A DNA stretch of 56,328 nt from Candidatus Schekmanbacteria bacterium (GCA_016188575.1 JACPHN010000181.1:1-56328); one strand, 5' to 3'; positions 1-56,328 are shown, counted from the first letter of the stretch. Notes: a model not told the origin generated them from the sequence alone. Made by a program: numbers and translations.

Positions 1-255
1 CTCGACCTCCAGCACCGCCGCGCTCCCGTCCGCGAGCGGCGCCGAACGCGCCGCGTAGGTGCCGTCGGCCGCGTCACCGGCGATTACCTGCCACGACCCC
101 GCGGGGCTCGCTTGCCACGGCATCGCGGAGAAATCACCGGCTTCGAAGGACTCGATCGCGGCGCTCGCCGCCGTCGGGACGGTGCCCACGACGAGAAAAC
201 CGGCGCTCGCCACCACCCCCAAGGCAATACCCCGCAGAGAGAGACACACACACAC
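1..255 (-). CDS. Secreted surface protein, N-terminal part (runs off the window)
   Basis: The readable frame gives a hydrophobic signal peptide (about 30 residues, ending in a TAASA-type cleavage site) followed by a domain opening ESFEAGDFSAMPW and continuing to the window edge. This opening is typical of MAM-like/choice-of-anchor beta-sandwich modules of secreted proteins. It is closely similar to the protein at the right edge (shared AADGxYAARSAPLADG stretch), in inverted orientation. The body frame has only GTG codons inside the dinucleotide tract (from 255) as starts, with no good ribosome site. The ATGs at 290, 272 and 257 all lie in another frame; the ATG at 290 begins MSWEV, matching MSWRV of the right-edge copy. 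Removing one 2-bp unit from the tract would join ATG 272 (preceded by GGGAAG) to the body and give a good signal peptide, so the gene as read may be in an OFF state. The C-terminus is not visible. Confidence 0.6.
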   Translation of the reverse strand, partial: MCVCLSLRGIALGVVASAGFLVVGTVPTAASAAIESFEAGDFSAMPWQASPAGSWQVIAGDAADGTYAARSAPLADGSAAVLEVE

Positions 256-256
256 A
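237..256 (-). repeat. Dinucleotide tract (TG)6(TC)4 at the gene start
   Basis: On the coding (minus) strand this 20-bp run reads six TG units then four TC units, within the start/signal-peptide region of the left-edge gene. Changes in 2-bp steps would shift the reading frame between the upstream ATGs and the signal-peptide body. The right-edge homologue has a tract of the same length with the two repeat types in reverse order. Confidence 0.9.
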
Positions 257-356
257 TGACGCGCCGCGGCATTCGGACTTCCCAGGACATCGGGGACGAT
301 CGCTCATTACGGTTGTACGGCGAAGCGCCGCGCGGCGCAAGCGCCGGAATCCACCG

Positions 357-395
357 GAATTCCGCATGTTCTTGCGCCAACAACATGCGGAATTC
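357..395. repeat. Perfect 14-bp inverted repeat, 11-nt spacer
   Basis: Arms GAATTCCGCATGTT (357-370) and AACATGCGGAATTC (382-395) are exact complements. The element lies between the end of the minus-strand cytochrome operon (stop at 412) and the start of the left-edge gene on the same strand. No T-run follows on either strand, so an intrinsic terminator is not well supported; a regulator operator or an mRNA hairpin is equally possible. Confidence 0.85.
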
Positions 396-411
396 AGGGT
401 GGCGCGACGAA

Positions 412-993
412 TCAGGAGCCGGCGGCGCGGGAGGCGGAATCCACCACCGTTAGCGTCGGCTCGGCCCCGCGGTAGGTAAGCATCCGAACCCGCGCGGGAG
501 GGAAGTCGAGTGCGCCGTCAAAGGCGTCGGTGCGCGCCGCGGCGACCGCGGCGGCAACCTGCTCCGCCTCCGCAGGGGTCAGCGCCCCGTCAATTGCCGG
601 CGCCACCGGCGCAAACCTCACCGTCACCTCATGAACGCCCGGCTCCAGCGCGAGATCCTCGTGGACGAACAGCGGGCGATCTCGATGTACCCCCGGTGGA
701 GTCAGCGTTCGGGTCCGCACCTCGCGGCCGTCGACGGCGACGCTGAGGGAGTAGGCCAGCGTCCACTCCCGGCACTCTTGGGGTCGTCTCATGTGTATGG
801 GAACGCGCGCGAGCTCTTCCTCGGAAAGCTCATGGCACAGCTTTACGCGCTCGCCGGGGAGCCGCCATGCGAGCCGAAGCACCGCGTGGTGCGGCTCGGT
901 GCCGCTGGGCCACTGCCCCAAGAGCGCGGTAGCGCCCAACAACCCGGCCGAGGCTGCGACCTGGGCGGCGCGGCGAATCAGGAGCTCAAACAT
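412..993 (-). CDS. Uncharacterised single-TM protein downstream of the cytochrome b-MvhD fusion
   Basis: A 193-residue protein with one hydrophobic segment at about residues 8-27 (ASAGLLGATALLGQW) followed by an extracytoplasmic-looking domain rich in beta-strand patterns; no family was recognised. The start is the ATG at 993, 6 nt after GGAGG. It overlaps the end of the upstream cytochrome b/ferredoxin/MvhD gene by 8 nt, so the two are almost certainly co-translated. A single-TM partner of a membrane-bound quinone/ferredoxin oxidoreductase is the simplest idea, inferred from context only. There are few cysteines and no CxxCH, so it is not a c-type cytochrome. Confidence 0.75.
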   Translation of the reverse strand: MFELLIRRAAQVAASAGLLGATALLGQWPSGTEPHHAVLRLAWRLPGERVKLCHELSEEELARVPIHMRRPQECREWTLAYSLSVAVDGREVRTRTLTPPGVHRDRPLFVHEDLALEPGVHEVTVRFAPVAPAIDGALTPAEAEQVAAAVAAARTDAFDGALDFPPARVRMLTYRGAEPTLTVVDSASRAAGS

Positions 994-2566
994 GGTCTAC
1001 CTCCGCGGTCGAGCAATCCGAGATGAGATCGACGTCCTCAGGCAGGCTGCTGCCGGCGCGACCGCGGACTTCGCGGACGAAGTCGGAAAGCTGGCGACGA
1101 GCGGCCGGACGCTCACCGCGGGAGGCCATGACCAGGCGCACACAGCGGCGATCGACGCGGTCCTTGAGCTCCGCCTCGCGGTTGTGAAAGACCCGTTGCT
1201 CCAGCCACTTCGGTCCTTCCCGGAACGCGCAATCACGGGCCGCGCACGTGAGAATGAAAACGCCTCCTGCTCCCGAGCGCAGGACGAGCTCGATGACGGA
1301 GGTGTGCAGCGAGCCGGCGCACTCTACGGGATAGGTCATGACACCGTCGAGGTGACCGAGCGCCGGGTCGGCGCCGATACCTTCGCTGCACGTGAAGAGA
1401 ACGACAGTGGTGCTGTCCAGCTTGTGAGCGGCTGCAAAGGCGCGCGCTTCGGCGAGCTCGTCGCGCCCGGTCCGCGCCGGCGGACCGACCCCCATGGGTG
1501 CGCAGGACCCCACGCAAATGCCGCATGAGACGCAGAGCTCCGGGGTTACACGCGCGACCAGCGCCGACTTTTCCGAGGGGACCTCCCGGGGCACCATCTG
1601 GATCGCTTCGTAGGGACAGTCAAGGTAGCATTGAGCACAACCCTGGCAGATGCGCTCGATCACATGTGAGGGATGCCGGCGGTTCGCCTGGCGAGGTCGC
1701 AAGATCCAGGGAACCGCCAGCAGCAAGGCGGTTGCGATGAGCCAGAATGCGGCGTGAACATGCGGGCCGAAGCGCTGCGCGAAAGGCACCCAAAAACCGT
1801 AGAACAGGTCCAGCGGCACCTTTCCCGGCAACGTGAAGACGTCGGCCTCCGGCAGTTGGGGGTACGGAAACGCCATGGCCATCAGCGTCAACAGGGCGGT
1901 GATTGCGATCGCCAGGCGTCTGGGCGGAAAGATGATGGGGCGCGCCATGCGGGAGGTATGAAGCCAGAGGAGAAAGGTGACTCCGAGAGGCAGCGCGACA
2001 TGGAGAAAGAGGTTCATAAAGAAAAACGAGCTCGGTACCGGCTGGTCGCCGGCGAACGTGCGGCTGATCGGTTCGGAGAAGATCGGAAGCACGTCGAGAA
2101 GCCGTGCCAGCTCGATGCCCATCAGTTGGGCTTGCGTATCCCAGACCATGATGAAGCCGGTCCAGCCGCACAGCAGCATGGCACCTGTCAGAATCATCCC
2201 GCTGACCCACGCGAGAGTTCGTGGTCCCCAGCTACGGCCACCTGCAAACATCTTCAGCGCGTGAAAGCCGACGGCGAGCAGAGCGGCGTCCGCGGAGTAG
2301 CGGTGCAAGGCGCGAATCCATCGCCCTCCCCACCATTGGGCGTCGAGCGTCAGGACGGCGCTGTACGGTTGGGAAACCGAGTAGAATAGGAACATGTAAA
2401 GGCCGGTCACCGTCATGATGGCCAGCAACAAGACAGCGGTCACTCCGCTCTGATAGAGCGGATTGAGTGGCGATCCGTAGATGCGATCAAACACCGCCTC
2501 GACGGCGCGAATCGCACGGCCGACGGCGGCGGCGACGGCAGTGCGGCGCGAGTCCCCTGAAATCAT
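986..2566 (-). CDS. Cytochrome b6-like membrane domain fused to 2x[4Fe-4S] ferredoxin and MvhD/FlpD domain
   Basis: A 526-residue three-part electron-transfer protein. Residues about 30-290 are a multi-TM cytochrome b with two His pairs each spaced H-x13-H (H88/H102 and H189/H203), as for the two b hemes of PetB-type cytochromes. Residues 307-317 (CxxCxxCxxxC) and 345-355 form two [4Fe-4S] sites. Residues about 388-460 match the MvhD/FlpD hydrogenase-delta domain, with Cys393, Cys416, Cys441 and Cys446. In known systems MvhD-type subunits pass electrons between hydrogenase or ferredoxin donors and heterodisulfide-reductase-like partners; here fusion to cytochrome b points to exchange with membrane quinone (inference). 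The start MISGD at 2566 has GAGGA 8 nt upstream; a 74-codon in-frame extension upstream lacks domain features. It heads a two-gene operon with the 193-residue protein. Confidence 0.9.
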   Translation of the reverse strand: MISGDSRRTAVAAAVGRAIRAVEAVFDRIYGSPLNPLYQSGVTAVLLLAIMTVTGLYMFLFYSVSQPYSAVLTLDAQWWGGRWIRALHRYSADAALLAVGFHALKMFAGGRSWGPRTLAWVSGMILTGAMLLCGWTGFIMVWDTQAQLMGIELARLLDVLPIFSEPISRTFAGDQPVPSSFFFMNLFLHVALPLGVTFLLWLHTSRMARPIIFPPRRLAIAITALLTLMAMAFPYPQLPEADVFTLPGKVPLDLFYGFWVPFAQRFGPHVHAAFWLIATALLLAVPWILRPRQANRRHPSHVIERICQGCAQCYLDCPYEAIQMVPREVPSEKSALVARVTPELCVSCGICVGSCAPMGVGPPARTGRDELAEARAFAAAHKLDSTTVVLFTCSEGIGADPALGHLDGVMTYPVECAGSLHTSVIELVLRSGAGGVFILTCAARDCAFREGPKWLEQRVFHNREAELKDRVDRRCVRLVMASRGERPAARRQLSDFVREVRGRAGSSLPEDVDLISDCSTAEVDHV

Positions 2567-2658
2567 TGGAGGTATCCTCGGGAGTGCACGAGAAGCTCGT
2601 CGCGACGCCAGTCGCGACAGGCTCGCGTCATATCTTGGTGCGGATCGGGCCACGGTGG

Positions 2659-2674
2659 TATGACATCGATCATA
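2659..2674. promoter_or_regulatory. Candidate Crp/Fnr-family operator
   Basis: The dyad TATGA-N6-TCATA has the same geometry as the Crp consensus TGTGA-N6-TCACA. It lies in the 214-bp region between the divergent cytochrome b-MvhD gene (start 2566, minus) and the DUF2249 gene (start 2781, plus), next to a Crp/Fnr-family regulator gene. Assignment to that regulator is inference. Confidence 0.45.
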
Positions 2675-2780
2675 GACGCGGGCCGGCCGATTCCTTACGA
2701 TAGGGTACCGACAATCAGCGCGACCGGGCAACAGCCGTGGTCCAACGTACTCAGGACAATGGACAACAAGGATTATCGAC

Positions 2781-3053
2781 GTGGCCATCTCTCTGGAACG
2801 TGACTATCCGCTCATCGAGCTCAGGCAAGAAGGAAGCGTTTACCATCTCGACGTCCGCGCGCTCATCGAGCAGGGTGGGGAGCCATATCCCTGCATCATG
2901 AGCTGCGTCGGGCAACTCGATGCCCAGACCGAGCTCGTCGTTCACGCGCCTTTCAAACCAGCTCCGCTGGTCCGCCAGCTCGAGCGCATGGGTCTTGAAT
3001 CCTCGGCAGCCCATGTCGGCCCGGACCACTGGACACTGACGATCCGGCGCTAG
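2781..3053 (+). CDS. DUF2249 family protein
   Basis: A small 90-residue cytoplasmic protein with the DUF2249 pattern: LDVRALIEQGGEPYPCIM near residues 23-40, then LxVHAPFxPxPLVRxLxxxG. Members of this family often lie beside Fnr/Dnr-type regulators and nitric-oxide or respiratory genes; their biochemical role is not settled. The start is GTG at 2781, with AAGGA 8 nt upstream. It is divergent from the cytochrome b-MvhD operon and ends convergently on a Crp/Fnr regulator: the two stop codons share the palindrome CTAG at 3050-3053, leaving no room for a terminator between them. Confidence 0.85.
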   Translation: MAISLERDYPLIELRQEGSVYHLDVRALIEQGGEPYPCIMSCVGQLDAQTELVVHAPFKPAPLVRQLERMGLESSAAHVGPDHWTLTIRR

Positions 3054-3742
3054 TGCTCGAGATTGTGGATCATGCGCTCGAGCCGGCCGGGATCGAGCAC
3101 GAGGAAACCATCGCTCGTGGTTTCCACGAACTGCTCCTTGCGCCATTTGCTGAACACGCGGATGACGGTCTCGATGCGTGCCCCGACGAGGTCGGCGAGC
3201 TCCTGGCGGGAAAGCTGCACCGGCACCCGCCAGCCCGTGCCTTCGCGGCTACCCGACTGCCTTCCGAACGCGAGCAAGACGCGCGCAAGGCGATATTCGA
3301 CGCCTCCGCCGCCGAGGTCGTGCACGCGGTTGCTAAGCGTGCGCATCCGCATGATGAGGTCACGAATGAAGGCCAGGGGGGCCTCAGGGAAGCGGCGCAG
3401 CAGCTCGAGATAGTCCGCTCTCGGAAGGACCAGCGTCACCGTGTCCTCATGAGCCGTGGCGTTCGCGGGATAGCCTGCGCCGTCGATCAGTGCGACCTCG
3501 CCGATCGCCTCGCCGCGTCCGAAAAGGTCGAGAATAAGCTCTCGGCCGTTCTCCAGGAATTTCGAAATCTTGACCGTACCGCGCAAGATAAGGTGGAAGT
3601 GCACACACGGCTCGCCTTCCGCGAAGATCTGCTCGCCGCGCGCGTATTCGTTGCGCAACGAGTGCTCGGCCAGCCAGGCATGCCCGTCAGGGGAAATGCC
3701 GGCAAATCGGGGAATTTGCGCGATCGTGGCGAGCTCGATCAT
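3050..3742 (-). CDS. Crp/Fnr family transcriptional regulator
   Basis: A 230-residue regulator of normal family length. Residues about 10-125 are a cyclic-nucleotide-type sensor jelly roll (YARGEQIFAEGEP, LILRGTVKISK, GEAIGEVALIDG). Residues about 150-220 are the winged HTH, with recognition region SRQELADLVGARIETVIRV. No N-terminal cysteine cluster is present, so it is not an oxygen-sensing [4Fe-4S] Fnr; a Dnr-like or other ligand sensor is more likely. The start is placed at ATG 3742 (MIELATIAQIPRF), since the upstream in-frame extension has no domain character. Its likely target is the divergent region at 2567-2780, which holds a Crp-like dyad. Confidence 0.88.
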   Translation of the reverse strand: MIELATIAQIPRFAGISPDGHAWLAEHSLRNEYARGEQIFAEGEPCVHFHLILRGTVKISKFLENGRELILDLFGRGEAIGEVALIDGAGYPANATAHEDTVTLVLPRADYLELLRRFPEAPLAFIRDLIMRMRTLSNRVHDLGGGGVEYRLARVLLAFGRQSGSREGTGWRVPVQLSRQELADLVGARIETVIRVFSKWRKEQFVETTSDGFLVLDPGRLERMIHNLEH

Positions 3743-3900
3743 GGCGGTAGACGTAGCACGGTCGCGCGGAGTTTGCACGCCGGTGAGGCGACCCGGATCC
3801 ACCGGCGGTGGATTCAGCCGGGCAGCACGTTGTGGTGTAGCGCGCTCACGGCTATGATGAACCAACGGCAAACCGGACAGGGTCCGCCCAGGAATCGGCG

Positions 3901-5139
3901 ATGAACAGTAGCACGTTCCTCAGACCAAGGCCTCGTCGCGCGCGCGGCGCGGGTGTTTCGGCCCTCGGGCTGGCGGCGTTGCTGCTGATGCCGTCGTGCG
4001 GCCCCGCGGACGATGCGAAACTGCCGGGTTCCGCCGCGCAGGGCCGTGCCGGCGTCCGGGAAGACGCTGGTGGTGCGCCCCAGGGGCGGGGCTTTCGTGT
4101 CGGCACTCTCGAGCTTTCGATCACGCTGCCCGGCACCGAGAACGTCACCGGTCCACCGGCTGCGGAGGTTGCCGGGGTGACGACGTACGATGGTGCTCTC
4201 GATGATCGCTATGCAGACATTCCGGAATTCGCGAAGCATCGATATGAGGAGGACAAGGGGCGCAGGCGTATGCTCGACGATATCATCCAGGAGCAGCTCG
4301 TCCTGCGCGCCGCGGTCGACGACGGCATGCATCGCGATCCTGAGGTCGTGCAACAGCTTTCGGGGTACCTGAGCAGGCTGCTGGCGCAGGTGTACTTTGA
4401 ACGCCGCACCGAGGAAATCGCGGGTCTGGGACCGGGCTCCATCGAGCGCTACATCGCCGGTCATCCGACGGAGGTCGCAAAGAAACAGGCGGAGCTCGAC
4501 TCGCAGCACGGCAATCAGCACGTTCTGACCGGGGCGCTGGCGCACTCGAAGTCAAGCAGCGCCGACCAGCTTCGCTCGTGGATCGAGCGCCGCATTTTGG
4601 TCGGAGATGATCAGGTCCAGCGATACTATGACGAGCATCCAGAGGAATTTCGCCTCGCGGAAAGCATCACGGCGCGCCACATTCAGCTCGCGACGGAGGC
4701 GGACGCCGCGGCCGTGCGAGCGCGCCTGCTCGCCGGCGAGGGAGCGCTTGCGGAACGGTTTTCGGAGAGCGCTCGAAAGCAGTCTACGGATCGCGCGACG
4801 GGCGCCAAGGGCGGGTTTCTCGGTGTCATCCCGCAAGGAGGCATGATACCTTTTCTGGGCACCGAGCCCGAGATCCTCAGCATGCTGTTTGCGACATCTG
4901 ATGGCCAATTGACGCCGGTGGCACAATCTCGGCGAGGCTGGCACGTCTTTCTCGTCGAAAGCCACCACGACGCCGGCCGTCAGGCGCTCGCGGCCGTGGC
5001 CGAGCGCATTCGCGACCAGCTTTTCTTTCGCCGCCAGGAGGAAATCAAGGCGGAAGTGTTTGCCGAGCTGCGGGCGCGATACGGTGCCAGGCGTCTTCTG
5101 TACAACGATGTGCCCGGTGTCCCCACCGATGCGCAGTAG
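3901..5139 (+). CDS. Parvulin-type peptidyl-prolyl isomerase lipoprotein
   Basis: A 412-residue periplasmic chaperone-like protein. An Arg-rich n-region and hydrophobic stretch lead to a lipobox-like LLLMPSC with Cys33, suggesting lipidation. A SurA/PrsA-type helical region follows (RRRMLDDIIQEQLVLRAAVDDGM), then a parvulin (PPIC) domain at about residues 255-355: ITARHIQLAT, FSESARKQSTD, GGFLGVIPQGGM and RRGWHVFLVE. Such proteins assist folding of outer-membrane or secreted proteins. An NtrC-type regulator follows on the same strand after 50 bp. The -3 residue of the lipobox (Met) is unusual, so lipidation is probable rather than certain. Confidence 0.85.
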   Translation: MNSSTFLRPRPRRARGAGVSALGLAALLLMPSCGPADDAKLPGSAAQGRAGVREDAGGAPQGRGFRVGTLELSITLPGTENVTGPPAAEVAGVTTYDGALDDRYADIPEFAKHRYEEDKGRRRMLDDIIQEQLVLRAAVDDGMHRDPEVVQQLSGYLSRLLAQVYFERRTEEIAGLGPGSIERYIAGHPTEVAKKQAELDSQHGNQHVLTGALAHSKSSSADQLRSWIERRILVGDDQVQRYYDEHPEEFRLAESITARHIQLATEADAAAVRARLLAGEGALAERFSESARKQSTDRATGAKGGFLGVIPQGGMIPFLGTEPEILSMLFATSDGQLTPVAQSRRGWHVFLVESHHDAGRQALAAVAERIRDQLFFRRQEEIKAEVFAELRARYGARRLLYNDVPGVPTDAQ

Positions 5140-5189
5140 GGGACTTCCGGTCATGCCCGGGAGGCGGGAGGCCGTGCGGGAGCTGGGAG

Positions 5190-6623
5190 ATGGCCGTGAG
5201 CGAGACGCACGGGTTTGAAGTGCCGCCCGAGCCGCTGACTGGGAGCGCGCAACAAACCGTTCTGGTGGTCGACGACGACCCGAGCATCGTCGAGTTCGTG
5301 TCGATCTGTCTGGAGGAAACTCCGCACCGGATTCTCACCTCGACCAGCAGCCGCGCCGCTCTGGAGCTGTGTCGTCTGGAACGACCCGCGCTCGTGGTTT
5401 TGGACTACATGATGCCTGAGCTGAACGGCCTGGACTTGCTGAGAGGGTTCAAGGCCATCGACGATTTCATCGAAGGGCTCGTAATTACGGGCCGGGGCAA
5501 TGAGCGGGTGGCGGTCGAGCTGATGAAAGCCGGGGCATTCGACTACCTGCCCAAGCCGTTCCAGCTCTCGGACCTGCTCAACCGGGTCAATGCGGCGCTT
5601 GCACACCGGGCGCGGCGCCTTGCAGAGCGCCTGCCGTACGAGGAGCTCGTGCTCGGTACGTCGCGTGCCATGGGCGAGGTGATGCGGATCGTGGACCGGG
5701 CAGCTCCCCACCGCATGACCATCCTCGTGCATGGCGAGACAGGAACGGGCAAGGAGCTAATCGCGCGCCTCATTCACCGGAAGAGCCCGCGCGCCGAGCT
5801 CCCTTTCTACGCGATCAACTGCGCCGCCATCCCGACAACGCTAATGGAGTCGGAGCTATTCGGCCACACCAAGGGCGCGTTTACGGGAGCTGGCGACAGC
5901 AAGATTGGGCTGTTCGAGCAAGCGCACGGCAGCTCCCTGTTTCTGGACGAGATCGGCGAAATCGACATGACGGTGCAGGCGAAGCTGCTACGCGCCATTC
6001 AGTTCGGGGAAATCAAGCCCGTAGGAGCCAGCAACTCCAAGACCGTCGATGTCCGCCTGATCGCGGCGACCAACCGCAACCTCGCGGATGCCGTCGTTGA
6101 GGGGAGGTTTCGGGAGGATCTGTACTACCGGCTGAACGTGATCGCCTTGCGGATGCCGCCGCTGCGGGAGCGCATGGAGGACGTCGGCCTGCTCGCCGTC
6201 AACTTCATCAACAAGTACCGGTATCGGCTGAAAAAGGACCTCTCGGGCTTGAGCCGCGAGGCGCTCGCATGGCTCGAGGGATATTCCTGGCCGGGAAACG
6301 TTCGCGAGCTTGAGAACATGATCGAACGCGCGGCGGTGCTCTGCCAGCACCGGGTGATCGGCCTCGAGGACCTCGACAGTGGGCAGCAGCTCGCCGACGC
6401 CACTGCCGGGCACGAGACGCTCGGGGCGGAGCTCCAGCGCGTAGGATTCTATGAGGTCAAGCGGCGAGTGGTCGCGGACATCGAATCGCGACTCCTGAGG
6501 GAAGCGCTTCGCCTGTCGAGCGGCAACGTGTACGACGCCGCGGGGCTCGCTCAGATACCCGCCTCGTACTTTTACCGGCTACTCAAGAAGTACGCCATAG
6601 ACTTTTCTTCGTCCGCGGAGTGA
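5190..6623 (+). CDS. NtrC-family sigma-54-dependent response regulator
   Basis: A 477-residue activator with a receiver domain at residues 22-140 (acidic pocket DDD 28-30, phospho-acceptor Asp72, Lys122), a sigma-54 AAA+ domain at about 153-390 (Walker A GETGTGKE at 182-189, GAFTGA loop at 229-234, FLDEIGE Walker B) and a Fis-like C-terminal HTH (SGNVYDAAGLAQIPASYFYRLL). It hydrolyses ATP to open sigma-54 promoters. No cognate histidine kinase lies beside it, so its partner is elsewhere. The sigma-54-like site at 9175-9191 is a nearby candidate target. The ATG follows GGGAG by 7 nt; the epimerase gene follows after 3 bp. Confidence 0.95.
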   Translation: MAVSETHGFEVPPEPLTGSAQQTVLVVDDDPSIVEFVSICLEETPHRILTSTSSRAALELCRLERPALVVLDYMMPELNGLDLLRGFKAIDDFIEGLVITGRGNERVAVELMKAGAFDYLPKPFQLSDLLNRVNAALAHRARRLAERLPYEELVLGTSRAMGEVMRIVDRAAPHRMTILVHGETGTGKELIARLIHRKSPRAELPFYAINCAAIPTTLMESELFGHTKGAFTGAGDSKIGLFEQAHGSSLFLDEIGEIDMTVQAKLLRAIQFGEIKPVGASNSKTVDVRLIAATNRNLADAVVEGRFREDLYYRLNVIALRMPPLRERMEDVGLLAVNFINKYRYRLKKDLSGLSREALAWLEGYSWPGNVRELENMIERAAVLCQHRVIGLEDLDSGQQLADATAGHETLGAELQRVGFYEVKRRVVADIESRLLREALRLSSGNVYDAAGLAQIPASYFYRLLKKYAIDFSSSAE

Positions 6624-6626
6624 CCG

Positions 6627-7565
6627 ATGCGCGTGCTCATTACGGGAGTTTCCGGCTATATCGGGTCCTTTCTGGCCGAGCTGTTCGACCAGGATGCGCA
6701 GGTCGAGACCATCGTCGGGATAGACGTGGCGCCTCCGCGGCGCCGCCTGGACAAGCTCGTCCACGTGCAGCGCAGCGTCACCGCACCGTTCGCTGACGTG
6801 CTTGTCGAGCATGGTGTCGACGCTGCGATCCACCTCGCGTTCATCGTCGACCCGATGCGCGATAGTGATCGCCAGCGGCGCATCAACATCGGCGGCACCG
6901 CCAACTTTCTCGCGGCCTGCTCCGAGGCGCGGATCAGAAACGTTACGCTGGCAAGCTCCGCGACCGCCTACGGAGCGCATCAGGACAATCCTGTGCCCAT
7001 GGCGGAGTCGCAGCCCTTGCGGGCGGACCCGAGTTTCCCGTATGCGTTCGAGAAGGTCGTGCTCGAGCAGCTCGCGGCGGCCTTCGGGAGTGCGCACCCG
7101 CGCGCCTGTGTGAAGGTCGTGCGCCCCACGATCGTCGCCGGACCGCATGTGTCCAACTTCATCAGTCGCTCCTTCGAGCGGACCCTGATGCCGATTGTCT
7201 CGGGAATGGATCCGCTGTACCAGATGGTGTTCGAGGAAGACGCGGCGCGGGCCTTCTATGAGATCGCCCGCCATGGCGGTCCCGGAGCTTTCAACGTCGC
7301 GCCGGACGATGCCGTGGCACTTGGCGAGCTATCGCGCCTGGCAGGGGCGCGAACCATGCCCATGCCGTATCCGCTCGCCCGGCTGCTGGTCGAAATTGGC
7401 TGGCGCGCCGGGATCACTGCAATTACGGAGGCGCCTCCGGGGCTGATGCGCTTCCTCACGTATCCGTGGGTCATTTCGCCCGAGCGGCTGATCAGCGAGC
7501 TCGGTTTTCAATTCAGGTTCGGAACCCGGCAGACCTTGCAGACGTTCTTGAACGGCAAGGCATGA
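6627..7565 (+). CDS. NAD-dependent epimerase/dehydratase (extended SDR)
   Basis: A 312-residue extended short-chain dehydrogenase/reductase. The N-terminal Rossmann motif is GVSGYIG (Gly7, Gly10, Gly13) and the catalytic pair is Tyr139-x3-Lys143 (YAFEK), with the SSATAYG serine region at 110-116. Family members act on nucleotide sugars or related alcohols and ketones; the substrate cannot be told from sequence. The start lies 3 bp after the NtrC-type regulator stop, so the two are co-transcribed. Confidence 0.88.
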   Translation: MRVLITGVSGYIGSFLAELFDQDAQVETIVGIDVAPPRRRLDKLVHVQRSVTAPFADVLVEHGVDAAIHLAFIVDPMRDSDRQRRINIGGTANFLAACSEARIRNVTLASSATAYGAHQDNPVPMAESQPLRADPSFPYAFEKVVLEQLAAAFGSAHPRACVKVVRPTIVAGPHVSNFISRSFERTLMPIVSGMDPLYQMVFEEDAARAFYEIARHGGPGAFNVAPDDAVALGELSRLAGARTMPMPYPLARLLVEIGWRAGITAITEAPPGLMRFLTYPWVISPERLISELGFQFRFGTRQTLQTFLNGKA

Positions 7566-7695
7566 GCCGCGGCGAGTGCCGCAGGGGCCGCTGCCGCCTG
7601 GCGGCGTGACCGCGCTGATCGCGGTACCGACGTCTTCAGTCGCGGAGGGCAGCGCGCGCGATGCCGTGCCGCGCACTCTTGGAGATCAGAGAGCA

Positions 7696-9048
7696 GTGAA
7701 GAAAGTACATGTCGTTTCGCTAGGCTGTCCGAAGGCGCGTGTTGACACGGAGGTCATGGTCGGCCTCCTGCAGCGCGAAGGGTGCACGCTGGTTGCGGAT
7801 CCCGCGGCGGCCGAGGTGATCGTGGTAAACACCTGCGGCTTCTTACAGACGGCCGCGCAGGAATCCGTCGACACGATTCTGGAGCTGGCGCAACACAAGC
7901 AGCAAGGCAACTGCCGGCGGCTCATTGTCACCGGTTGTCTGGTACAGCGGTACGCCGGAGAGATCGAGCCGGAGCTGCCGGAAGTGGATACGTTTCTCGG
8001 GACCGGCTCTTTCCAGCGCATCGCTGCAGCGGTGAATGGGACTTTGCGGCGGCGCAGTTACATCCGGTCCGGGTCGTTTCTGTACGATGAGGAAATGCCG
8101 CGGACGAATACGGTGCGTGGGGCGACCGCGTATGTAAAGGTGGCGGAGGGATGCTCGCGGTCGTGCAGTTTTTGTATCATTCCGAAGATCCGCGGGCGGC
8201 AGCGGTCGCGACCGCTCGACTCGGTGGTGGCGGAGGCGCGGCGTCTGGCGGCGACCGGGGTTGCGGAAATCATTCTTGTCGCGCAGGATCTCACGAGCTA
8301 CGGGACCGACATCGGGCTCGGGCGGGACGGCCTCGGCGATTTGGTGGATGCGCTGGAGTCCGTGGACGGGCTGCACTGGGTGCGACTGCTGTATCTCTAC
8401 CCGTGGAACGTGAGCGAGCGTCTGATCTCGGCCCTGGGTCGCGGCGGCAAGTTGCTCCCCTACGTCGACATGCCGTTGCAGCACATCAACGACCGGGTGC
8501 TCAAGGCGATGCGCCGAAATGTTCTGCGGGGTGAGCAGGAGCGGCTCATCGCGGCGCTGCGCCGAGGCGTCCCTGACTTGACTTTGCGGACCACGTTCAT
8601 CGCGGGCTTTCCTGGGGAGACGGAGCAGGAGTTTGGGGAGCTCTTGTCGTGGGTGCAGGAGGCGTCCTTCGATCGCGTAGGTGTGTTTCCGTACTCGCCG
8701 GAGGAGGGCACTCCGGCTCACGAGCTCCCGGATCAGGTACCGGAGGAGATTCGCCAGGAGCGGGCGAACCTGCTGATGGCGGCGCAGCAGCCGATTGCCT
8801 TGCGCCGGAATGAGGCGTTGCTTGGGCGCGAGCTCGAGGTGCTGGTGGATGGGGTGAGCGAGGAGCACGAGTATGTGCTGGAGGCGCGCCACAAGGGGCA
8901 GGCGCCGGAGATAGACGGCTGCGTGTATTTGTCGTTTGACGAGTACGGCGAGCCGGTGGAGGCGGGGCAGCGGGCGCGGGTGCTGATCGAGGAAGCGACG
9001 CCCTATGATTTGCGGGGGGTGGTGATGGAGGCGGTGGTGGGGCGGTGA
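7696..9048 (+). CDS. rimO: Ribosomal protein S12 methylthiotransferase RimO
   Basis: A 450-residue radical-SAM methylthiotransferase that converts an aspartate of ribosomal protein S12 to its beta-methylthio form. The N-terminal MTTase domain holds the auxiliary-cluster cysteines Cys11 (SLGCPKARVD), Cys47 (NTCGF) and Cys81 (TGCLVQRY). The radical-SAM motif CSRSCSFC gives Cys153, Cys157 and Cys160. A C-terminal TRAM domain occupies about the last 65 residues. The S12-type SLGCPKxxVD opening favours RimO over the tRNA enzyme MiaB. The start is taken as GTG 7696, 40 codons inside the longest open frame, because the conserved region begins there. Confidence 0.95.
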   Translation: MKKVHVVSLGCPKARVDTEVMVGLLQREGCTLVADPAAAEVIVVNTCGFLQTAAQESVDTILELAQHKQQGNCRRLIVTGCLVQRYAGEIEPELPEVDTFLGTGSFQRIAAAVNGTLRRRSYIRSGSFLYDEEMPRTNTVRGATAYVKVAEGCSRSCSFCIIPKIRGRQRSRPLDSVVAEARRLAATGVAEIILVAQDLTSYGTDIGLGRDGLGDLVDALESVDGLHWVRLLYLYPWNVSERLISALGRGGKLLPYVDMPLQHINDRVLKAMRRNVLRGEQERLIAALRRGVPDLTLRTTFIAGFPGETEQEFGELLSWVQEASFDRVGVFPYSPEEGTPAHELPDQVPEEIRQERANLLMAAQQPIALRRNEALLGRELEVLVDGVSEEHEYVLEARHKGQAPEIDGCVYLSFDEYGEPVEAGQRARVLIEEATPYDLRGVVMEAVVGR

Positions 9049-9174
9049 GCGCGGATACGGGGTGCATGATTCCCGTAGGGGTGAAAACTTCCCATTCGGG
9101 GCGGTGATTGCTCGGGGTTGCGGCGCCCCGCTGCGCGCGACATGCCGCCCATCACATCGCTATCTCGCACATTA

Positions 9175-9191
9175 TTGGTGCGTTTCTTGCA
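9175..9191 (+). promoter_or_regulatory. Candidate sigma-54 (-24/-12) promoter
   Basis: TTGGTGCGTTTCTTGCA matches the sigma-54 consensus TTGGCACG-N4-TTGCA with two mismatches and keeps the obligatory 10-nt spacing between GG and GC. The expected transcription start, about 12 nt after the GC, falls at about 9201-9203, exactly where the riboswitch aptamer begins. This positional fit supports the call. Confidence 0.6.
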
Positions 9192-9200
9192 CCAGCACCC

Positions 9201-9295
9201 GCGGATCCGTGTAAAAGGCAAACCACCTGAAAAGTTGGGACGCAAAGCTACGGGCCTTCGTTGGTGCTGCCAACATGGTCGCCGAGCCGCCGCGG
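9201..9295 (+). promoter_or_regulatory. c-di-GMP-I (GEMM) riboswitch
   Basis: The aptamer core is recognisable: GGCAAACC, then a P2 arm closed by a GAAA tetraloop (CCACCT-GAAA-AGTTGG), then GGGACGCAAAGC and ACGGGCC, as in the conserved J1/2 and J2/3 segments of GEMM-I. A further hairpin follows (GTTGGTGCTGCCAAC) before the closing region. P1 can form between GCGG at 9201-9204 and CCGC near 9290-9293. It sits about 90 nt upstream of the giant surface-protein start (9387). No classic terminator hairpin with a U-run is visible between aptamer and start codon, so control may be at translation. ON or OFF polarity cannot be read from the sequence. Confidence 0.85.
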
Positions 9296-9386
9296 AAGAC
9301 GCCGCCGTGAGCATTGTCAGGCGGTGATCAAGGCGTCGTTGTGCCGTCCCTTCTCGTCGGGAAGCGACAGAAAGTGAAGGGCAGAG

Positions 9387-12300
9387 GTGCACAACAGCCA
9401 ACGATCAGAGCGCATCCCAAGGAGCGGCGGCGTCGCCGGTTCCACCTTCGTGCCCGCAGTGCGGACGCGGCGCGCCTGCCGGCCGGGTGCGCGGCGAGTT
9501 GGTCTCGTTTCGGCGCTATTGCCGGCGCAGCTCTTGTGGATCGCCGCCGCGGCATCGCTGCTCGGGGCGGTTGTCGCCAGGGCCGAAGACGGGTCTGTGG
9601 CCAGAGTCGAGTACCGTGATCCGCTGAGCGGCCAGGCGCTCGAGCAGTTCAATCTCGACGCTGAACAGCTCATGCTGGCGGTTTCCAGCGCCGCTGGCAG
9701 CTCGCTCGACCTGGTTCCGGCGGCCTCATCAACGATCGTTGCCCGGGATCCGTCGCGGGCTGCCGGACGCAAGACGTATGTCGTGCAGCTCAAGCAGCCG
9801 GCGTTGGTCCGACTCATGCCCCAGGGGATCGCCGCCAACGGTCGGCTCGACCCCCGCGACCGCGAGTCGAAGCTCGCGCACAGTCGCTTTCTGCGCCGGG
9901 ATCCTGACGGCAAGATGCGCGTGATCGGCGAGCTGGCGCAGACGATGGCGCGCGCTCGCGAGTCGATGTCGTTGGAGCGAGAACGGGTTCTGGGCAGTCT
10001 TGGCCTGGCGCGTGAGCTCCCGCCGACGGCATCGCGCCTGGCCGCGAGCGGAGGAAAGGCGGCGGTGGGTGGCGGCGAGCGCGTCGTCTTCGACTACCGC
10101 CTGACCCTCAACGCCCTGGCGTTACGACTGGACGACGCGGAGGCCGCGGCCCTGGCGCAGCACCCGGACGTGGCCGCGGTCGCCGTTGACCAGACGGTTC
10201 GCGCCGTGCTCAGAGACAGCGTACCGCTGATCGGCGCCGATCAGTTTCGCAGCGACACTGGAGTGACGGGGGCCGGCAAGCGGATCGCCATCATCGATAC
10301 GGGCGTCGACTACATGCACCCCGATCTCGGCGGCGGCCTGGGCGCGAGCTACAAGGTGGCGGGTGGCTACGACTTTGTCAACCGCGATGCCAATCCCATG
10401 GACGACCACGGTCACGGCACCCATGTGGCAGGCACGGCGGCGGGCAACGGCCCGGTGCTTCAGGGCGTCGCCAGCGGCGCGCGCATCCTGGCGTACAAGG
10501 TGTTGAGCGCTTCGGGGTCCGGATCGTGGAGTGGCGTCATCGCCGGCATCGAGGCCGCGGCAGACCCCGACGGCGATCCCGACACGCTCGACGGCGTCGA
10601 CATCATTTCGATGAGCCTCGGCGGCGCCGGCAGCCCCGATGATCCCGTGGCGACTGCCGTGGACAATGCCACCGGCGGCGGCATTTTGTCGGTCATCGCC
10701 GCCGGCAACTCCGGACCCGGCTACGGCACGATCGGCTCGCCGGGCGTCGCGGTGACCGCGCTTACGGTCGGCGCCACAGACAAGATCGACAGCCTGGCCA
10801 GCTTCAGCTCGCGCGGTCCCGTCGGCGCCAGTGCCATCAAGCCGGACCTCACCGCGCCGGGCGTGGACATCTGCGCAGCGCAATGGGCCACGGCCTGGAA
10901 TTCGCGGCTCTGCGTGGACGATGAGCACGTCGCGATCAGCGGCACGTCGATGGCGACACCGCACGTCGCGGGTGCGGCCGCGCTCCTGTGGGAGCTCGAG
11001 CCGCAGCTCGGCCCGCTCGAGGTCAAAGCCTGGCTGATGGGCTCGGCTCAGCCGCTGCCCGGCAAGGGGCCATTCGAGGTCGGCAGTGGCCGGGCCAGCG
11101 TGACGCGGGCGCAGGCCACCACCGCGGTCGTAACGCCCGCCAGCGTGGATTTTGGCGCCGACGACGCCGCCGAACCGTTGTGGGAAGTGTCGCGGACGCT
11201 CGTTCTTCGCAACTTCTCGGACGCGCCGGCGCCGTACTCCATCGCGCTCGAGCGCGCGCTGCCCGTGGGGCTTTCGCACGAGATCGTGCCATCGATCATC
11301 GAGCTCGCGCCCGGAGAGGCCGCGCCCTTCATCCTCACGCTGCAGGTCGACAACACCGTTGTTCCCGACGCCACCAGCCCTCCTTATGCCTACTACGGAG
11401 CCATCTCCGCCATGCCTACCGGCGTCGGACCCGGCCAGGCAGGTGCTCTGCGCGTCCCCTTCAGCTTCATCAAGAGCCCGCGCCTCATCATCCATTATGA
11501 CGAGGCACCCTATGCCACCTTCATTCACGACCGCGACCGCCAGTGGCTGTTTATCTCCTATCCGTGCAAGGACCTCGTCGTACGCTTGCCCGGTGGCACC
11601 TGGGACGTGGTTTCGCTGTTCTGGAGCAATCGCGTTGTCGTGCGCGAAGGGGTCCTGGTCAGCAACGTGACCGAGATCCCGGTCCATGCCACCGAGGCGG
11701 CATACCAGCTCTCCTGGACCTACAAAAATGAAAGCGGAGGGGTGGTGCCGATTGGCCGGGGGGCTGCCAGCTTCGGGCACCTGCCTTCCGGGCTCAAGCT
11801 GATCTACCTGGGGCTCAACAACGCAGCGTGGCGCTTCAACGAGGTCTCTACCGACTATCGTTTCGACTGGAAGTTCGTCAGCGCCGACTACCTCATGCCG
11901 AAAACCTACGCTTTCGCCGATTTCCGCGACGGCATTGTGGCATCCGAGGCGATCACGAGCACCGCGGCTGACCTGCTCCTCACCCGGCAGGTCATTGACA
12001 CGGAGGGAAAGGCCAATCAGGCGTTTGTGCTCGACTGGCTATCCGAAGGGCCGAAGGGCGGATGGTCGTTCACGGGCTACAACATCTACGAAGCATACCG
12101 CGCCGTCCCCGGCAGCGGTGGAACGATCCAGGCCTATCGCAAACCTACGCCTCCAGAGGTGACCTTCGGGTGGGAGTATCAAACCGGCAACCCGTATCGC
12201 GGCGCCCCATTCGATCTTTATTCCGAGCCGCGAATCTGGGAGAGCCCCTATCTGCGCACGCCCGCGGATGCGGCCGGCCATGCGGTGATGGGGCAAGCGG

Positions 12301-15300
12301 TGGCGGGCCAGGACGCCGGACCCGTGGTGAACGAGGGGTTCCCGCTGCTGTTTGCGACCCCGCAGACCCCGCTCTTCCGCATCCAGAACGGGGCCACCGC
12401 CACCGGCGGGCTGGCGCGGCACTGGAACGTATCCTTCGTGAGCTCGTGGCAAACAATTCGCATGCAAGCAGCGGCCGGAAAGCGCAATCTTTTCGTGCTG
12501 GACGGCCGTGAGAACTTCCGGCCGTGGACGGGGCTGTCCTATCGCCTGTACAGCGAGGTGGGCGCCCTGATCCGCCAGGCGTTGCTGCCGAGCGCCGGCG
12601 GCAGCGGGTATGGTCCGCTGTCCGAGCAGGTCGCGCTGGACGCGGCGGGCAAATACCGGATCGAGCTGACCGATAGCGAGGCCCGCATCGCCGGACGCCA
12701 GGCGCAGCTCACGGTGAGCGCGACGCTCGATACGCGGCTCGGCGATCCAAATCCCCCGACGTTCTCGGCCTTGCAGACTGCCGGCACGGTGGCCTCGAGC
12801 GGCGGCCCGAAGGGCGCTCCCCGGAGCGTATTCGCCGCGAACGAAGTCGTGCGAGTCGGTTTTGCCGTTGCGGATCAGGCGCTCAGCTCCGTCACGGCGC
12901 GTCTCGCCGTCGCCTACCAGCCCGGCGAGGAGGAGCTGGCCGTGCATGCCGAATCCGCTACCAGCAGCGGTGGCACGTACTTCATGGAGCTGCCAGCGGG
13001 ACGGTACGAAGGGTTTGTCGATCTCACGATCGAGGCAACGGACAGCAGCGGAAATTCGTTACGGCACAGCTCGCGACCCGTGGCCTATATTTCCCCGACG
13101 CCGCCGACCGCGCCGGTGGTTACGGATGCCGGGGCCTTCGCGGTGCGTCGCGATCAGCTTACCGCGCAGGCTTATGCCGACGACGCGGAGAGTGGGGTGA
13201 CGAGCTTCGAGGCGGCTCTGGGCTCCAGCGCCGGGGCGACGAACATTGCCGGCTGGCGGAGCTTTGCCGCGACGCCCGCGACCGGACCGGGCGGCGAGCG
13301 CCGCGGCGTCGCGGAGCTCACGTTTACCGGGCTGGCGCTGACCGATGGCGCGACCGTGTTCGTCACGGCCAGGGCGATCAACGGCGCCGGCAGCACCGGT
13401 CCCCAGGCATCCTCCGACGGGGTGGTCGTCGACGCCAGCGCGCCGACTATCGCCTACGTGACCGATCCCGGTGCGTATACCGCGGATGGCACGAAGCTCT
13501 CGGTCAACGCCGCCGCGGCTGACGGCCAGTCGGGAGTCAGCCAGTGGCAGAGCTGCGTGGGAACGCTGCCCACGGCGTGCGATCTGGCAGACTGGACCGT
13601 CCACGGCGCCACTGCCTCACCGGTAGCGCTGCAGCATACCGGCCTGTCGCTCGCCGACGGCGCGCGGGCCTACGTTCAGGTCAAGGCGCGTAACGGTGCC
13701 GGCCTTTGGAGCGCCCCTGCGCCCAGCGATGGGGTCGTTGTCGACAGCTCGGCGCCGGGCGCCGCCGACGTCACGGTCGCCGGTTCCTTCTGGGGATCGA
13801 CGGCGACACTCGGGTTCAGCGTGCGGGCTGCCGATGCGCAGTCCGGCGTGGCGCGCTATCAGATCTGCGCGGGTGCTACCGCAACGACCTGCGATGTGCG
13901 CAACTGGGTCACCGTCGCGTCGCTCGACCCTGCCCCCGGTGCCGACGTCGCTTCGCCGCAGACGCTTACGGGTCTTTCGCTCGTCGATGGACGCCTGGTG
14001 TACATTCGTGCCCGCGCCGAGAATGGAGCGGGTCTCGTCGGTCCGCCTGGTGCCCTGGGTTCGCTGACCGTGGATGCGACGCCGGCGTCGACGCCGCTGG
14101 TGACGGATGACGGGGACTACACGACCAGTCTGGTGCAGCTCCACGCGAGCTGGTCGAGCGCCGACGCGCAAAGTGGCATTGCCGAGTATTCGTATTGCAT
14201 CGGCACCGGCCCGAGCGTGTGCAACGTCGCCGACTGGACCTCGACGAGCCAGGTGGCGGCGGTGACGCGCGGCGGGTTGAATCTCACGGACGGCGGCCGC
14301 TACACCTTCAACGTCAAGGCGCGCAACGGCGCCAATACCTGGAGTCTGGTCGGCTACTCCAACCGTATCATTGTCGACTCGACGCCGCCGGCCGTGCCGG
14401 TTGTGAGTGACAGCGGCGATTTTGCGTCGAGCGCCTCGGGCGTCACGTTTACGGCGACCTCTGGCGATGCGCACAGCGGCATCGCCCGCTATCGATATTG
14501 CCTGGGGACGGCCGCCGGCGACTGCAGCGTGCAGGACTGGCAGACCAGCACCTCCGGCGCCTTCGGCGCTGCGGGCCTGAACATCGCGGACTACACCACG
14601 GTCGTCGCAACGGTCATCGCGGTCAACGGCGCGGGCCTGGAGAGCGGCCCCGGTGTCTCCGACGGCATCGTCATGGACACGCACCTTCCGGTGGCCCCGT
14701 TGGTCACGGACGACGGTGCCTACCAACACGCTCGCGATCGCATGCACGTGACCTGGACGTCCAGCGACGACCCCGCTCGCCTGTCCGGATTCGAGGTCGC
14801 CCTCGGCCGCACGGCTGGCGCCGCGGACCTGCGCGACTGGGAAGCCTGCGGCAAGGTGTTCGAGAAGACGCTGACGGGCCTCGCGCTCGCCGATGGCGTT
14901 ACCGTCTTCGTGGCGGTGCGCGCCACCAGTCTCGGCGGCAGCCGCGGCCCGGCGGGGGCGACGGACGGCATTCTGGTGGACGGCAGCCCGCCGCGCACCG
15001 TGATCCAGACGCACGACCCGTTCACGCCCAACAAGACGGCGCTGTCCGTGACGTTGAACACGGCCGACCCCAACACGCCGGTCGTCGCCTTCGAGGTGGC
15101 GCTAGGGTCCAGCGCCGGCGCGACGGACGTGCTCGGCTGGACGCGCCACGCGGTGACGCCGCGGGTAGGCGTGGTCGAGCAGCTCGTGCAGCTCACCGGT
15201 CTGAGCTTGCAGCAGGGAGTGACCTATTACCTGATCGCGCGGGCGGAGAACGGGGTGGGGCTGAAGTGCGATCCCGGCGCTGCCACGACGGTTGCGGTGG

Positions 15301-18300
15301 ACACCACGCCGCCTGTCATCCAGGAAGTCGGTGACGGCGGTGACTATTCGCGCGACACCAACCGCCTGCAGGCGACGGTGCGCGCGGCGGACGAGACGAG
15401 CGGGCTCGGGGCGCTCGAGCTGTGGGTCGGAACCACCGCGGGAGCGGAGGATGTGCTTGGGCACCAGGCATTTTCCGGCGATCGCTTCGTCAACGGGGTC
15501 GCGTCGGTCTCGCTCACGGGTTTCAACGTCCAGAGCGGCCGGCGCGTGTTCGTGACGGCGCGCGTGCGCAACCGCGCCGGTCTGTGGTGTGCACCCGTGT
15601 CGAGCGACGGGATCACAATTGATGGCACCGCCGCCTCCACCCCGGTAGTGGAGGATGCCGGTGCCTACACGACCAGCGCGACGGCGCTGACGTTCCAGGT
15701 CAGCAGCGCCGATGCTGAATCCGGGGTAGCCGGCTATCGGATCGCGGTCGGGACGGCCGCCGGTCTTGCCGACGCCGTGGCGTGGCGCGCCGCCCAGGGG
15801 CCGTCCATCAGCCTGACGGGGCTCTCCCTGGTGAACGGCCGCAGATTCTTCGCCTCCGCCATCGCCATCAACGGCGCCGGCATCGACAGCCCGAGCGGCG
15901 TGAGCGACGGCATCACCGTGGACACGACCGCCCCCGCGCGGCCGTCCGTCAGTCTGGGCGGGCGGTTCAGCAACGGCTCCGCCGCGACGGTTACGGTCGT
16001 GGCGTCCGACCCGGAGAGCGGCATCGCTCGCTACCGAATCGGGCTGGGTACTGCTCCCGGGCTCGACGACCTGGTTTCATTCCGCGAGGTCGAGACCGCG
16101 GTGACGACGCTTACCGGGCTGGGATTGAGCGACGGGCGGCAGTACTACGCCACCGCGACCGTGCGCAATGGCGCCGGGTCGTGGAGCGAGCCCGGCACGA
16201 GCGGCGCGTGCACCGCGGATTCGCGCGCTCCGGCGAAACCGGTGGTCGCCGCCGACCGCCGCATCAGCACCGATGGCGAAATCGGCGCGAGTTATTCGTC
16301 CTCGGATGCGAGTGGCAGCGTTCTGCGCTTCGACGTCGCCGTCGGCACGGCCAAGGATGTCGCCGACGTGTTGGTGTGGAGAGCGGCGCCAAGCTCCGGG
16401 GCAGTGTTGCTCGGCGACCTCGCGCTGGTCGACGGCACCCGCTATCTGGTGCAGGTTCGCGCCATCGACGAGGCGGGCAACACCAGCGAGACGGGCGTGA
16501 GCGAGCTCGTGCTCGCCGACAGATCGCCCGCGGATCCCGCGTCCGTGGCGACAGCGAGCCGATTCGTCGCCGAAACCTCGCGGCTCACAGCCACGGCGAC
16601 GGCGGCGGACGGTCACAGCGACATCGCGTCGTTCGCCCTGGCGCTGGGCACCAGCGCGGGTGCGAGCGACGTCGCGGCATGGCGTACAGTCGACGCGCCG
16701 GGCGATGCGGTCGTCGGCAATCCCGACACCTTCCAGGCGGGCGTGCAGCGGCAGACCGCCTACACCTTCGAGGGGCTATCGCTGCTCGCCGGCGTCGAGT
16801 ACTACGTCGCGCTGCGAGTCACCAACGGCGCCGGCCTGGTGCGCGCGGTCGCATCCGGCAGCGTGATGGTCGATGCGACGTCGCCGCAGGCGCCGTCGGT
16901 CAGCGATGGCGGGACATTCCAAAAGGACAGAACGGCGCTGCCGTTTGCGGTCGCGGCGCGGGACGACGAGTCGGGAGTGCAGGCACTGGCGTACTGGGCG
17001 GGGACTGCGGCGGGGCTGGCGGATCTCGCGAGCCCGCGCGAAGTCGCGCTCGATGGGGGCAAGACGGTGAGCTGGAACGGCGCCGTGAGCGGGCTGAATC
17101 TCGCGCATGGCAGCTCGTATTTCGTCTCCGCCAAGGTCCAGGATCGGGCGGGCCACTGGTCCGCGGTGGGTGCAAGCGATGGGATTCGCGTGGACGTGGT
17201 CGCGCCGGCGACGCCGGAAGTCACCGCGGACGCGCGCGTGAGCGCGGATCGCGGCATCAGCGGCGCGTATCACGCGCAAGACGACCTGGCGGCAACAGTC
17301 CGCTACGAAGTCGGAGTCGGCACCTCGCCGCTACGGCAGGATGTTGTTCCGTGGCGCGAGGCGCCGGCCGCGGGCCACGTGAGCTTGACGGGGCTCAGCC
17401 TTGCGGACGGCGTCGGCTATTACCTCCTGGCGCGAGCCACCGACGAGGCGCGGAATGTAAGCCCCGCGGGAGCGAGCTCCAAGATCGTCGCGGACACGAG
17501 CCCGGCGACGCCGCTCACCCTTGATGCCCCGAGCTTTACTCGCGATCCGGCGGGGCTCGGCGCGGCGATGTCGGCTGCCGATGCGCACTCCGACGTCGTC
17601 AGCTTTGCCTGCGCGCTCGGCACCTCGCCGGGCGCCGCCGACGTCGCCGCATGGCGGCCGGTGGATGCGTCCGGGACCGCCGCCGCTGGCGATCCCTCGA
17701 CGTGGCAGCCCGGAACCACCCGCACCGCGCAGCTCGCGCTCGCAGACCTGTCGTTGCAGCGCGGCGTTTCATACTTCCTGACCATGCGCGCGGTAAACGG
17801 CGCCGGGCTGGTCGCGCCGCTCAGCTCTGCCGCCATCCGCCTGGACAATGCGGTCCCGGCGACGCCTGTGGTCAGCGATGGCGGCGCGCACACGGCTCTC
17901 ACCAATCGGCTCGACCTGCGCGTCGCGGCGCGGGACGAAGACAGCGGTATCGTCAAGGTCCGCTACCGCGTTGGCACGAGCGCCGGAGCCGATGACGTGG
18001 CGGCCGACCGGGAGGTTGCGGTGACGCAGGCGATGGAGATTTCCTGGCAAGGCGTCGCGACTGGGCTTTCACTCCAGTCTGGTGGGGTCTACTTCGTCGC
18101 GGCCGCGGTCGCGGATGCGGCCGGCAACTGGTCGCCGCTGGGCGCTGCCGATGGCATTCGCGTGGACACCTCCGCGCCCGGTGCCCCCACCGTTACCGAC
18201 GACGGCGAGGTGACCGCCGTCTCCGCGCACGTGCACTTCCGCTTCGAGGGCGCGGATCCCGAAAGCGGAATCGCAGCGGGCGAGGTCGCGCTCGGGTCCA

Positions 18301-21300
18301 CGGCCGGCGGCGCGGACATTGCGCCGTGGCAGGCGCTGCCCGCGGCAGCACTCGGTGCGCACGAGCACACCGTGACCGGACTCTCGCTGGCGAGCGGCAA
18401 GACCGTGTTTGTCGCCGTGCGCCTGACCAACGGCGCCGGTCTCACCGGCGCAGCCGGGACGAGCGACGGCATCCTCGTCGATTATACGATTCCTGTCGTC
18501 GAGAGCGTGGTCGACGACGGCGCCTTTACGACGCGACGCGACCGACTTTCCTTTACCGTTCACACCGCGGATTCCGGCAATACGGTGCGCGAGCTGCACT
18601 ACGCGCTCGGCACGGCTGCCGGCGGGGAAGACGTGGTCTCCAGCCGGGTCATTGAAAACCCGGCGACGACCGAGATGATCACGCTGGACGGTCTGAGCCT
18701 CGCCGACGGCGGTGCTTATTATCTGACGGCGCGCGCCAAGAACGCTCTGGAGCGGTTCTCCGACCCGGTCAGCAGCAATGGCATCACGGTCGATGGCTCG
18801 GCGCCAGGACTGCCCGCGGTGGACGATGGCGGCGCCTACTTCGGCGACGCGATCAACGTCACGGTAACCATCGCGGACCCGCACTCGGGTATCGCCAGGG
18901 CGGAAGCGTGCGTCGGTGCCACGCGCGGGTTGTGTGACGTGCTCACCTACCGCGACTGCATCGTCGGCACGGACGGCAAGATCACGGCCGCCATCGCGGA
19001 TGAGCGGCTCGTGCCTGGAACCGCCTACTACGTCACGGCGCGCGCCATCAACGGCGCGGGCCTGCAAAGTCCCGCGGGCAGTGCGGACGGCATTCGGCGC
19101 GATACAACCGCGCCGCCGGCTCCCACCATTGTCAAACAACCGGCCTGGACGCGCAGCACCAGCCGCATTGAGCTGCGGTTGCGCGGAAGTGATCTCGGGA
19201 GTGGGATCAGCGCCTTCGAAGTCGCGTTCGGCAGGACCCAAGGGGCGACAGACGTCGCCGCGTGGAAGCGCCTGCCCGTGTCTGGAGGCGTGTCGGGCGT
19301 GGATCTGGAAGCCGACGTCGCCTACGATGGGCTGCTCTTGACCCATGGCCAGATCATCTACCCGGCGGTGCGCAGCGTCGATGGTGCGGGGCTGAAGTCC
19401 GGAGTCATCACGGGTGTGGCGATCGGCGTCGATACCATCGCGCCCTCGCCCGCTCAAGCTATCGTCCTGGCGGCTGGTGGGGCGCCGATAGCGCACGATC
19501 CCGAAGTCCCCGTCGAGTGGTCCGGCTTTGTGGACTCGGGTCCCTCCGGCATTGCGGGGTACTACTTTGGCCTGGCCAACGGCGGCGGCACGACGAATGG
19601 CAGCTACACGGAGACCGCCCGCGGTCTCGTCGCTGCCGGCACCAGCAAGACCATCACGGTTTACGTGTGGGCAGCGGATCGGGCGGGGAACATCGGGCTG
19701 GCTGCCAAGGACGCGGTCGAAATCGACCTCGTGCACCCGCAGGCGCCCTGGATTTACCCCGAGCCGACCTACACGGCGGGAACCAAGAACACCCTGCAGT
19801 GGGTGGCGTCGTGCTCGTTCTGCTCGCACAAGCATCTGATCGAGGCCTCCCAGGACGATTTTGCCAGCGTGGCGTTCAGCTCGGGCTGGCTGTCTGCCTC
19901 CGCCGACTCGCGTCCGGCCACGAGCTATGCGTTCACGGGCCTCGAGGACGGCGTCACCTATCGGTATCGGGTGCGCGCGAAAGACGTGACGGGCGACATG
20001 AGCCCGTGGAGCGGCGATCGCACGTCGACACAGGACGATACGGCCCCGAAATCGGGGGCAAAGGCGATTCCGTCGCGCACGGTAGGCGCCATCGTCGATG
20101 TTCCGTTCGAGGCCAGTGACGAGCGCAGCGGGCTATCGCACGTCGAGCTGTACTACTCGCGAGCGGACTCCACGGGCGGCGGCGGTGGTGGTGACGACGA
20201 TGACCATGCCACGTGGTGTGCGCGCACCCAGGGCGGCTGGGGCAGCGAATGCAGTGGCGGCAACGTCGGGTGTCTGCGCGACGCGAGCTTCGCCGCTGTG
20301 TTCCCACAGAGCTTCAGCGTGGGAGGTCAGTACGCCATGACGTTCACCTCCTCGCAGGCGGTTGAGGCGTATCTTCCGGCCGAGTACGGGCCGGGCGTCC
20401 TGACCGCATCGGTTACCAACCCGCTCGCGACGCCGGCGGGCGTTCTTGGCGGCCAGGTGACGGCGCTTGCACTGAACGTCGCGTTTTCTGCCGAAGATCT
20501 GTTGCCGCATCCGCTGCAGAAGCCGCTCGGCAGCCGGCGTTTGCCGGACGGGAAGTTTGCGGGGCTCAAGGTGGACGAGCTGCTTGGCCTGGCGAGCGCG
20601 GTGCTCGGCGGTAACACGTCCCTGCTACCGCCGTTCGGCGCCAGTCTTGGTGACCTGGTCGCGGCGGTCGCGTTTGTAAACGAGCACGATGCGGGCTGCG
20701 ACGCGAGCGGCGGCGCGCCGGCGGCCTTCGGGCCGGCCGAGGAAGCTCCGTCATACGGACCGTTCGTGCGCTATCCGGGCTTCCAGAGGACGAGCCCCAT
20801 CGAATTCGACACGCGCAAGACGGGTGGAGCGGGTCTGTACCGCTTCTACACCGTGGCCGTGGATCGCGTCGGCAACCGCGAGGCGGCGGCCGAGGTCGCG
20901 CAGGCGAGCACGGAGGTCGTGTACGAGGCGACCGTGCTCGTGGTGGACGACGATGGCGACGGTGCGAGCGAATCGGCGGCGGTGGGAGCGCTCATGCACA
21001 CGGCCTTCGTGCCTGCGGTGTGGGACGTCGCCGCGACGGGTCGGGCGCCGAGCGCCGCGGAGCTGACGCCGTATCGCGCCGTGGTCTGGGATCGCGGCCT
21101 CGGATCGCTCAACGGCGACCTCGCCAGCGGCGAAACCGGGCTGTCGGCCGAGTCGCAGGCGGCATTGCAGGGGTACGTCGAGTCGGGAGGCGGAGTCGTG
21201 GCGGTCGGGTCGGACCTGGTTGCCGGGAGCTCTGCTGCTGCTTTCATCCGGCAGCTCTTCCACGCTGGAGCGACGGTGTCGCCCGACCTGGAGGTGGTGT

Positions 21301-21752
21301 CGGTGCGCGGGGTGACCGCGACGGCGCTGGCCCCGGTCAACGCCGAGCTCGATGCCGCGGTTGGAGATCAGGGGGCGCTGCCCGATGGCGTCGCCGCGGA
21401 TGAGCGCAGCGCGGCGGTGCTCAAGACCGACGGCGGTGCGGTGGTTGGGCTGGCGTTCGGCGGCGCCTACCGCAGCATGCTGTTGACCGTGCCGGTGGCG
21501 GCGTTCGCACTGGAAAGCGGCTACCCGAACGACGCCGCGTCGGTGCTGGCGGCCGTGCTGCAGTGGATCTTGCTTCCGGACTTCGATCTGAACGATGATC
21601 AGGTCGTGGACTTGCTGGACTGGCAGGTGTTGGCCGCGGAGCTCGGGTGCCGGGCGGGAGAAGGATGTTACCGCGACGATCACGACTTCAATGCGGATGG
21701 CCTGGTGGACGGGGTCGACCTGGTGATGTTGCAGAACGCCATGGCGCCGTGA
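9387..21752 (+). CDS. Giant secreted subtilisin (S8) repeat protein with C-terminal dockerin
   Basis: A 4121-residue secreted protein. The hydrophobic signal segment at residues 40-66 (after a long n-region) ends ARA/ED. A prodomain-like region is followed by a subtilase domain with an intact triad: Asp304 (IIDTGVD), His343 (HGHGTHVAG) and Ser521 (SGTSMATPHVAG). From about 1237 to 3550 come some 22 beta-sandwich repeats of about 105 residues. A Cys-containing domain inserted after a Gly6-Asp4 linker (about 3595-3785) and a flavodoxin/GATase-like region (about 3850-4058) follow. The C-terminus is a type I dockerin: two loops, DLNDDQVVDLLD and DFNADGLVDGVD, with Ca ligands at positions 1, 3, 5, 9 and 12. 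Start GTG 9387 has AAGG 6 nt upstream. It lies behind a c-di-GMP riboswitch and overlaps the cohesin-like gene by 4 nt, suggesting a surface protease/adhesin held by cohesin-dockerin contact (inference). Confidence 0.92.
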   Translation: MHNSQRSERIPRSGGVAGSTFVPAVRTRRACRPGARRVGLVSALLPAQLLWIAAAASLLGAVVARAEDGSVARVEYRDPLSGQALEQFNLDAEQLMLAVSSAAGSSLDLVPAASSTIVARDPSRAAGRKTYVVQLKQPALVRLMPQGIAANGRLDPRDRESKLAHSRFLRRDPDGKMRVIGELAQTMARARESMSLERERVLGSLGLARELPPTASRLAASGGKAAVGGGERVVFDYRLTLNALALRLDDAEAAALAQHPDVAAVAVDQTVRAVLRDSVPLIGADQFRSDTGVTGAGKRIAIIDTGVDYMHPDLGGGLGASYKVAGGYDFVNRDANPMDDHGHGTHVAGTAAGNGPVLQGVASGARILAYKVLSASGSGSWSGVIAGIEAAADPDGDPDTLDGVDIISMSLGGAGSPDDPVATAVDNATGGGILSVIAAGNSGPGYGTIGSPGVAVTALTVGATDKIDSLASFSSRGPVGASAIKPDLTAPGVDICAAQWATAWNSRLCVDDEHVAISGTSMATPHVAGAAALLWELEPQLGPLEVKAWLMGSAQPLPGKGPFEVGSGRASVTRAQATTAVVTPASVDFGADDAAEPLWEVSRTLVLRNFSDAPAPYSIALERALPVGLSHEIVPSIIELAPGEAAPFILTLQVDNTVVPDATSPPYAYYGAISAMPTGVGPGQAGALRVPFSFIKSPRLIIHYDEAPYATFIHDRDRQWLFISYPCKDLVVRLPGGTWDVVSLFWSNRVVVREGVLVSNVTEIPVHATEAAYQLSWTYKNESGGVVPIGRGAASFGHLPSGLKLIYLGLNNAAWRFNEVSTDYRFDWKFVSADYLMPKTYAFADFRDGIVASEAITSTAADLLLTRQVIDTEGKANQAFVLDWLSEGPKGGWSFTGYNIYEAYRAVPGSGGTIQAYRKPTPPEVTFGWEYQTGNPYRGAPFDLYSEPRIWESPYLRTPADAAGHAVMGQAVAGQDAGPVVNEGFPLLFATPQTPLFRIQNGATATGGLARHWNVSFVSSWQTIRMQAAAGKRNLFVLDGRENFRPWTGLSYRLYSEVGALIRQALLPSAGGSGYGPLSEQVALDAAGKYRIELTDSEARIAGRQAQLTVSATLDTRLGDPNPPTFSALQTAGTVASSGGPKGAPRSVFAANEVVRVGFAVADQALSSVTARLAVAYQPGEEELAVHAESATSSGGTYFMELPAGRYEGFVDLTIEATDSSGNSLRHSSRPVAYISPTPPTAPVVTDAGAFAVRRDQLTAQAYADDAESGVTSFEAALGSSAGATNIAGWRSFAATPATGPGGERRGVAELTFTGLALTDGATVFVTARAINGAGSTGPQASSDGVVVDASAPTIAYVTDPGAYTADGTKLSVNAAAADGQSGVSQWQSCVGTLPTACDLADWTVHGATASPVALQHTGLSLADGARAYVQVKARNGAGLWSAPAPSDGVVVDSSAPGAADVTVAGSFWGSTATLGFSVRAADAQSGVARYQICAGATATTCDVRNWVTVASLDPAPGADVASPQTLTGLSLVDGRLVYIRARAENGAGLVGPPGALGSLTVDATPASTPLVTDDGDYTTSLVQLHASWSSADAQSGIAEYSYCIGTGPSVCNVADWTSTSQVAAVTRGGLNLTDGGRYTFNVKARNGANTWSLVGYSNRIIVDSTPPAVPVVSDSGDFASSASGVTFTATSGDAHSGIARYRYCLGTAAGDCSVQDWQTSTSGAFGAAGLNIADYTTVVATVIAVNGAGLESGPGVSDGIVMDTHLPVAPLVTDDGAYQHARDRMHVTWTSSDDPARLSGFEVALGRTAGAADLRDWEACGKVFEKTLTGLALADGVTVFVAVRATSLGGSRGPAGATDGILVDGSPPRTVIQTHDPFTPNKTALSVTLNTADPNTPVVAFEVALGSSAGATDVLGWTRHAVTPRVGVVEQLVQLTGLSLQQGVTYYLIARAENGVGLKCDPGAATTVAVDTTPPVIQEVGDGGDYSRDTNRLQATVRAADETSGLGALELWVGTTAGAEDVLGHQAFSGDRFVNGVASVSLTGFNVQSGRRVFVTARVRNRAGLWCAPVSSDGITIDGTAASTPVVEDAGAYTTSATALTFQVSSADAESGVAGYRIAVGTAAGLADAVAWRAAQGPSISLTGLSLVNGRRFFASAIAINGAGIDSPSGVSDGITVDTTAPARPSVSLGGRFSNGSAATVTVVASDPESGIARYRIGLGTAPGLDDLVSFREVETAVTTLTGLGLSDGRQYYATATVRNGAGSWSEPGTSGACTADSRAPAKPVVAADRRISTDGEIGASYSSSDASGSVLRFDVAVGTAKDVADVLVWRAAPSSGAVLLGDLALVDGTRYLVQVRAIDEAGNTSETGVSELVLADRSPADPASVATASRFVAETSRLTATATAADGHSDIASFALALGTSAGASDVAAWRTVDAPGDAVVGNPDTFQAGVQRQTAYTFEGLSLLAGVEYYVALRVTNGAGLVRAVASGSVMVDATSPQAPSVSDGGTFQKDRTALPFAVAARDDESGVQALAYWAGTAAGLADLASPREVALDGGKTVSWNGAVSGLNLAHGSSYFVSAKVQDRAGHWSAVGASDGIRVDVVAPATPEVTADARVSADRGISGAYHAQDDLAATVRYEVGVGTSPLRQDVVPWREAPAAGHVSLTGLSLADGVGYYLLARATDEARNVSPAGASSKIVADTSPATPLTLDAPSFTRDPAGLGAAMSAADAHSDVVSFACALGTSPGAADVAAWRPVDASGTAAAGDPSTWQPGTTRTAQLALADLSLQRGVSYFLTMRAVNGAGLVAPLSSAAIRLDNAVPATPVVSDGGAHTALTNRLDLRVAARDEDSGIVKVRYRVGTSAGADDVAADREVAVTQAMEISWQGVATGLSLQSGGVYFVAAAVADAAGNWSPLGAADGIRVDTSAPGAPTVTDDGEVTAVSAHVHFRFEGADPESGIAAGEVALGSTAGGADIAPWQALPAAALGAHEHTVTGLSLASGKTVFVAVRLTNGAGLTGAAGTSDGILVDYTIPVVESVVDDGAFTTRRDRLSFTVHTADSGNTVRELHYALGTAAGGEDVVSSRVIENPATTEMITLDGLSLADGGAYYLTARAKNALERFSDPVSSNGITVDGSAPGLPAVDDGGAYFGDAINVTVTIADPHSGIARAEACVGATRGLCDVLTYRDCIVGTDGKITAAIADERLVPGTAYYVTARAINGAGLQSPAGSADGIRRDTTAPPAPTIVKQPAWTRSTSRIELRLRGSDLGSGISAFEVAFGRTQGATDVAAWKRLPVSGGVSGVDLEADVAYDGLLLTHGQIIYPAVRSVDGAGLKSGVITGVAIGVDTIAPSPAQAIVLAAGGAPIAHDPEVPVEWSGFVDSGPSGIAGYYFGLANGGGTTNGSYTETARGLVAAGTSKTITVYVWAADRAGNIGLAAKDAVEIDLVHPQAPWIYPEPTYTAGTKNTLQWVASCSFCSHKHLIEASQDDFASVAFSSGWLSASADSRPATSYAFTGLEDGVTYRYRVRAKDVTGDMSPWSGDRTSTQDDTAPKSGAKAIPSRTVGAIVDVPFEASDERSGLSHVELYYSRADSTGGGGGGDDDDHATWCARTQGGWGSECSGGNVGCLRDASFAAVFPQSFSVGGQYAMTFTSSQAVEAYLPAEYGPGVLTASVTNPLATPAGVLGGQVTALALNVAFSAEDLLPHPLQKPLGSRRLPDGKFAGLKVDELLGLASAVLGGNTSLLPPFGASLGDLVAAVAFVNEHDAGCDASGGAPAAFGPAEEAPSYGPFVRYPGFQRTSPIEFDTRKTGGAGLYRFYTVAVDRVGNREAAAEVAQASTEVVYEATVLVVDDDGDGASESAAVGALMHTAFVPAVWDVAATGRAPSAAELTPYRAVVWDRGLGSLNGDLASGETGLSAESQAALQGYVESGGGVVAVGSDLVAGSSAAAFIRQLFHAGATVSPDLEVVSVRGVTATALAPVNAELDAAVGDQGALPDGVAADERSAAVLKTDGGAVVGLAFGGAYRSMLLTVPVAAFALESGYPNDAASVLAAVLQWILLPDFDLNDDQVVDLLDWQVLAAELGCRAGEGCYRDDHDFNADGLVDGVDLVMLQNAMAP
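13098..20040 (+). repeat. About 22 tandem ~105-residue beta-sandwich repeats in the giant protein
   Basis: Each unit opens with an (A/T)P-x-x-P-x-V-x-D-x-G-x-(Y/F) pattern, has a central D-x-x-SG(I/V)xx(Y/F) and WxxG-like segment, a TGLSLxxGxxY strand and a closing AxNGAGLxSxxGxSDGIxVD motif. Units are divergent at DNA level, so this is an old duplication array rather than a perfect tandem. Members 11, 14, 20 and 21 are the most altered. The pattern resembles Ig-like/FN3-type modules of long bacterial adhesins and probably forms an extended stalk. Confidence 0.85.
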
Positions 21753-23587
21753 GCGGCGGGCGGCGCGGCGCCGTCGCCGCCGCGATGGCGGTGGCGGCGC
21801 TGGTCGTGTCCTTATGGATCGCTGCGCCCGTGAGCGCGGTTGCGGAGCGGGCGTGCAGCGGCGCCGGGGCACTGGTCGGGTTCGCCCCCGCGGTGGTCGA
21901 GGCCGCGGGGTACTTCGCGCTGACGGCAGACCTCGAGTGCGCGGAGAACCTGCACTTCGTGCGATTGACCGTCGAATACGGCGGCGGCGGCGAGCTGATG
22001 CTCGAGTCGGTGGCGGAAGGCGCGTTTCTGCGCAGCGGAGGGGACACGATCTTTTCCTGGCAGATCACCGCGCCGGGGCGTGTCGAGATCATTGTGTCGC
22101 TGGCGGCGCCCGGCGCCGTCGTCGCCGGCTCGGGAACGGTGGCGGTGCTGAAGTACGCCGTGCAGTCGCGGGTTGAGGGACTGCTCATCACCTACGACGA
22201 GTCGGCATCGCAGCTCATCGGTCCGGTCGGCGAGGTGCTGCCGGTCATCGGCTACGGCGCCGCGGAGATTCATGGGCTGGCGGTGCCGGCGGCGGCGCCC
22301 CTGCTGCTATGGGTCGCGGCGTCGGTGGCGCTGCGCGGCGTTGGGCCTGGGCGCGGTCGATCGCGCCGATGCGCAGCCCCCAGGTTGCTCCGGTCGCGGT
22401 CGGCGAAAGCGGGTCTGCGCACGGCGACAGGCGTCGCCTGTTGCGCGGTCCTGGCGTGCTCCGGCGACCAGCCAGGTGCGTGTCAGGCTGACGACTACGT
22501 TTTGGACGCGCCGGGGCGGCAAAAAATTCAGCGAAAGCTCGATGAGCTCGTCGCCGAAGGTGGCGGCAATGGCGGCGGAATCCTGCTGATCGCGTCAACC
22601 ACGGAGGGCGTGATCATGCAGGGGACTTCGGGAACGCGAGTGGCCGGCGAGGACGCCGCCATCGGTGCCGAGGATACCTTCGAGATTGCGAGCATTTCCA
22701 AGACCTTCACCGCCGCTACCGTGCTACGCCTTTTCGAAGCAGGGCGTTTCGACCTGGACGCGCGGCTCGACTCGATTCTCCCCGCGCAGCTCGTCGCGGG
22801 GCTGCTCGTGATCGACGGCCAGAGCTACGGCCCCGGTCTCACCGCGCGGCAGCTACTCAACCACACGGGCGGGCTGCCAGATTACTGGAACGATCCGCCC
22901 TTCGTGCGGCCAAAGGTCAACGCGTTCTACGCGGCGTACGAGGCCGACGAAACCCGATTCTGGAGGCCCGAGGAGATCCTTCCCTATGTCGCCGAGCTGA
23001 CGCCGATCGCCACACCCGGGAGCACCTTCCACTATGGCGATTCGGGGTACCTCCTGCTCGGGCTCGCCCTCGAGCGCATCACTGGAAAAGCGCTTCACGA
23101 CGTCTACCGCGAAGAGCTCTATGGCGGCCTGTCCATGCAGGATAGCTATCTACCGTATCGCGAGCCGCGCACGACGCAGCTTCCCGAGTCTCACCGGTAC
23201 GAAGGAGGTCACGACATGACGGGCAAGGTACACCAGACGGCCGATTGGGCCGGCGGGGGGCTGGTGAGCACTGCCGCCGACCTTGGGAGGTTTGTGCGTG
23301 GGCTCCTGGAAAACCGCGTGTTTCGTCTGCCGGCAACGCTGGACGCGATGCGCCAACAAGTCTCCACGGGCTGGGAGGATCTGAGCTACGGTCTGGGTCT
23401 CTTTCGCGTCGACCTCGGGGAGGACCTCGGCGAGCTCTGGGGGCATGAGGGCTACGGCGCGTCGTTTGCCTACTACTGGCCGCGACATGGAGTCTCTTTT
23501 ACCGGGACGCTCAACCAGACCGAGACCGAATGGTGGCCGCTGGTCGAGACGGCGATCGTCGCGGGGACATGCGGTGAGGGGCGATAG
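21749..23587 (+). CDS. Cohesin-like surface protein fused in frame to a serine beta-lactamase-family lipoprotein
   Basis: A 612-residue open frame. It has a signal peptide at residues 8-31. A cohesin-like beta-sandwich spans about 38-176, with the pattern FxLTAxLxxxENLxxVxLTVEY near its start, GSGTVAVLKYAV late, and a final LLITYDESAS strand region. Then VPAAAPLLLWVAASVALRG plus an Arg-rich end (179-207) looks like a C-terminal sorting tail. Without a stop the frame continues into a second signal with lipobox VLAC (Cys237) and a class C beta-lactamase/serine-hydrolase domain (Ser315-x-x-Lys318; HYGDSGY in the YxN position; GHEGYG). Start GTG 21749 overlaps the preceding stop (GTGA). Two genes joined by a lost stop or a sequencing error is an alternative to a true fusion. 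Its direct coupling to a dockerin protein suggests it is the cell-surface receptor (inference). Confidence 0.75.
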   Translation: MSGGRRGAVAAAMAVAALVVSLWIAAPVSAVAERACSGAGALVGFAPAVVEAAGYFALTADLECAENLHFVRLTVEYGGGGELMLESVAEGAFLRSGGDTIFSWQITAPGRVEIIVSLAAPGAVVAGSGTVAVLKYAVQSRVEGLLITYDESASQLIGPVGEVLPVIGYGAAEIHGLAVPAAAPLLLWVAASVALRGVGPGRGRSRRCAAPRLLRSRSAKAGLRTATGVACCAVLACSGDQPGACQADDYVLDAPGRQKIQRKLDELVAEGGGNGGGILLIASTTEGVIMQGTSGTRVAGEDAAIGAEDTFEIASISKTFTAATVLRLFEAGRFDLDARLDSILPAQLVAGLLVIDGQSYGPGLTARQLLNHTGGLPDYWNDPPFVRPKVNAFYAAYEADETRFWRPEEILPYVAELTPIATPGSTFHYGDSGYLLLGLALERITGKALHDVYREELYGGLSMQDSYLPYREPRTTQLPESHRYEGGHDMTGKVHQTADWAGGGLVSTAADLGRFVRGLLENRVFRLPATLDAMRQQVSTGWEDLSYGLGLFRVDLGEDLGELWGHEGYGASFAYYWPRHGVSFTGTLNQTETEWWPLVETAIVAGTCGEGR

Positions 23588-23697
23588 GCGGCGACCGCGA
23601 GCGGCGCCGGTGGCGGTGCGCGTGTCTACGGTAGCTCGGTAGCTCGGAGACGTACTGAGGTCGCCACCTGGTCAGGCGTCGGTTGTTGCTTACGCTG

Positions 23698-24795
23698 TCA
23701 TATGCCAAGCACATTATATGGAATTGCTACAGCACCACACGAATTCGCTACCATCTTGTATATATAGTGTTGATCCAGGTTGATCGTTATCAGCGCCAGA
23801 TCGTAGCAATGTGAAAGCGCAGACGCAATGGGAATCACTGTGTGTCCTGAAGTTTCAGTTCCCCACAATTCTGCTCTATGATCTGTCAGCGTAATCTTGA
23901 AATCATTTCGGAGTGCGAATGCAGACTGTTCTACGAAGTAATCAAAGAATTTGGTTGCCCCAATGCACAGGATCGACTGGTGAGAATGTAGGGGCGGCAG
24001 ACTGCTATTACAACCGACGTAAAAAAGAGGAAAGTGACGCATCGTTCTTCGACTCAGGTCTTCGGCTATCTCATCGGTTATTCCATACTCACTCATCTTC
24101 CGCTCTATGATATCCCTGGCACGATGGTAGAATTCGATTTCCGCCGGAATGAGATCTGCGATTCGGCGGCGTTCGTCGTCCGTAGGGTCTGGGTAGGTGC
24201 CCGTGTTAAGCGGTTGTGGACACCAGATGACAGGCATGGCGGCCAGCTCGGAATATAGGAGAAGTGAATGCGAGAATTTTTCTGTAAGACCGGTAACTAC
24301 GGTGTTTTCGTCTATTAGCCTGAGTGCTGCTCTTATATCTAAATCGAGAGAGAATCGCACCAGGTTATTGGACTCTAGAAACGGCCGGGAAAGAGATTCG
24401 CTTTCCAATACCTCGGACGAACTTACGTCATATCCCTGAACATTACTCCTTTGCCAATAGTAGAAATGAGATACTGCCCTTGAAATGGGCTCCCGGATCA
24501 TGCTTATCCATCGATAACCGGGTATGGGTCTGTAAAAATAGTGGCCCACCACGGTCATGTATTGCTTCTGCTTTAGTATTCGATCCACAAATCCCGAGTC
24601 AGGTCGTGCGTCATAACCATCGATCGCATTGAGATGAACATAAAGACCTGGCTCCGTATGAAGCTCCAATGCGCGCTTGAGAGTGTTTCCACCTGACTTT
24701 TGTACGTGCAAAAAAAATACTGGCTCTGTGATCCACTCGAACCCGCCAGTCCATTGATACTTTGGCGTAAGTACCATTGTACCGTTAGCAAACAT
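23698..24795 (-). CDS. Sulfotransferase-like protein, AT-rich, probably transferred
   Basis: A 365-residue protein with the two PAPS-binding motifs of sulfotransferase_2-type enzymes: FFLHVQKSGGNTLKRAL near residue 30 (5-prime phosphosulfate loop) and MIREPISRAVSHFYY near residue 100 (3-prime phosphate site with RxxxxRxxS). They predict transfer of sulfate from PAPS to a carbohydrate or similar acceptor. The last 100 residues (ILCIGATKFF onward) are not part of the usual fold and were not recognised. The start is ATG 24795 with GAGG 6 nt upstream, rather than the GTG four codons earlier. Base composition is clearly more AT-rich than in the flanking genes and codon use differs, consistent with horizontal acquisition. 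No sulfate-activation genes are nearby. Confidence 0.7.
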   Translation of the reverse strand: MFANGTMVLTPKYQWTGGFEWITEPVFFLHVQKSGGNTLKRALELHTEPGLYVHLNAIDGYDARPDSGFVDRILKQKQYMTVVGHYFYRPIPGYRWISMIREPISRAVSHFYYWQRSNVQGYDVSSSEVLESESLSRPFLESNNLVRFSLDLDIRAALRLIDENTVVTGLTEKFSHSLLLYSELAAMPVIWCPQPLNTGTYPDPTDDERRRIADLIPAEIEFYHRARDIIERKMSEYGITDEIAEDLSRRTMRHFPLFYVGCNSSLPPLHSHQSILCIGATKFFDYFVEQSAFALRNDFKITLTDHRAELWGTETSGHTVIPIASALSHCYDLALITINLDQHYIYKMVANSCGAVAIPYNVLGI

Positions 24796-25227
24796 CCAGT
24801 GCCTCACAACTGTCGTCAGATTGATCGATCAAAAAGGTCGCGGTCATCCACTCCGGCCGTTACGGACTTGGACGAGCGCAACGGACGAATCTGGCTCTTC
24901 ACTGATTGCGATGGAGAATAGCCATGAACCGAGGGAACCGGGCACAAGTGGCGGGGTGACAAGTCATCGCGCAGTCGCATACGCACTCGCATACCTACTA
25001 GCTCCCGCCATCCGAAGTCAAGGGCGGCGTGGCAAAGGCCTGAACCCTGCCAGGGGCGCGGGCCGGTGGATTCAGGGTTGTCTGTCGGGTGTGGTTCGGG
25101 TTAGACTGCTCTCGAATCGGCACTGCGCTCCCTCGGGTCGCCTGCGCCCGGCGCCATGCCGGCAGCCATGAAATGCCGATCGACGCGCTGACCTCATGTC
25201 TACCCTTCCAGGAACGGTGACACGCCC
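24796..25227. other. Intergenic region at the island boundary
   Basis: This is 432 bp without a convincing gene, between the divergent sulfotransferase-like gene and the ATPase operon. Composition rises to high GC in the middle (about 25000-25200) between two AT-richer genes, suggesting a junction of segments of different origin. No tRNA, attachment-site repeat or clear promoter could be seen by eye. Confidence 0.5.
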
Positions 25228-26481
25228 ATGGTCATTCGGCAACTGGCAGCCGAACGTTACAAGACTTATGCAGATCGGACGGTAGTATCTTGTCGTCCGT
25301 TCACTATTCTCGTAGGGAAAAATAACTCTGGAAAATCAGCCATTGCTCGTTCCCTTCCACTGATTGCGGGGTCACTCGCATTATCAAGCCATGATCGAGA
25401 TATTATTCCTCTGTCCAGTCATGGGATCGTTCATGGAATAGAGTTCGTAGACATTATAACCAATCGTTCGGCACACGGTAGCGTAGTCCTGGAAATACAG
25501 ATAGATGACATTAATCTCAATGCTTCGATTCAGAACTTCGTTCGTTCTGGTCGCGTGATCAGACAGCAGGTTACCCACTGGAAGCTCACTGGATCTGGTA
25601 GGTTCGTAGAGCTCGATTCCGTAGGTATCGATGCACCGCCCGGTCAATTCCGAGTTAGTACGGAGGCTGCGGTTGATGCCCATGTGGCGGATGATGTCCG
25701 GTGGGATGGGCTGCGTCCGCGTCTGCGGGTCGATGCTCTCGCATCATCTTTGGAATGGGTCGCAGCGCGCATGGACGAGCTTGCACAGTGGTCTGCCGGG
25801 CTCCGCTATCTCGCGTCGCCCCGAAGGCCGCAAGCCTTGTTCGCGACGCCGGGAGGGACTGCCGAGGCCGTGGAAGGTCTTGCTCACGATGGTGCCAATG
25901 TTGGTCGCATCCTCGCGGCGGATGATCAGCGCCGTCTGGCGGTGAGGGAGTGGTTCCACGAGTCACTCGAGAAGGTCGTACTGGACGTTCGTGAGCAGGG
26001 TCCGGCATCCTTCATCGAGGTGCGGCAGGGGTCGGACGCCGGGTCGGTGATGCTCGACCAGGCGGGGCAGGGAATCGCCCAGGTGCTGCCTGTGGTCGCC
26101 CTGGCCCTGGGTCGCGGCTCGGCCGGACCCGGGATCGACGTCATCGAACATCCCGAAGCCGAGCTTCATCCGGCGGCTCACGCGGCGGTCGCCGAGCTGT
26201 TGCTGAAGTCGGTTCGGGCGCCGGGTCGCCCCTTGCTTATCGAGACGCATTCGGAGATGATCCTCCTCCGTACCCGGCGGTGGGTCGCTGAGGGTCGGCT
26301 CGATCCGTCCGACGTCATCGTCTACTGGATCCAGCAGACGGACGATGGCCACGCGAGCGTTCGTCCGATTAGCATATCCCGCAGTGGGGATCTCGATGGC
26401 TGGCCCGATGGCGTCTTCTACGAGGACTATGAGGAGGTCTTGGCGATCCGGCGAGCCGCACGAAGAGGAGCCGGAGCGTGA
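25228..26481 (+). CDS. ABC/OLD-type ATPase (DUF3696-like) of a putative defence module
   Basis: A 417-residue SMC/ABC-class ATPase without a coiled coil. Walker A is GKNNSGKS (residues 30-37), the signature-like DQAGQGIAQV is at 277-286, Walker B is IDVIEHPEAELHP (303-315, with the catalytic acid in the EHPE element), and the H-loop is ETHSEMILL (339-347). This arrangement is typical of DUF3696/AAA_15 ATPases and of the ATPase halves of OLD, Gabija and PARIS systems. It starts a three-gene run with GTGA overlaps. The first ~440 bp is visibly AT-richer than the rest, with the change near residue 147, so the gene appears mosaic. Role: probably a sensor/NTPase that controls the TOPRIM-like partner (inference). 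Confidence 0.85.
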   Translation: MVIRQLAAERYKTYADRTVVSCRPFTILVGKNNSGKSAIARSLPLIAGSLALSSHDRDIIPLSSHGIVHGIEFVDIITNRSAHGSVVLEIQIDDINLNASIQNFVRSGRVIRQQVTHWKLTGSGRFVELDSVGIDAPPGQFRVSTEAAVDAHVADDVRWDGLRPRLRVDALASSLEWVAARMDELAQWSAGLRYLASPRRPQALFATPGGTAEAVEGLAHDGANVGRILAADDQRRLAVREWFHESLEKVVLDVREQGPASFIEVRQGSDAGSVMLDQAGQGIAQVLPVVALALGRGSAGPGIDVIEHPEAELHPAAHAAVAELLLKSVRAPGRPLLIETHSEMILLRTRRWVAEGRLDPSDVIVYWIQQTDDGHASVRPISISRSGDLDGWPDGVFYEDYEEVLAIRRAARRGAGA

Positions 26482-27428
26482 TCCTCTCGATCGAACGAGC
26501 CGTCGCCGACGATCCGGATAGCCACCGCTGGCTCGATCGTCTCCTGGCGAAATTCGAGGACGGATGGCACGTCTGGGAGCTCACCGGCCTGGAAGACTTC
26601 GAGTCCTCCAGTTGGATCAGAGAATCCGGGGCTCGCGGAGCACGTATTCGGGAATTCATCGCCCATGCCGTCAAGAGGAGCGCCTATCCCTTCGCGGTTC
26701 ATGGACGGCGCATTCATGTGAGCCTCGAGCTCCAGGGATCTGCCGGTCTGAGCCCCGAGTCCGCCGTACGTGTGGCGGAGGAGCCGTTGACGATCTTGGT
26801 GGAAAACGCGCGGAGTGATGGTGCGTTCCTCCTTCGTTTGTTCCGGGAGCTCGATCGCCCGCTGGAGCACTATCGCCGCTGCGATGGCAAACCGCTTCGG
26901 ATCGTTGGATGCGGGGGGGCCGGACAGATGGATCTCGAGGTCATGGAGCGGGTGAAGTCGTCACCGAGACCTCGTCTCGTCGTCGTCGTGGACAGCGACC
27001 GCCGTCGCCCTGACGGACCATCGAGCAAGACGACGACGCAGATCTCGACGGAATGCGGCCGGCTGGAGGTGCCCTGTTGGGTCTTGGCCAAACGCGAGGC
27101 GGAGAACTATCTACCCGAGGAGCTGCTCCGAGCTCGCCCCGATGCCGGAGGTGATCAATCGCGGCAAGTCGATGTGTGGAGCCGCCTGACGGACGACCAG
27201 AAGGACTTCCTGGACATGAAGAACGGACTCGGAAGCAGCGTTGATCCGAAAGATGGTGGACTGTTCGAGCTGCTGAACGACGAGGATCGCCGGCAGCTCT
27301 CGACCGGCTTCGGCGACAAGGTCTACCGGTGCTGGGAGGTGGGCCACGTCGGCGCAGGTGAGTCGCTTCGTGCACGCGGACGAGGTGACCTCGAAACCGG
27401 TCTGGCACGCATTCGATCCGAGGTGTGA
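26478..27428 (+). CDS. TOPRIM-like protein, probable effector partner of the ATPase
   Basis: A 316-residue protein whose central part has the layout of a TOPRIM fold: LTILVENARSD with Glu109, a glycine turn GCGGAGQM at 144-151, VVVVDSDRR with Asp172 and Asp174, and KREAENYLPEELL at 205-217. These acidic residues would bind Mg for nuclease or topoisomerase-type cleavage. The N-terminal 100 residues are unrecognised. GTG 26478 overlaps the ATPase stop (GTGA), and its own stop overlaps the DUF262 gene in the same way. A separate TOPRIM protein behind an ABC-type ATPase resembles PARIS (AriA/AriB), but the AriB family (DUF4435) could not be confirmed. Confidence 0.7.
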   Translation: MILSIERAVADDPDSHRWLDRLLAKFEDGWHVWELTGLEDFESSSWIRESGARGARIREFIAHAVKRSAYPFAVHGRRIHVSLELQGSAGLSPESAVRVAEEPLTILVENARSDGAFLLRLFRELDRPLEHYRRCDGKPLRIVGCGGAGQMDLEVMERVKSSPRPRLVVVVDSDRRRPDGPSSKTTTQISTECGRLEVPCWVLAKREAENYLPEELLRARPDAGGDQSRQVDVWSRLTDDQKDFLDMKNGLGSSVDPKDGGLFELLNDEDRRQLSTGFGDKVYRCWEVGHVGAGESLRARGRGDLETGLARIRSEV

Positions 27429-29155
27429 CGATGGAGCTCGATCGGTCTCGACGAATGGAGGTCAAGCCCGAGGTCGTTTTTCTCGGCAAGCTGGTGCAGA
27501 AACTCAGCGAGGGAAGGCTCAGATTACCTCGCTTCCAACGCCCGTTCGTCTGGCAGCCCAAGGATATCCTGGCGCTTCTCGACAGCGTCCGACGTGCGTT
27601 TCCGATCGGGACGATTCTCGTCTGGGAGACCGAGGAGGAAGTCACCAGTACCGACATGGTTGGTCCAGTCGAGCTTCCCGAAATGCCCTCCGGCTTCGTC
27701 TCCTATGTGCTCGACGGTCAGCAGAGGCTGTCATCTCTGGCAGGCTCGCTCCTTCTGAAGGACGAGCAGGCGCCCTTCTCGAGCGGCATCAACTGGCGGA
27801 TCTACCATGATCTGACGACCGGAGAGTTCGTCTCGGAGCCCAAGGGAGCGCTCCCGCCGCGCTTATTCCCGGTACGGCACCTCCTCTCTACCTCTGGGTT
27901 CGTCTCGGCGTGCCGCGACATCGTCAGCGAGCTGGGCGACCATGCCGCGCGACCGCTGTTGGACAAGGCCGACCGTCTCGCGAACGCATTCAGGGACTAT
28001 ACGATACCCTTCATTACCGTACGGGATGCAGATCTGAACACGGCCGTCACGGTCTTCGCGCGCCTGAACCGGAGCGGGCGCAAGATGACGGAGGATCAAA
28101 TGGTGTCGGCGCTGACCTATGAAGGGGGTAAAGTGCCTCTCTCGGCCAGGCTGGACGAGCTCCAGGGCGAGCTTCGGTCGAGCGGCTTCGGGGGGCTCGA
28201 CCGCATCTTCGTCCTCCGCTCGGTCCTCGCCGCAATGAACCGGGACATCTACGCCAAGGATTTCGCTAACTTGATGGCCAGGCCCGAGCTTCGGGATAGC
28301 CTGCACGAGGGGTTCGAGATCGCCGCGGAGGCGATCCGGCGCGCGGTACAATTCCTCAAGGATCTCGGCGTGGTTTCGGATCGGCTACTACCCTATGGTT
28401 TGCAGGTCGTCATGCTGGCCGACTTCTTCCGGTTCTGTCCACAGCCGGATCCTGGTATGAAGGAGAAGATCGCACGGTGGTTTTGGGTCACATCCTTCAC
28501 CTGCTTCTTCGGAGGGATCAACTCGTCGCGTGTCCGCGAGGTGCAGAGCGAAGTATGCCAAGTTGCCAAGGGCGAGAGAGACGATTTCAGGATCGTGACG
28601 ACCGCGGACGCAGCCGAGCCATTTCCCCCTCAGTTCGACGGCCGGAGCGCGCGCGTGCGGGCATTTCTCCTGTATCTCGTTTCCCTCGGGCCGGAACGTA
28701 CCGATGGTCGTGGCAGTCTCGACATCGCCGACCTGCTGGCGAAGCAGGGTCCGCTGGCCCTCGGCTACGTCGCCGGGAGACCGACCGGCGAGGTCGCCGG
28801 GAGACCGACCGGCGAGGTCGCCGGGAGACCGACCGGCGAGGTCGCCGGGAAGCCGGCGAACCGACTGTTCGTTGAGGAGGACCTGCGTGGACGGGCGCTG
28901 GCGCGCTTCGAGAAGGTGGCGGATGACGAGACGCTCGATCGCGTGTTGCAAAGTCATGGCTTCCCACCGGGCTCCTGCACCCTCGTCCGGCGGAAGGAAC
29001 AAGACGGCCTGCTCGCCGCCCGTTCGGAATGCCTGATCGAGGGTGAGCGGGCCTTCATGGAACAGAAACGCGTTCAGTCTCCGCAACAGCGGGTAGGGGA
29101 CTACACTCTTGCCGACAGCGAGACCTCCGACGACCTGGAGGAAATTGACTTCTGA
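27425..29155 (+). CDS. DUF262 (GmrS-like N-terminal domain) protein
   Basis: A 576-residue protein with the DUF262 signature: LPRFQRPFVWQPKDILALLDS (about 34-54), PIGTILVWE (60-68), VLDGQQRLSSL (95-105) and VFARLNRSGRKMT. DUF262 is a ParB-like fold found in GmrSD type IV restriction enzymes and in SspE. The usual C-terminal DUF1524 HNH nuclease was not found; instead a helical region, a repeat-bearing linker and an unrecognised C-terminal part of about 110 residues follow. Three exact 24-bp repeats encode an 8-residue unit (AGRPTGEV) in the linker. GTG 27425 overlaps the TOPRIM gene; ATG 27431 is an alternative start. Probably the third component of the ATPase/TOPRIM operon. Confidence 0.85.
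   Translation: MTMELDRSRRMEVKPEVVFLGKLVQKLSEGRLRLPRFQRPFVWQPKDILALLDSVRRAFPIGTILVWETEEEVTSTDMVGPVELPEMPSGFVSYVLDGQQRLSSLAGSLLLKDEQAPFSSGINWRIYHDLTTGEFVSEPKGALPPRLFPVRHLLSTSGFVSACRDIVSELGDHAARPLLDKADRLANAFRDYTIPFITVRDADLNTAVTVFARLNRSGRKMTEDQMVSALTYEGGKVPLSARLDELQGELRSSGFGGLDRIFVLRSVLAAMNRDIYAKDFANLMARPELRDSLHEGFEIAAEAIRRAVQFLKDLGVVSDRLLPYGLQVVMLADFFRFCPQPDPGMKEKIARWFWVTSFTCFFGGINSSRVREVQSEVCQVAKGERDDFRIVTTADAAEPFPPQFDGRSARVRAFLLYLVSLGPERTDGRGSLDIADLLAKQGPLALGYVAGRPTGEVAGRPTGEVAGRPTGEVAGKPANRLFVEEDLRGRALARFEKVADDETLDRVLQSHGFPPGSCTLVRRKEQDGLLAARSECLIEGERAFMEQKRVQSPQQRVGDYTLADSETSDDLEEIDF
28769..28848 (+). repeat. Three perfect 24-bp tandem repeats plus a partial unit, in frame
   Basis: Units at 28769-28792, 28793-28816 and 28817-28840 are identical and a fourth begins at 28841 before diverging. 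The unit length is eight codons, so copy-number changes keep the DUF262 frame and only alter linker length. Perfect identity in an otherwise divergent gene indicates recent expansion. Confidence 0.95.
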
Positions 29156-29233
29156 GGGGACCAATCCAGGAATCTCCAAGACGAGCCGGAGATTCGCCGG
29201 GGCGGACGGGGTAGTCTCCGGCCCGAGGTCATC

Positions 29234-29478
29234 GTGACGCACAACCTCGACGATTTCGAGCCGCCGCCGCCTACAATGTGGCCTTCCGTTCGCGGCTCGC
29301 GGATCTCGACCAGCTCGACTGGGAAGCGATCGCGTCGACGGATTTCCGTGACCCGCGGGTCAAGGAGCACAAGCAGGCGGAGCTCCTCGTCCGCGACCGC
29401 GTGCTTGCGGCCAGCGTGTCGAGTCACTTTCAGACCCTGATCGACGTCGGGCTCCTGAGCCTGTTACCGATGGATTGA
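29234..29478 (+). pseudogene. Remnant of a DarT-like (DUF4433) ADP-ribosyltransferase
   Basis: Two frames together give VTHNLDDFE, then a shift near 29260-29271 in a GCC-rich run, then AAAAYNVAFRSRLADLDQLD and W, followed by DFRDPRVKEHKQAELLV. This matches the C-terminal core of DarT-type DNA ADP-ribosyltransferases (the region with DLxxLDW and the KQAEFLV helix). The catalytic N-terminal half is absent and the last 25 residues do not follow the family. No macrodomain DarG antitoxin is present. The call rests on motif memory; a short unrelated ORF is possible. Confidence 0.5.
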
Positions 29479-29908
29479 CGTCGGCCGAATCTGCCTTACC
29501 CCTGAGGCCGCCACGCAGGGGCGCGAGTTATCGCGCCCGGTCATCGCGGCCTGCGGCGGGAAGAAGAGTAAAGGCCAGGACGATCGCCGAGCGCGAGTGT
29601 CGGCCGGGCAGCCGCCCGGGCGGGACGCGCGGCACCAGGGAAAGAGCGCCGGCACCCTGGTGGGGTGCCCAGGAACAGGCGCAGGGAGCATTCCGGAGGC
29701 TCGCTCGCCGCCGCCGCCGGTGAAAGCGGCCCGGCGGATGCGGCGGTGGCGGCTTTCCGGAGGGAACCTCCGCGATCCCGGGGTGGGAACGGCCCGACTC
29801 ACCGGCCTACGGGCGCCGGGCCGGTTCCCCGGTGGTTTCCCCCGCGCCGGCGGCGCGAGCGGGGTTGCGGCGTGCCTGACGCGCGTGAAAACGCGGCGCT
29901 CTCGGGAT
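29479..29908. other. Gene-free spacer with a perfect hairpin
   Basis: This is 430 bp between the DarT-like remnant and the minus-strand hypothetical gene. It contains the perfect 8-bp inverted repeat GGGCGCGA-gtta-TCGCGCCC at 29519-29538 and, at its right end, a GCGGCGC...GCGCCGC hairpin near 29890-29916 spanning the stop of the next gene, which could serve as its terminator. Long open frames here follow only from high GC and show no protein-like features. Confidence 0.5.
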
Positions 29909-30607
29909 TCAGGCGCCGCTGCTCGCCTCGCCGCCGGGACCCCCGCCCGCCGGCCCCTTGGGCTCCGGCCGCGGGCGGTCGGGGATGATCTCGTGGATCT
30001 GCGCCTCCGTCATTTCGAGGCTCTTGAGGTCGCGCTTGAGCCGCGTCAGGCCGACGTGGCAAGACCGCGCTACGGCGCGATGACCGGCCAGCGCCACCGT
30101 CTCCAGCGCCTCCGCCTCGCGCACCGGCTCGGTAGCGCGGTGGTGGCGATCGGCACCGTCTCGCACCCGCTGGGCCCACTCGACCTTGCGGGCCTGCAGG
30201 GGGGCGGCGTCGGCGGCATCGATCCGGGTCGCGAGCACCGACATGAAGATGTGCTGATCGAGCAGGGGTGCCTCGGTGAAGGTGCGCAGCCCGCCGCCGA
30301 AGATGGCGGTGAGGGCCGGGCTGGAGGCGGGACGGCCGAGGGTGTTGTGCATCTCGTCGCGGGTGGTGCCGAGCATCACGTCCTCCTGGGTATCAATCGC
30401 CAGCGCCGCGCTGATCGCCGCCTCGACCACCTCGTGGGCACGGTTCTTCTCGGTCTCGGCCGCGGCCACGCCGGTCAGCGGACCTTCCAGCCGGAGCTTG
30501 GCCGCGGCGGCGACCTCGCCTCCCCGGTCGGTGGCCTTGCGCAAGGCGTGGCGCGCGTCCTTGACGATCTCCTCCGGGTCTGCCGTAGCGCGAATCACCT
30601 CACCCAT
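29909..30607 (-). CDS. Hypothetical protein, 232 residues
   Basis: A cytoplasmic-looking, helix-rich protein with no signal peptide or membrane segment; no family was recognised. The start at ATG 30607 is well supported by AGGAGG 8 nt upstream. The middle contains LGTTRDEMHNTLGRP and IFMSVLATRIDAADAAPLQ, and the C-terminus is Pro/Gly-rich (PDRPRPEPKGPAGGG), probably disordered. It stands between toxin-type relics inside the accessory island, so it may be island cargo. No catalytic motif could be named. Confidence 0.7.
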   Translation of the reverse strand: MGEVIRATADPEEIVKDARHALRKATDRGGEVAAAAKLRLEGPLTGVAAAETEKNRAHEVVEAAISAALAIDTQEDVMLGTTRDEMHNTLGRPASSPALTAIFGGGLRTFTEAPLLDQHIFMSVLATRIDAADAAPLQARKVEWAQRVRDGADRHHRATEPVREAEALETVALAGHRAVARSCHVGLTRLKRDLKSLEMTEAQIHEIIPDRPRPEPKGPAGGGPGGEASSGA

Positions 30608-30841
30608 GTCGTGGTCCTCCTGGTTGATCTACGCGAGCTCCGGTCGCCGCCGCTCACCGTGAGAAGCGCTCCGCAAGCTCTGCCCATCCTATCGACCGGC
30701 GCGACGCTGGTCAAGGCGGCGCGGGCGCGCTTCACCACCCGCCAACCCGTTTGACAAGTCGGCGTGAAACGCACGTGACGCGCCATGGCGGAAGCACTGC
30801 GCGCCGTTCTGGTAGAGGTCTCCTTTCGAGTCGAGCTTTCC

Positions 30842-31340
30842 CTATGACCCGAAGAGCTCTCGAAGCCGGGAGACCGTCTGGACAAGCCCCTGGTCTCGTA
30901 GGATATCGAGAAGATCCGCGAGACTCTCGGAGAATTCCGCAGGGCATTGGCCTGCTCCTTCACCGCCGCGCAGAACGAGCCCGGGGCAAGCTTGATGATA
31001 TCGAGCAGGAGCTGGTCCGGATGCTTCGCCTCGACCCCCCGCATACACCGAGCGCCTCGCTCGGGAAATCGTCGAGGTTGAACGTCACGATCACTTGCGC
31101 ACCAGCTCGAATCGCCGCTGCAAGCACGTGTCGGTCGTCGGGATCGGGCAAGGAGAGCGAGGAGAAGAGGGGCTCGTACTCCGTGACGGAGCAGTCCGGG
31201 ATCGCTTGTTCCATGAGGCTGCGAGTACGGTCCAGACGCTCCTCCGACAGGTCGGGACGATTCTCACGGATGGCACGGAAGCACTCGGAGACCTCGTCGC
31301 GCACCTCGTCGCGCCACCGGTAGCGGTATGGCTTCTTCTT
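30842..31340 (-). pseudogene. Degraded PIN-domain (PIN_3, VapC-like) toxin
   Basis: Three frames together reconstruct the middle and end of a PIN_3-type RNase: YRYRWRDEV, RPDLSEERLDRTRSLMEQAI, LPDPDDRHVLAAAIRAGAQV, VTFNLDDFPSEALG, then (after a shift in a six-G run near 31040) GVEAKHPDQLLLDIIKLAP, then (after a second shift near 30926) ESLADLLDILRDQGL. The N-terminal strand bearing the first catalytic Asp is missing. Two frameshifts and the truncation make it a pseudogene unless assembly errors explain them. No antitoxin gene was found beside it. Confidence 0.75.
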
Positions 31341-31400
31341 GCTGTCACGGCCCGCCGCGCCGCCAGCGCGGACACGCGCGGGCCGCGATCATGCCTACGC

Positions 31401-32100
31401 CTACCAAGATCCCGCGTCTGCCCCGATGTTGATGCCACCCGTGCTCTTCGGGACTGCCACGCCGAAGTAATCCACCGGCCCGGCGTCGATGCCGAGTTGG
31501 CTCAGGTCGAGGCCGAGATCGATCAGTGGGGAGTCGCTGGCGAGCTGAAGCAGGGAGTCGGGGATGAAGCGAGGGTCGACCGTATGCCCGACGTTGGCGT
31601 CCCCGAGAATCTCCTGCCCGCTTGCTGCCTGCCAGGATGCGAAATCGTAGTAGTTTGCTCCCTCCCAGTAGTAAACCGTTTATCCACTATAGTTATGGTA
31701 GTTGTTTCCTTGGAATACCACGTCGACAGGCCTCGTGAGATGGTTGTAAACCAGGCGGACATCGTTGCCGTTGGTAACGAATATGTTGTTTCTGATGTGA
31801 ATGCTGCGCGGATTGGTTCCGTTACCATACGTAACGATCCGGGTCGCAGCCGGGAAATCGTATGGAGCCCACTGCCAAGGTGCATGGGGAGAAGGAACGT
31901 AATATATTGAATTTCCGTAGATTTCTGCGTCAGTTACGCCTCCGGCAATCTCTATCCCGCCATAGGAAACCAATCTGCCTCTCCCATCGAATGCACGTAT
32001 ATTATATCGCACGACACTCCCGATATTAGTCGGCCCATCTGCGGAATGGTCTACCAAAATCCCAGAGCCGCTATTGTCTGGACGGCCGGCAGAGTCTGAT
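31401..32100 (-). pseudogene. Fragment of a right-handed beta-helix (parallel repeat) surface protein
   Basis: The frame reads NSGSGILVDHSADGPTNIGS, NIRAFDGRGRLVSYGGIEI, EIYGNSIYYV and IHIRNNIFVTNGNDVRLVYN, a stacked N-rich beta-helix pattern. It then meets an in-frame TAA (31680-31682) and continues in the same frame with VYYWEGANYYDFASWQ, VDPRFIPDS, SPLIDLGLDLS and NIGADAGSW to a TAG at 31401. This ending is usual for beta-helix repeat proteins. The 5-prime end is cut near 32095, where AT-richer sequence changes abruptly to GC-rich. A 5-prime truncated, nonsense-interrupted relic is the best reading. Confidence 0.75.
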
Positions 32101-32379
32101 TCGCCGGCCGTGTGTCCGCAGGTGCACCTCGGTGCCGGCCACCCGGCGCGGCCTGGCGGGCGGGCGCCCCGGCGCGTGGGCGCCTCCGGCTGCGACCGCC
32201 AAAAAACGCGCGGCGTGGCAGCACGGCGTGAAGCACGCGCCGAAAACCTGGCGTAGGGCCGAAAATGTGGCGATTGGGCGGGCTTGCTTCGTCCTGTCGG
32301 TATCGCTAGGAATTGCGGCGATTGTTCAGACAAGGAGGCCCTTCGGAAACATGTTTGCCGGGCTCCAAAGTGGCGAAGA

Positions 32380-35300
32380 ATGAGCGCCGCACCGGTCGTC
32401 ATCGGCCCGTACCGCCTCCTGGTGCCGCTCGGCCAAGGGAGCATGGGCGTGGTCTGGCTCGCCGAGCACACGACGAGCCGGCACCGCGTTGCGCTCAAGA
32501 CGGTCCGCGTCCCGAGCGAGCTCCTGCTGCGTGGCATCCGCACGGAAATCCGCTCGCTTACGCGCTTGCGCCACCCCGGGATCGTCCGCGTCGATGCCGA
32601 CGGCGTGCACCAGGGGATGCCCTGGTATGCCATGGAGCTTCTGAATGGCGTGACCGTGCGGAGCTGGGCACGGAGTGTTGACGGCGCCGCGGTAGCGGTT
32701 GGCGGGGCCGCCGAGCGCCAGGAGGCAACGCACCATGCAGCTTCCTCGGGCACGGCAGAGACCGGCGCGCAAGTCGAGCCGACGGAGTCGCTCGCGGCGG
32801 CAGGCCCCCACCTGTGGTGGACGCGATCACTCGGTGCCACCCTTGGCGGCGCTCAGGCCACGCCACCGTCCAGCGCCGACCCTGCCGGCAGCGCTCCCGT
32901 ACCGCCCGCCGCCGTCTCGCATCGCCTCCAGTCTGTGCTGACACTCGTCCACCGCCTCTGCTCGCCGCTTGCCTACCTTCATGGGCTCGGGATCGTTCAC
33001 CGCGACCTGAAACCGGACAACATCCTCGTGCGCGCGGACGGCAGGCCAGTGATCGTCGATTTCGGCCTCGCCGCGATCTTTGGCGGCGACGAAAGTCGTG
33101 AACCGCTGTCAGTGGACAGCGGGTCGGTGGGTACCGTCTCCTACATGGCGCCAGAGCAGATCCGCGGGGAGCTGCTCGATGCCCGCGCCGATCTTTACGG
33201 CCTCGGGTGCATCATCTACGAGCTGCTCACAGGGTTGCCGCCATTTCGAGGCGAGAGAAGAGCGGACATCCTGTACGGGCATCTGTACGACGAACCCCTG
33301 CCGCCTTCCCGCCGCGTCGGTGGCATTCCGCCGGCGCTCGATCATCTGGTCCTGCGCCTGCTCGAAAAGCGGCGCAAGGACCGCCTGGGTTACGCGGACA
33401 TCGTTGCGAGCGCGCTTGCCGATCTCGGCGCGGTGGCCGATGCCGATGTCGAATCCCCCGCCCCTCGACCCTATCTGTATCGGCCGGGGCTCGCCGGGCG
33501 CGCCAACGAGATGACGCGCCTGCGAGATCACCTGGGTCAGCTCGTGCGCGACCGAGGCGGCATCGTTCTTGTGGGCGGCGAGAGCGGGATCGGAAAAACC
33601 CGGCTGGTCTCCGAGCTCGTGTGCGAGGCACTCGACCGCCAGATCACCGTGGTGGGCGGCGAGTGCCGAAGTGCGGGAGGCGGCGCGCTTCACGCGTTTT
33701 ACCAGGCTTTCGAGGCGATTGCGGACCGGTGTCGCGAGCACGGGCCCGACGAGACGGACCGGCTGCTCGGCCATCGCGGGCGGCTGCTGGCCAGGTTCGA
33801 CTCGTCGCTCGCGGGGCTTCCGGGGCAGGAGGCATACCCGGAGCCTGCGGAGCTGACCGGAGATGCCGGCCGGTTGCGCGTGCTGGCGTATGTGGCGGAG
33901 ACGCTCGCGGCGCTGGCGAGCGCGGAGCCACTACTTCTGGTTCTTGACGACCTGCAGTGGGCCGATTCCCTGTCCCTCGAGGTGCTCGGGTATCTCCTGA
34001 ACGCGAACCGCATTGCTCCGTTATCGCTGCTTATCCTGGGGACGTATCGCAGTGAGGAGGCCGGCGAGCGACTCCGGCAGCTCCTCCGCACCCCCGGCGT
34101 TCACTGCATCGCTCTGGGAGGTCTGGCGGAGACCGCCATCGCCACCATTGCCGGGGACATGCTGGCGCTGGATTCGCCGCCGGAAGCGTTTGTTCGCCAT
34201 CTCGCGCGTCATTCGGAGGGCAACCCGTATTTCGCGGCCGAATACCTGCGATTGGCGGTCGACGGCGGCAGGTTCACCCGGAGCGCGCGCGGGCGGTGGG
34301 AGTCGACGGCTGCGTGGCCGGCGGTTGACGAGGCTGCGGGCGAGGCTGCGTTGCCGCTCCCGGCCTCGCTCCGCCGCCTGGTCGGACGGCGGCTCGACGG
34401 CTTGTCGGAGGCCGCGCGTCGACTCGCGGAGGCCGGCGCGGTGCTTGGGCGATCGACGGAGCTTGCCCTCGTGGCCAAGGTGCTCGGGGTGGATGAGGAG
34501 GGGCTCGTCGAGGCCGCGGAAGAGGTCTTTCGCCGGCAGGTCATGGAGGTGGTGGGTATCCAGGGTGAGCTTCACTTCGTGCACGACAAGATTCGGGAAG
34601 TCGCTTATGAGCGCATTCCGGCGGATGCCCGCGCGGACCTCCATCGCGGCGCGGCAGAGGCGCTGGAACGCGAGCACGGCAGCGAGCGCGACGCGCCCCT
34701 CGCGGACCTGGGCCGTCACTGGCGCGAGGCTGGTGAGCGCGAAAAAGCTCGTCGATGTTTTCTGGCGGCGGCAAGACGTGCGAAATCCGCCTGCGCCCTC
34801 GCCGATGCACAACCTCTGTATGAGAGCTACCTCGCGATTGTCGAGACACCTACCCCTGAGAGCGTCGAGGCCCGCCGCGAGCTCGGTGCCGAGGTCCTAC
34901 GCCTGCTCGGGCACGCCGAGGAGGCGCAAAACGTGCTCCGCGGGGCATTGCAGGATTCGCAGACCATCGGCAACCGAAGATCCGAGGCGCTCGCGCTCGG
35001 CAGCCTCAGCCTCGTCTACCGCGATCAGGGCCGGATGGAGACCGCACTGGCGCTAGGCGACCAGGCTCTGACCATCCACCGAGAGGTTGGAAACCGCTGG
35101 GGCGTGGCCGTCATCCTGACCAACCTAGCCGGGTTGCACCACAAGCAAGGCCGGATGGTAGCGGCGCAGGAGCACTACGAGCAGGCCTGCGCCATCTTCC
35201 GTCAGGAGGGAAATCGCTGGGGCGAAGGGGTCGCGCTGGGCGGCCTGGCCCTGCTGCACTGCGATTGCGGTCAGCTCGACACGGCGCGAGCGCTCTACGA

Positions 35301-36147
35301 GCAAACGCTGAGCATCGACCGCGAGGTGGGCAACCGCCAGGACGAGGGCGTGACGCTGTGTAATCTCGCCAACTTGCTTTTCGAGCAGGGCCGCCTTGAC
35401 ACCGCGCACGAGCTTCTGTCACAAGCTCTTGCAATTCACCGCGAGGTGGGTAACCGGAGGAGCGAGGGGATCACGCTCGGCAACCTGGCCGAGCTGGACC
35501 GCGCGCAGGGCCGGGCGGAGGCGGCACAGCATCGCTACGAGCAAGCCCTCGCCATTAACCGCATGGCGGGAAATCGCTCCGCTGCGGCGGAGGTGCTCCG
35601 CAACCTCGCCAGCCTGCACCTGGCGCAGGGCCGCATGGAGACGGCACGGGATTTCTACGAACAGGCCATGGTCATCCACCGCGAAGTGGGCGACCGCAGG
35701 AGCTACGGAATTACGCTCGGGGAGTTTGCCGATTGGCATCGTCTCGCCGCGGGCGACCTGGAATCGGCCCGCCGCCACGCAACCCTGAGTCGCGAGCTGC
35801 TGCTGGAAGTGAGCGATCAGCTCAGCCTGGCGCGGCTCCTCTGCCACCAGGCCCGCATCGAGATCGCCGCCGGCCGTTCGGGGCGCGACCATCTGGAAGA
35901 GGCGACCGAGCTCGCAGTCCGTATCGGCCTCCCGCCGGAAAGCGAATCCGGGCAGCTACTCGCCCACCTTCGGCACGCCCAGGACGCCTTCGAAGCGGAC
36001 GCGTGCCACCGCCTCTTCCGCGGGGATCTGGTGGAGCACCTCACGCCGGGCCAGCGGCAGTGGCTCGTGGAGCATGGACACCTCGGCGCGGCTGCCGGGA
36101 TGGGGCTGCCCGCGCGCGGGGAGGAGCAAGCCCCGCCGGCTACCTGA
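32380..36147 (+). CDS. Ser/Thr protein kinase fused to AAA ATPase and TPR repeats
   Basis: A 1255-residue signalling protein. The N-terminal eukaryotic-type kinase has a glycine loop GQGSMGVV (18-25), Lys40, HRDLKPDN (207-214), DFG at 227-229 and MAPEQ; a low-complexity insert of about 90 residues lies between the lobes (about 105-195). A P-loop ATPase follows (GGESGIGKTR near 398-407; LLLVLDDLQWAD) of the predicted AAA_16 type. Residues about 850-1135 carry seven 40-residue TPR units. This architecture is common in myxobacterial and other deltaproteobacterial sensor kinases; the substrate is unknown. The start ATG 32380 begins directly at the kinase domain; an in-frame ATG/TTG region 32 codons upstream lacks conservation features. 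Confidence 0.92.
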   Translation: MSAAPVVIGPYRLLVPLGQGSMGVVWLAEHTTSRHRVALKTVRVPSELLLRGIRTEIRSLTRLRHPGIVRVDADGVHQGMPWYAMELLNGVTVRSWARSVDGAAVAVGGAAERQEATHHAASSGTAETGAQVEPTESLAAAGPHLWWTRSLGATLGGAQATPPSSADPAGSAPVPPAAVSHRLQSVLTLVHRLCSPLAYLHGLGIVHRDLKPDNILVRADGRPVIVDFGLAAIFGGDESREPLSVDSGSVGTVSYMAPEQIRGELLDARADLYGLGCIIYELLTGLPPFRGERRADILYGHLYDEPLPPSRRVGGIPPALDHLVLRLLEKRRKDRLGYADIVASALADLGAVADADVESPAPRPYLYRPGLAGRANEMTRLRDHLGQLVRDRGGIVLVGGESGIGKTRLVSELVCEALDRQITVVGGECRSAGGGALHAFYQAFEAIADRCREHGPDETDRLLGHRGRLLARFDSSLAGLPGQEAYPEPAELTGDAGRLRVLAYVAETLAALASAEPLLLVLDDLQWADSLSLEVLGYLLNANRIAPLSLLILGTYRSEEAGERLRQLLRTPGVHCIALGGLAETAIATIAGDMLALDSPPEAFVRHLARHSEGNPYFAAEYLRLAVDGGRFTRSARGRWESTAAWPAVDEAAGEAALPLPASLRRLVGRRLDGLSEAARRLAEAGAVLGRSTELALVAKVLGVDEEGLVEAAEEVFRRQVMEVVGIQGELHFVHDKIREVAYERIPADARADLHRGAAEALEREHGSERDAPLADLGRHWREAGEREKARRCFLAAARRAKSACALADAQPLYESYLAIVETPTPESVEARRELGAEVLRLLGHAEEAQNVLRGALQDSQTIGNRRSEALALGSLSLVYRDQGRMETALALGDQALTIHREVGNRWGVAVILTNLAGLHHKQGRMVAAQEHYEQACAIFRQEGNRWGEGVALGGLALLHCDCGQLDTARALYEQTLSIDREVGNRQDEGVTLCNLANLLFEQGRLDTAHELLSQALAIHREVGNRRSEGITLGNLAELDRAQGRAEAAQHRYEQALAINRMAGNRSAAAEVLRNLASLHLAQGRMETARDFYEQAMVIHREVGDRRSYGITLGEFADWHRLAAGDLESARRHATLSRELLLEVSDQLSLARLLCHQARIEIAAGRSGRDHLEEATELAVRIGLPPESESGQLLAHLRHAQDAFEADACHRLFRGDLVEHLTPGQRQWLVEHGHLGAAAGMGLPARGEEQAPPAT
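34930..35780 (+). repeat. Seven 40-residue TPR units (120-bp periodicity)
   Basis: Units follow the pattern YEQALAIHREVGNR, then EGxxLGNLAxLxxxQGR, then xxxA, each of 40 residues, within the kinase-AAA-TPR gene. DNA similarity between units is high enough to suggest fairly recent duplication and possible copy-number change. Confidence 0.85.
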
Positions 36148-36162
36148 AGACCCCCCAACCTT

Positions 36163-36196
36163 CGCTCCCCCCGCTTGCAGAGGAAGGGACGGAGGG
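36163..36196. repeat. Degenerate palindromic GC-rich element
   Basis: CTCCCCCCGCTTGC followed by an imperfect complementary AGGAAGGGACGGAGGGG arm, just downstream of the kinase gene stop. It shares its core CTCCCCCCGC-YTGC with the perfect palindrome at 43043-43068, suggesting copies of one dispersed intergenic element. It could also act as a transcription terminator hairpin. Confidence 0.4.
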
Positions 36197-36236
36197 GCGC
36201 GCTCGCGCCGACCTCAATCTGGCGGTGGATTCCCGC

Positions 36237-37934
36237 CTATGCCGCATCCGCACGATGGACCGTAAGCTGCGCGAAGGGAATCTCCCAGTCGTGGGCCGTG
36301 CTCGCTTCGACCGCAAACCGCTGCAGGTCACGCGCAATTCTCCGATACGCCGATGCCGCCGCACCATCGAAGTCCGCCGTGAGCAAGTAGTCCAGCGACG
36401 ATGCGCTGGCGCAGCAGAAATCCACCTCGAAGCTTCGCAGATAGGATCCGTAGGCCTGCTTGACGAGTGCCGCCCTGACGTGAGCCTCGAGGGCCTCGCG
36501 AATGGTTGAGGTGCAGTGGCGCTGGTGCTTGTAGTCGATGCCAAAGGTCGACGTCACGCGAAACCCCCGGGACAGGTTCGTCGGCGCGGCGGCGATGAAG
36601 GCGCGGGTGTCGTAATGCTTGGTGCTCAGCGGCGTCCGCAGTAGCACGGCTTCAGGCGATTGATACAGCACCTGAGCATGGCAATCGTCGACCAGAACCC
36701 AGTCTCCTCGTGCCGTCGGAAACCATGGCTCCTCGGGATCAGCGAGGCGAGAGTGGAGGTCCGCGAGCGCCGACAAGGAAAGCCGCAGGCGGCAGTCTTC
36801 GAACGCCGGGTTCTCGATGGTCGTGTAGACATTGAGCTTGGCCACCCTCCATGGCAGCCCGAGATAGATGATCCGCTCACCCTCTCGGACAGTCCCAAGA
36901 TTGAGCAGCATCTTCATTTGCTGCCAGGCCTTCGGCACGTATTGGCGGGCCGTCCAGAGCAGCCCCAGAACGAAGAGGCTCGCGACGCTCAACAAAACCC
37001 AGTCCCCGGAAAGGTAGAGCACGACGAGCAAAGATACCGTAGACCCTATTATTGTAATAGCGTAGAAGGATATGTCCAAGATTCGGCTTGGCATTCTGCG
37101 GTCCGTAAGGTGGCGCATGTAGGACGCCCTGTAGAGTGCCTTGTATACCAATCGGACCGCAATGAATACTCCGAAGAATGATAGGACTGCAAGGGAGAAA
37201 TTCCTTCCTCTACTCCGAAAAAATACCTTTATTAGCTCTTGTCCAGTCTCAAATATTGGCTTTTTCTGCCTTTCAAGCTCGTCAAGTTGGATACGCGATA
37301 CATCGAGCTTGTTGTCGTATCTCTGTTTGGATTCCAGGAGCGAGCCGCGAAGCGCTGCGAGTGCTTTCAGCAAGCGCTCGTCAGTGGCCTTCCACGTAAA
37401 CCGGTCCACGTTTTCGATTCCCATATTCAGGCGCGGCAGTGCTTCCTCGTAGGTCCTGATCTGCGCCCGAAGCTTGTCCATCGTTCGTGGCCGTTTGGTC
37501 ATTTCTTTGAGCTCGCTGATGAGCGGATGCAGCAGCGATTGGACCTCACTCTGCAGGTTGAAGGACGCGGCCGCAATCTCTTCACCCTCAAGCGCGTTGA
37601 TGTCGATACCGGACGCGAATCGCGAAAAGTTGCGGCGCGTCTCGTCGATTTCGGCGCCGATCTTGGCGAGGTCACTTTCGGCCCGCTGCCGTTCCTCGGC
37701 GGTCTGGATTTGCGATAGCTCGGCGCGGAGCCCTCGCTGCCGTTGCTGGAGTTTTTCGATTTGCGCGACCATACCTCGCAAGCTGATGAGCTTGAGGCTA
37801 CTGTCCGCCGCGGCGAGGGCTGGCGGCGTTGGGCTCGGCGTGGCGTTTTCCCGCGACTTCGCGGCTGCGGCTGCGGCGTGAGCGCAAGCGAGCAGGAGGA
37901 GGAGAAGGGCGAAAGGCGCGCGGTTTGTGGTCAT
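36237..37934 (-). CDS. MscS-like mechanosensitive channel family membrane protein
   Basis: A 565-residue protein with a signal peptide (MTTNRAPFALLLLLLACAHA), a long periplasmic coiled-coil region (about 50-245, rich in KLQQRQ/AEERQR-type heptads), three membrane segments (about 250-345) and a C-terminal cytoplasmic region. The latter has VREGERIIYLGLPWRVAKL, EPWFPTARGDWVLVDD and NLSRGFRVTSTFGIDY, resembling a deltaproteobacterial MscS-like subfamily; the canonical Gly/Ala-rich pore helix is not obvious. The start ATG 37934 has GGAG 6 nt upstream, eight codons inside the longest frame. It lies 123 bp after the FadL gene on the same strand and may belong to the sigma-54-controlled series. Confidence 0.65.
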   Translation of the reverse strand: MTTNRAPFALLLLLLACAHAAAAAAKSRENATPSPTPPALAAADSSLKLISLRGMVAQIEKLQQRQRGLRAELSQIQTAEERQRAESDLAKIGAEIDETRRNFSRFASGIDINALEGEEIAAASFNLQSEVQSLLHPLISELKEMTKRPRTMDKLRAQIRTYEEALPRLNMGIENVDRFTWKATDERLLKALAALRGSLLESKQRYDNKLDVSRIQLDELERQKKPIFETGQELIKVFFRSRGRNFSLAVLSFFGVFIAVRLVYKALYRASYMRHLTDRRMPSRILDISFYAITIIGSTVSLLVVLYLSGDWVLLSVASLFVLGLLWTARQYVPKAWQQMKMLLNLGTVREGERIIYLGLPWRVAKLNVYTTIENPAFEDCRLRLSLSALADLHSRLADPEEPWFPTARGDWVLVDDCHAQVLYQSPEAVLLRTPLSTKHYDTRAFIAAAPTNLSRGFRVTSTFGIDYKHQRHCTSTIREALEAHVRAALVKQAYGSYLRSFEVDFCCASASSLDYLLTADFDGAAASAYRRIARDLQRFAVEASTAHDWEIPFAQLTVHRADAA

Positions 37935-38057
37935 GAGGGACTCCGGGGCTGAGGTCACCGATTACGCCATCGAATGTATCTCGCCCGGGGGAAGCACGAC
38001 AGCCCCGGTGGGCAGTGGAGGGCGCCTTATGGCGCCCTCCCGTGCGCGGGAATCGGC

Positions 38058-39380
38058 TCAAAACCGGAACGTCACGTCGAGGCCCGCCTGCACGACCCGT
38101 CCGGAGGAGCTGTAGGAACCTACCGGGTCGCTCGGATCGGACTTGGAGTGGGTGCGATCGACCAGGTAATGGTAGTCGCCATAGACACCTACGCGGGCGG
38201 GAACCGCGAGCAACCCGCCGCCGCCGAGATCGACCTGTGCTGCGGCGCTGAGCACGTGCTTGTCGTTGTCGACGAGGTTCAGCTCGCCGCCTTGTTCCGG
38301 CGCGGGCGACGGCTCGAAGCGATAGCCAACCTGCATGCCCAGTCGCTCGAACGGCTGCCAGGCCAGCCCCAGGCGCGGCACGAAGGTATCGTGGAAGCCC
38401 GGGTCTGGATAGGTCGCAAACAGGTCGGCGAGCGGAATCTCCGGACCGGTGGTCGGCAGGTTCTTGACGATGCCGCGCGGGTCGTACCAGGCGCTCCATT
38501 CCGTCCACGTCACATCGAGGGCCAGGCTCAGGTCTTCCGACAGCGCGTAGGCGCCACCGCCGACGATCTGGCGCGGGGTGACGAAGCAGCGCGCCTCCAC
38601 GAGCACCGGGACGTCGATGGGGACGCCGGCGACGTCGATCTTGATGGAGATGGGCAGAGTAATGTCGATGGAGATCTCGTCGCGGAAAGCTGCGCCGAGG
38701 CTGAGTCGATCGGTGGCGGCGAGCTGCAACCCGAGGGTGCTCGACAGGCGCGGCTGCAGGTCGAGCGAGATGTCGAAGGTGGAGTATTCTTCGCTGCCTC
38801 CGCCCTGCCGGCGCGGCAGCTTGATGTCGAGGCCGAGCGCAATAGGGGCGTCGACCAGGAACTGAAACCCCGCGCCGATCGTCAGTCGGTCGGTGACCTT
38901 GACGCCCAGGCCGCCCATCAGCTCCAGGCGCTGTACCAGATTGTCGTAGATGAAGAAGCGCGGGTCGTCAGGCGGGCGGACTTGGAGCTTGAGCACGCTG
39001 CCTGGAAGCGTCAATCCGAAGCCCATGCCGAGGCGCTCGGAGAACTTCATGGAAGCCCCGAAGAACGGTCCGGCAAGCTGCTCGACATCTTGTCGCTCGC
39101 CGTCGATGGACAGCTCATGGTTGGCGATGATGTAGCCCATGCCCGCGGTGCTGTGCTCCCCGCGAGCCAGACCGGCAGGATTGTAGAAGATGCTCGTCCA
39201 GTCGTCGACGGTCGCGGCCAGGGCGCCGCTGAGGCCGATCGCCCGGGACCCGACGCCGTAGGTCGCCCAGGGACCGGCGTCCGCTCGCCGCGGCGTCCCT
39301 GCCTGGAGAAGGAGCCCGCCCAAGATCATGGCGACGGCGGTTGCCAGCCGCCTGCCGTGCAGCAATCGATGCGCGCGCAT
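38058..39380 (-). CDS. OmpP1/FadL/TodX family outer-membrane transporter
   Basis: A 440-residue outer-membrane beta-barrel for long-chain fatty acids or hydrophobic compounds. A signal peptide (about 1-35) precedes the FadL-type N-terminal plug pattern GVGSRAIGLSGA, DDWTSIFYNPAGLA and a barrel ending in the terminal Phe (VTFRF). The start ATG 39380 has AAGGAG 8 nt upstream. It lies 30 bp after the small OMP gene, so both probably share the sigma-54 promoter at 40108-40124. Confidence 0.9.
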   Translation of the reverse strand: MRAHRLLHGRRLATAVAMILGGLLLQAGTPRRADAGPWATYGVGSRAIGLSGALAATVDDWTSIFYNPAGLARGEHSTAGMGYIIANHELSIDGERQDVEQLAGPFFGASMKFSERLGMGFGLTLPGSVLKLQVRPPDDPRFFIYDNLVQRLELMGGLGVKVTDRLTIGAGFQFLVDAPIALGLDIKLPRRQGGGSEEYSTFDISLDLQPRLSSTLGLQLAATDRLSLGAAFRDEISIDITLPISIKIDVAGVPIDVPVLVEARCFVTPRQIVGGGAYALSEDLSLALDVTWTEWSAWYDPRGIVKNLPTTGPEIPLADLFATYPDPGFHDTFVPRLGLAWQPFERLGMQVGYRFEPSPAPEQGGELNLVDNDKHVLSAAAQVDLGGGGLLAVPARVGVYGDYHYLVDRTHSKSDPSDPVGSYSSSGRVVQAGLDVTFRF

Positions 39381-39410
39381 ATCGTGCTCTCCTTTACGGC
39401 CGTGGCGCGA

Positions 39411-40037
39411 TCAGAAGGCAACGCGCGTGCCGAGCGCGATCTGATCCTGGTGCTCGCCGAACGGGAAACCCGGGGTATAGGTGTGCACGGCTTCCAGATA
39501 AGCGCTCGTGTCGCCGGCCACGCGCACCGCGAGCCCAGCCCGCAGATGGGCACCGGGATCATTGCCGGAGCGCGCGCCGGTGCCACGCTCCAGCGCCGCG
39601 AGCTTCCAGCTCACCAGGGTGGGGCCGGCACCGACGTGGGCGTCCAGGCGGCGGTGCTGCAGGTGCAGGAGCAGCGAGGCGTTGACCGGGAACGTCGTCA
39701 GCGTTCCCGCACTGTCCGCAGCCCCCGCGGTGGCGGCAGTGGACTGGGGCGCGCGAGTGCCGTTGTGGGAGCTAAACGTTGCCCAGATGCCGACGCCGAG
39801 GTAGCGCGTCGGTCGGATTTCGCTGTCCAGGCCCAGTGCGAAACCTCCGGGGGAGCGCTGGCCGCCGCCGGTCAAGGCCGTGGTCTGGTAGCCGGCACGG
39901 AAGGCGAGGCTGATCGGCAGGCGGGAGCCGCCGCCGAGCTTCTGCGGTGCGGCTTCGGTCGGAGCGGCGGCGACGGCGGAGGTAACCAGGATTGCCAGGC
40001 AGGTGGAGGCGAGGAGAAATCGTTTCGGTGCTTTCAT
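39411..40037 (-). CDS. Outer-membrane beta-barrel protein
   Basis: A 208-residue protein with a signal peptide (MKAPKRFLLASTCLAILVTS, cleavage near AVAAA) and alternating beta-strands through a terminal aromatic (ALGTRVAF), typical of OmpW/OmpA-like small barrels; the exact family is unknown. The start ATG 40037 has GGAG 8 nt upstream. It is the first gene behind the sigma-54 promoter and is followed by FadL after 30 bp. Confidence 0.8.
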   Translation of the reverse strand: MKAPKRFLLASTCLAILVTSAVAAAPTEAAPQKLGGGSRLPISLAFRAGYQTTALTGGGQRSPGGFALGLDSEIRPTRYLGVGIWATFSSHNGTRAPQSTAATAGAADSAGTLTTFPVNASLLLHLQHRRLDAHVGAGPTLVSWKLAALERGTGARSGNDPGAHLRAGLAVRVAGDTSAYLEAVHTYTPGFPFGEHQDQIALGTRVAF

Positions 40038-40107
40038 GGAGGAGACTCCGGGAACGGGTTCAGAAGTGACGAGCAATGCGTCTCGTGTGGTCGGTTGCCT
40101 CCCCGAA

Positions 40108-40124
40108 AGCAATCATCGTGCCAG
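40108..40124 (-). promoter_or_regulatory. Sigma-54 promoter, near-perfect
   Basis: Read on the minus strand the site is CTGGCACGATGATTGCT, a full match to YTGGCACG-N4-TTGCW with the required 10 nt between GG and GC. It lies about 70 nt upstream of the small OMP gene (start 40037) and just downstream of the NtrC-type regulator gene that could activate it. Predicted transcription start is about 40096-40099. Confidence 0.88.
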
Positions 40125-40252
40125 ATGGGGGCGGCTGTGCGAAGCGATGCCCGTCGCTTGCCGAGGCCCGGCAAGGAGGCGGCGCGGCGCGCGAGGTGTA
40201 AAGGTTTCCGACGGATTGTCGGTTTGCTTGGCAGGCAGGAGCTCGACGCGGG

Positions 40253-41607
<1,355 letters not shown>

Positions 41608-41611
<4 letters not shown>

Positions 41612-43014
41612 GGCTGTGCTCGATCCTTCGTGGCGGGTGCGGTGGCGGGTGCGGTGGGGGGGGCGACGATACCGGCGTCGGCTGCCGCGGCGGGCAGCGG
41701 CAGCCGGAGCACTGCAGCGGCCCCGCCCTCGGGTCGCGCGCGCAGCGTCAGCTCGCCGCCGTGCGCCCGGCATATGGCGCGGCTGATCGGCAAGCCGAGA
41801 CCCGTGCCGTTGGCTTTGGTCGTGACCGAAGGCAGGAACAGTCGCTCCAGCTCCTCATCGCTCGGCGCGGGTCCGCTGCCTGGGCCGGGGCCGCTGTCGG
41901 CGATGGTGAGCTCGAGGTCCTGAGGTGACTGCTGAAGCCCCAGGACCAGGCGCCGCTCGCCGCCGGGCCGCGACTCCATCGCTTCGATCGCGTTCAGCAG
42001 GACGTTCAGAAGGACCTGTTTCATGCGCTCCTGGTCCATCTCCAGCGCGGGGCTGCGCGGCGGTAGGTCGTCCTGCACGCGCACCTCGGCGCGGCGGAAA
42101 CGCTCCTCGAGCAGCACGAGCACGTCACGGGCGAGCGCCGCCACGTCTGCCCGCGTGCGCCGGGCGGTGTCCGTGGCTACGGAGAACGACAGGAAATCCC
42201 GCACGATGCCGTCGAGCCGCTCAACCTCCGAGGCGATCACCGCGAGGTGGCCCGAGGGATCACCGCGGCGCTGCAGGAGCTGCGTCAGGCCCTTGATCGC
42301 CGCCAAGGGGTTGCGGACTTCGTGCGCGACGCGTCGCGACAGTTGCTCGAGCGAGACCATACGGTCGCGGTGCGCCTCGAGCAAGGCACCGCGTGCCTGC
42401 AGCAGCTCCGCCGCCACGTCCTCGTGCAGGATCGCGGTGCGGGCGGCCAGGAGCGTGGCGATCCAGGGAATCGCGGCGTAGATCACGGTCTGCAGGATCA
42501 GCAGCGCCGGCGAGGCATCTGCCGGGCCGAGCTGTCGGGGCGTCGCCACGAGCCCGTATCCCTGCAGCAGACCCATGCCCGCAACCGCTGCGCTCGCCGC
42601 GGCCGGGGCGAGCAACAGGCGCGGGCTGCGGGCGGAGAACACTCCGGCCAGGTGCGCTGGCAGCGCATAGGCGGCGACCAGCGGGCTATATATGCCGCCG
42701 GTCACGAACACCATCGCCGTCAGCAGCCCGATCGCTGCGGGCATGTACAGCTTTGGAAACGAGCGCGAGGCGAGCACGGAGGATAGCCGCAGGGCGTCGT
42801 GAATGCAGACGAGCATCGCGACCAGCACCACGGCCTGCAGTCCATGGGTTCGCCAGGGCGCCACGTCGAGGGACGAGAACAGGGCGAGAACCACCAGCAG
42901 CCCCGGGATTTCGATGAGCAGGCGCACGCGAAACGCCACGGACGCGAGCGCGCGCGCACGCCTGTTGCGAGCGGAGCGAAAGCTCGAGGCGCTATCGGTT
43001 GCGGGTCCGCTCAC
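41608..43014 (-). CDS. Membrane sensor histidine kinase
   Basis: A 468-residue kinase with about six N-terminal membrane segments (residues about 40-220) and little periplasmic sequence, a HisKA domain with RRVAHEVRNPLAAIKGLTQL (phospho-acceptor His) and a HATPase_c domain (NVLLNAIEAM, ADSGPG, NGTGLGLPISRAICRAHGG). The membrane-embedded sensor suggests a lipophilic or intramembrane signal. Start GTG 43014 is chosen for GAGGA 7 nt upstream. It is the first gene of an operon with the NtrC-type regulator. Confidence 0.93.
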
Positions 43015-43042
43015 GGCTTTGTCCTCACGGTATCTGTTCACC

Positions 43043-43068
43043 CCCTCCCCCCGCCTGCGGGGGGAGGG
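43043..43068. repeat. Perfect 12-bp GC-rich palindrome
   Basis: CCCTCCCCCCGC at 43043-43054 and GCGGGGGGAGGG at 43057-43068, separated by CT, followed by GTCGGGGTGGGGG. It lies between the divergent sensor kinase and hydrolase genes. Its sequence type matches dispersed REP-like palindromes of GC-rich proteobacterial genomes and the degenerate copy at 36163. Confidence 0.75.
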
Positions 43069-43257
43069 TCGGGGTGGGGGCGCGGCTCGGCCGCCGCGTC
43101 TATTTTGACGCTCCGCGTGCTCCACCGCAATTGCCAGGGGCGACACACCGCCGCCGGCTCCGGCCTGGCGGAAACCGTCGTCAGGCCATAAGCTAGCAAC
43201 CGCGGTGGCCGCCATACGAAGATGTGAGGAATCAGGAGCAAGCGATGGTTCGGCGAG

Positions 43258-44142
43258 ATGAGCGATGAACAGCGCCCGCACCAGGCCCGCCGGGGCGCGA
43301 GGTGGCCGCGCCTGGTTCCCCGTAATCGGCGGGAATGGCTTTTTGCGCTATTTCGCCTTGCGGTGCTGCTGGCTCTGTTTTCGGTGGTGATGACCATGCT
43401 CGCGCATCGGCTGCTTCATTATCCGGACCAGTACAGCCTGGCCGAGCTGGAGCGGATGATTTCCCGCACGTCGCTTGCGGCGTGGCCGTCGCCTGCCGAT
43501 CCGCGGGGGCTGCTCGTCGCGCCGTCCGGGCCGCTGCCGCCCGCAGGCACGGTGGCGATCTTTCACGGCAACGCCGGCTCAGCAGCGGATCGCACGTACT
43601 ACGCCCAGGCACTCCTGCCTCTCGGCTTTCGGGTGGTGCTCTTGGAATATCCAGGCTACGGAGCGCGCCTCGGCGGCCTCGGCGAGGACGAGCTCTATCG
43701 AGATGCCGTGGAGTCGCTCCAGGCCATCCGGACGACGTGGGGAAGGCCCCTGGTCGTGCTCGGCGAATCGCTGGGCGCCGCCGTGGCGGCCGGCGCGGTA
43801 TTTCGGCTTTCCGGCCAGGTTGACGGCGTGGTGCTCATTACCCCCTGGGACGACCTGCCCACGGTGGCGCAGTCCATCTACTGGTTTTTGCCGGCACGCT
43901 GGCTGGTGCCGGAGCGCTACGATAGTGTGGCCCATCTCCGCGCCTTTCCGGGGCCGTTGGCGGTGGTCGTGGCGGGGCGCGACGAGATCATTCCCAAGGC
44001 GTGCAGCGAACGACTTTTCCGCACCTATTCGGGGCGAGGTCGGATCATCCACATCGACGGCGCCGGTCACAACACCTGGTATGACCAGACGGACCGCGGC
44101 TGGTGGAGGGAGCTGATGAGCTTTGTGACGAGCGCGCCGTGA
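43258..44142 (+). CDS. Alpha/beta hydrolase, membrane-anchored
   Basis: A 294-residue protein with an N-terminal hydrophobic anchor (about 28-50, ALFRLAVLLALFSVVMTML) and an alpha/beta-hydrolase domain: oxyanion region IFHGNAGSAADR, nucleophile elbow GESLGAA, acid in VVAGRDEII and histidine in DGAGHNTWY. It resembles BEM46/YfhR-type serine hydrolases; the substrate is unknown. It is divergent from the histidine kinase. The ribosome site of ATG 43258 is weak; a slightly later start is possible. Confidence 0.85.
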   Translation: MSDEQRPHQARRGARWPRLVPRNRREWLFALFRLAVLLALFSVVMTMLAHRLLHYPDQYSLAELERMISRTSLAAWPSPADPRGLLVAPSGPLPPAGTVAIFHGNAGSAADRTYYAQALLPLGFRVVLLEYPGYGARLGGLGEDELYRDAVESLQAIRTTWGRPLVVLGESLGAAVAAGAVFRLSGQVDGVVLITPWDDLPTVAQSIYWFLPARWLVPERYDSVAHLRAFPGPLAVVVAGRDEIIPKACSERLFRTYSGRGRIIHIDGAGHNTWYDQTDRGWWRELMSFVTSAP

Positions 44143-44387
44143 CCAGGTGAGAGGCGCTGGACAGCCGTTCCGGCAGCCGCGACCGCTCGCCCCGCGCCAC
44201 GATCGCCACAAGACGCCAGGCCCCCATCACATGTGCTGTTTCACGGAGAACGCCGCGCTGCGCCGTAGCGCCGTGGCGACAACCTGCTATACCGTGCGGT
44301 TTTTCGACGCCTCGCGCCGCTGGCGCAGCGATTGCACAAGACACTCCGCGTCCTACGTGCTGTGCACATCCTCAGGAGCGTCTATTC

Positions 44388-46880
44388 ATGCATCCACTTC
44401 TCCAGTGCAACTTCCGGCGCGGCCCCTTCGCTACAACAACCTCACCATGTAGCCCCCTTCGCCGTTGCTGCCTGCTCGCCATGTTCGTCGCCGCGGCCGT
44501 AACCCCGCCCGCGGCCGCTACGGTCGACGGCACGGAGTTTTCAGTCATCGACGCGCCGCAAACGCGACAGCTCTATCCCCTGGCGCTCGGAAGCGCGTCC
44601 GGCAACTACTGGGTCGCCTTCTCGCAGGAACGCATCGACGCCTGGCAGGTCGCCCGGCCCCAGAGCCTGCGCATCGCCCGCGTCACCCCCGAAGCGACGA
44701 CGTTCGCGGCCTGGCCCGGCGACCTCGGGAGCTCCTGGTTTCCGCGGCCGAGCGGCCTCGCCGAAGGTGATGACGGCACCGTCTACTGGTTTGCCGCCCT
44801 CGGCACCGACACCTGGGTCAGCCGCAGCTCGGACGGCGGCGGCAGCTTCGCGCTGAGCTCAGGGCCGCACGCCTTTGCCGTGCAGGCAGCACTTGCCGGA
44901 GCCGCCGGAGAAATCACCGTCTTCTCCTTTGGCTATTCCTGCCAGGCCGGTGGCTCAACCGTCGAGGCACAAGGTCTGTGCGTCGCCCGGAGCACCGACT
45001 ACGGTGCGAGCTTTCCCGACGTCACCCGGGTCGTGCCGATACCCGACCTCTGCTGCGAGTCCGCGATGGGCAGCGGCGGGCGAGCCGTCGCCGGCGCCTT
45101 CACCGAGCACCGTTGGACAGCAAACGGTGTCGTTTGGGACCTGTCCCTGATCGTCAGCACCGATGGAGGAAGGACCTTCTCCGCCCCGCGGAGCCTCGCG
45201 GCGGGGTTGACCGCTTCCCCCGCCAACCTACAGGTTGCCGTGGCCTCCGGCGGCAGCGAGATCTACGTGTCGTGGGACTCCAGCGCCCCTTCCCGGGGGC
45301 TCTGGTTCACGCGCAGCGTCGATGGCGGTGCCACCTTCGCGTCGCCGCGGTCGCTGCTGCCGGAGGGCGAATACTTCGGCCTGTTTGCCCCACTGGTCGT
45401 GGGAGGGGACGGCGCACTCCACGTAGCCTGGAGCGGCTACCGCCTGGCTGACAGCGAACCCGCGTCGGGCTTTCTCTTCAGCATCGACGAGGGCGCCACG
45501 TTTGCGGTGCTCCCAACGCCCGCGTTGACCGACAAGCAGGCGCCGGTCTGTCCCGCTGGGGCGACGCTCGACACCGGTGTCGCGCTGATTTGCGACGTGG
45601 ACGACGCCACTCTGCTGCAAGTCGGCACGGTGGCGAATGAGGCCAGGACGATCGCGCCATTGCACGCCCTCGAGGCTGACGCCTACAACTTGGCCGGCTT
45701 CCGCTCCGCCCAGCTCGCCGCGGCTGGCGCCAACTTCACCCTGGTTTGGGAGGACTACCGCACGGGTGAACCGGACGTGTACCTCGCGCGCAGCACCGAC
45801 GGCGGCCGGTCCTTTGGGGAGAATATCCGCGTCAACACGCAATCCAGCCGGCCCTATGCGCAACTGCACCCGACGGTTGTCCGCGATGCCAGCGGCGCGG
45901 CTCTCGTTGCCTGGGAGGACTACCGCGCCGGCAAGGGCAACCCGGACATCTACTTTGCTCGCTGCCCGAGCGGCCAAGGAACCTGCGAGGCCGAGACGCG
46001 AGTGGACGACACCGGTGCATTGGTAGCATGGCAAGCGCAACCCGAAATGACCATTGCGGACAATGGGACCATCCTCGCCGTCTGGCACGACTACCGCAAC
46101 GGAAATCCCGACATCTACTTTGCTCGCAGCCGCAATGGCGGCGTCTCCTTCGAGCGAAACCGCCGCGCCGACAGCGCCGGCTCGGCTGCCACCGAGCAAA
46201 AGCTGCCGGACGTTGCCGTGGCCGCGGATGGAACGATACACGTTGCCTGGCTCCAGCGCGCCAGTGGTGATGTCGAGATGTCGGACGTGAGCTATACAAG
46301 AAGCACCGATGGCGGCGACAGCTTCGCTCCGGCGCGCACCGTGACGGCCGTGGAGAGCTCCGATGCCGGCGGGGGCTCGCTGCGGCATGGCCCGCAGGTC
46401 GCGGTTGCTGCCGATGGCGCTGTCTACCTGGCGTGGCTGGAGTGGGGAGCCGCAATCACGCGTAGCCTGGACGGTGGTCAGAGTTTCGAAGGCGAAGGGA
46501 CGATCACCCTGGGTGGCTCAGGTGGCGGATTCAGCGGGGCGTTCATGGCAGGCGGTCTTATCCTGGACGCGGAGGAGGGGGACGCCTGGCCGGGCGACAC
46601 GTATGTCTCGCTGAGAACCAGGGTTTACGGCAGCGAGAATTGGGTCGCTGAGGCACCCTTTGCCTCGTGGGACGTGGTGGACCCGGCGCTGGCGGTCGTT
46701 GGCAGCGGTGACTTCGTGGTCGCTGGCTCGTGCAGCTCAACGTCCTGTGTGCGGCATGGACGGACGCCAACGATACCGGTGACGTCACCCGCAACGGTAC
46801 CGGCGACGTCACCGGGGGTGCTGTTGAGCGGTCTCGGTCTCGCGGGTGCGTTGGCGAAGAGAGCGCGATGGCGCCGCTGA
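44388..46880 (+). CDS. Secreted BNR/sialidase-like beta-propeller protein with C-terminal sorting tail
   Basis: An 830-residue exported protein: signal peptide at about 25-45 (LLAMFVAAAVTPPAAA), then about eight blades with Asp-box-like SxDGGxxF motifs (SSDGGGSF, STDGGRTF, SVDGGATF, STDGGRSF, SRNGGVSF, STDGGDSF, SLDGGQSF). The sialidase arginine triad was not identified, so enzymatic activity is doubtful. The C-terminus VPATSPGVLLSGLGLAGALA followed by basic KRARWRR looks like a PEP-CTERM/IPTL-type sorting tail. A similar VP-x3-P plus TM plus Arg-rich tail occurs inside the cohesin-like protein at 21749. In-frame starts before the signal peptide leave the N-terminus uncertain. Confidence 0.8.
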   Translation: MHPLLQCNFRRGPFATTTSPCSPLRRCCLLAMFVAAAVTPPAAATVDGTEFSVIDAPQTRQLYPLALGSASGNYWVAFSQERIDAWQVARPQSLRIARVTPEATTFAAWPGDLGSSWFPRPSGLAEGDDGTVYWFAALGTDTWVSRSSDGGGSFALSSGPHAFAVQAALAGAAGEITVFSFGYSCQAGGSTVEAQGLCVARSTDYGASFPDVTRVVPIPDLCCESAMGSGGRAVAGAFTEHRWTANGVVWDLSLIVSTDGGRTFSAPRSLAAGLTASPANLQVAVASGGSEIYVSWDSSAPSRGLWFTRSVDGGATFASPRSLLPEGEYFGLFAPLVVGGDGALHVAWSGYRLADSEPASGFLFSIDEGATFAVLPTPALTDKQAPVCPAGATLDTGVALICDVDDATLLQVGTVANEARTIAPLHALEADAYNLAGFRSAQLAAAGANFTLVWEDYRTGEPDVYLARSTDGGRSFGENIRVNTQSSRPYAQLHPTVVRDASGAALVAWEDYRAGKGNPDIYFARCPSGQGTCEAETRVDDTGALVAWQAQPEMTIADNGTILAVWHDYRNGNPDIYFARSRNGGVSFERNRRADSAGSAATEQKLPDVAVAADGTIHVAWLQRASGDVEMSDVSYTRSTDGGDSFAPARTVTAVESSDAGGGSLRHGPQVAVAADGAVYLAWLEWGAAITRSLDGGQSFEGEGTITLGGSGGGFSGAFMAGGLILDAEEGDAWPGDTYVSLRTRVYGSENWVAEAPFASWDVVDPALAVVGSGDFVVAGSCSSTSCVRHGRTPTIPVTSPATVPATSPGVLLSGLGLAGALAKRARWRR

Positions 46881-46952
46881 CCGAGCGCCAACAGCATCGG
46901 TAATCGTCGGCACCGCCGCGGCTGCGCCCGGCGCGCCGCCGCGGCGCCAGGG

Positions 46953-47585
46953 TCAGGGCGCGAGCTCGACAGAGGTCATCGAGAACACGGCAGTGCCGCG
47001 CTGGCGGTTGTCGAGAGCGACAGCCACCCCGAGCTCCCACTCCGCCAGGATCGCCTGCACGAGCGCGAGCTCGTGCGGGCACGACAGCTCGATGTCGACG
47101 AGGATCAGGTATGCCGAGGTGCCGGCGGTGAGGCGATCAGCGGCGGTGGCAGCGGCGCCAAGACGAGCAACGTCAACGTCAACGCGTGTCGGGCGACGCG
47201 CCGTGCCGAACAGCCGGCAGAGGTCGCACATGAGCCCGAGTCGTCCGTCGGGCTCGCCTGTGTGACGGTCAGATGCTTCCGAGCGGGTGGCGAAGAACGG
47301 CTCACCGTTGTCATCGGCAAGGCAAGAAGCGCTTGACAGCTCGGGACGCTGCTGGCAACTGGAGATGCCGAGCAGTGGTGCCAGACGCTCCGCGGTGCTG
47401 CGCAGCTCCGCCAGGACGGTCGAGCTAGAAAGGTCGGCCTCGGGTCTCTGGTCGGGCGGGTCATGATCGGTGGTCAACCCTGGTCCTTCGTCGGACGCTG
47501 GCGTGGAGTCGACGCAAAGCGCTAGCTCACCCGCAATCTTCAGTCGCTTGGTGATACCTGACGAATAGGCAGCCTGCTTCGCCAC
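46953..47585 (-). CDS. RAMP-like protein (Cas7/Csm3-type motif), unlinked to cas genes
   Basis: A 210-residue protein from GTG 47585. The N-terminal ITKRLKIAGELALCVDSTPA looks like the first strand of a RAMP fold, and MCDLCRLFGTARRPTRVDVD matches the CxxCxLFG-type segment seen in Csm3/Cmr RAMP proteins. The end (LGVAVALDNRQRGTAVFSM) sits where a glycine-rich loop is expected but lacks the glycines. No other cas gene or CRISPR array is in the window. A diverged or decaying RAMP, or an unrelated protein with a chance motif, are both possible. Confidence 0.4.
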   Translation of the reverse strand: MAKQAAYSSGITKRLKIAGELALCVDSTPASDEGPGLTTDHDPPDQRPEADLSSSTVLAELRSTAERLAPLLGISSCQQRPELSSASCLADDNGEPFFATRSEASDRHTGEPDGRLGLMCDLCRLFGTARRPTRVDVDVARLGAAATAADRLTAGTSAYLILVDIELSCPHELALVQAILAEWELGVAVALDNRQRGTAVFSMTSVELAP

Positions 47586-47671
47586 GATTATTAGGCCATG
47601 ACACTTTGCTCGAATTGTGGAGGATTTACCGTTGCAAGAATAACGTAATCCGATTGGACTGAGAATCAAGC

Positions 47672-47710
47672 CGCAAGCAAACCTTGCAGGTGCAAGCGCT
47701 GTTGCTTGCG
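47672..47710. repeat. Nested inverted repeats upstream of the helicase gene
   Basis: The outer arms CGCAAGCAA (47672-47680) and TTGCTTGCG (47702-47710) are perfect, and an inner CTTGCA-GG-TGCAAG palindrome lies at 47683-47696. The region lies between the divergent RAMP-like gene (start 47585) and deaD (start 47985). The rest of this 399-bp spacer holds the candidate promoter at 47860-47888 and nothing else recognisable. Confidence 0.7.
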
Positions 47711-47859
47711 CCTGTTGCCGCGAAATGCGGGCGCTGGTAGCGTGCGGTGCCGGGCGCGCGCGCGGCGTGATCCCGAATCCGCGCTGCACAAGACCTCCGG
47801 TGCGGGGCAGAGGAACGCGATTCTGCTCGTCTGCCGCCGCTCCGGGTGCGACCGAGGCG

Positions 47860-47888
47860 TGGCCATTCCAGGATGATCATGCTATACT
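47860..47888 (+). promoter_or_regulatory. Candidate sigma-70-type promoter of the DEAD-box helicase
   Basis: TGGCCA (47860-47865), 17-bp spacer, TATACT (47883-47888). The -10 is close to consensus in a GC-rich background and would give a leader of roughly 90 nt before ATG 47985. Read by eye only. Confidence 0.5.
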
Positions 47889-47984
47889 CGAGAGCCCCGA
47901 GGCCGCGCTGCCTCGCTCACCCATCGCGCTCGCCGATGTCGCTCCGGCGCTCGACCTTCGCCTCAAACCTTTCTTCGGAAATTC

Positions 47985-49994
47985 ATGGAAACACTCATGT
48001 TCCGCGAAACTATCGTACCCGTGCGCGGCGAGCTCGACGTTCCCGCGCTGTCCGCCTCGCCGACTTCGGCGGAGATCACCGCCGCCCGAGAGCAGCGGAA
48101 AAAAGAGCGCAAGCTGCGGCGACAAGCCGAGCGCGCCGCGACGCAGCAAGGCGCCACCGCCACCGCCACCACGGCTACCGCGGCAGCAGACGTGGCACCG
48201 GTGGTGCCGGCGGCACTGGAGGTGGTCGAGGAGCTCGCCGAGCTTTCTGTGCCGACCGGACCCACCTTCGCGGCGCTCGGCCTGTCACCCGCCTCCATCG
48301 GCACGCTCGCGGCGCTCGGATACGCGTCTCCAACGCCGATCCAGGCCGCGACCATCCCGCTGCTGCTCGCCGGCCGCGATGTCATCGGGCAAGCGCAGAC
48401 CGGAACCGGCAAGACGGCCGCGTTCGGCCTGCCCATGCTCGAGCGACTCGACCTCACCGTGCGGCCCGTACAGGCGCTCGTTCTCGCTCCGACCCGCGAG
48501 CTCGCGTTGCAGGTTGCCGAGGCGCTGGGCCGATACGCCACCGGGCTCGGCGAGGTTCGCGTGGTCACCGTCTACGGCGGTCAACCCTATCCCGTGCAGC
48601 TCCGTGAGCTCCAGCGCGGCGCTCATGTCGTCGTCGGGACTCCGGGGCGGATCATCGATCACGTGCGGCGGGGCACGCTCGATCTCGGCACCGTTCGCTA
48701 CCTGGTGCTGGATGAGGCGGACGAAATGCTGCGCATGGGATTTATCGACGATGTCGAATGGATTCTGGCGCAAACGCCTGCCTCCGGCCGGCAAACCGCC
48801 CTGTTCTCGGCGACCATCGCCCGTGAAATCAGAGCGATCGCGAACCGCCACATGAGCGATCCGACGTGCGTCGACATCGAACAGCCGACGCGAACCGTCG
48901 ACTCCACGGACCAGTGCTTCATCCTTACCGACGAACGCAACAAGGTTTCGGTGCTGAAGCGACTGCTGGAGCTGGAAAGCGAGGGTGCTACGCTCGTGTT
49001 CGCGCGCACGCGCCAGGGCTGCGCGGAGCTCGCCGAAGCGCTTCAGGAGCGGGGAATTCCCGCGGACGCCATTCACGGGGACATGAGTCAGAGCGAGCGG
49101 GAAAGTGTTCTGCAACGCCTCCGGCGTGGCCTCAGCACCGTCCTGATCGCCACCGACGTTGCGGCCCGCGGTCTCGACGTGGCAACCATCAACCGCGTGA
49201 TCAACTTCGACATGCCGGACCAACCGGAGTCCTATCTGCATCGCATCGGGCGCACCGGGCGCGCCGGTCGAGTCGGTGCGGCGGTGCTGTTGGTCACGCC
49301 TCGCGATCGCCGCCTGCTACCCGAGATCGAGCGCTTTACCCGGCAGCCGCTAAGGCGCATGACCGTTCCCACCCGGGACGAGATCATCGGCACGCGTAAA
49401 GACCATCTCAAGAGCAACCTGCGAGCGATTCTCGCGGCCGCCGATCTCGGCGCCTACGCGGAAGTCGTCGAGGAGCTCGCCGCGGAAGGGGACTATTCCG
49501 TGCCGGACATTGCCGCGGCGGCGGCGTGCCTGGCCCGGCGCGATCTTGTCGAGGTCACGCACTGCGCCGTCGAAACTTCGGCGCCGGTGCCGCCGGCCGG
49601 CGACCGCCTCGTCCGCCTGATGATCGACTGCGGACAGCGCAACGGCGTCCGTCCGGCGGACGTGGTGGGGGCGATCGCCAACGACGCCGGCGTCCCGGGC
49701 AAGCTCATCGGCGCCATCGAAATCGATTGGCGTCACACCTTCGTCACGGTTCCGAACGAGCTGGCGCGGAAGCTACTGGATGCTGCCGTCATGGTGCGTG
49801 TGCGAACCAGGCCGGTGACGTTTCGCCTGGCGCCCGCCAGGACACCCCAAGCTGCCGCGAGCGGGTGGCAACCCGACTACAAGGGGCGACCCGCGCATGG
49901 CGAAAAACGACTCCACGACCGCAGCACCTTCACTTCTCGTGGCCAGCGCCGCGGCGCCAGCACCGGATTCAAGAAGGCGGGCCCGAGATCCTAG
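47985..49994 (+). CDS. deaD: DEAD-box ATP-dependent RNA helicase (DeaD/CsdA type)
   Basis: A 669-residue cytoplasmic RNA helicase for ribosome assembly and RNA turnover. A charged/Ala-rich N-terminal extension (about 1-95) precedes the Q motif (FAALGLSP, PTPIQ), motif I AQTGTGKT, PTRELALQ, TPGR, DEAD in VLDEADEML, SAT, the helicase C domain (IHGDMSQ, ATDVAARGLDV) and HRIGRTGRAG. The region about 535-615 resembles the DbpA-type RNA-binding domain, and the tail is Arg/Gly-rich. CsdA and DbpA subfamilies cannot be separated with certainty; length favours DeaD/CsdA. Confidence 0.95.
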   Translation: METLMFRETIVPVRGELDVPALSASPTSAEITAAREQRKKERKLRRQAERAATQQGATATATTATAAADVAPVVPAALEVVEELAELSVPTGPTFAALGLSPASIGTLAALGYASPTPIQAATIPLLLAGRDVIGQAQTGTGKTAAFGLPMLERLDLTVRPVQALVLAPTRELALQVAEALGRYATGLGEVRVVTVYGGQPYPVQLRELQRGAHVVVGTPGRIIDHVRRGTLDLGTVRYLVLDEADEMLRMGFIDDVEWILAQTPASGRQTALFSATIAREIRAIANRHMSDPTCVDIEQPTRTVDSTDQCFILTDERNKVSVLKRLLELESEGATLVFARTRQGCAELAEALQERGIPADAIHGDMSQSERESVLQRLRRGLSTVLIATDVAARGLDVATINRVINFDMPDQPESYLHRIGRTGRAGRVGAAVLLVTPRDRRLLPEIERFTRQPLRRMTVPTRDEIIGTRKDHLKSNLRAILAAADLGAYAEVVEELAAEGDYSVPDIAAAAACLARRDLVEVTHCAVETSAPVPPAGDRLVRLMIDCGQRNGVRPADVVGAIANDAGVPGKLIGAIEIDWRHTFVTVPNELARKLLDAAVMVRVRTRPVTFRLAPARTPQAAASGWQPDYKGRPAHGEKRLHDRSTFTSRGQRRGASTGFKKAGPRS

Positions 49995-50051
49995 CCGCAC
50001 CGAGCGCGGCGTTCGCATCGTCGCGCTCGCCAGGTAGCTCCGGCCTTGCTT

Positions 50052-50774
50052 TCAGTCGGAAGAGGGTTTCCCGTACAGCAGCTCCATGTCGGGGCTCTCG
50101 GTGCAGAAGTAGTGCACCCAGATGTAGGCGTGCTGAAAGAGCGCGGCTACCAGCGCCACATGCGACCGGGTAAGAAACGCGATCGACCACAAGAGCAAGA
50201 ACACCACGCCATACATGGCGTTGGACGTCCAGCGAAACGCCCCTTCGCGCACGAGCGGCATCTTGCGAAACGACTCGCGGAAATGATCGCCGCCCACCGC
50301 CCGCGGAATCCCGAAGTAGCGGTCGATGGAATAGATCGCGTAGGCGCCCGGAATCAATAGACTGAGCCCCACGGCAAGTGATACCTCGCGCGGCAGCGCC
50401 AGCGAGCCGCTGTCAGCCAGGCCCGCGCCCAGGATGAAGACGGCGCGCAACGAGAGCAACGGCAAGAAGACCGCTTGCCACACGGCCAGGTCGCGGTCGC
50501 CGAGCAGTCTGGTGAGCAGCCCCCACCCGAGCTGGGAGCGAAACACCAGCCATACGAGCACTTGATGGACGATCGCGATGTCCAGCGCGAGGCAGAACCA
50601 GGTGCGATCGCTCAGCCCCAACCAGCGGTCGCCGGCCGCTTCCAGCTCCGGTCCGGCCAGAGCGTATGCCAGCACCAGCAGCAAAAGCAGGCCCACGGCG
50701 TGCCGCGCCTGTCCATGAAAGAAGTAGCTCACCGATCTGGCATCAGGCATTACTACTGTCGTCGCTTCGGCCAT
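50052..50774 (-). CDS. PEMT/isoprenylcysteine methyltransferase-like integral membrane protein
   Basis: A 240-residue protein with about six predicted membrane segments. The C-terminal part (FRWTSNAMYGVVFLLLWSIA, then HVALVAALFQHAYIWVHYFC and ESPDMELLYG) follows the layout of PEMT/ICMT-family membrane methyltransferases (RxxxNPMY-like element and terminal acidic ExxxxxxYG), so SAM-dependent lipid or protein methylation is likely but not proven. The start ATG 50774 has GGAGG 5 nt upstream, 48 codons inside the longest frame. It lies downstream of the aldehyde dehydrogenase with an intervening 180 bp. Confidence 0.6.
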   Translation of the reverse strand: MAEATTVVMPDARSVSYFFHGQARHAVGLLLLLVLAYALAGPELEAAGDRWLGLSDRTWFCLALDIAIVHQVLVWLVFRSQLGWGLLTRLLGDRDLAVWQAVFLPLLSLRAVFILGAGLADSGSLALPREVSLAVGLSLLIPGAYAIYSIDRYFGIPRAVGGDHFRESFRKMPLVREGAFRWTSNAMYGVVFLLLWSIAFLTRSHVALVAALFQHAYIWVHYFCTESPDMELLYGKPSSD

Positions 50775-50954
50775 GCGTACCTCCAACGTTCGAGAAAAAC
50801 GGGTCGGCACTGTCGCACAGTATACCCGTGCCGGGCCGGCCGTGTCTACGAGCCAGTCCGGAACCCCGTCCTTCAGGGCGCGATGCGCACTGTCGCAACC
50901 CTCCTCGCGCCTCCGCACGCACGCGGCCGGGAGGAGCGGTGGCGGGTCGAGCGG

Positions 50955-52517
<1,563 letters not shown>

Positions 52518-52684
52518 GGCGAATCCTCCTACATGACCGAAATTCCTGGGCAGGCACCCGGAATCCGCTTCCTCGTGAGGTGCTGCCGCGATCGGAGCCT
52601 GGCGAGCACACCAGGCGGCTCCGGCATCGCCAGGTCAGTATAGCGGCGGATAGCAGGAATGGCGCCGGCGCCGGCGCGTGCGGC

Positions 52685-53566
52685 CTAGCCTCGTCCACTG
52701 CGCGCTCCGACCAGCTCCTCGCTCACCTCCCACAGCCGCCGCCAGGCGCTTTCATCGCGCGAGGCTCGGCTCGGGGACACGATCTTGCGGTCCGTCAGAT
52801 ACTTGCCCGAGGCGCCGGTGAGCTCGCGAGCCGTCGCCGCCCAGATGACCGTGTCCGCACCCTGCTCTGGCGTGCGCGCAAAGGGGGTGCTCAGCGCCAT
52901 GCCGAGTCGCGCGATAACGCCGTTGTTGCGCAAGAAAGCCGTGGCCACGAAACCGGGGTGCACGGCGTTGGCCGTGACTCCTGTCGCTTCGAGCCGGCGG
53001 CTCAGCTCGCAGGTGAACATCACGTTGGCGAGCTTGGACTGGCAATAGGCGGTCCAGCCCAGGCGCGGATAGGAGCGGGCGAGTTGCAGATCCTCCCAGC
53101 AGATGGCTCCCGAACGATGCGCATCGGAGGCGACGCTGACGATGCGGGCGGGGGCGCTCGCCGCGAGCAGCTCGCGCAGCTCGGCCGTGAACAGAAAGTA
53201 GCTCAAGTGGTTGAGAGCGAAGGTGCGCTCGTACCCGTCGGCGGTTACGGACCGCGTGGTGAACATTGCTCCGGCGTTATTGACCAGCACCTCGAGGCGA
53301 CGGCAGCGCCCGCGAATTTCCGCCGCCGCGCGTCTCACCCCGCCGAGGCTGGACAGGTCAGCCAGGACGAACGAGACCTCGCCGCCCGCGCCGGAGAGCT
53401 CCGTCGCGAGCGCTTCGGCCCTGGCGCGGTCGCGGGCCACGAACACGAGGTTCGCGCCGGCCGCGTGCAGGGCCTTCGCCGTTTCTCGGCCGATCCCCGA
53501 CGTCGCCCCCGTTACCACGCACGTTTTTCCGTCCAGTCGCTCGCAGGACACCGGGTTGACAGGCAC
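52685..53566 (-). CDS. Short-chain dehydrogenase/reductase (retinol dehydrogenase-like)
   Basis: A 293-residue classical SDR with TGATSGIG (19-26), NNAG, the Ser of IVSVASDAH and catalytic AYCQSK (Tyr-x3-Lys). The pattern KLANVMFTCELSRRLE resembles the retinol-dehydrogenase/WW-oxidoreductase-like subfamily; the substrate is unknown. The start is GTG 53566 with GAGGAG 8 nt upstream, not the longer frame. Confidence 0.9.
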   Translation of the reverse strand: MPVNPVSCERLDGKTCVVTGATSGIGRETAKALHAAGANLVFVARDRARAEALATELSGAGGEVSFVLADLSSLGGVRRAAAEIRGRCRRLEVLVNNAGAMFTTRSVTADGYERTFALNHLSYFLFTAELRELLAASAPARIVSVASDAHRSGAICWEDLQLARSYPRLGWTAYCQSKLANVMFTCELSRRLEATGVTANAVHPGFVATAFLRNNGVIARLGMALSTPFARTPEQGADTVIWAATARELTGASGKYLTDRKIVSPSRASRDESAWRRLWEVSEELVGARSGRG

Positions 53567-53604
53567 TGTTCGCACTCCTCGAAAGCGGGTAGGGGTTGCG
53601 GCGG

Positions 53605-54555
53605 TCAGACATCGGTCTGCCGCGCGGGGGGATGAGCAGCGATCCAATGGCGGGCGATTTCCTCACGGCGGCACACCCACACATCGGGGCAGCGCCGCAG
53701 ATGCTCCAGAAACCGCGCGAGTGCCGCCGCGCGGGCAGGTCGACCCGTGATGCGGCCGTGCAGCCCCACGCTCATCATCTTCTTCGCTCCGCATTCGGCC
53801 TCGCGCCGCAAGTATGCGAGCGCGTCGCGGAGGTAGGCGAAGAAATCGCGGCCGGAAGCGAATCCCGGCGCCAGATAGTAGCGCGCATCGTTGGTATCCA
53901 GGGCATACGGTACGACCAGATGCGGGCCGGAAGAAAAGGAGAGCCAGTAGGGTAGATCGTCGCTGTAGGAGTCGGAATCATACAGGAATCCGCCTGCGGC
54001 GATCAGTAGACCGCGGGTGTTGGCGCTGCTTCTGCCCGAGTACCAACCGACTGGCCGGCGCCCGGCGATGCGCGCGATGAGGTCAACGGTTTTCGCAATC
54101 TGCTCGGCCTCCACCGCCGCGCTCACCGCGGAGTGATCAATCCAGCGATACCCATGTCCGGCGAGCTCGTGGCCGTCCGCGGCGAGCGCCCGCCCGGCCT
54201 CGGGAACCAGCTCCAGAGAACGGCCGCAGACAAACGCCGTCAAGGGCAACCCATGCTCGCGGAAGAGGCGCAGAATCCGCCAAAACCCGGCGCGCGTCCC
54301 GTAGTCGAAGAGACTTTCGACGCCAGGATGCCGAGCGCCGCCGCGCCTTGGCGTTCCGGGGGGCAGCTCGTTGAGGTAGGTCTCGGTCTCCTCGTCCCCG
54401 TTGAGCGGGGTTCTCTCCGCGCCTTCCTCCAGGTTGAGGGCGAACTGTAGCGCCACCCGTGCTCCTCCAGGCCACTGCGGATCAGGGGGCGAGCCGCAAT
54501 AGCCGCGCAAGTCACGCGGGTACCAGTCGGGCGCCGGCGGGTGCGGACCCGTCAT
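53605..54555 (-). CDS. Polysaccharide deacetylase family, allantoinase PuuE-like
   Basis: A 316-residue NodB-fold amidohydrolase. QFALNLEEGAERTPLNGDEE and YGTRAGFWRILRLFREHGLP match the PuuE (cofactor-independent allantoinase) subgroup, with GHELAGHGYRWIDH in the metal/His motif region, FLYDSDSYSDDLPYW and the late MSVGLHGRITGRPAR. PuuE opens allantoin to allantoate in purine catabolism; other amidase substrates are possible. No other purine genes are in view. It begins 4 bp after the GNAT gene stop and is therefore co-transcribed. Confidence 0.85.
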   Translation of the reverse strand: MTGPHPPAPDWYPRDLRGYCGSPPDPQWPGGARVALQFALNLEEGAERTPLNGDEETETYLNELPPGTPRRGGARHPGVESLFDYGTRAGFWRILRLFREHGLPLTAFVCGRSLELVPEAGRALAADGHELAGHGYRWIDHSAVSAAVEAEQIAKTVDLIARIAGRRPVGWYSGRSSANTRGLLIAAGGFLYDSDSYSDDLPYWLSFSSGPHLVVPYALDTNDARYYLAPGFASGRDFFAYLRDALAYLRREAECGAKKMMSVGLHGRITGRPARAAALARFLEHLRRCPDVWVCRREEIARHWIAAHPPARQTDV

Positions 54556-54559
54556 GGGG

Positions 54560-55417
54560 TCAGCCGAGCTCAAAGGACGTGACCCCATAGATTTCACCAT
54601 GAGGCAGGTCAGGTGGCGGCCCCAGAACCATGCGCGCGCAGCCGAAGACCGGGGCCATGAGGTGGCGCCGCGCGAGCTCCATGGCCGCGTCGTTGATCTC
54701 GGGCACATCGAGATAGAGCGGCGCGCCGGCGGCGTGATCGCTCAGGGAGACGAAGAGGTCCTCGGCCAGCGACGGGGAATCCGCAAACAGGGGGCCGATC
54801 TTGTATCCCTCCCGGCAGCGCCGGACGACGCCGTAGCCGCGGACTTCTCCATTCACGAGCGCGACGACGGAGCGCGACTCGGGTTGGCGAATCCAGGCAA
54901 GGAGGAAGGCCGGGCGTAGCGCCGGAAAGTGGCGCTGGTCGTACGCGTCCAGCAGCGCCGCGGGGACCTCCGTCGCGGCGGCGAGGTGCCTGGCCGCGGT
55001 CGCCGCTTGCCCGGTGCCGGCGAACCGCAGGTCCCGATGCTGAAACACGAACCCACCGGCGGCATAGAAAGGCTGCATGGCAAAGACCCCATCCATGCCG
55101 ATCGCGGCTGTCGGCCGCAAGCGCCCGCGCAAGCGGTCCCGCCGGCTCAACCAGAGCTGGCGGCCAAGTCCCCGGCCGCGGCAATCCGGCCTCATGATGA
55201 AGAACCCCATGAACCCGAAGTCGCGACCGTAGGCAACGATCGAACCGCCGCCGGCGAGCTCGCCGTCGAGCTCGGCCGCGACGAAGCCCAGGGGATCGGT
55301 CATCCAGAAAATGTCGGCGTCGTGAAGCCCCGGATTCCAGCCCTCGGCGGCCGCCCAATCGATCAGGGTATCGACTTCGGGTCGGGTCATGGCGCGAATC
55401 GCAAGATTCTCGGTCAT
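54560..55417 (-). CDS. GNAT family N-acetyltransferase, two-domain
   Basis: A 285-residue acetyltransferase. The N-terminal GNAT domain has GFFIMRPDCRGRGLGRQLW (acetyl-CoA pyrophosphate loop RGRGLG) and GMDGVFAMQPFYAAGGFVF; the C-terminal half (SVVALVNGEVRGYGVVRRC, YKIGPLFADS) is the second, GNAT-like domain found in this family. The substrate is unknown. Start ATG 55417 has GGAGGAG 7 nt upstream. Confidence 0.88.
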   Translation of the reverse strand: MTENLAIRAMTRPEVDTLIDWAAAEGWNPGLHDADIFWMTDPLGFVAAELDGELAGGGSIVAYGRDFGFMGFFIMRPDCRGRGLGRQLWLSRRDRLRGRLRPTAAIGMDGVFAMQPFYAAGGFVFQHRDLRFAGTGQAATAARHLAAATEVPAALLDAYDQRHFPALRPAFLLAWIRQPESRSVVALVNGEVRGYGVVRRCREGYKIGPLFADSPSLAEDLFVSLSDHAAGAPLYLDVPEINDAAMELARRHLMAPVFGCARMVLGPPPDLPHGEIYGVTSFELG

Positions 55418-55847
55418 GTCGTTGCTCCTCCTCGCCCAGAGATTCGCACGCCTGACCGGAGCGCGCAAGTCGGCGATGGACCAAGGTCGATCCTGGATTC
55501 ACCGGCCCAAAGCAATCGACGCGATGACTGAGCGACAATCTGGGGTTCCGTCTTCACCACAGGCGTGCGGTCATGGCTGAAGCGCGACCAGGTGCAGGCC
55601 GACGACGCTTGGGCAGAAGGGGCCGCGACCAAGCGCTTGCAGGCTGGCGGCCTGAGCACTCACCATTCGCTCATTTCATTCCCGGAATCAATCGACTTGC
55701 TGTACGTTCCTGTCGACCGGAACGTGAGAAAGCTGCCTTATGATTCGTCGCGCACGGTACCCGCCGGCCGCCCCACCCCTTGCGTCGCACCGTCGATTGG
55801 GCCTAGCCTTCGGGGCAGCACGGTCCCCGATCTCGCCGGAGGTAGGC
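55418..55847. other. Intergenic region upstream of the right-edge gene
   Basis: This is 430 bp between the divergent GNAT gene and the surface-protein gene. It contains a perfect 7-bp inverted repeat ACGTTCC-N8-GGAACGT (55704-55725), followed by a TATGAT -10-like hexamer at 55739-55744. Together these could be an operator and promoter for the right-edge gene. The open frame through this region has no protein-like features. Confidence 0.5.
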
Positions 55848-56328
55848 ATGTCGTGGCGCGTCCCTTCTCTCTCTCTGTGTGTGTGAATCTGGCGGCGACC
55901 ACCTGCCTGTTCGTGCTGATCGCCGTCCCCAGCCCGGCGCGCGCCGGGGGCGACTCCTTCGAATCCGGCACCTTCGCCGCGCTGCCGTGGGAAATGAGCC
56001 CCGCGGAGGCGTGGCAGGTGGTCGCGGGTGACGCGGCCGATGGCGCCTACGCGGCCCGCAGCGCGCCGCTCGCGGACGGTGGCGCCGCGGTGCTCGAGGT
56101 CACCCTGGCGATTTCCTCGCCGGGCGAGGTCGCCTTCTGAGTGAAGACCTCGACCGCGGCGCCGACCGACGCCCTGGTGTTCGAAATCGCGGGCACGTCG
56201 GGAACCTTTTACGAAAAGGACCGCTGGTCGGGGGAGCAGCCCTGGACCCGCGCTTCCTACGCGCTGGCCGCCGGCACCTGGAGCTTTCGCTGGAGCTATC
56301 GCAAGGACGGCGCCGGCGCGGCCGGTCA
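55848..56328 (+). pseudogene. Secreted surface-protein gene, out of frame at its start and interrupted by TGA (runs off the window)
   Basis: This is the homologue of the left-edge gene. ATG 55848 has an ideal ribosome site (GGAGG, 5 nt upstream) but runs into TGA after 12 codons, immediately after a TC/TG tract. The body (signal peptide ending SPARA, then GDSFESGTFAALPWEMSPAE) is in another frame and could start at GTG 55853, 10 nt after the same GGAGG. Loss of one 2-bp unit would place the ATG in frame. The body frame then meets TGA at 56138-56140 inside GEVAF-stop-VKTSTAAPTDAL and continues in the same frame (FEIAGTSGTFYEKDRWSGEQ) to the window edge. In related modules this position is usually Trp or Tyr (F-W/Y-x-K), so TGA probably replaced TGG. 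Mutation, phase variation or sequencing error remain open. Confidence 0.65.
55866..55885 (+). repeat. Dinucleotide tract (TC)5(TG)5 at the gene start
   Basis: Five TC units then five TG units, in the signal-peptide codons of the right-edge gene. The length (20 bp) equals the tract of the left-edge homologue, in which the TG block comes first. Slippage by one unit would switch which start codon is in frame with the body. Confidence 0.9.

Follow-up and report, generated by a model that had tools for sequence, protein, structure and literature searches.

A giant S8 protease gene ending in a dockerin overlaps a cohesin gene in Candidatus Schekmanbacteria: a candidate non-cellulosomal tether

Bayer in 1999 and later work reportedly described, in Archaeoglobus fulgidus, cohesin and dockerin genes that lie side by side and belong to no cellulosome, and the modules are said to bind. 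That example is archaeal, unlike the bacterial locus analysed here, and we know of no protease payload encoded by the A. fulgidus genes.

Other non-cellulosomal cohesin-dockerin systems have been published as well, among them peptidase complexes and S8 proteins that carry a dockerin at the C terminus. We compared these with a locus in a 56,328-nucleotide stretch of DNA (the window) from a Candidatus Schekmanbacteria bacterium (GCA_016188575.1, JACPHN010000181.1), where the gene for a giant S8 protease overlaps a second gene, ORF2. Like this pair, the 'planctosome' of the Nemodlikiaceae (Planctomycetes), for which an anchoring protein and an adaptor with metallopeptidases were proposed, is a proposed cohesin-dockerin complex outside cellulose degradation, with a suggested role in cell-surface peptide degradation, but the accessible part of PMC6461901 describes no overlapping pairs of dockerin-payload and single-cohesin genes. 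Ca. Stygibacter (Cloacimonadota; PMC8542988), also an uncultured bacterium, has a cellulosome-like complex that includes an S8/S53 peptidase with a C-terminal dockerin and a surface-attached cohesin protein; unlike in the window, a single large scaffoldin of 3755 aa, in which cohesins are arrayed in tandem and CBMs are present, serves many enzymes, glycoside hydrolases among them. The ScaO-like scaffoldin of Acetivibrio mesophilus resembles our giant protein in its S8-peptidase-like domain, three FN3 domains and C-terminal dockerin, but carries its own cohesin beside the dockerin and belongs to a true cellulosome producer (PMC11557425). The same paper records single cohesins with C-terminal transmembrane (TM) helices in Lachnoclostridium sp. 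MSJ-17. Finally, ANME archaea and syntrophic sulfate reducers have cohesin/dockerin adhesins that are likewise non-cellulosomal surface proteins with adhesion domains, and those listed include S8 proteases and 'adjacent cohesin/dockerin domains', but the role inferred for them is in cell-cell consortia, and the accessible parts of PMC9012536 and PMC10553843 describe no dedicated protease-receptor bicistron. An earlier note on this DNA had suggested a new type of system, which goes too far given the non-cellulosomal peptidase and adhesin complexes already reported (PMC6461901, PMC8542988, PMC10553843, PMC9012536). Within the literature searched, in which subscription journals were thinly covered, we found no description of tightly spaced bicistrons of a dockerin payload and a cohesin lipoprotein.

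The two genes and their predicted domains are as follows, with positions counted from the first nucleotide of the window.

9387..21752, + strand: giant S8 protease gene, 4121 aa, GTG start and TGA stop (ORF calling and Pfam)
10272..11060, + strand: subtilase (Peptidase_S8) domain, residues 296-558 (PF00082, E 3.6e-56; triad motifs)
13092..20246, + strand: FN3/Ig-like repeat stalk, about residues 1236-3620 (fn3 and Ig-like matches; period of about 100 residues)
21576..21740, + strand: predicted type I dockerin, residues 4064-4118 (PF00404, local HMM, PDB dockerins, loop shuffles)
21585-21620 and 21684-21719, + strand: predicted calcium loops of the dockerin
21749..21752, + strand: GTGA, in which the GTG start codon of ORF2 overlaps the TGA stop of the giant gene (sequence)
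21749..23587, + strand: ORF2, 612 aa, with signal peptide, cohesin, TM/Arg-rich/hydrophobic hairpin and beta-lactamase-family hydrolase
21845..22276, + strand: predicted cohesin, about residues 33-176, with the profile match at 56-144 (local HMM, shuffles, hhalign, alignment)
22277..22465, + strand: TM segment (VPAAAPLLLWVAASVAL), Arg-rich stretch and second hydrophobic segment with a lipobox-like VLAC end (hydropathy; likeness to C31 and C138)
22574..23527, + strand: predicted serine beta-lactamase-family domain, residues 276-593 (PF00144, E 7e-46)

We propose that these genes probably encode a non-cellulosomal, bicistronic dockerin-cohesin tether that displays the protease at the envelope. 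The giant S8 protease would be secreted; its FN3/Ig-like repeats would form a stalk, and the dockerin at its C terminus would tag it for non-covalent, calcium-dependent anchoring. As the receptor, the overlapping ORF2 would supply one exported cohesin that the TM/Arg-rich hairpin, or a CTERM-like tail, would keep in the membrane and that is here apparently fused to a beta-lactamase-family hydrolase. With calcium, the dockerin would bind the neighbouring cohesin in the envelope, and since the two products would meet there, the protease would be shown at the cell rather than lost. We infer that the window pair binds, that ORF2 takes up this position in the membrane and that the pair acts in envelope or extracellular proteolysis.

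From its N to its C terminus, the giant protein has a signal-peptide-like start, an I9-like propeptide, the subtilase domain, the FN3/Ig-like stalk and the dockerin. A motif scan located the S8 triad motifs DTGV, HGTH and GTSMA at residues 304, 343 and 519, and autocorrelation of the stalk gave a weak peak at a lag of 99-105 residues. The whole protein has only two dockerin loops, DLNDDQVVDLLD at residue 4067 and DFNADGLVDGVD at residue 4100, and none of 20000 shuffles of its last 64 residues produced two. Against PF00404 (cut-off 22.9 bits), the module scored 27.4 bits in the genome search and 21.5 bits, slightly below the cut-off, in a scan of the whole protein. It was also recognised by a local dockerin HMM, and phmmer against the PDB matched cellulosomal dockerins (2y3n_B, E 0.001); an AF2 model made with no alignment had a pLDDT of 49. 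The module fits two F-hand loops with the pattern DxNxDxxVDxxD into about 55 residues, the make-up of a type I dockerin, and we read it as a genuine one with both loops intact. ORF calling, PF00082, PF00404 and the loop shuffles thus agree with the earlier note, which had described a 4121-residue S8 protein ending in two dockerin loops.

The same note had reported a following gene that overlaps by GTGA and begins with a signal peptide and a cohesin-like domain, and positions 21749-21752 do read GTGA. The N terminus of ORF2 is signal-peptide-like (AVAAAMAVAALVVSLWIAAPVSAVA) and leads into a beta-rich domain. The Pfam cohesin family (PF00963) gave no match to ORF2 at E<1, and no relative turned up when the genome contigs were scanned with the cohesin part. 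BLASTP of this part against the small cohesin of a second pair in the genome (C54, below) was not significant, so profiles were used instead. An HMM made from 20 cohesins, all from this genome and phylum and none from the window, matched residues 56-144 (i-E 3e-6, 28.7 bits), whereas the best of 2000 composition shuffles reached 9.7 bits and the giant protein's other beta-sandwich segments scored at most 4.8 bits. Profile comparison of the ORF2 cohesin with hhalign gave E 2e-5 and a probability of 76%, and the profile of phylum cohesins matched solved cohesins with E down to 1.9e-14. When aligned with the cohesins of other pairs, the ORF2 domain retained the core EGAFL...GSGTVAVL motif. Cohesins fold as a nine-stranded jelly roll; for the ORF2 domain, AF2 on the lone sequence with no alignment returned an all-beta model of low confidence (pLDDT 52), with no decisive structural match: the Foldseek matches to cohesins were weak, and the VIA-align rows contained no cohesin. 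The profile evidence points to a real cohesin in ORF2, which we call divergent because Pfam missed it.

We then scanned loci around small single-cohesin ORFs; as the loci were picked around cohesin matches, the pairs are examples and not a frequency. Three tight pairs of a dockerin protein and a small exported single-cohesin protein were found in this genome: the window pair, C54 and C223. The last two, both with an ATGA overlap, are imperfect parallels to the window pair, C54 having by eye a second cohesin-like stretch after the dockerin of its giant protein and C223 a weak cohesin (E 0.009). In another genome of the phylum, G004, the sole cohesin and the sole dockerin at E 0.001 adjoin, and the cohesin is a lipoprotein whose start lies 19 bp past the dockerin gene. 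Seven more pairs came from a different lineage, six in G231 (L183, L184, L187, L188, L202 and L203) and one in G092 (L211), with gaps that range from −11 to +18 bp, either gene coming first, and a lipobox-like signal on 7/7 cohesins. Adjacent genes in G004, G231 and G092 support conserved adjacency in other genomes, which the earlier note had named as a check. The paired cohesin proteins elsewhere consist of a signal and a cohesin only, with no enzyme. Their partners vary: the payload of L202 is again an S8 protease, here with PKD/LVIVD repeats, and parallels the window giant independently, that of L211 is an M36/M4-like protease with FN3, and the payloads of this lineage also include VWA, RCC1 and PKD proteins.

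G231 has some 2300 genes, of which about 10 encode dockerins and 11 small cohesins; by a rough estimate, about 0.05 such pairs would be expected there by chance. Dockerin and cohesin distances were correlated across pairs (r 0.92 for seven pairs, permutation p 0.008; r 0.91 for 10 pairs), as expected of co-inherited partners, but joint duplication or shared phylogeny could give the same correlation, which is therefore no proof of binding. Several other loci were rejected as pairs. C235 (L022) looked like a pair at first, but its small ORF starts unusually, with an Arg-rich stretch, and is similar to cohesin number two of the Coh-Doc-Coh protein C138, features that led us to read the locus as one frameshifted gene and to leave it uncounted. 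At L191 (G374) and L194, the dockerin-like matches were weak and distant from the C terminus, and at L174 the two genes lay 83 bp apart and the dockerin was not C-terminal.

Both cohesins and dockerins were present in 8/8 genomes of the phylum examined, and a sample of 386 diverse genomes gave cohesin matches in 82. A RimO scan placed the host no more closely than near deltaproteobacteria-like lineages. In this genome, cohesin matches number at least 11 and dockerin matches at least 12; besides the window pair there are at least 11 cohesin and 11 dockerin matches, many of them in single Coh-Doc-Coh proteins with a TM tail. With so many modules in one cell, cross-binding is possible, and the window modules might belong to a genome-wide cross-reactive set, a planctosome-like mesh, rather than being exclusive partners. 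The many Coh-Doc-Coh proteins could chain, and the phylum has up to 43-44 dockerins and a five-cohesin scaffoldin-like protein. We nevertheless think such a shared network unlikely, as tight gene pairing recurs, G004 has one adjacent pair only, and the window cohesin and dockerin are divergent from the other copies. Of the dedicated one-to-one pairing claimed in the earlier note, the pairing at the level of the locus stands, since it recurs and G004 has one module of each kind; exclusivity within this genome is put in doubt by its other cohesins and dockerins.

The claims that the pair lies outside any cellulosome and that glycoside hydrolases are absent fared better. CBM3 was found in none of eight phylum genomes, while the B. 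subtilis control gave a match; GH48 also had no match in the eight, in a search that matched no control genome either. Among the window ORFs scanned, which included part of the small ones, there was no glycoside hydrolase. ORF2 has one cohesin and no CBM, whereas a cellulosome scaffoldin has tandem cohesins and CBM3. To judge by sequence, the locus instead resembles a non-cellulosomal peptidase system, with a dockerin-bearing peptidase, a surface-held cohesin protein and no cellulases. Control by c-di-GMP, also suggested previously, found no support, with neither GGDEF nor PilZ in the scanned window ORFs or the motif scan. The regulators seen in the window were two sigma-54 response regulators, a CRP-type factor and a Ser/Thr kinase-ATPase.

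The earlier note had left out the hairpin and the beta-lactamase-fold domain of ORF2. The order signal peptide-cohesin-TM-Arg-rich-TM-payload recurs in this genome in C31 (L027) and C138 (L023), where the payload is dockerin/TIG in place of the hydrolase. The positive-inside rule for membrane protein topology, applied to the Arg-rich stretch, would make ORF2 a membrane hairpin with cohesin and payload both outside. The segment at 22277..22465 reads as a hairpin anchor, or else as a CTERM-like tail followed by a second signal. In the latter case, ORF2 may join what were two genes, one for a cohesin with a CTERM-like tail and the other for a lipoprotein hydrolase. An exosortase-like gene (PF09721) is present in 8/8 phylum genomes examined, but none of the curated CTERM models scored over its cut-off on the tails, and the CTERM-like tail of ORF2 is internal, not C-terminal. 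Codon-position GC drops near the junction of cohesin and hydrolase. A frameshift artefact as the source of the fusion is argued against by the two parallel proteins, C31 and C138. G002 encodes a relative of the hydrolase as a protein by itself, which begins with a lipobox-like signal; the join in ORF2 may therefore be recent, or two genes may have been run together, as in the reading with a CTERM-like tail.

The PF00144 domain makes up more than half of the 612-aa ORF2 and shares an open frame with the cohesin, and ORF2 could accordingly be mainly a hydrolase (beta-lactamase/DD-peptidase/esterase family) whose cohesin recruits the enzyme to the giant protease. We regard such an enzyme-enzyme complex as improbable, because paired cohesin proteins elsewhere do without an enzyme, a TM segment separates cohesin from hydrolase in ORF2, and the standalone relative in G002 means that the join may be recent or a run-together. 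Least probable of all is a decayed pair, with a cohesin too diverged to bind and an overlap left from the splitting of a Doc-Coh gene: low identity, the missing Pfam match, the poor single-sequence fold and Coh-Doc-Coh fusions that could be ancestral would fit it, but the ORF2 frame is open, its signal peptide is intact, and the core cohesin motif and both dockerin loops are kept.

A tether formed by the two neighbouring products thus remains our preferred reading for the window. More tentatively, several uncultured bacterial lineages could use the dockerin generally to anchor proteins by their C termini. Every secreted protein with this tag would then be encoded together with a receptor of its own, either a small cohesin lipoprotein or a membrane protein. 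This would be a non-covalent, calcium-dependent counterpart of LPXTG, PEP-CTERM and T9SS, in which pair-specific recognition would allow many pairs per cell.

What cohesins and dockerins do outside cellulosomes is called unknown in PMC5244752, which cites Peer et al. 2009. Compact pairs, above all that of G004 with one module of each kind, make this question a two-protein test, and protein engineers could draw from them many distinct pairs that bind in a calcium-dependent manner. Their recurrence in unrelated bacteria suggests a little-noticed, cellulosome-free tethering of secreted proteins, one that would explain how giant secreted proteases are retained at the cell.

Just beyond the gene pair encoding the giant dockerin-bearing protease and its putative cohesin partner, ORF2, the GC content is 54% at 24 to 26 kb of the window, against about 67%. 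Two features lie here:

Window 23698-24807, minus strand: sulfotransferase-like ORF
Window 25228-29155, plus strand: three overlapping ORFs matching PDC-M55 A, B, and C in PADLOC

The first was possibly acquired, since it falls largely within this markedly low-GC stretch. PDC-M55 is a candidate anti-phage system in PADLOC, and its three matches (E-values of 6e-73 for A, 3e-34 for B, and 7e-123 for C) sit a short way 3′ of the protease/ORF2 pair, adjoining the low-GC stretch.

Elsewhere in the same genome, two proteins have a signal-cohesin-TM-Arg-rich-TM-dockerin-TIG arrangement (L027, 8370-12170; L023, 9782-13504), with a predicted membrane hairpin flanked by the cohesin on one side and the dockerin on the other. 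At C223 (L029, 9184-10163, minus strand), the gene for a short one-TM protein with a C-terminal dockerin shares an ATGA with a cohesin-like lipoprotein gene. Judged by eye, the short protein is possibly anti-sigma-like, and this is perhaps a sensing version of the dockerin/cohesin pair.

In another genome of the phylum, G003, a dockerin-tipped gene lies 195 bp downstream of one encoding a scaffoldin-like protein with five cohesins (L177, 6598-9807, minus strand). A search of eight genomes from this phylum found no match to CBM3, a cellulosome-associated module, and neither G005 nor G006 had one. These two genomes (2.8 and 3.5 Mb) gave 43 and 44 dockerin matches, respectively, large sets that appear non-cellulosomal.
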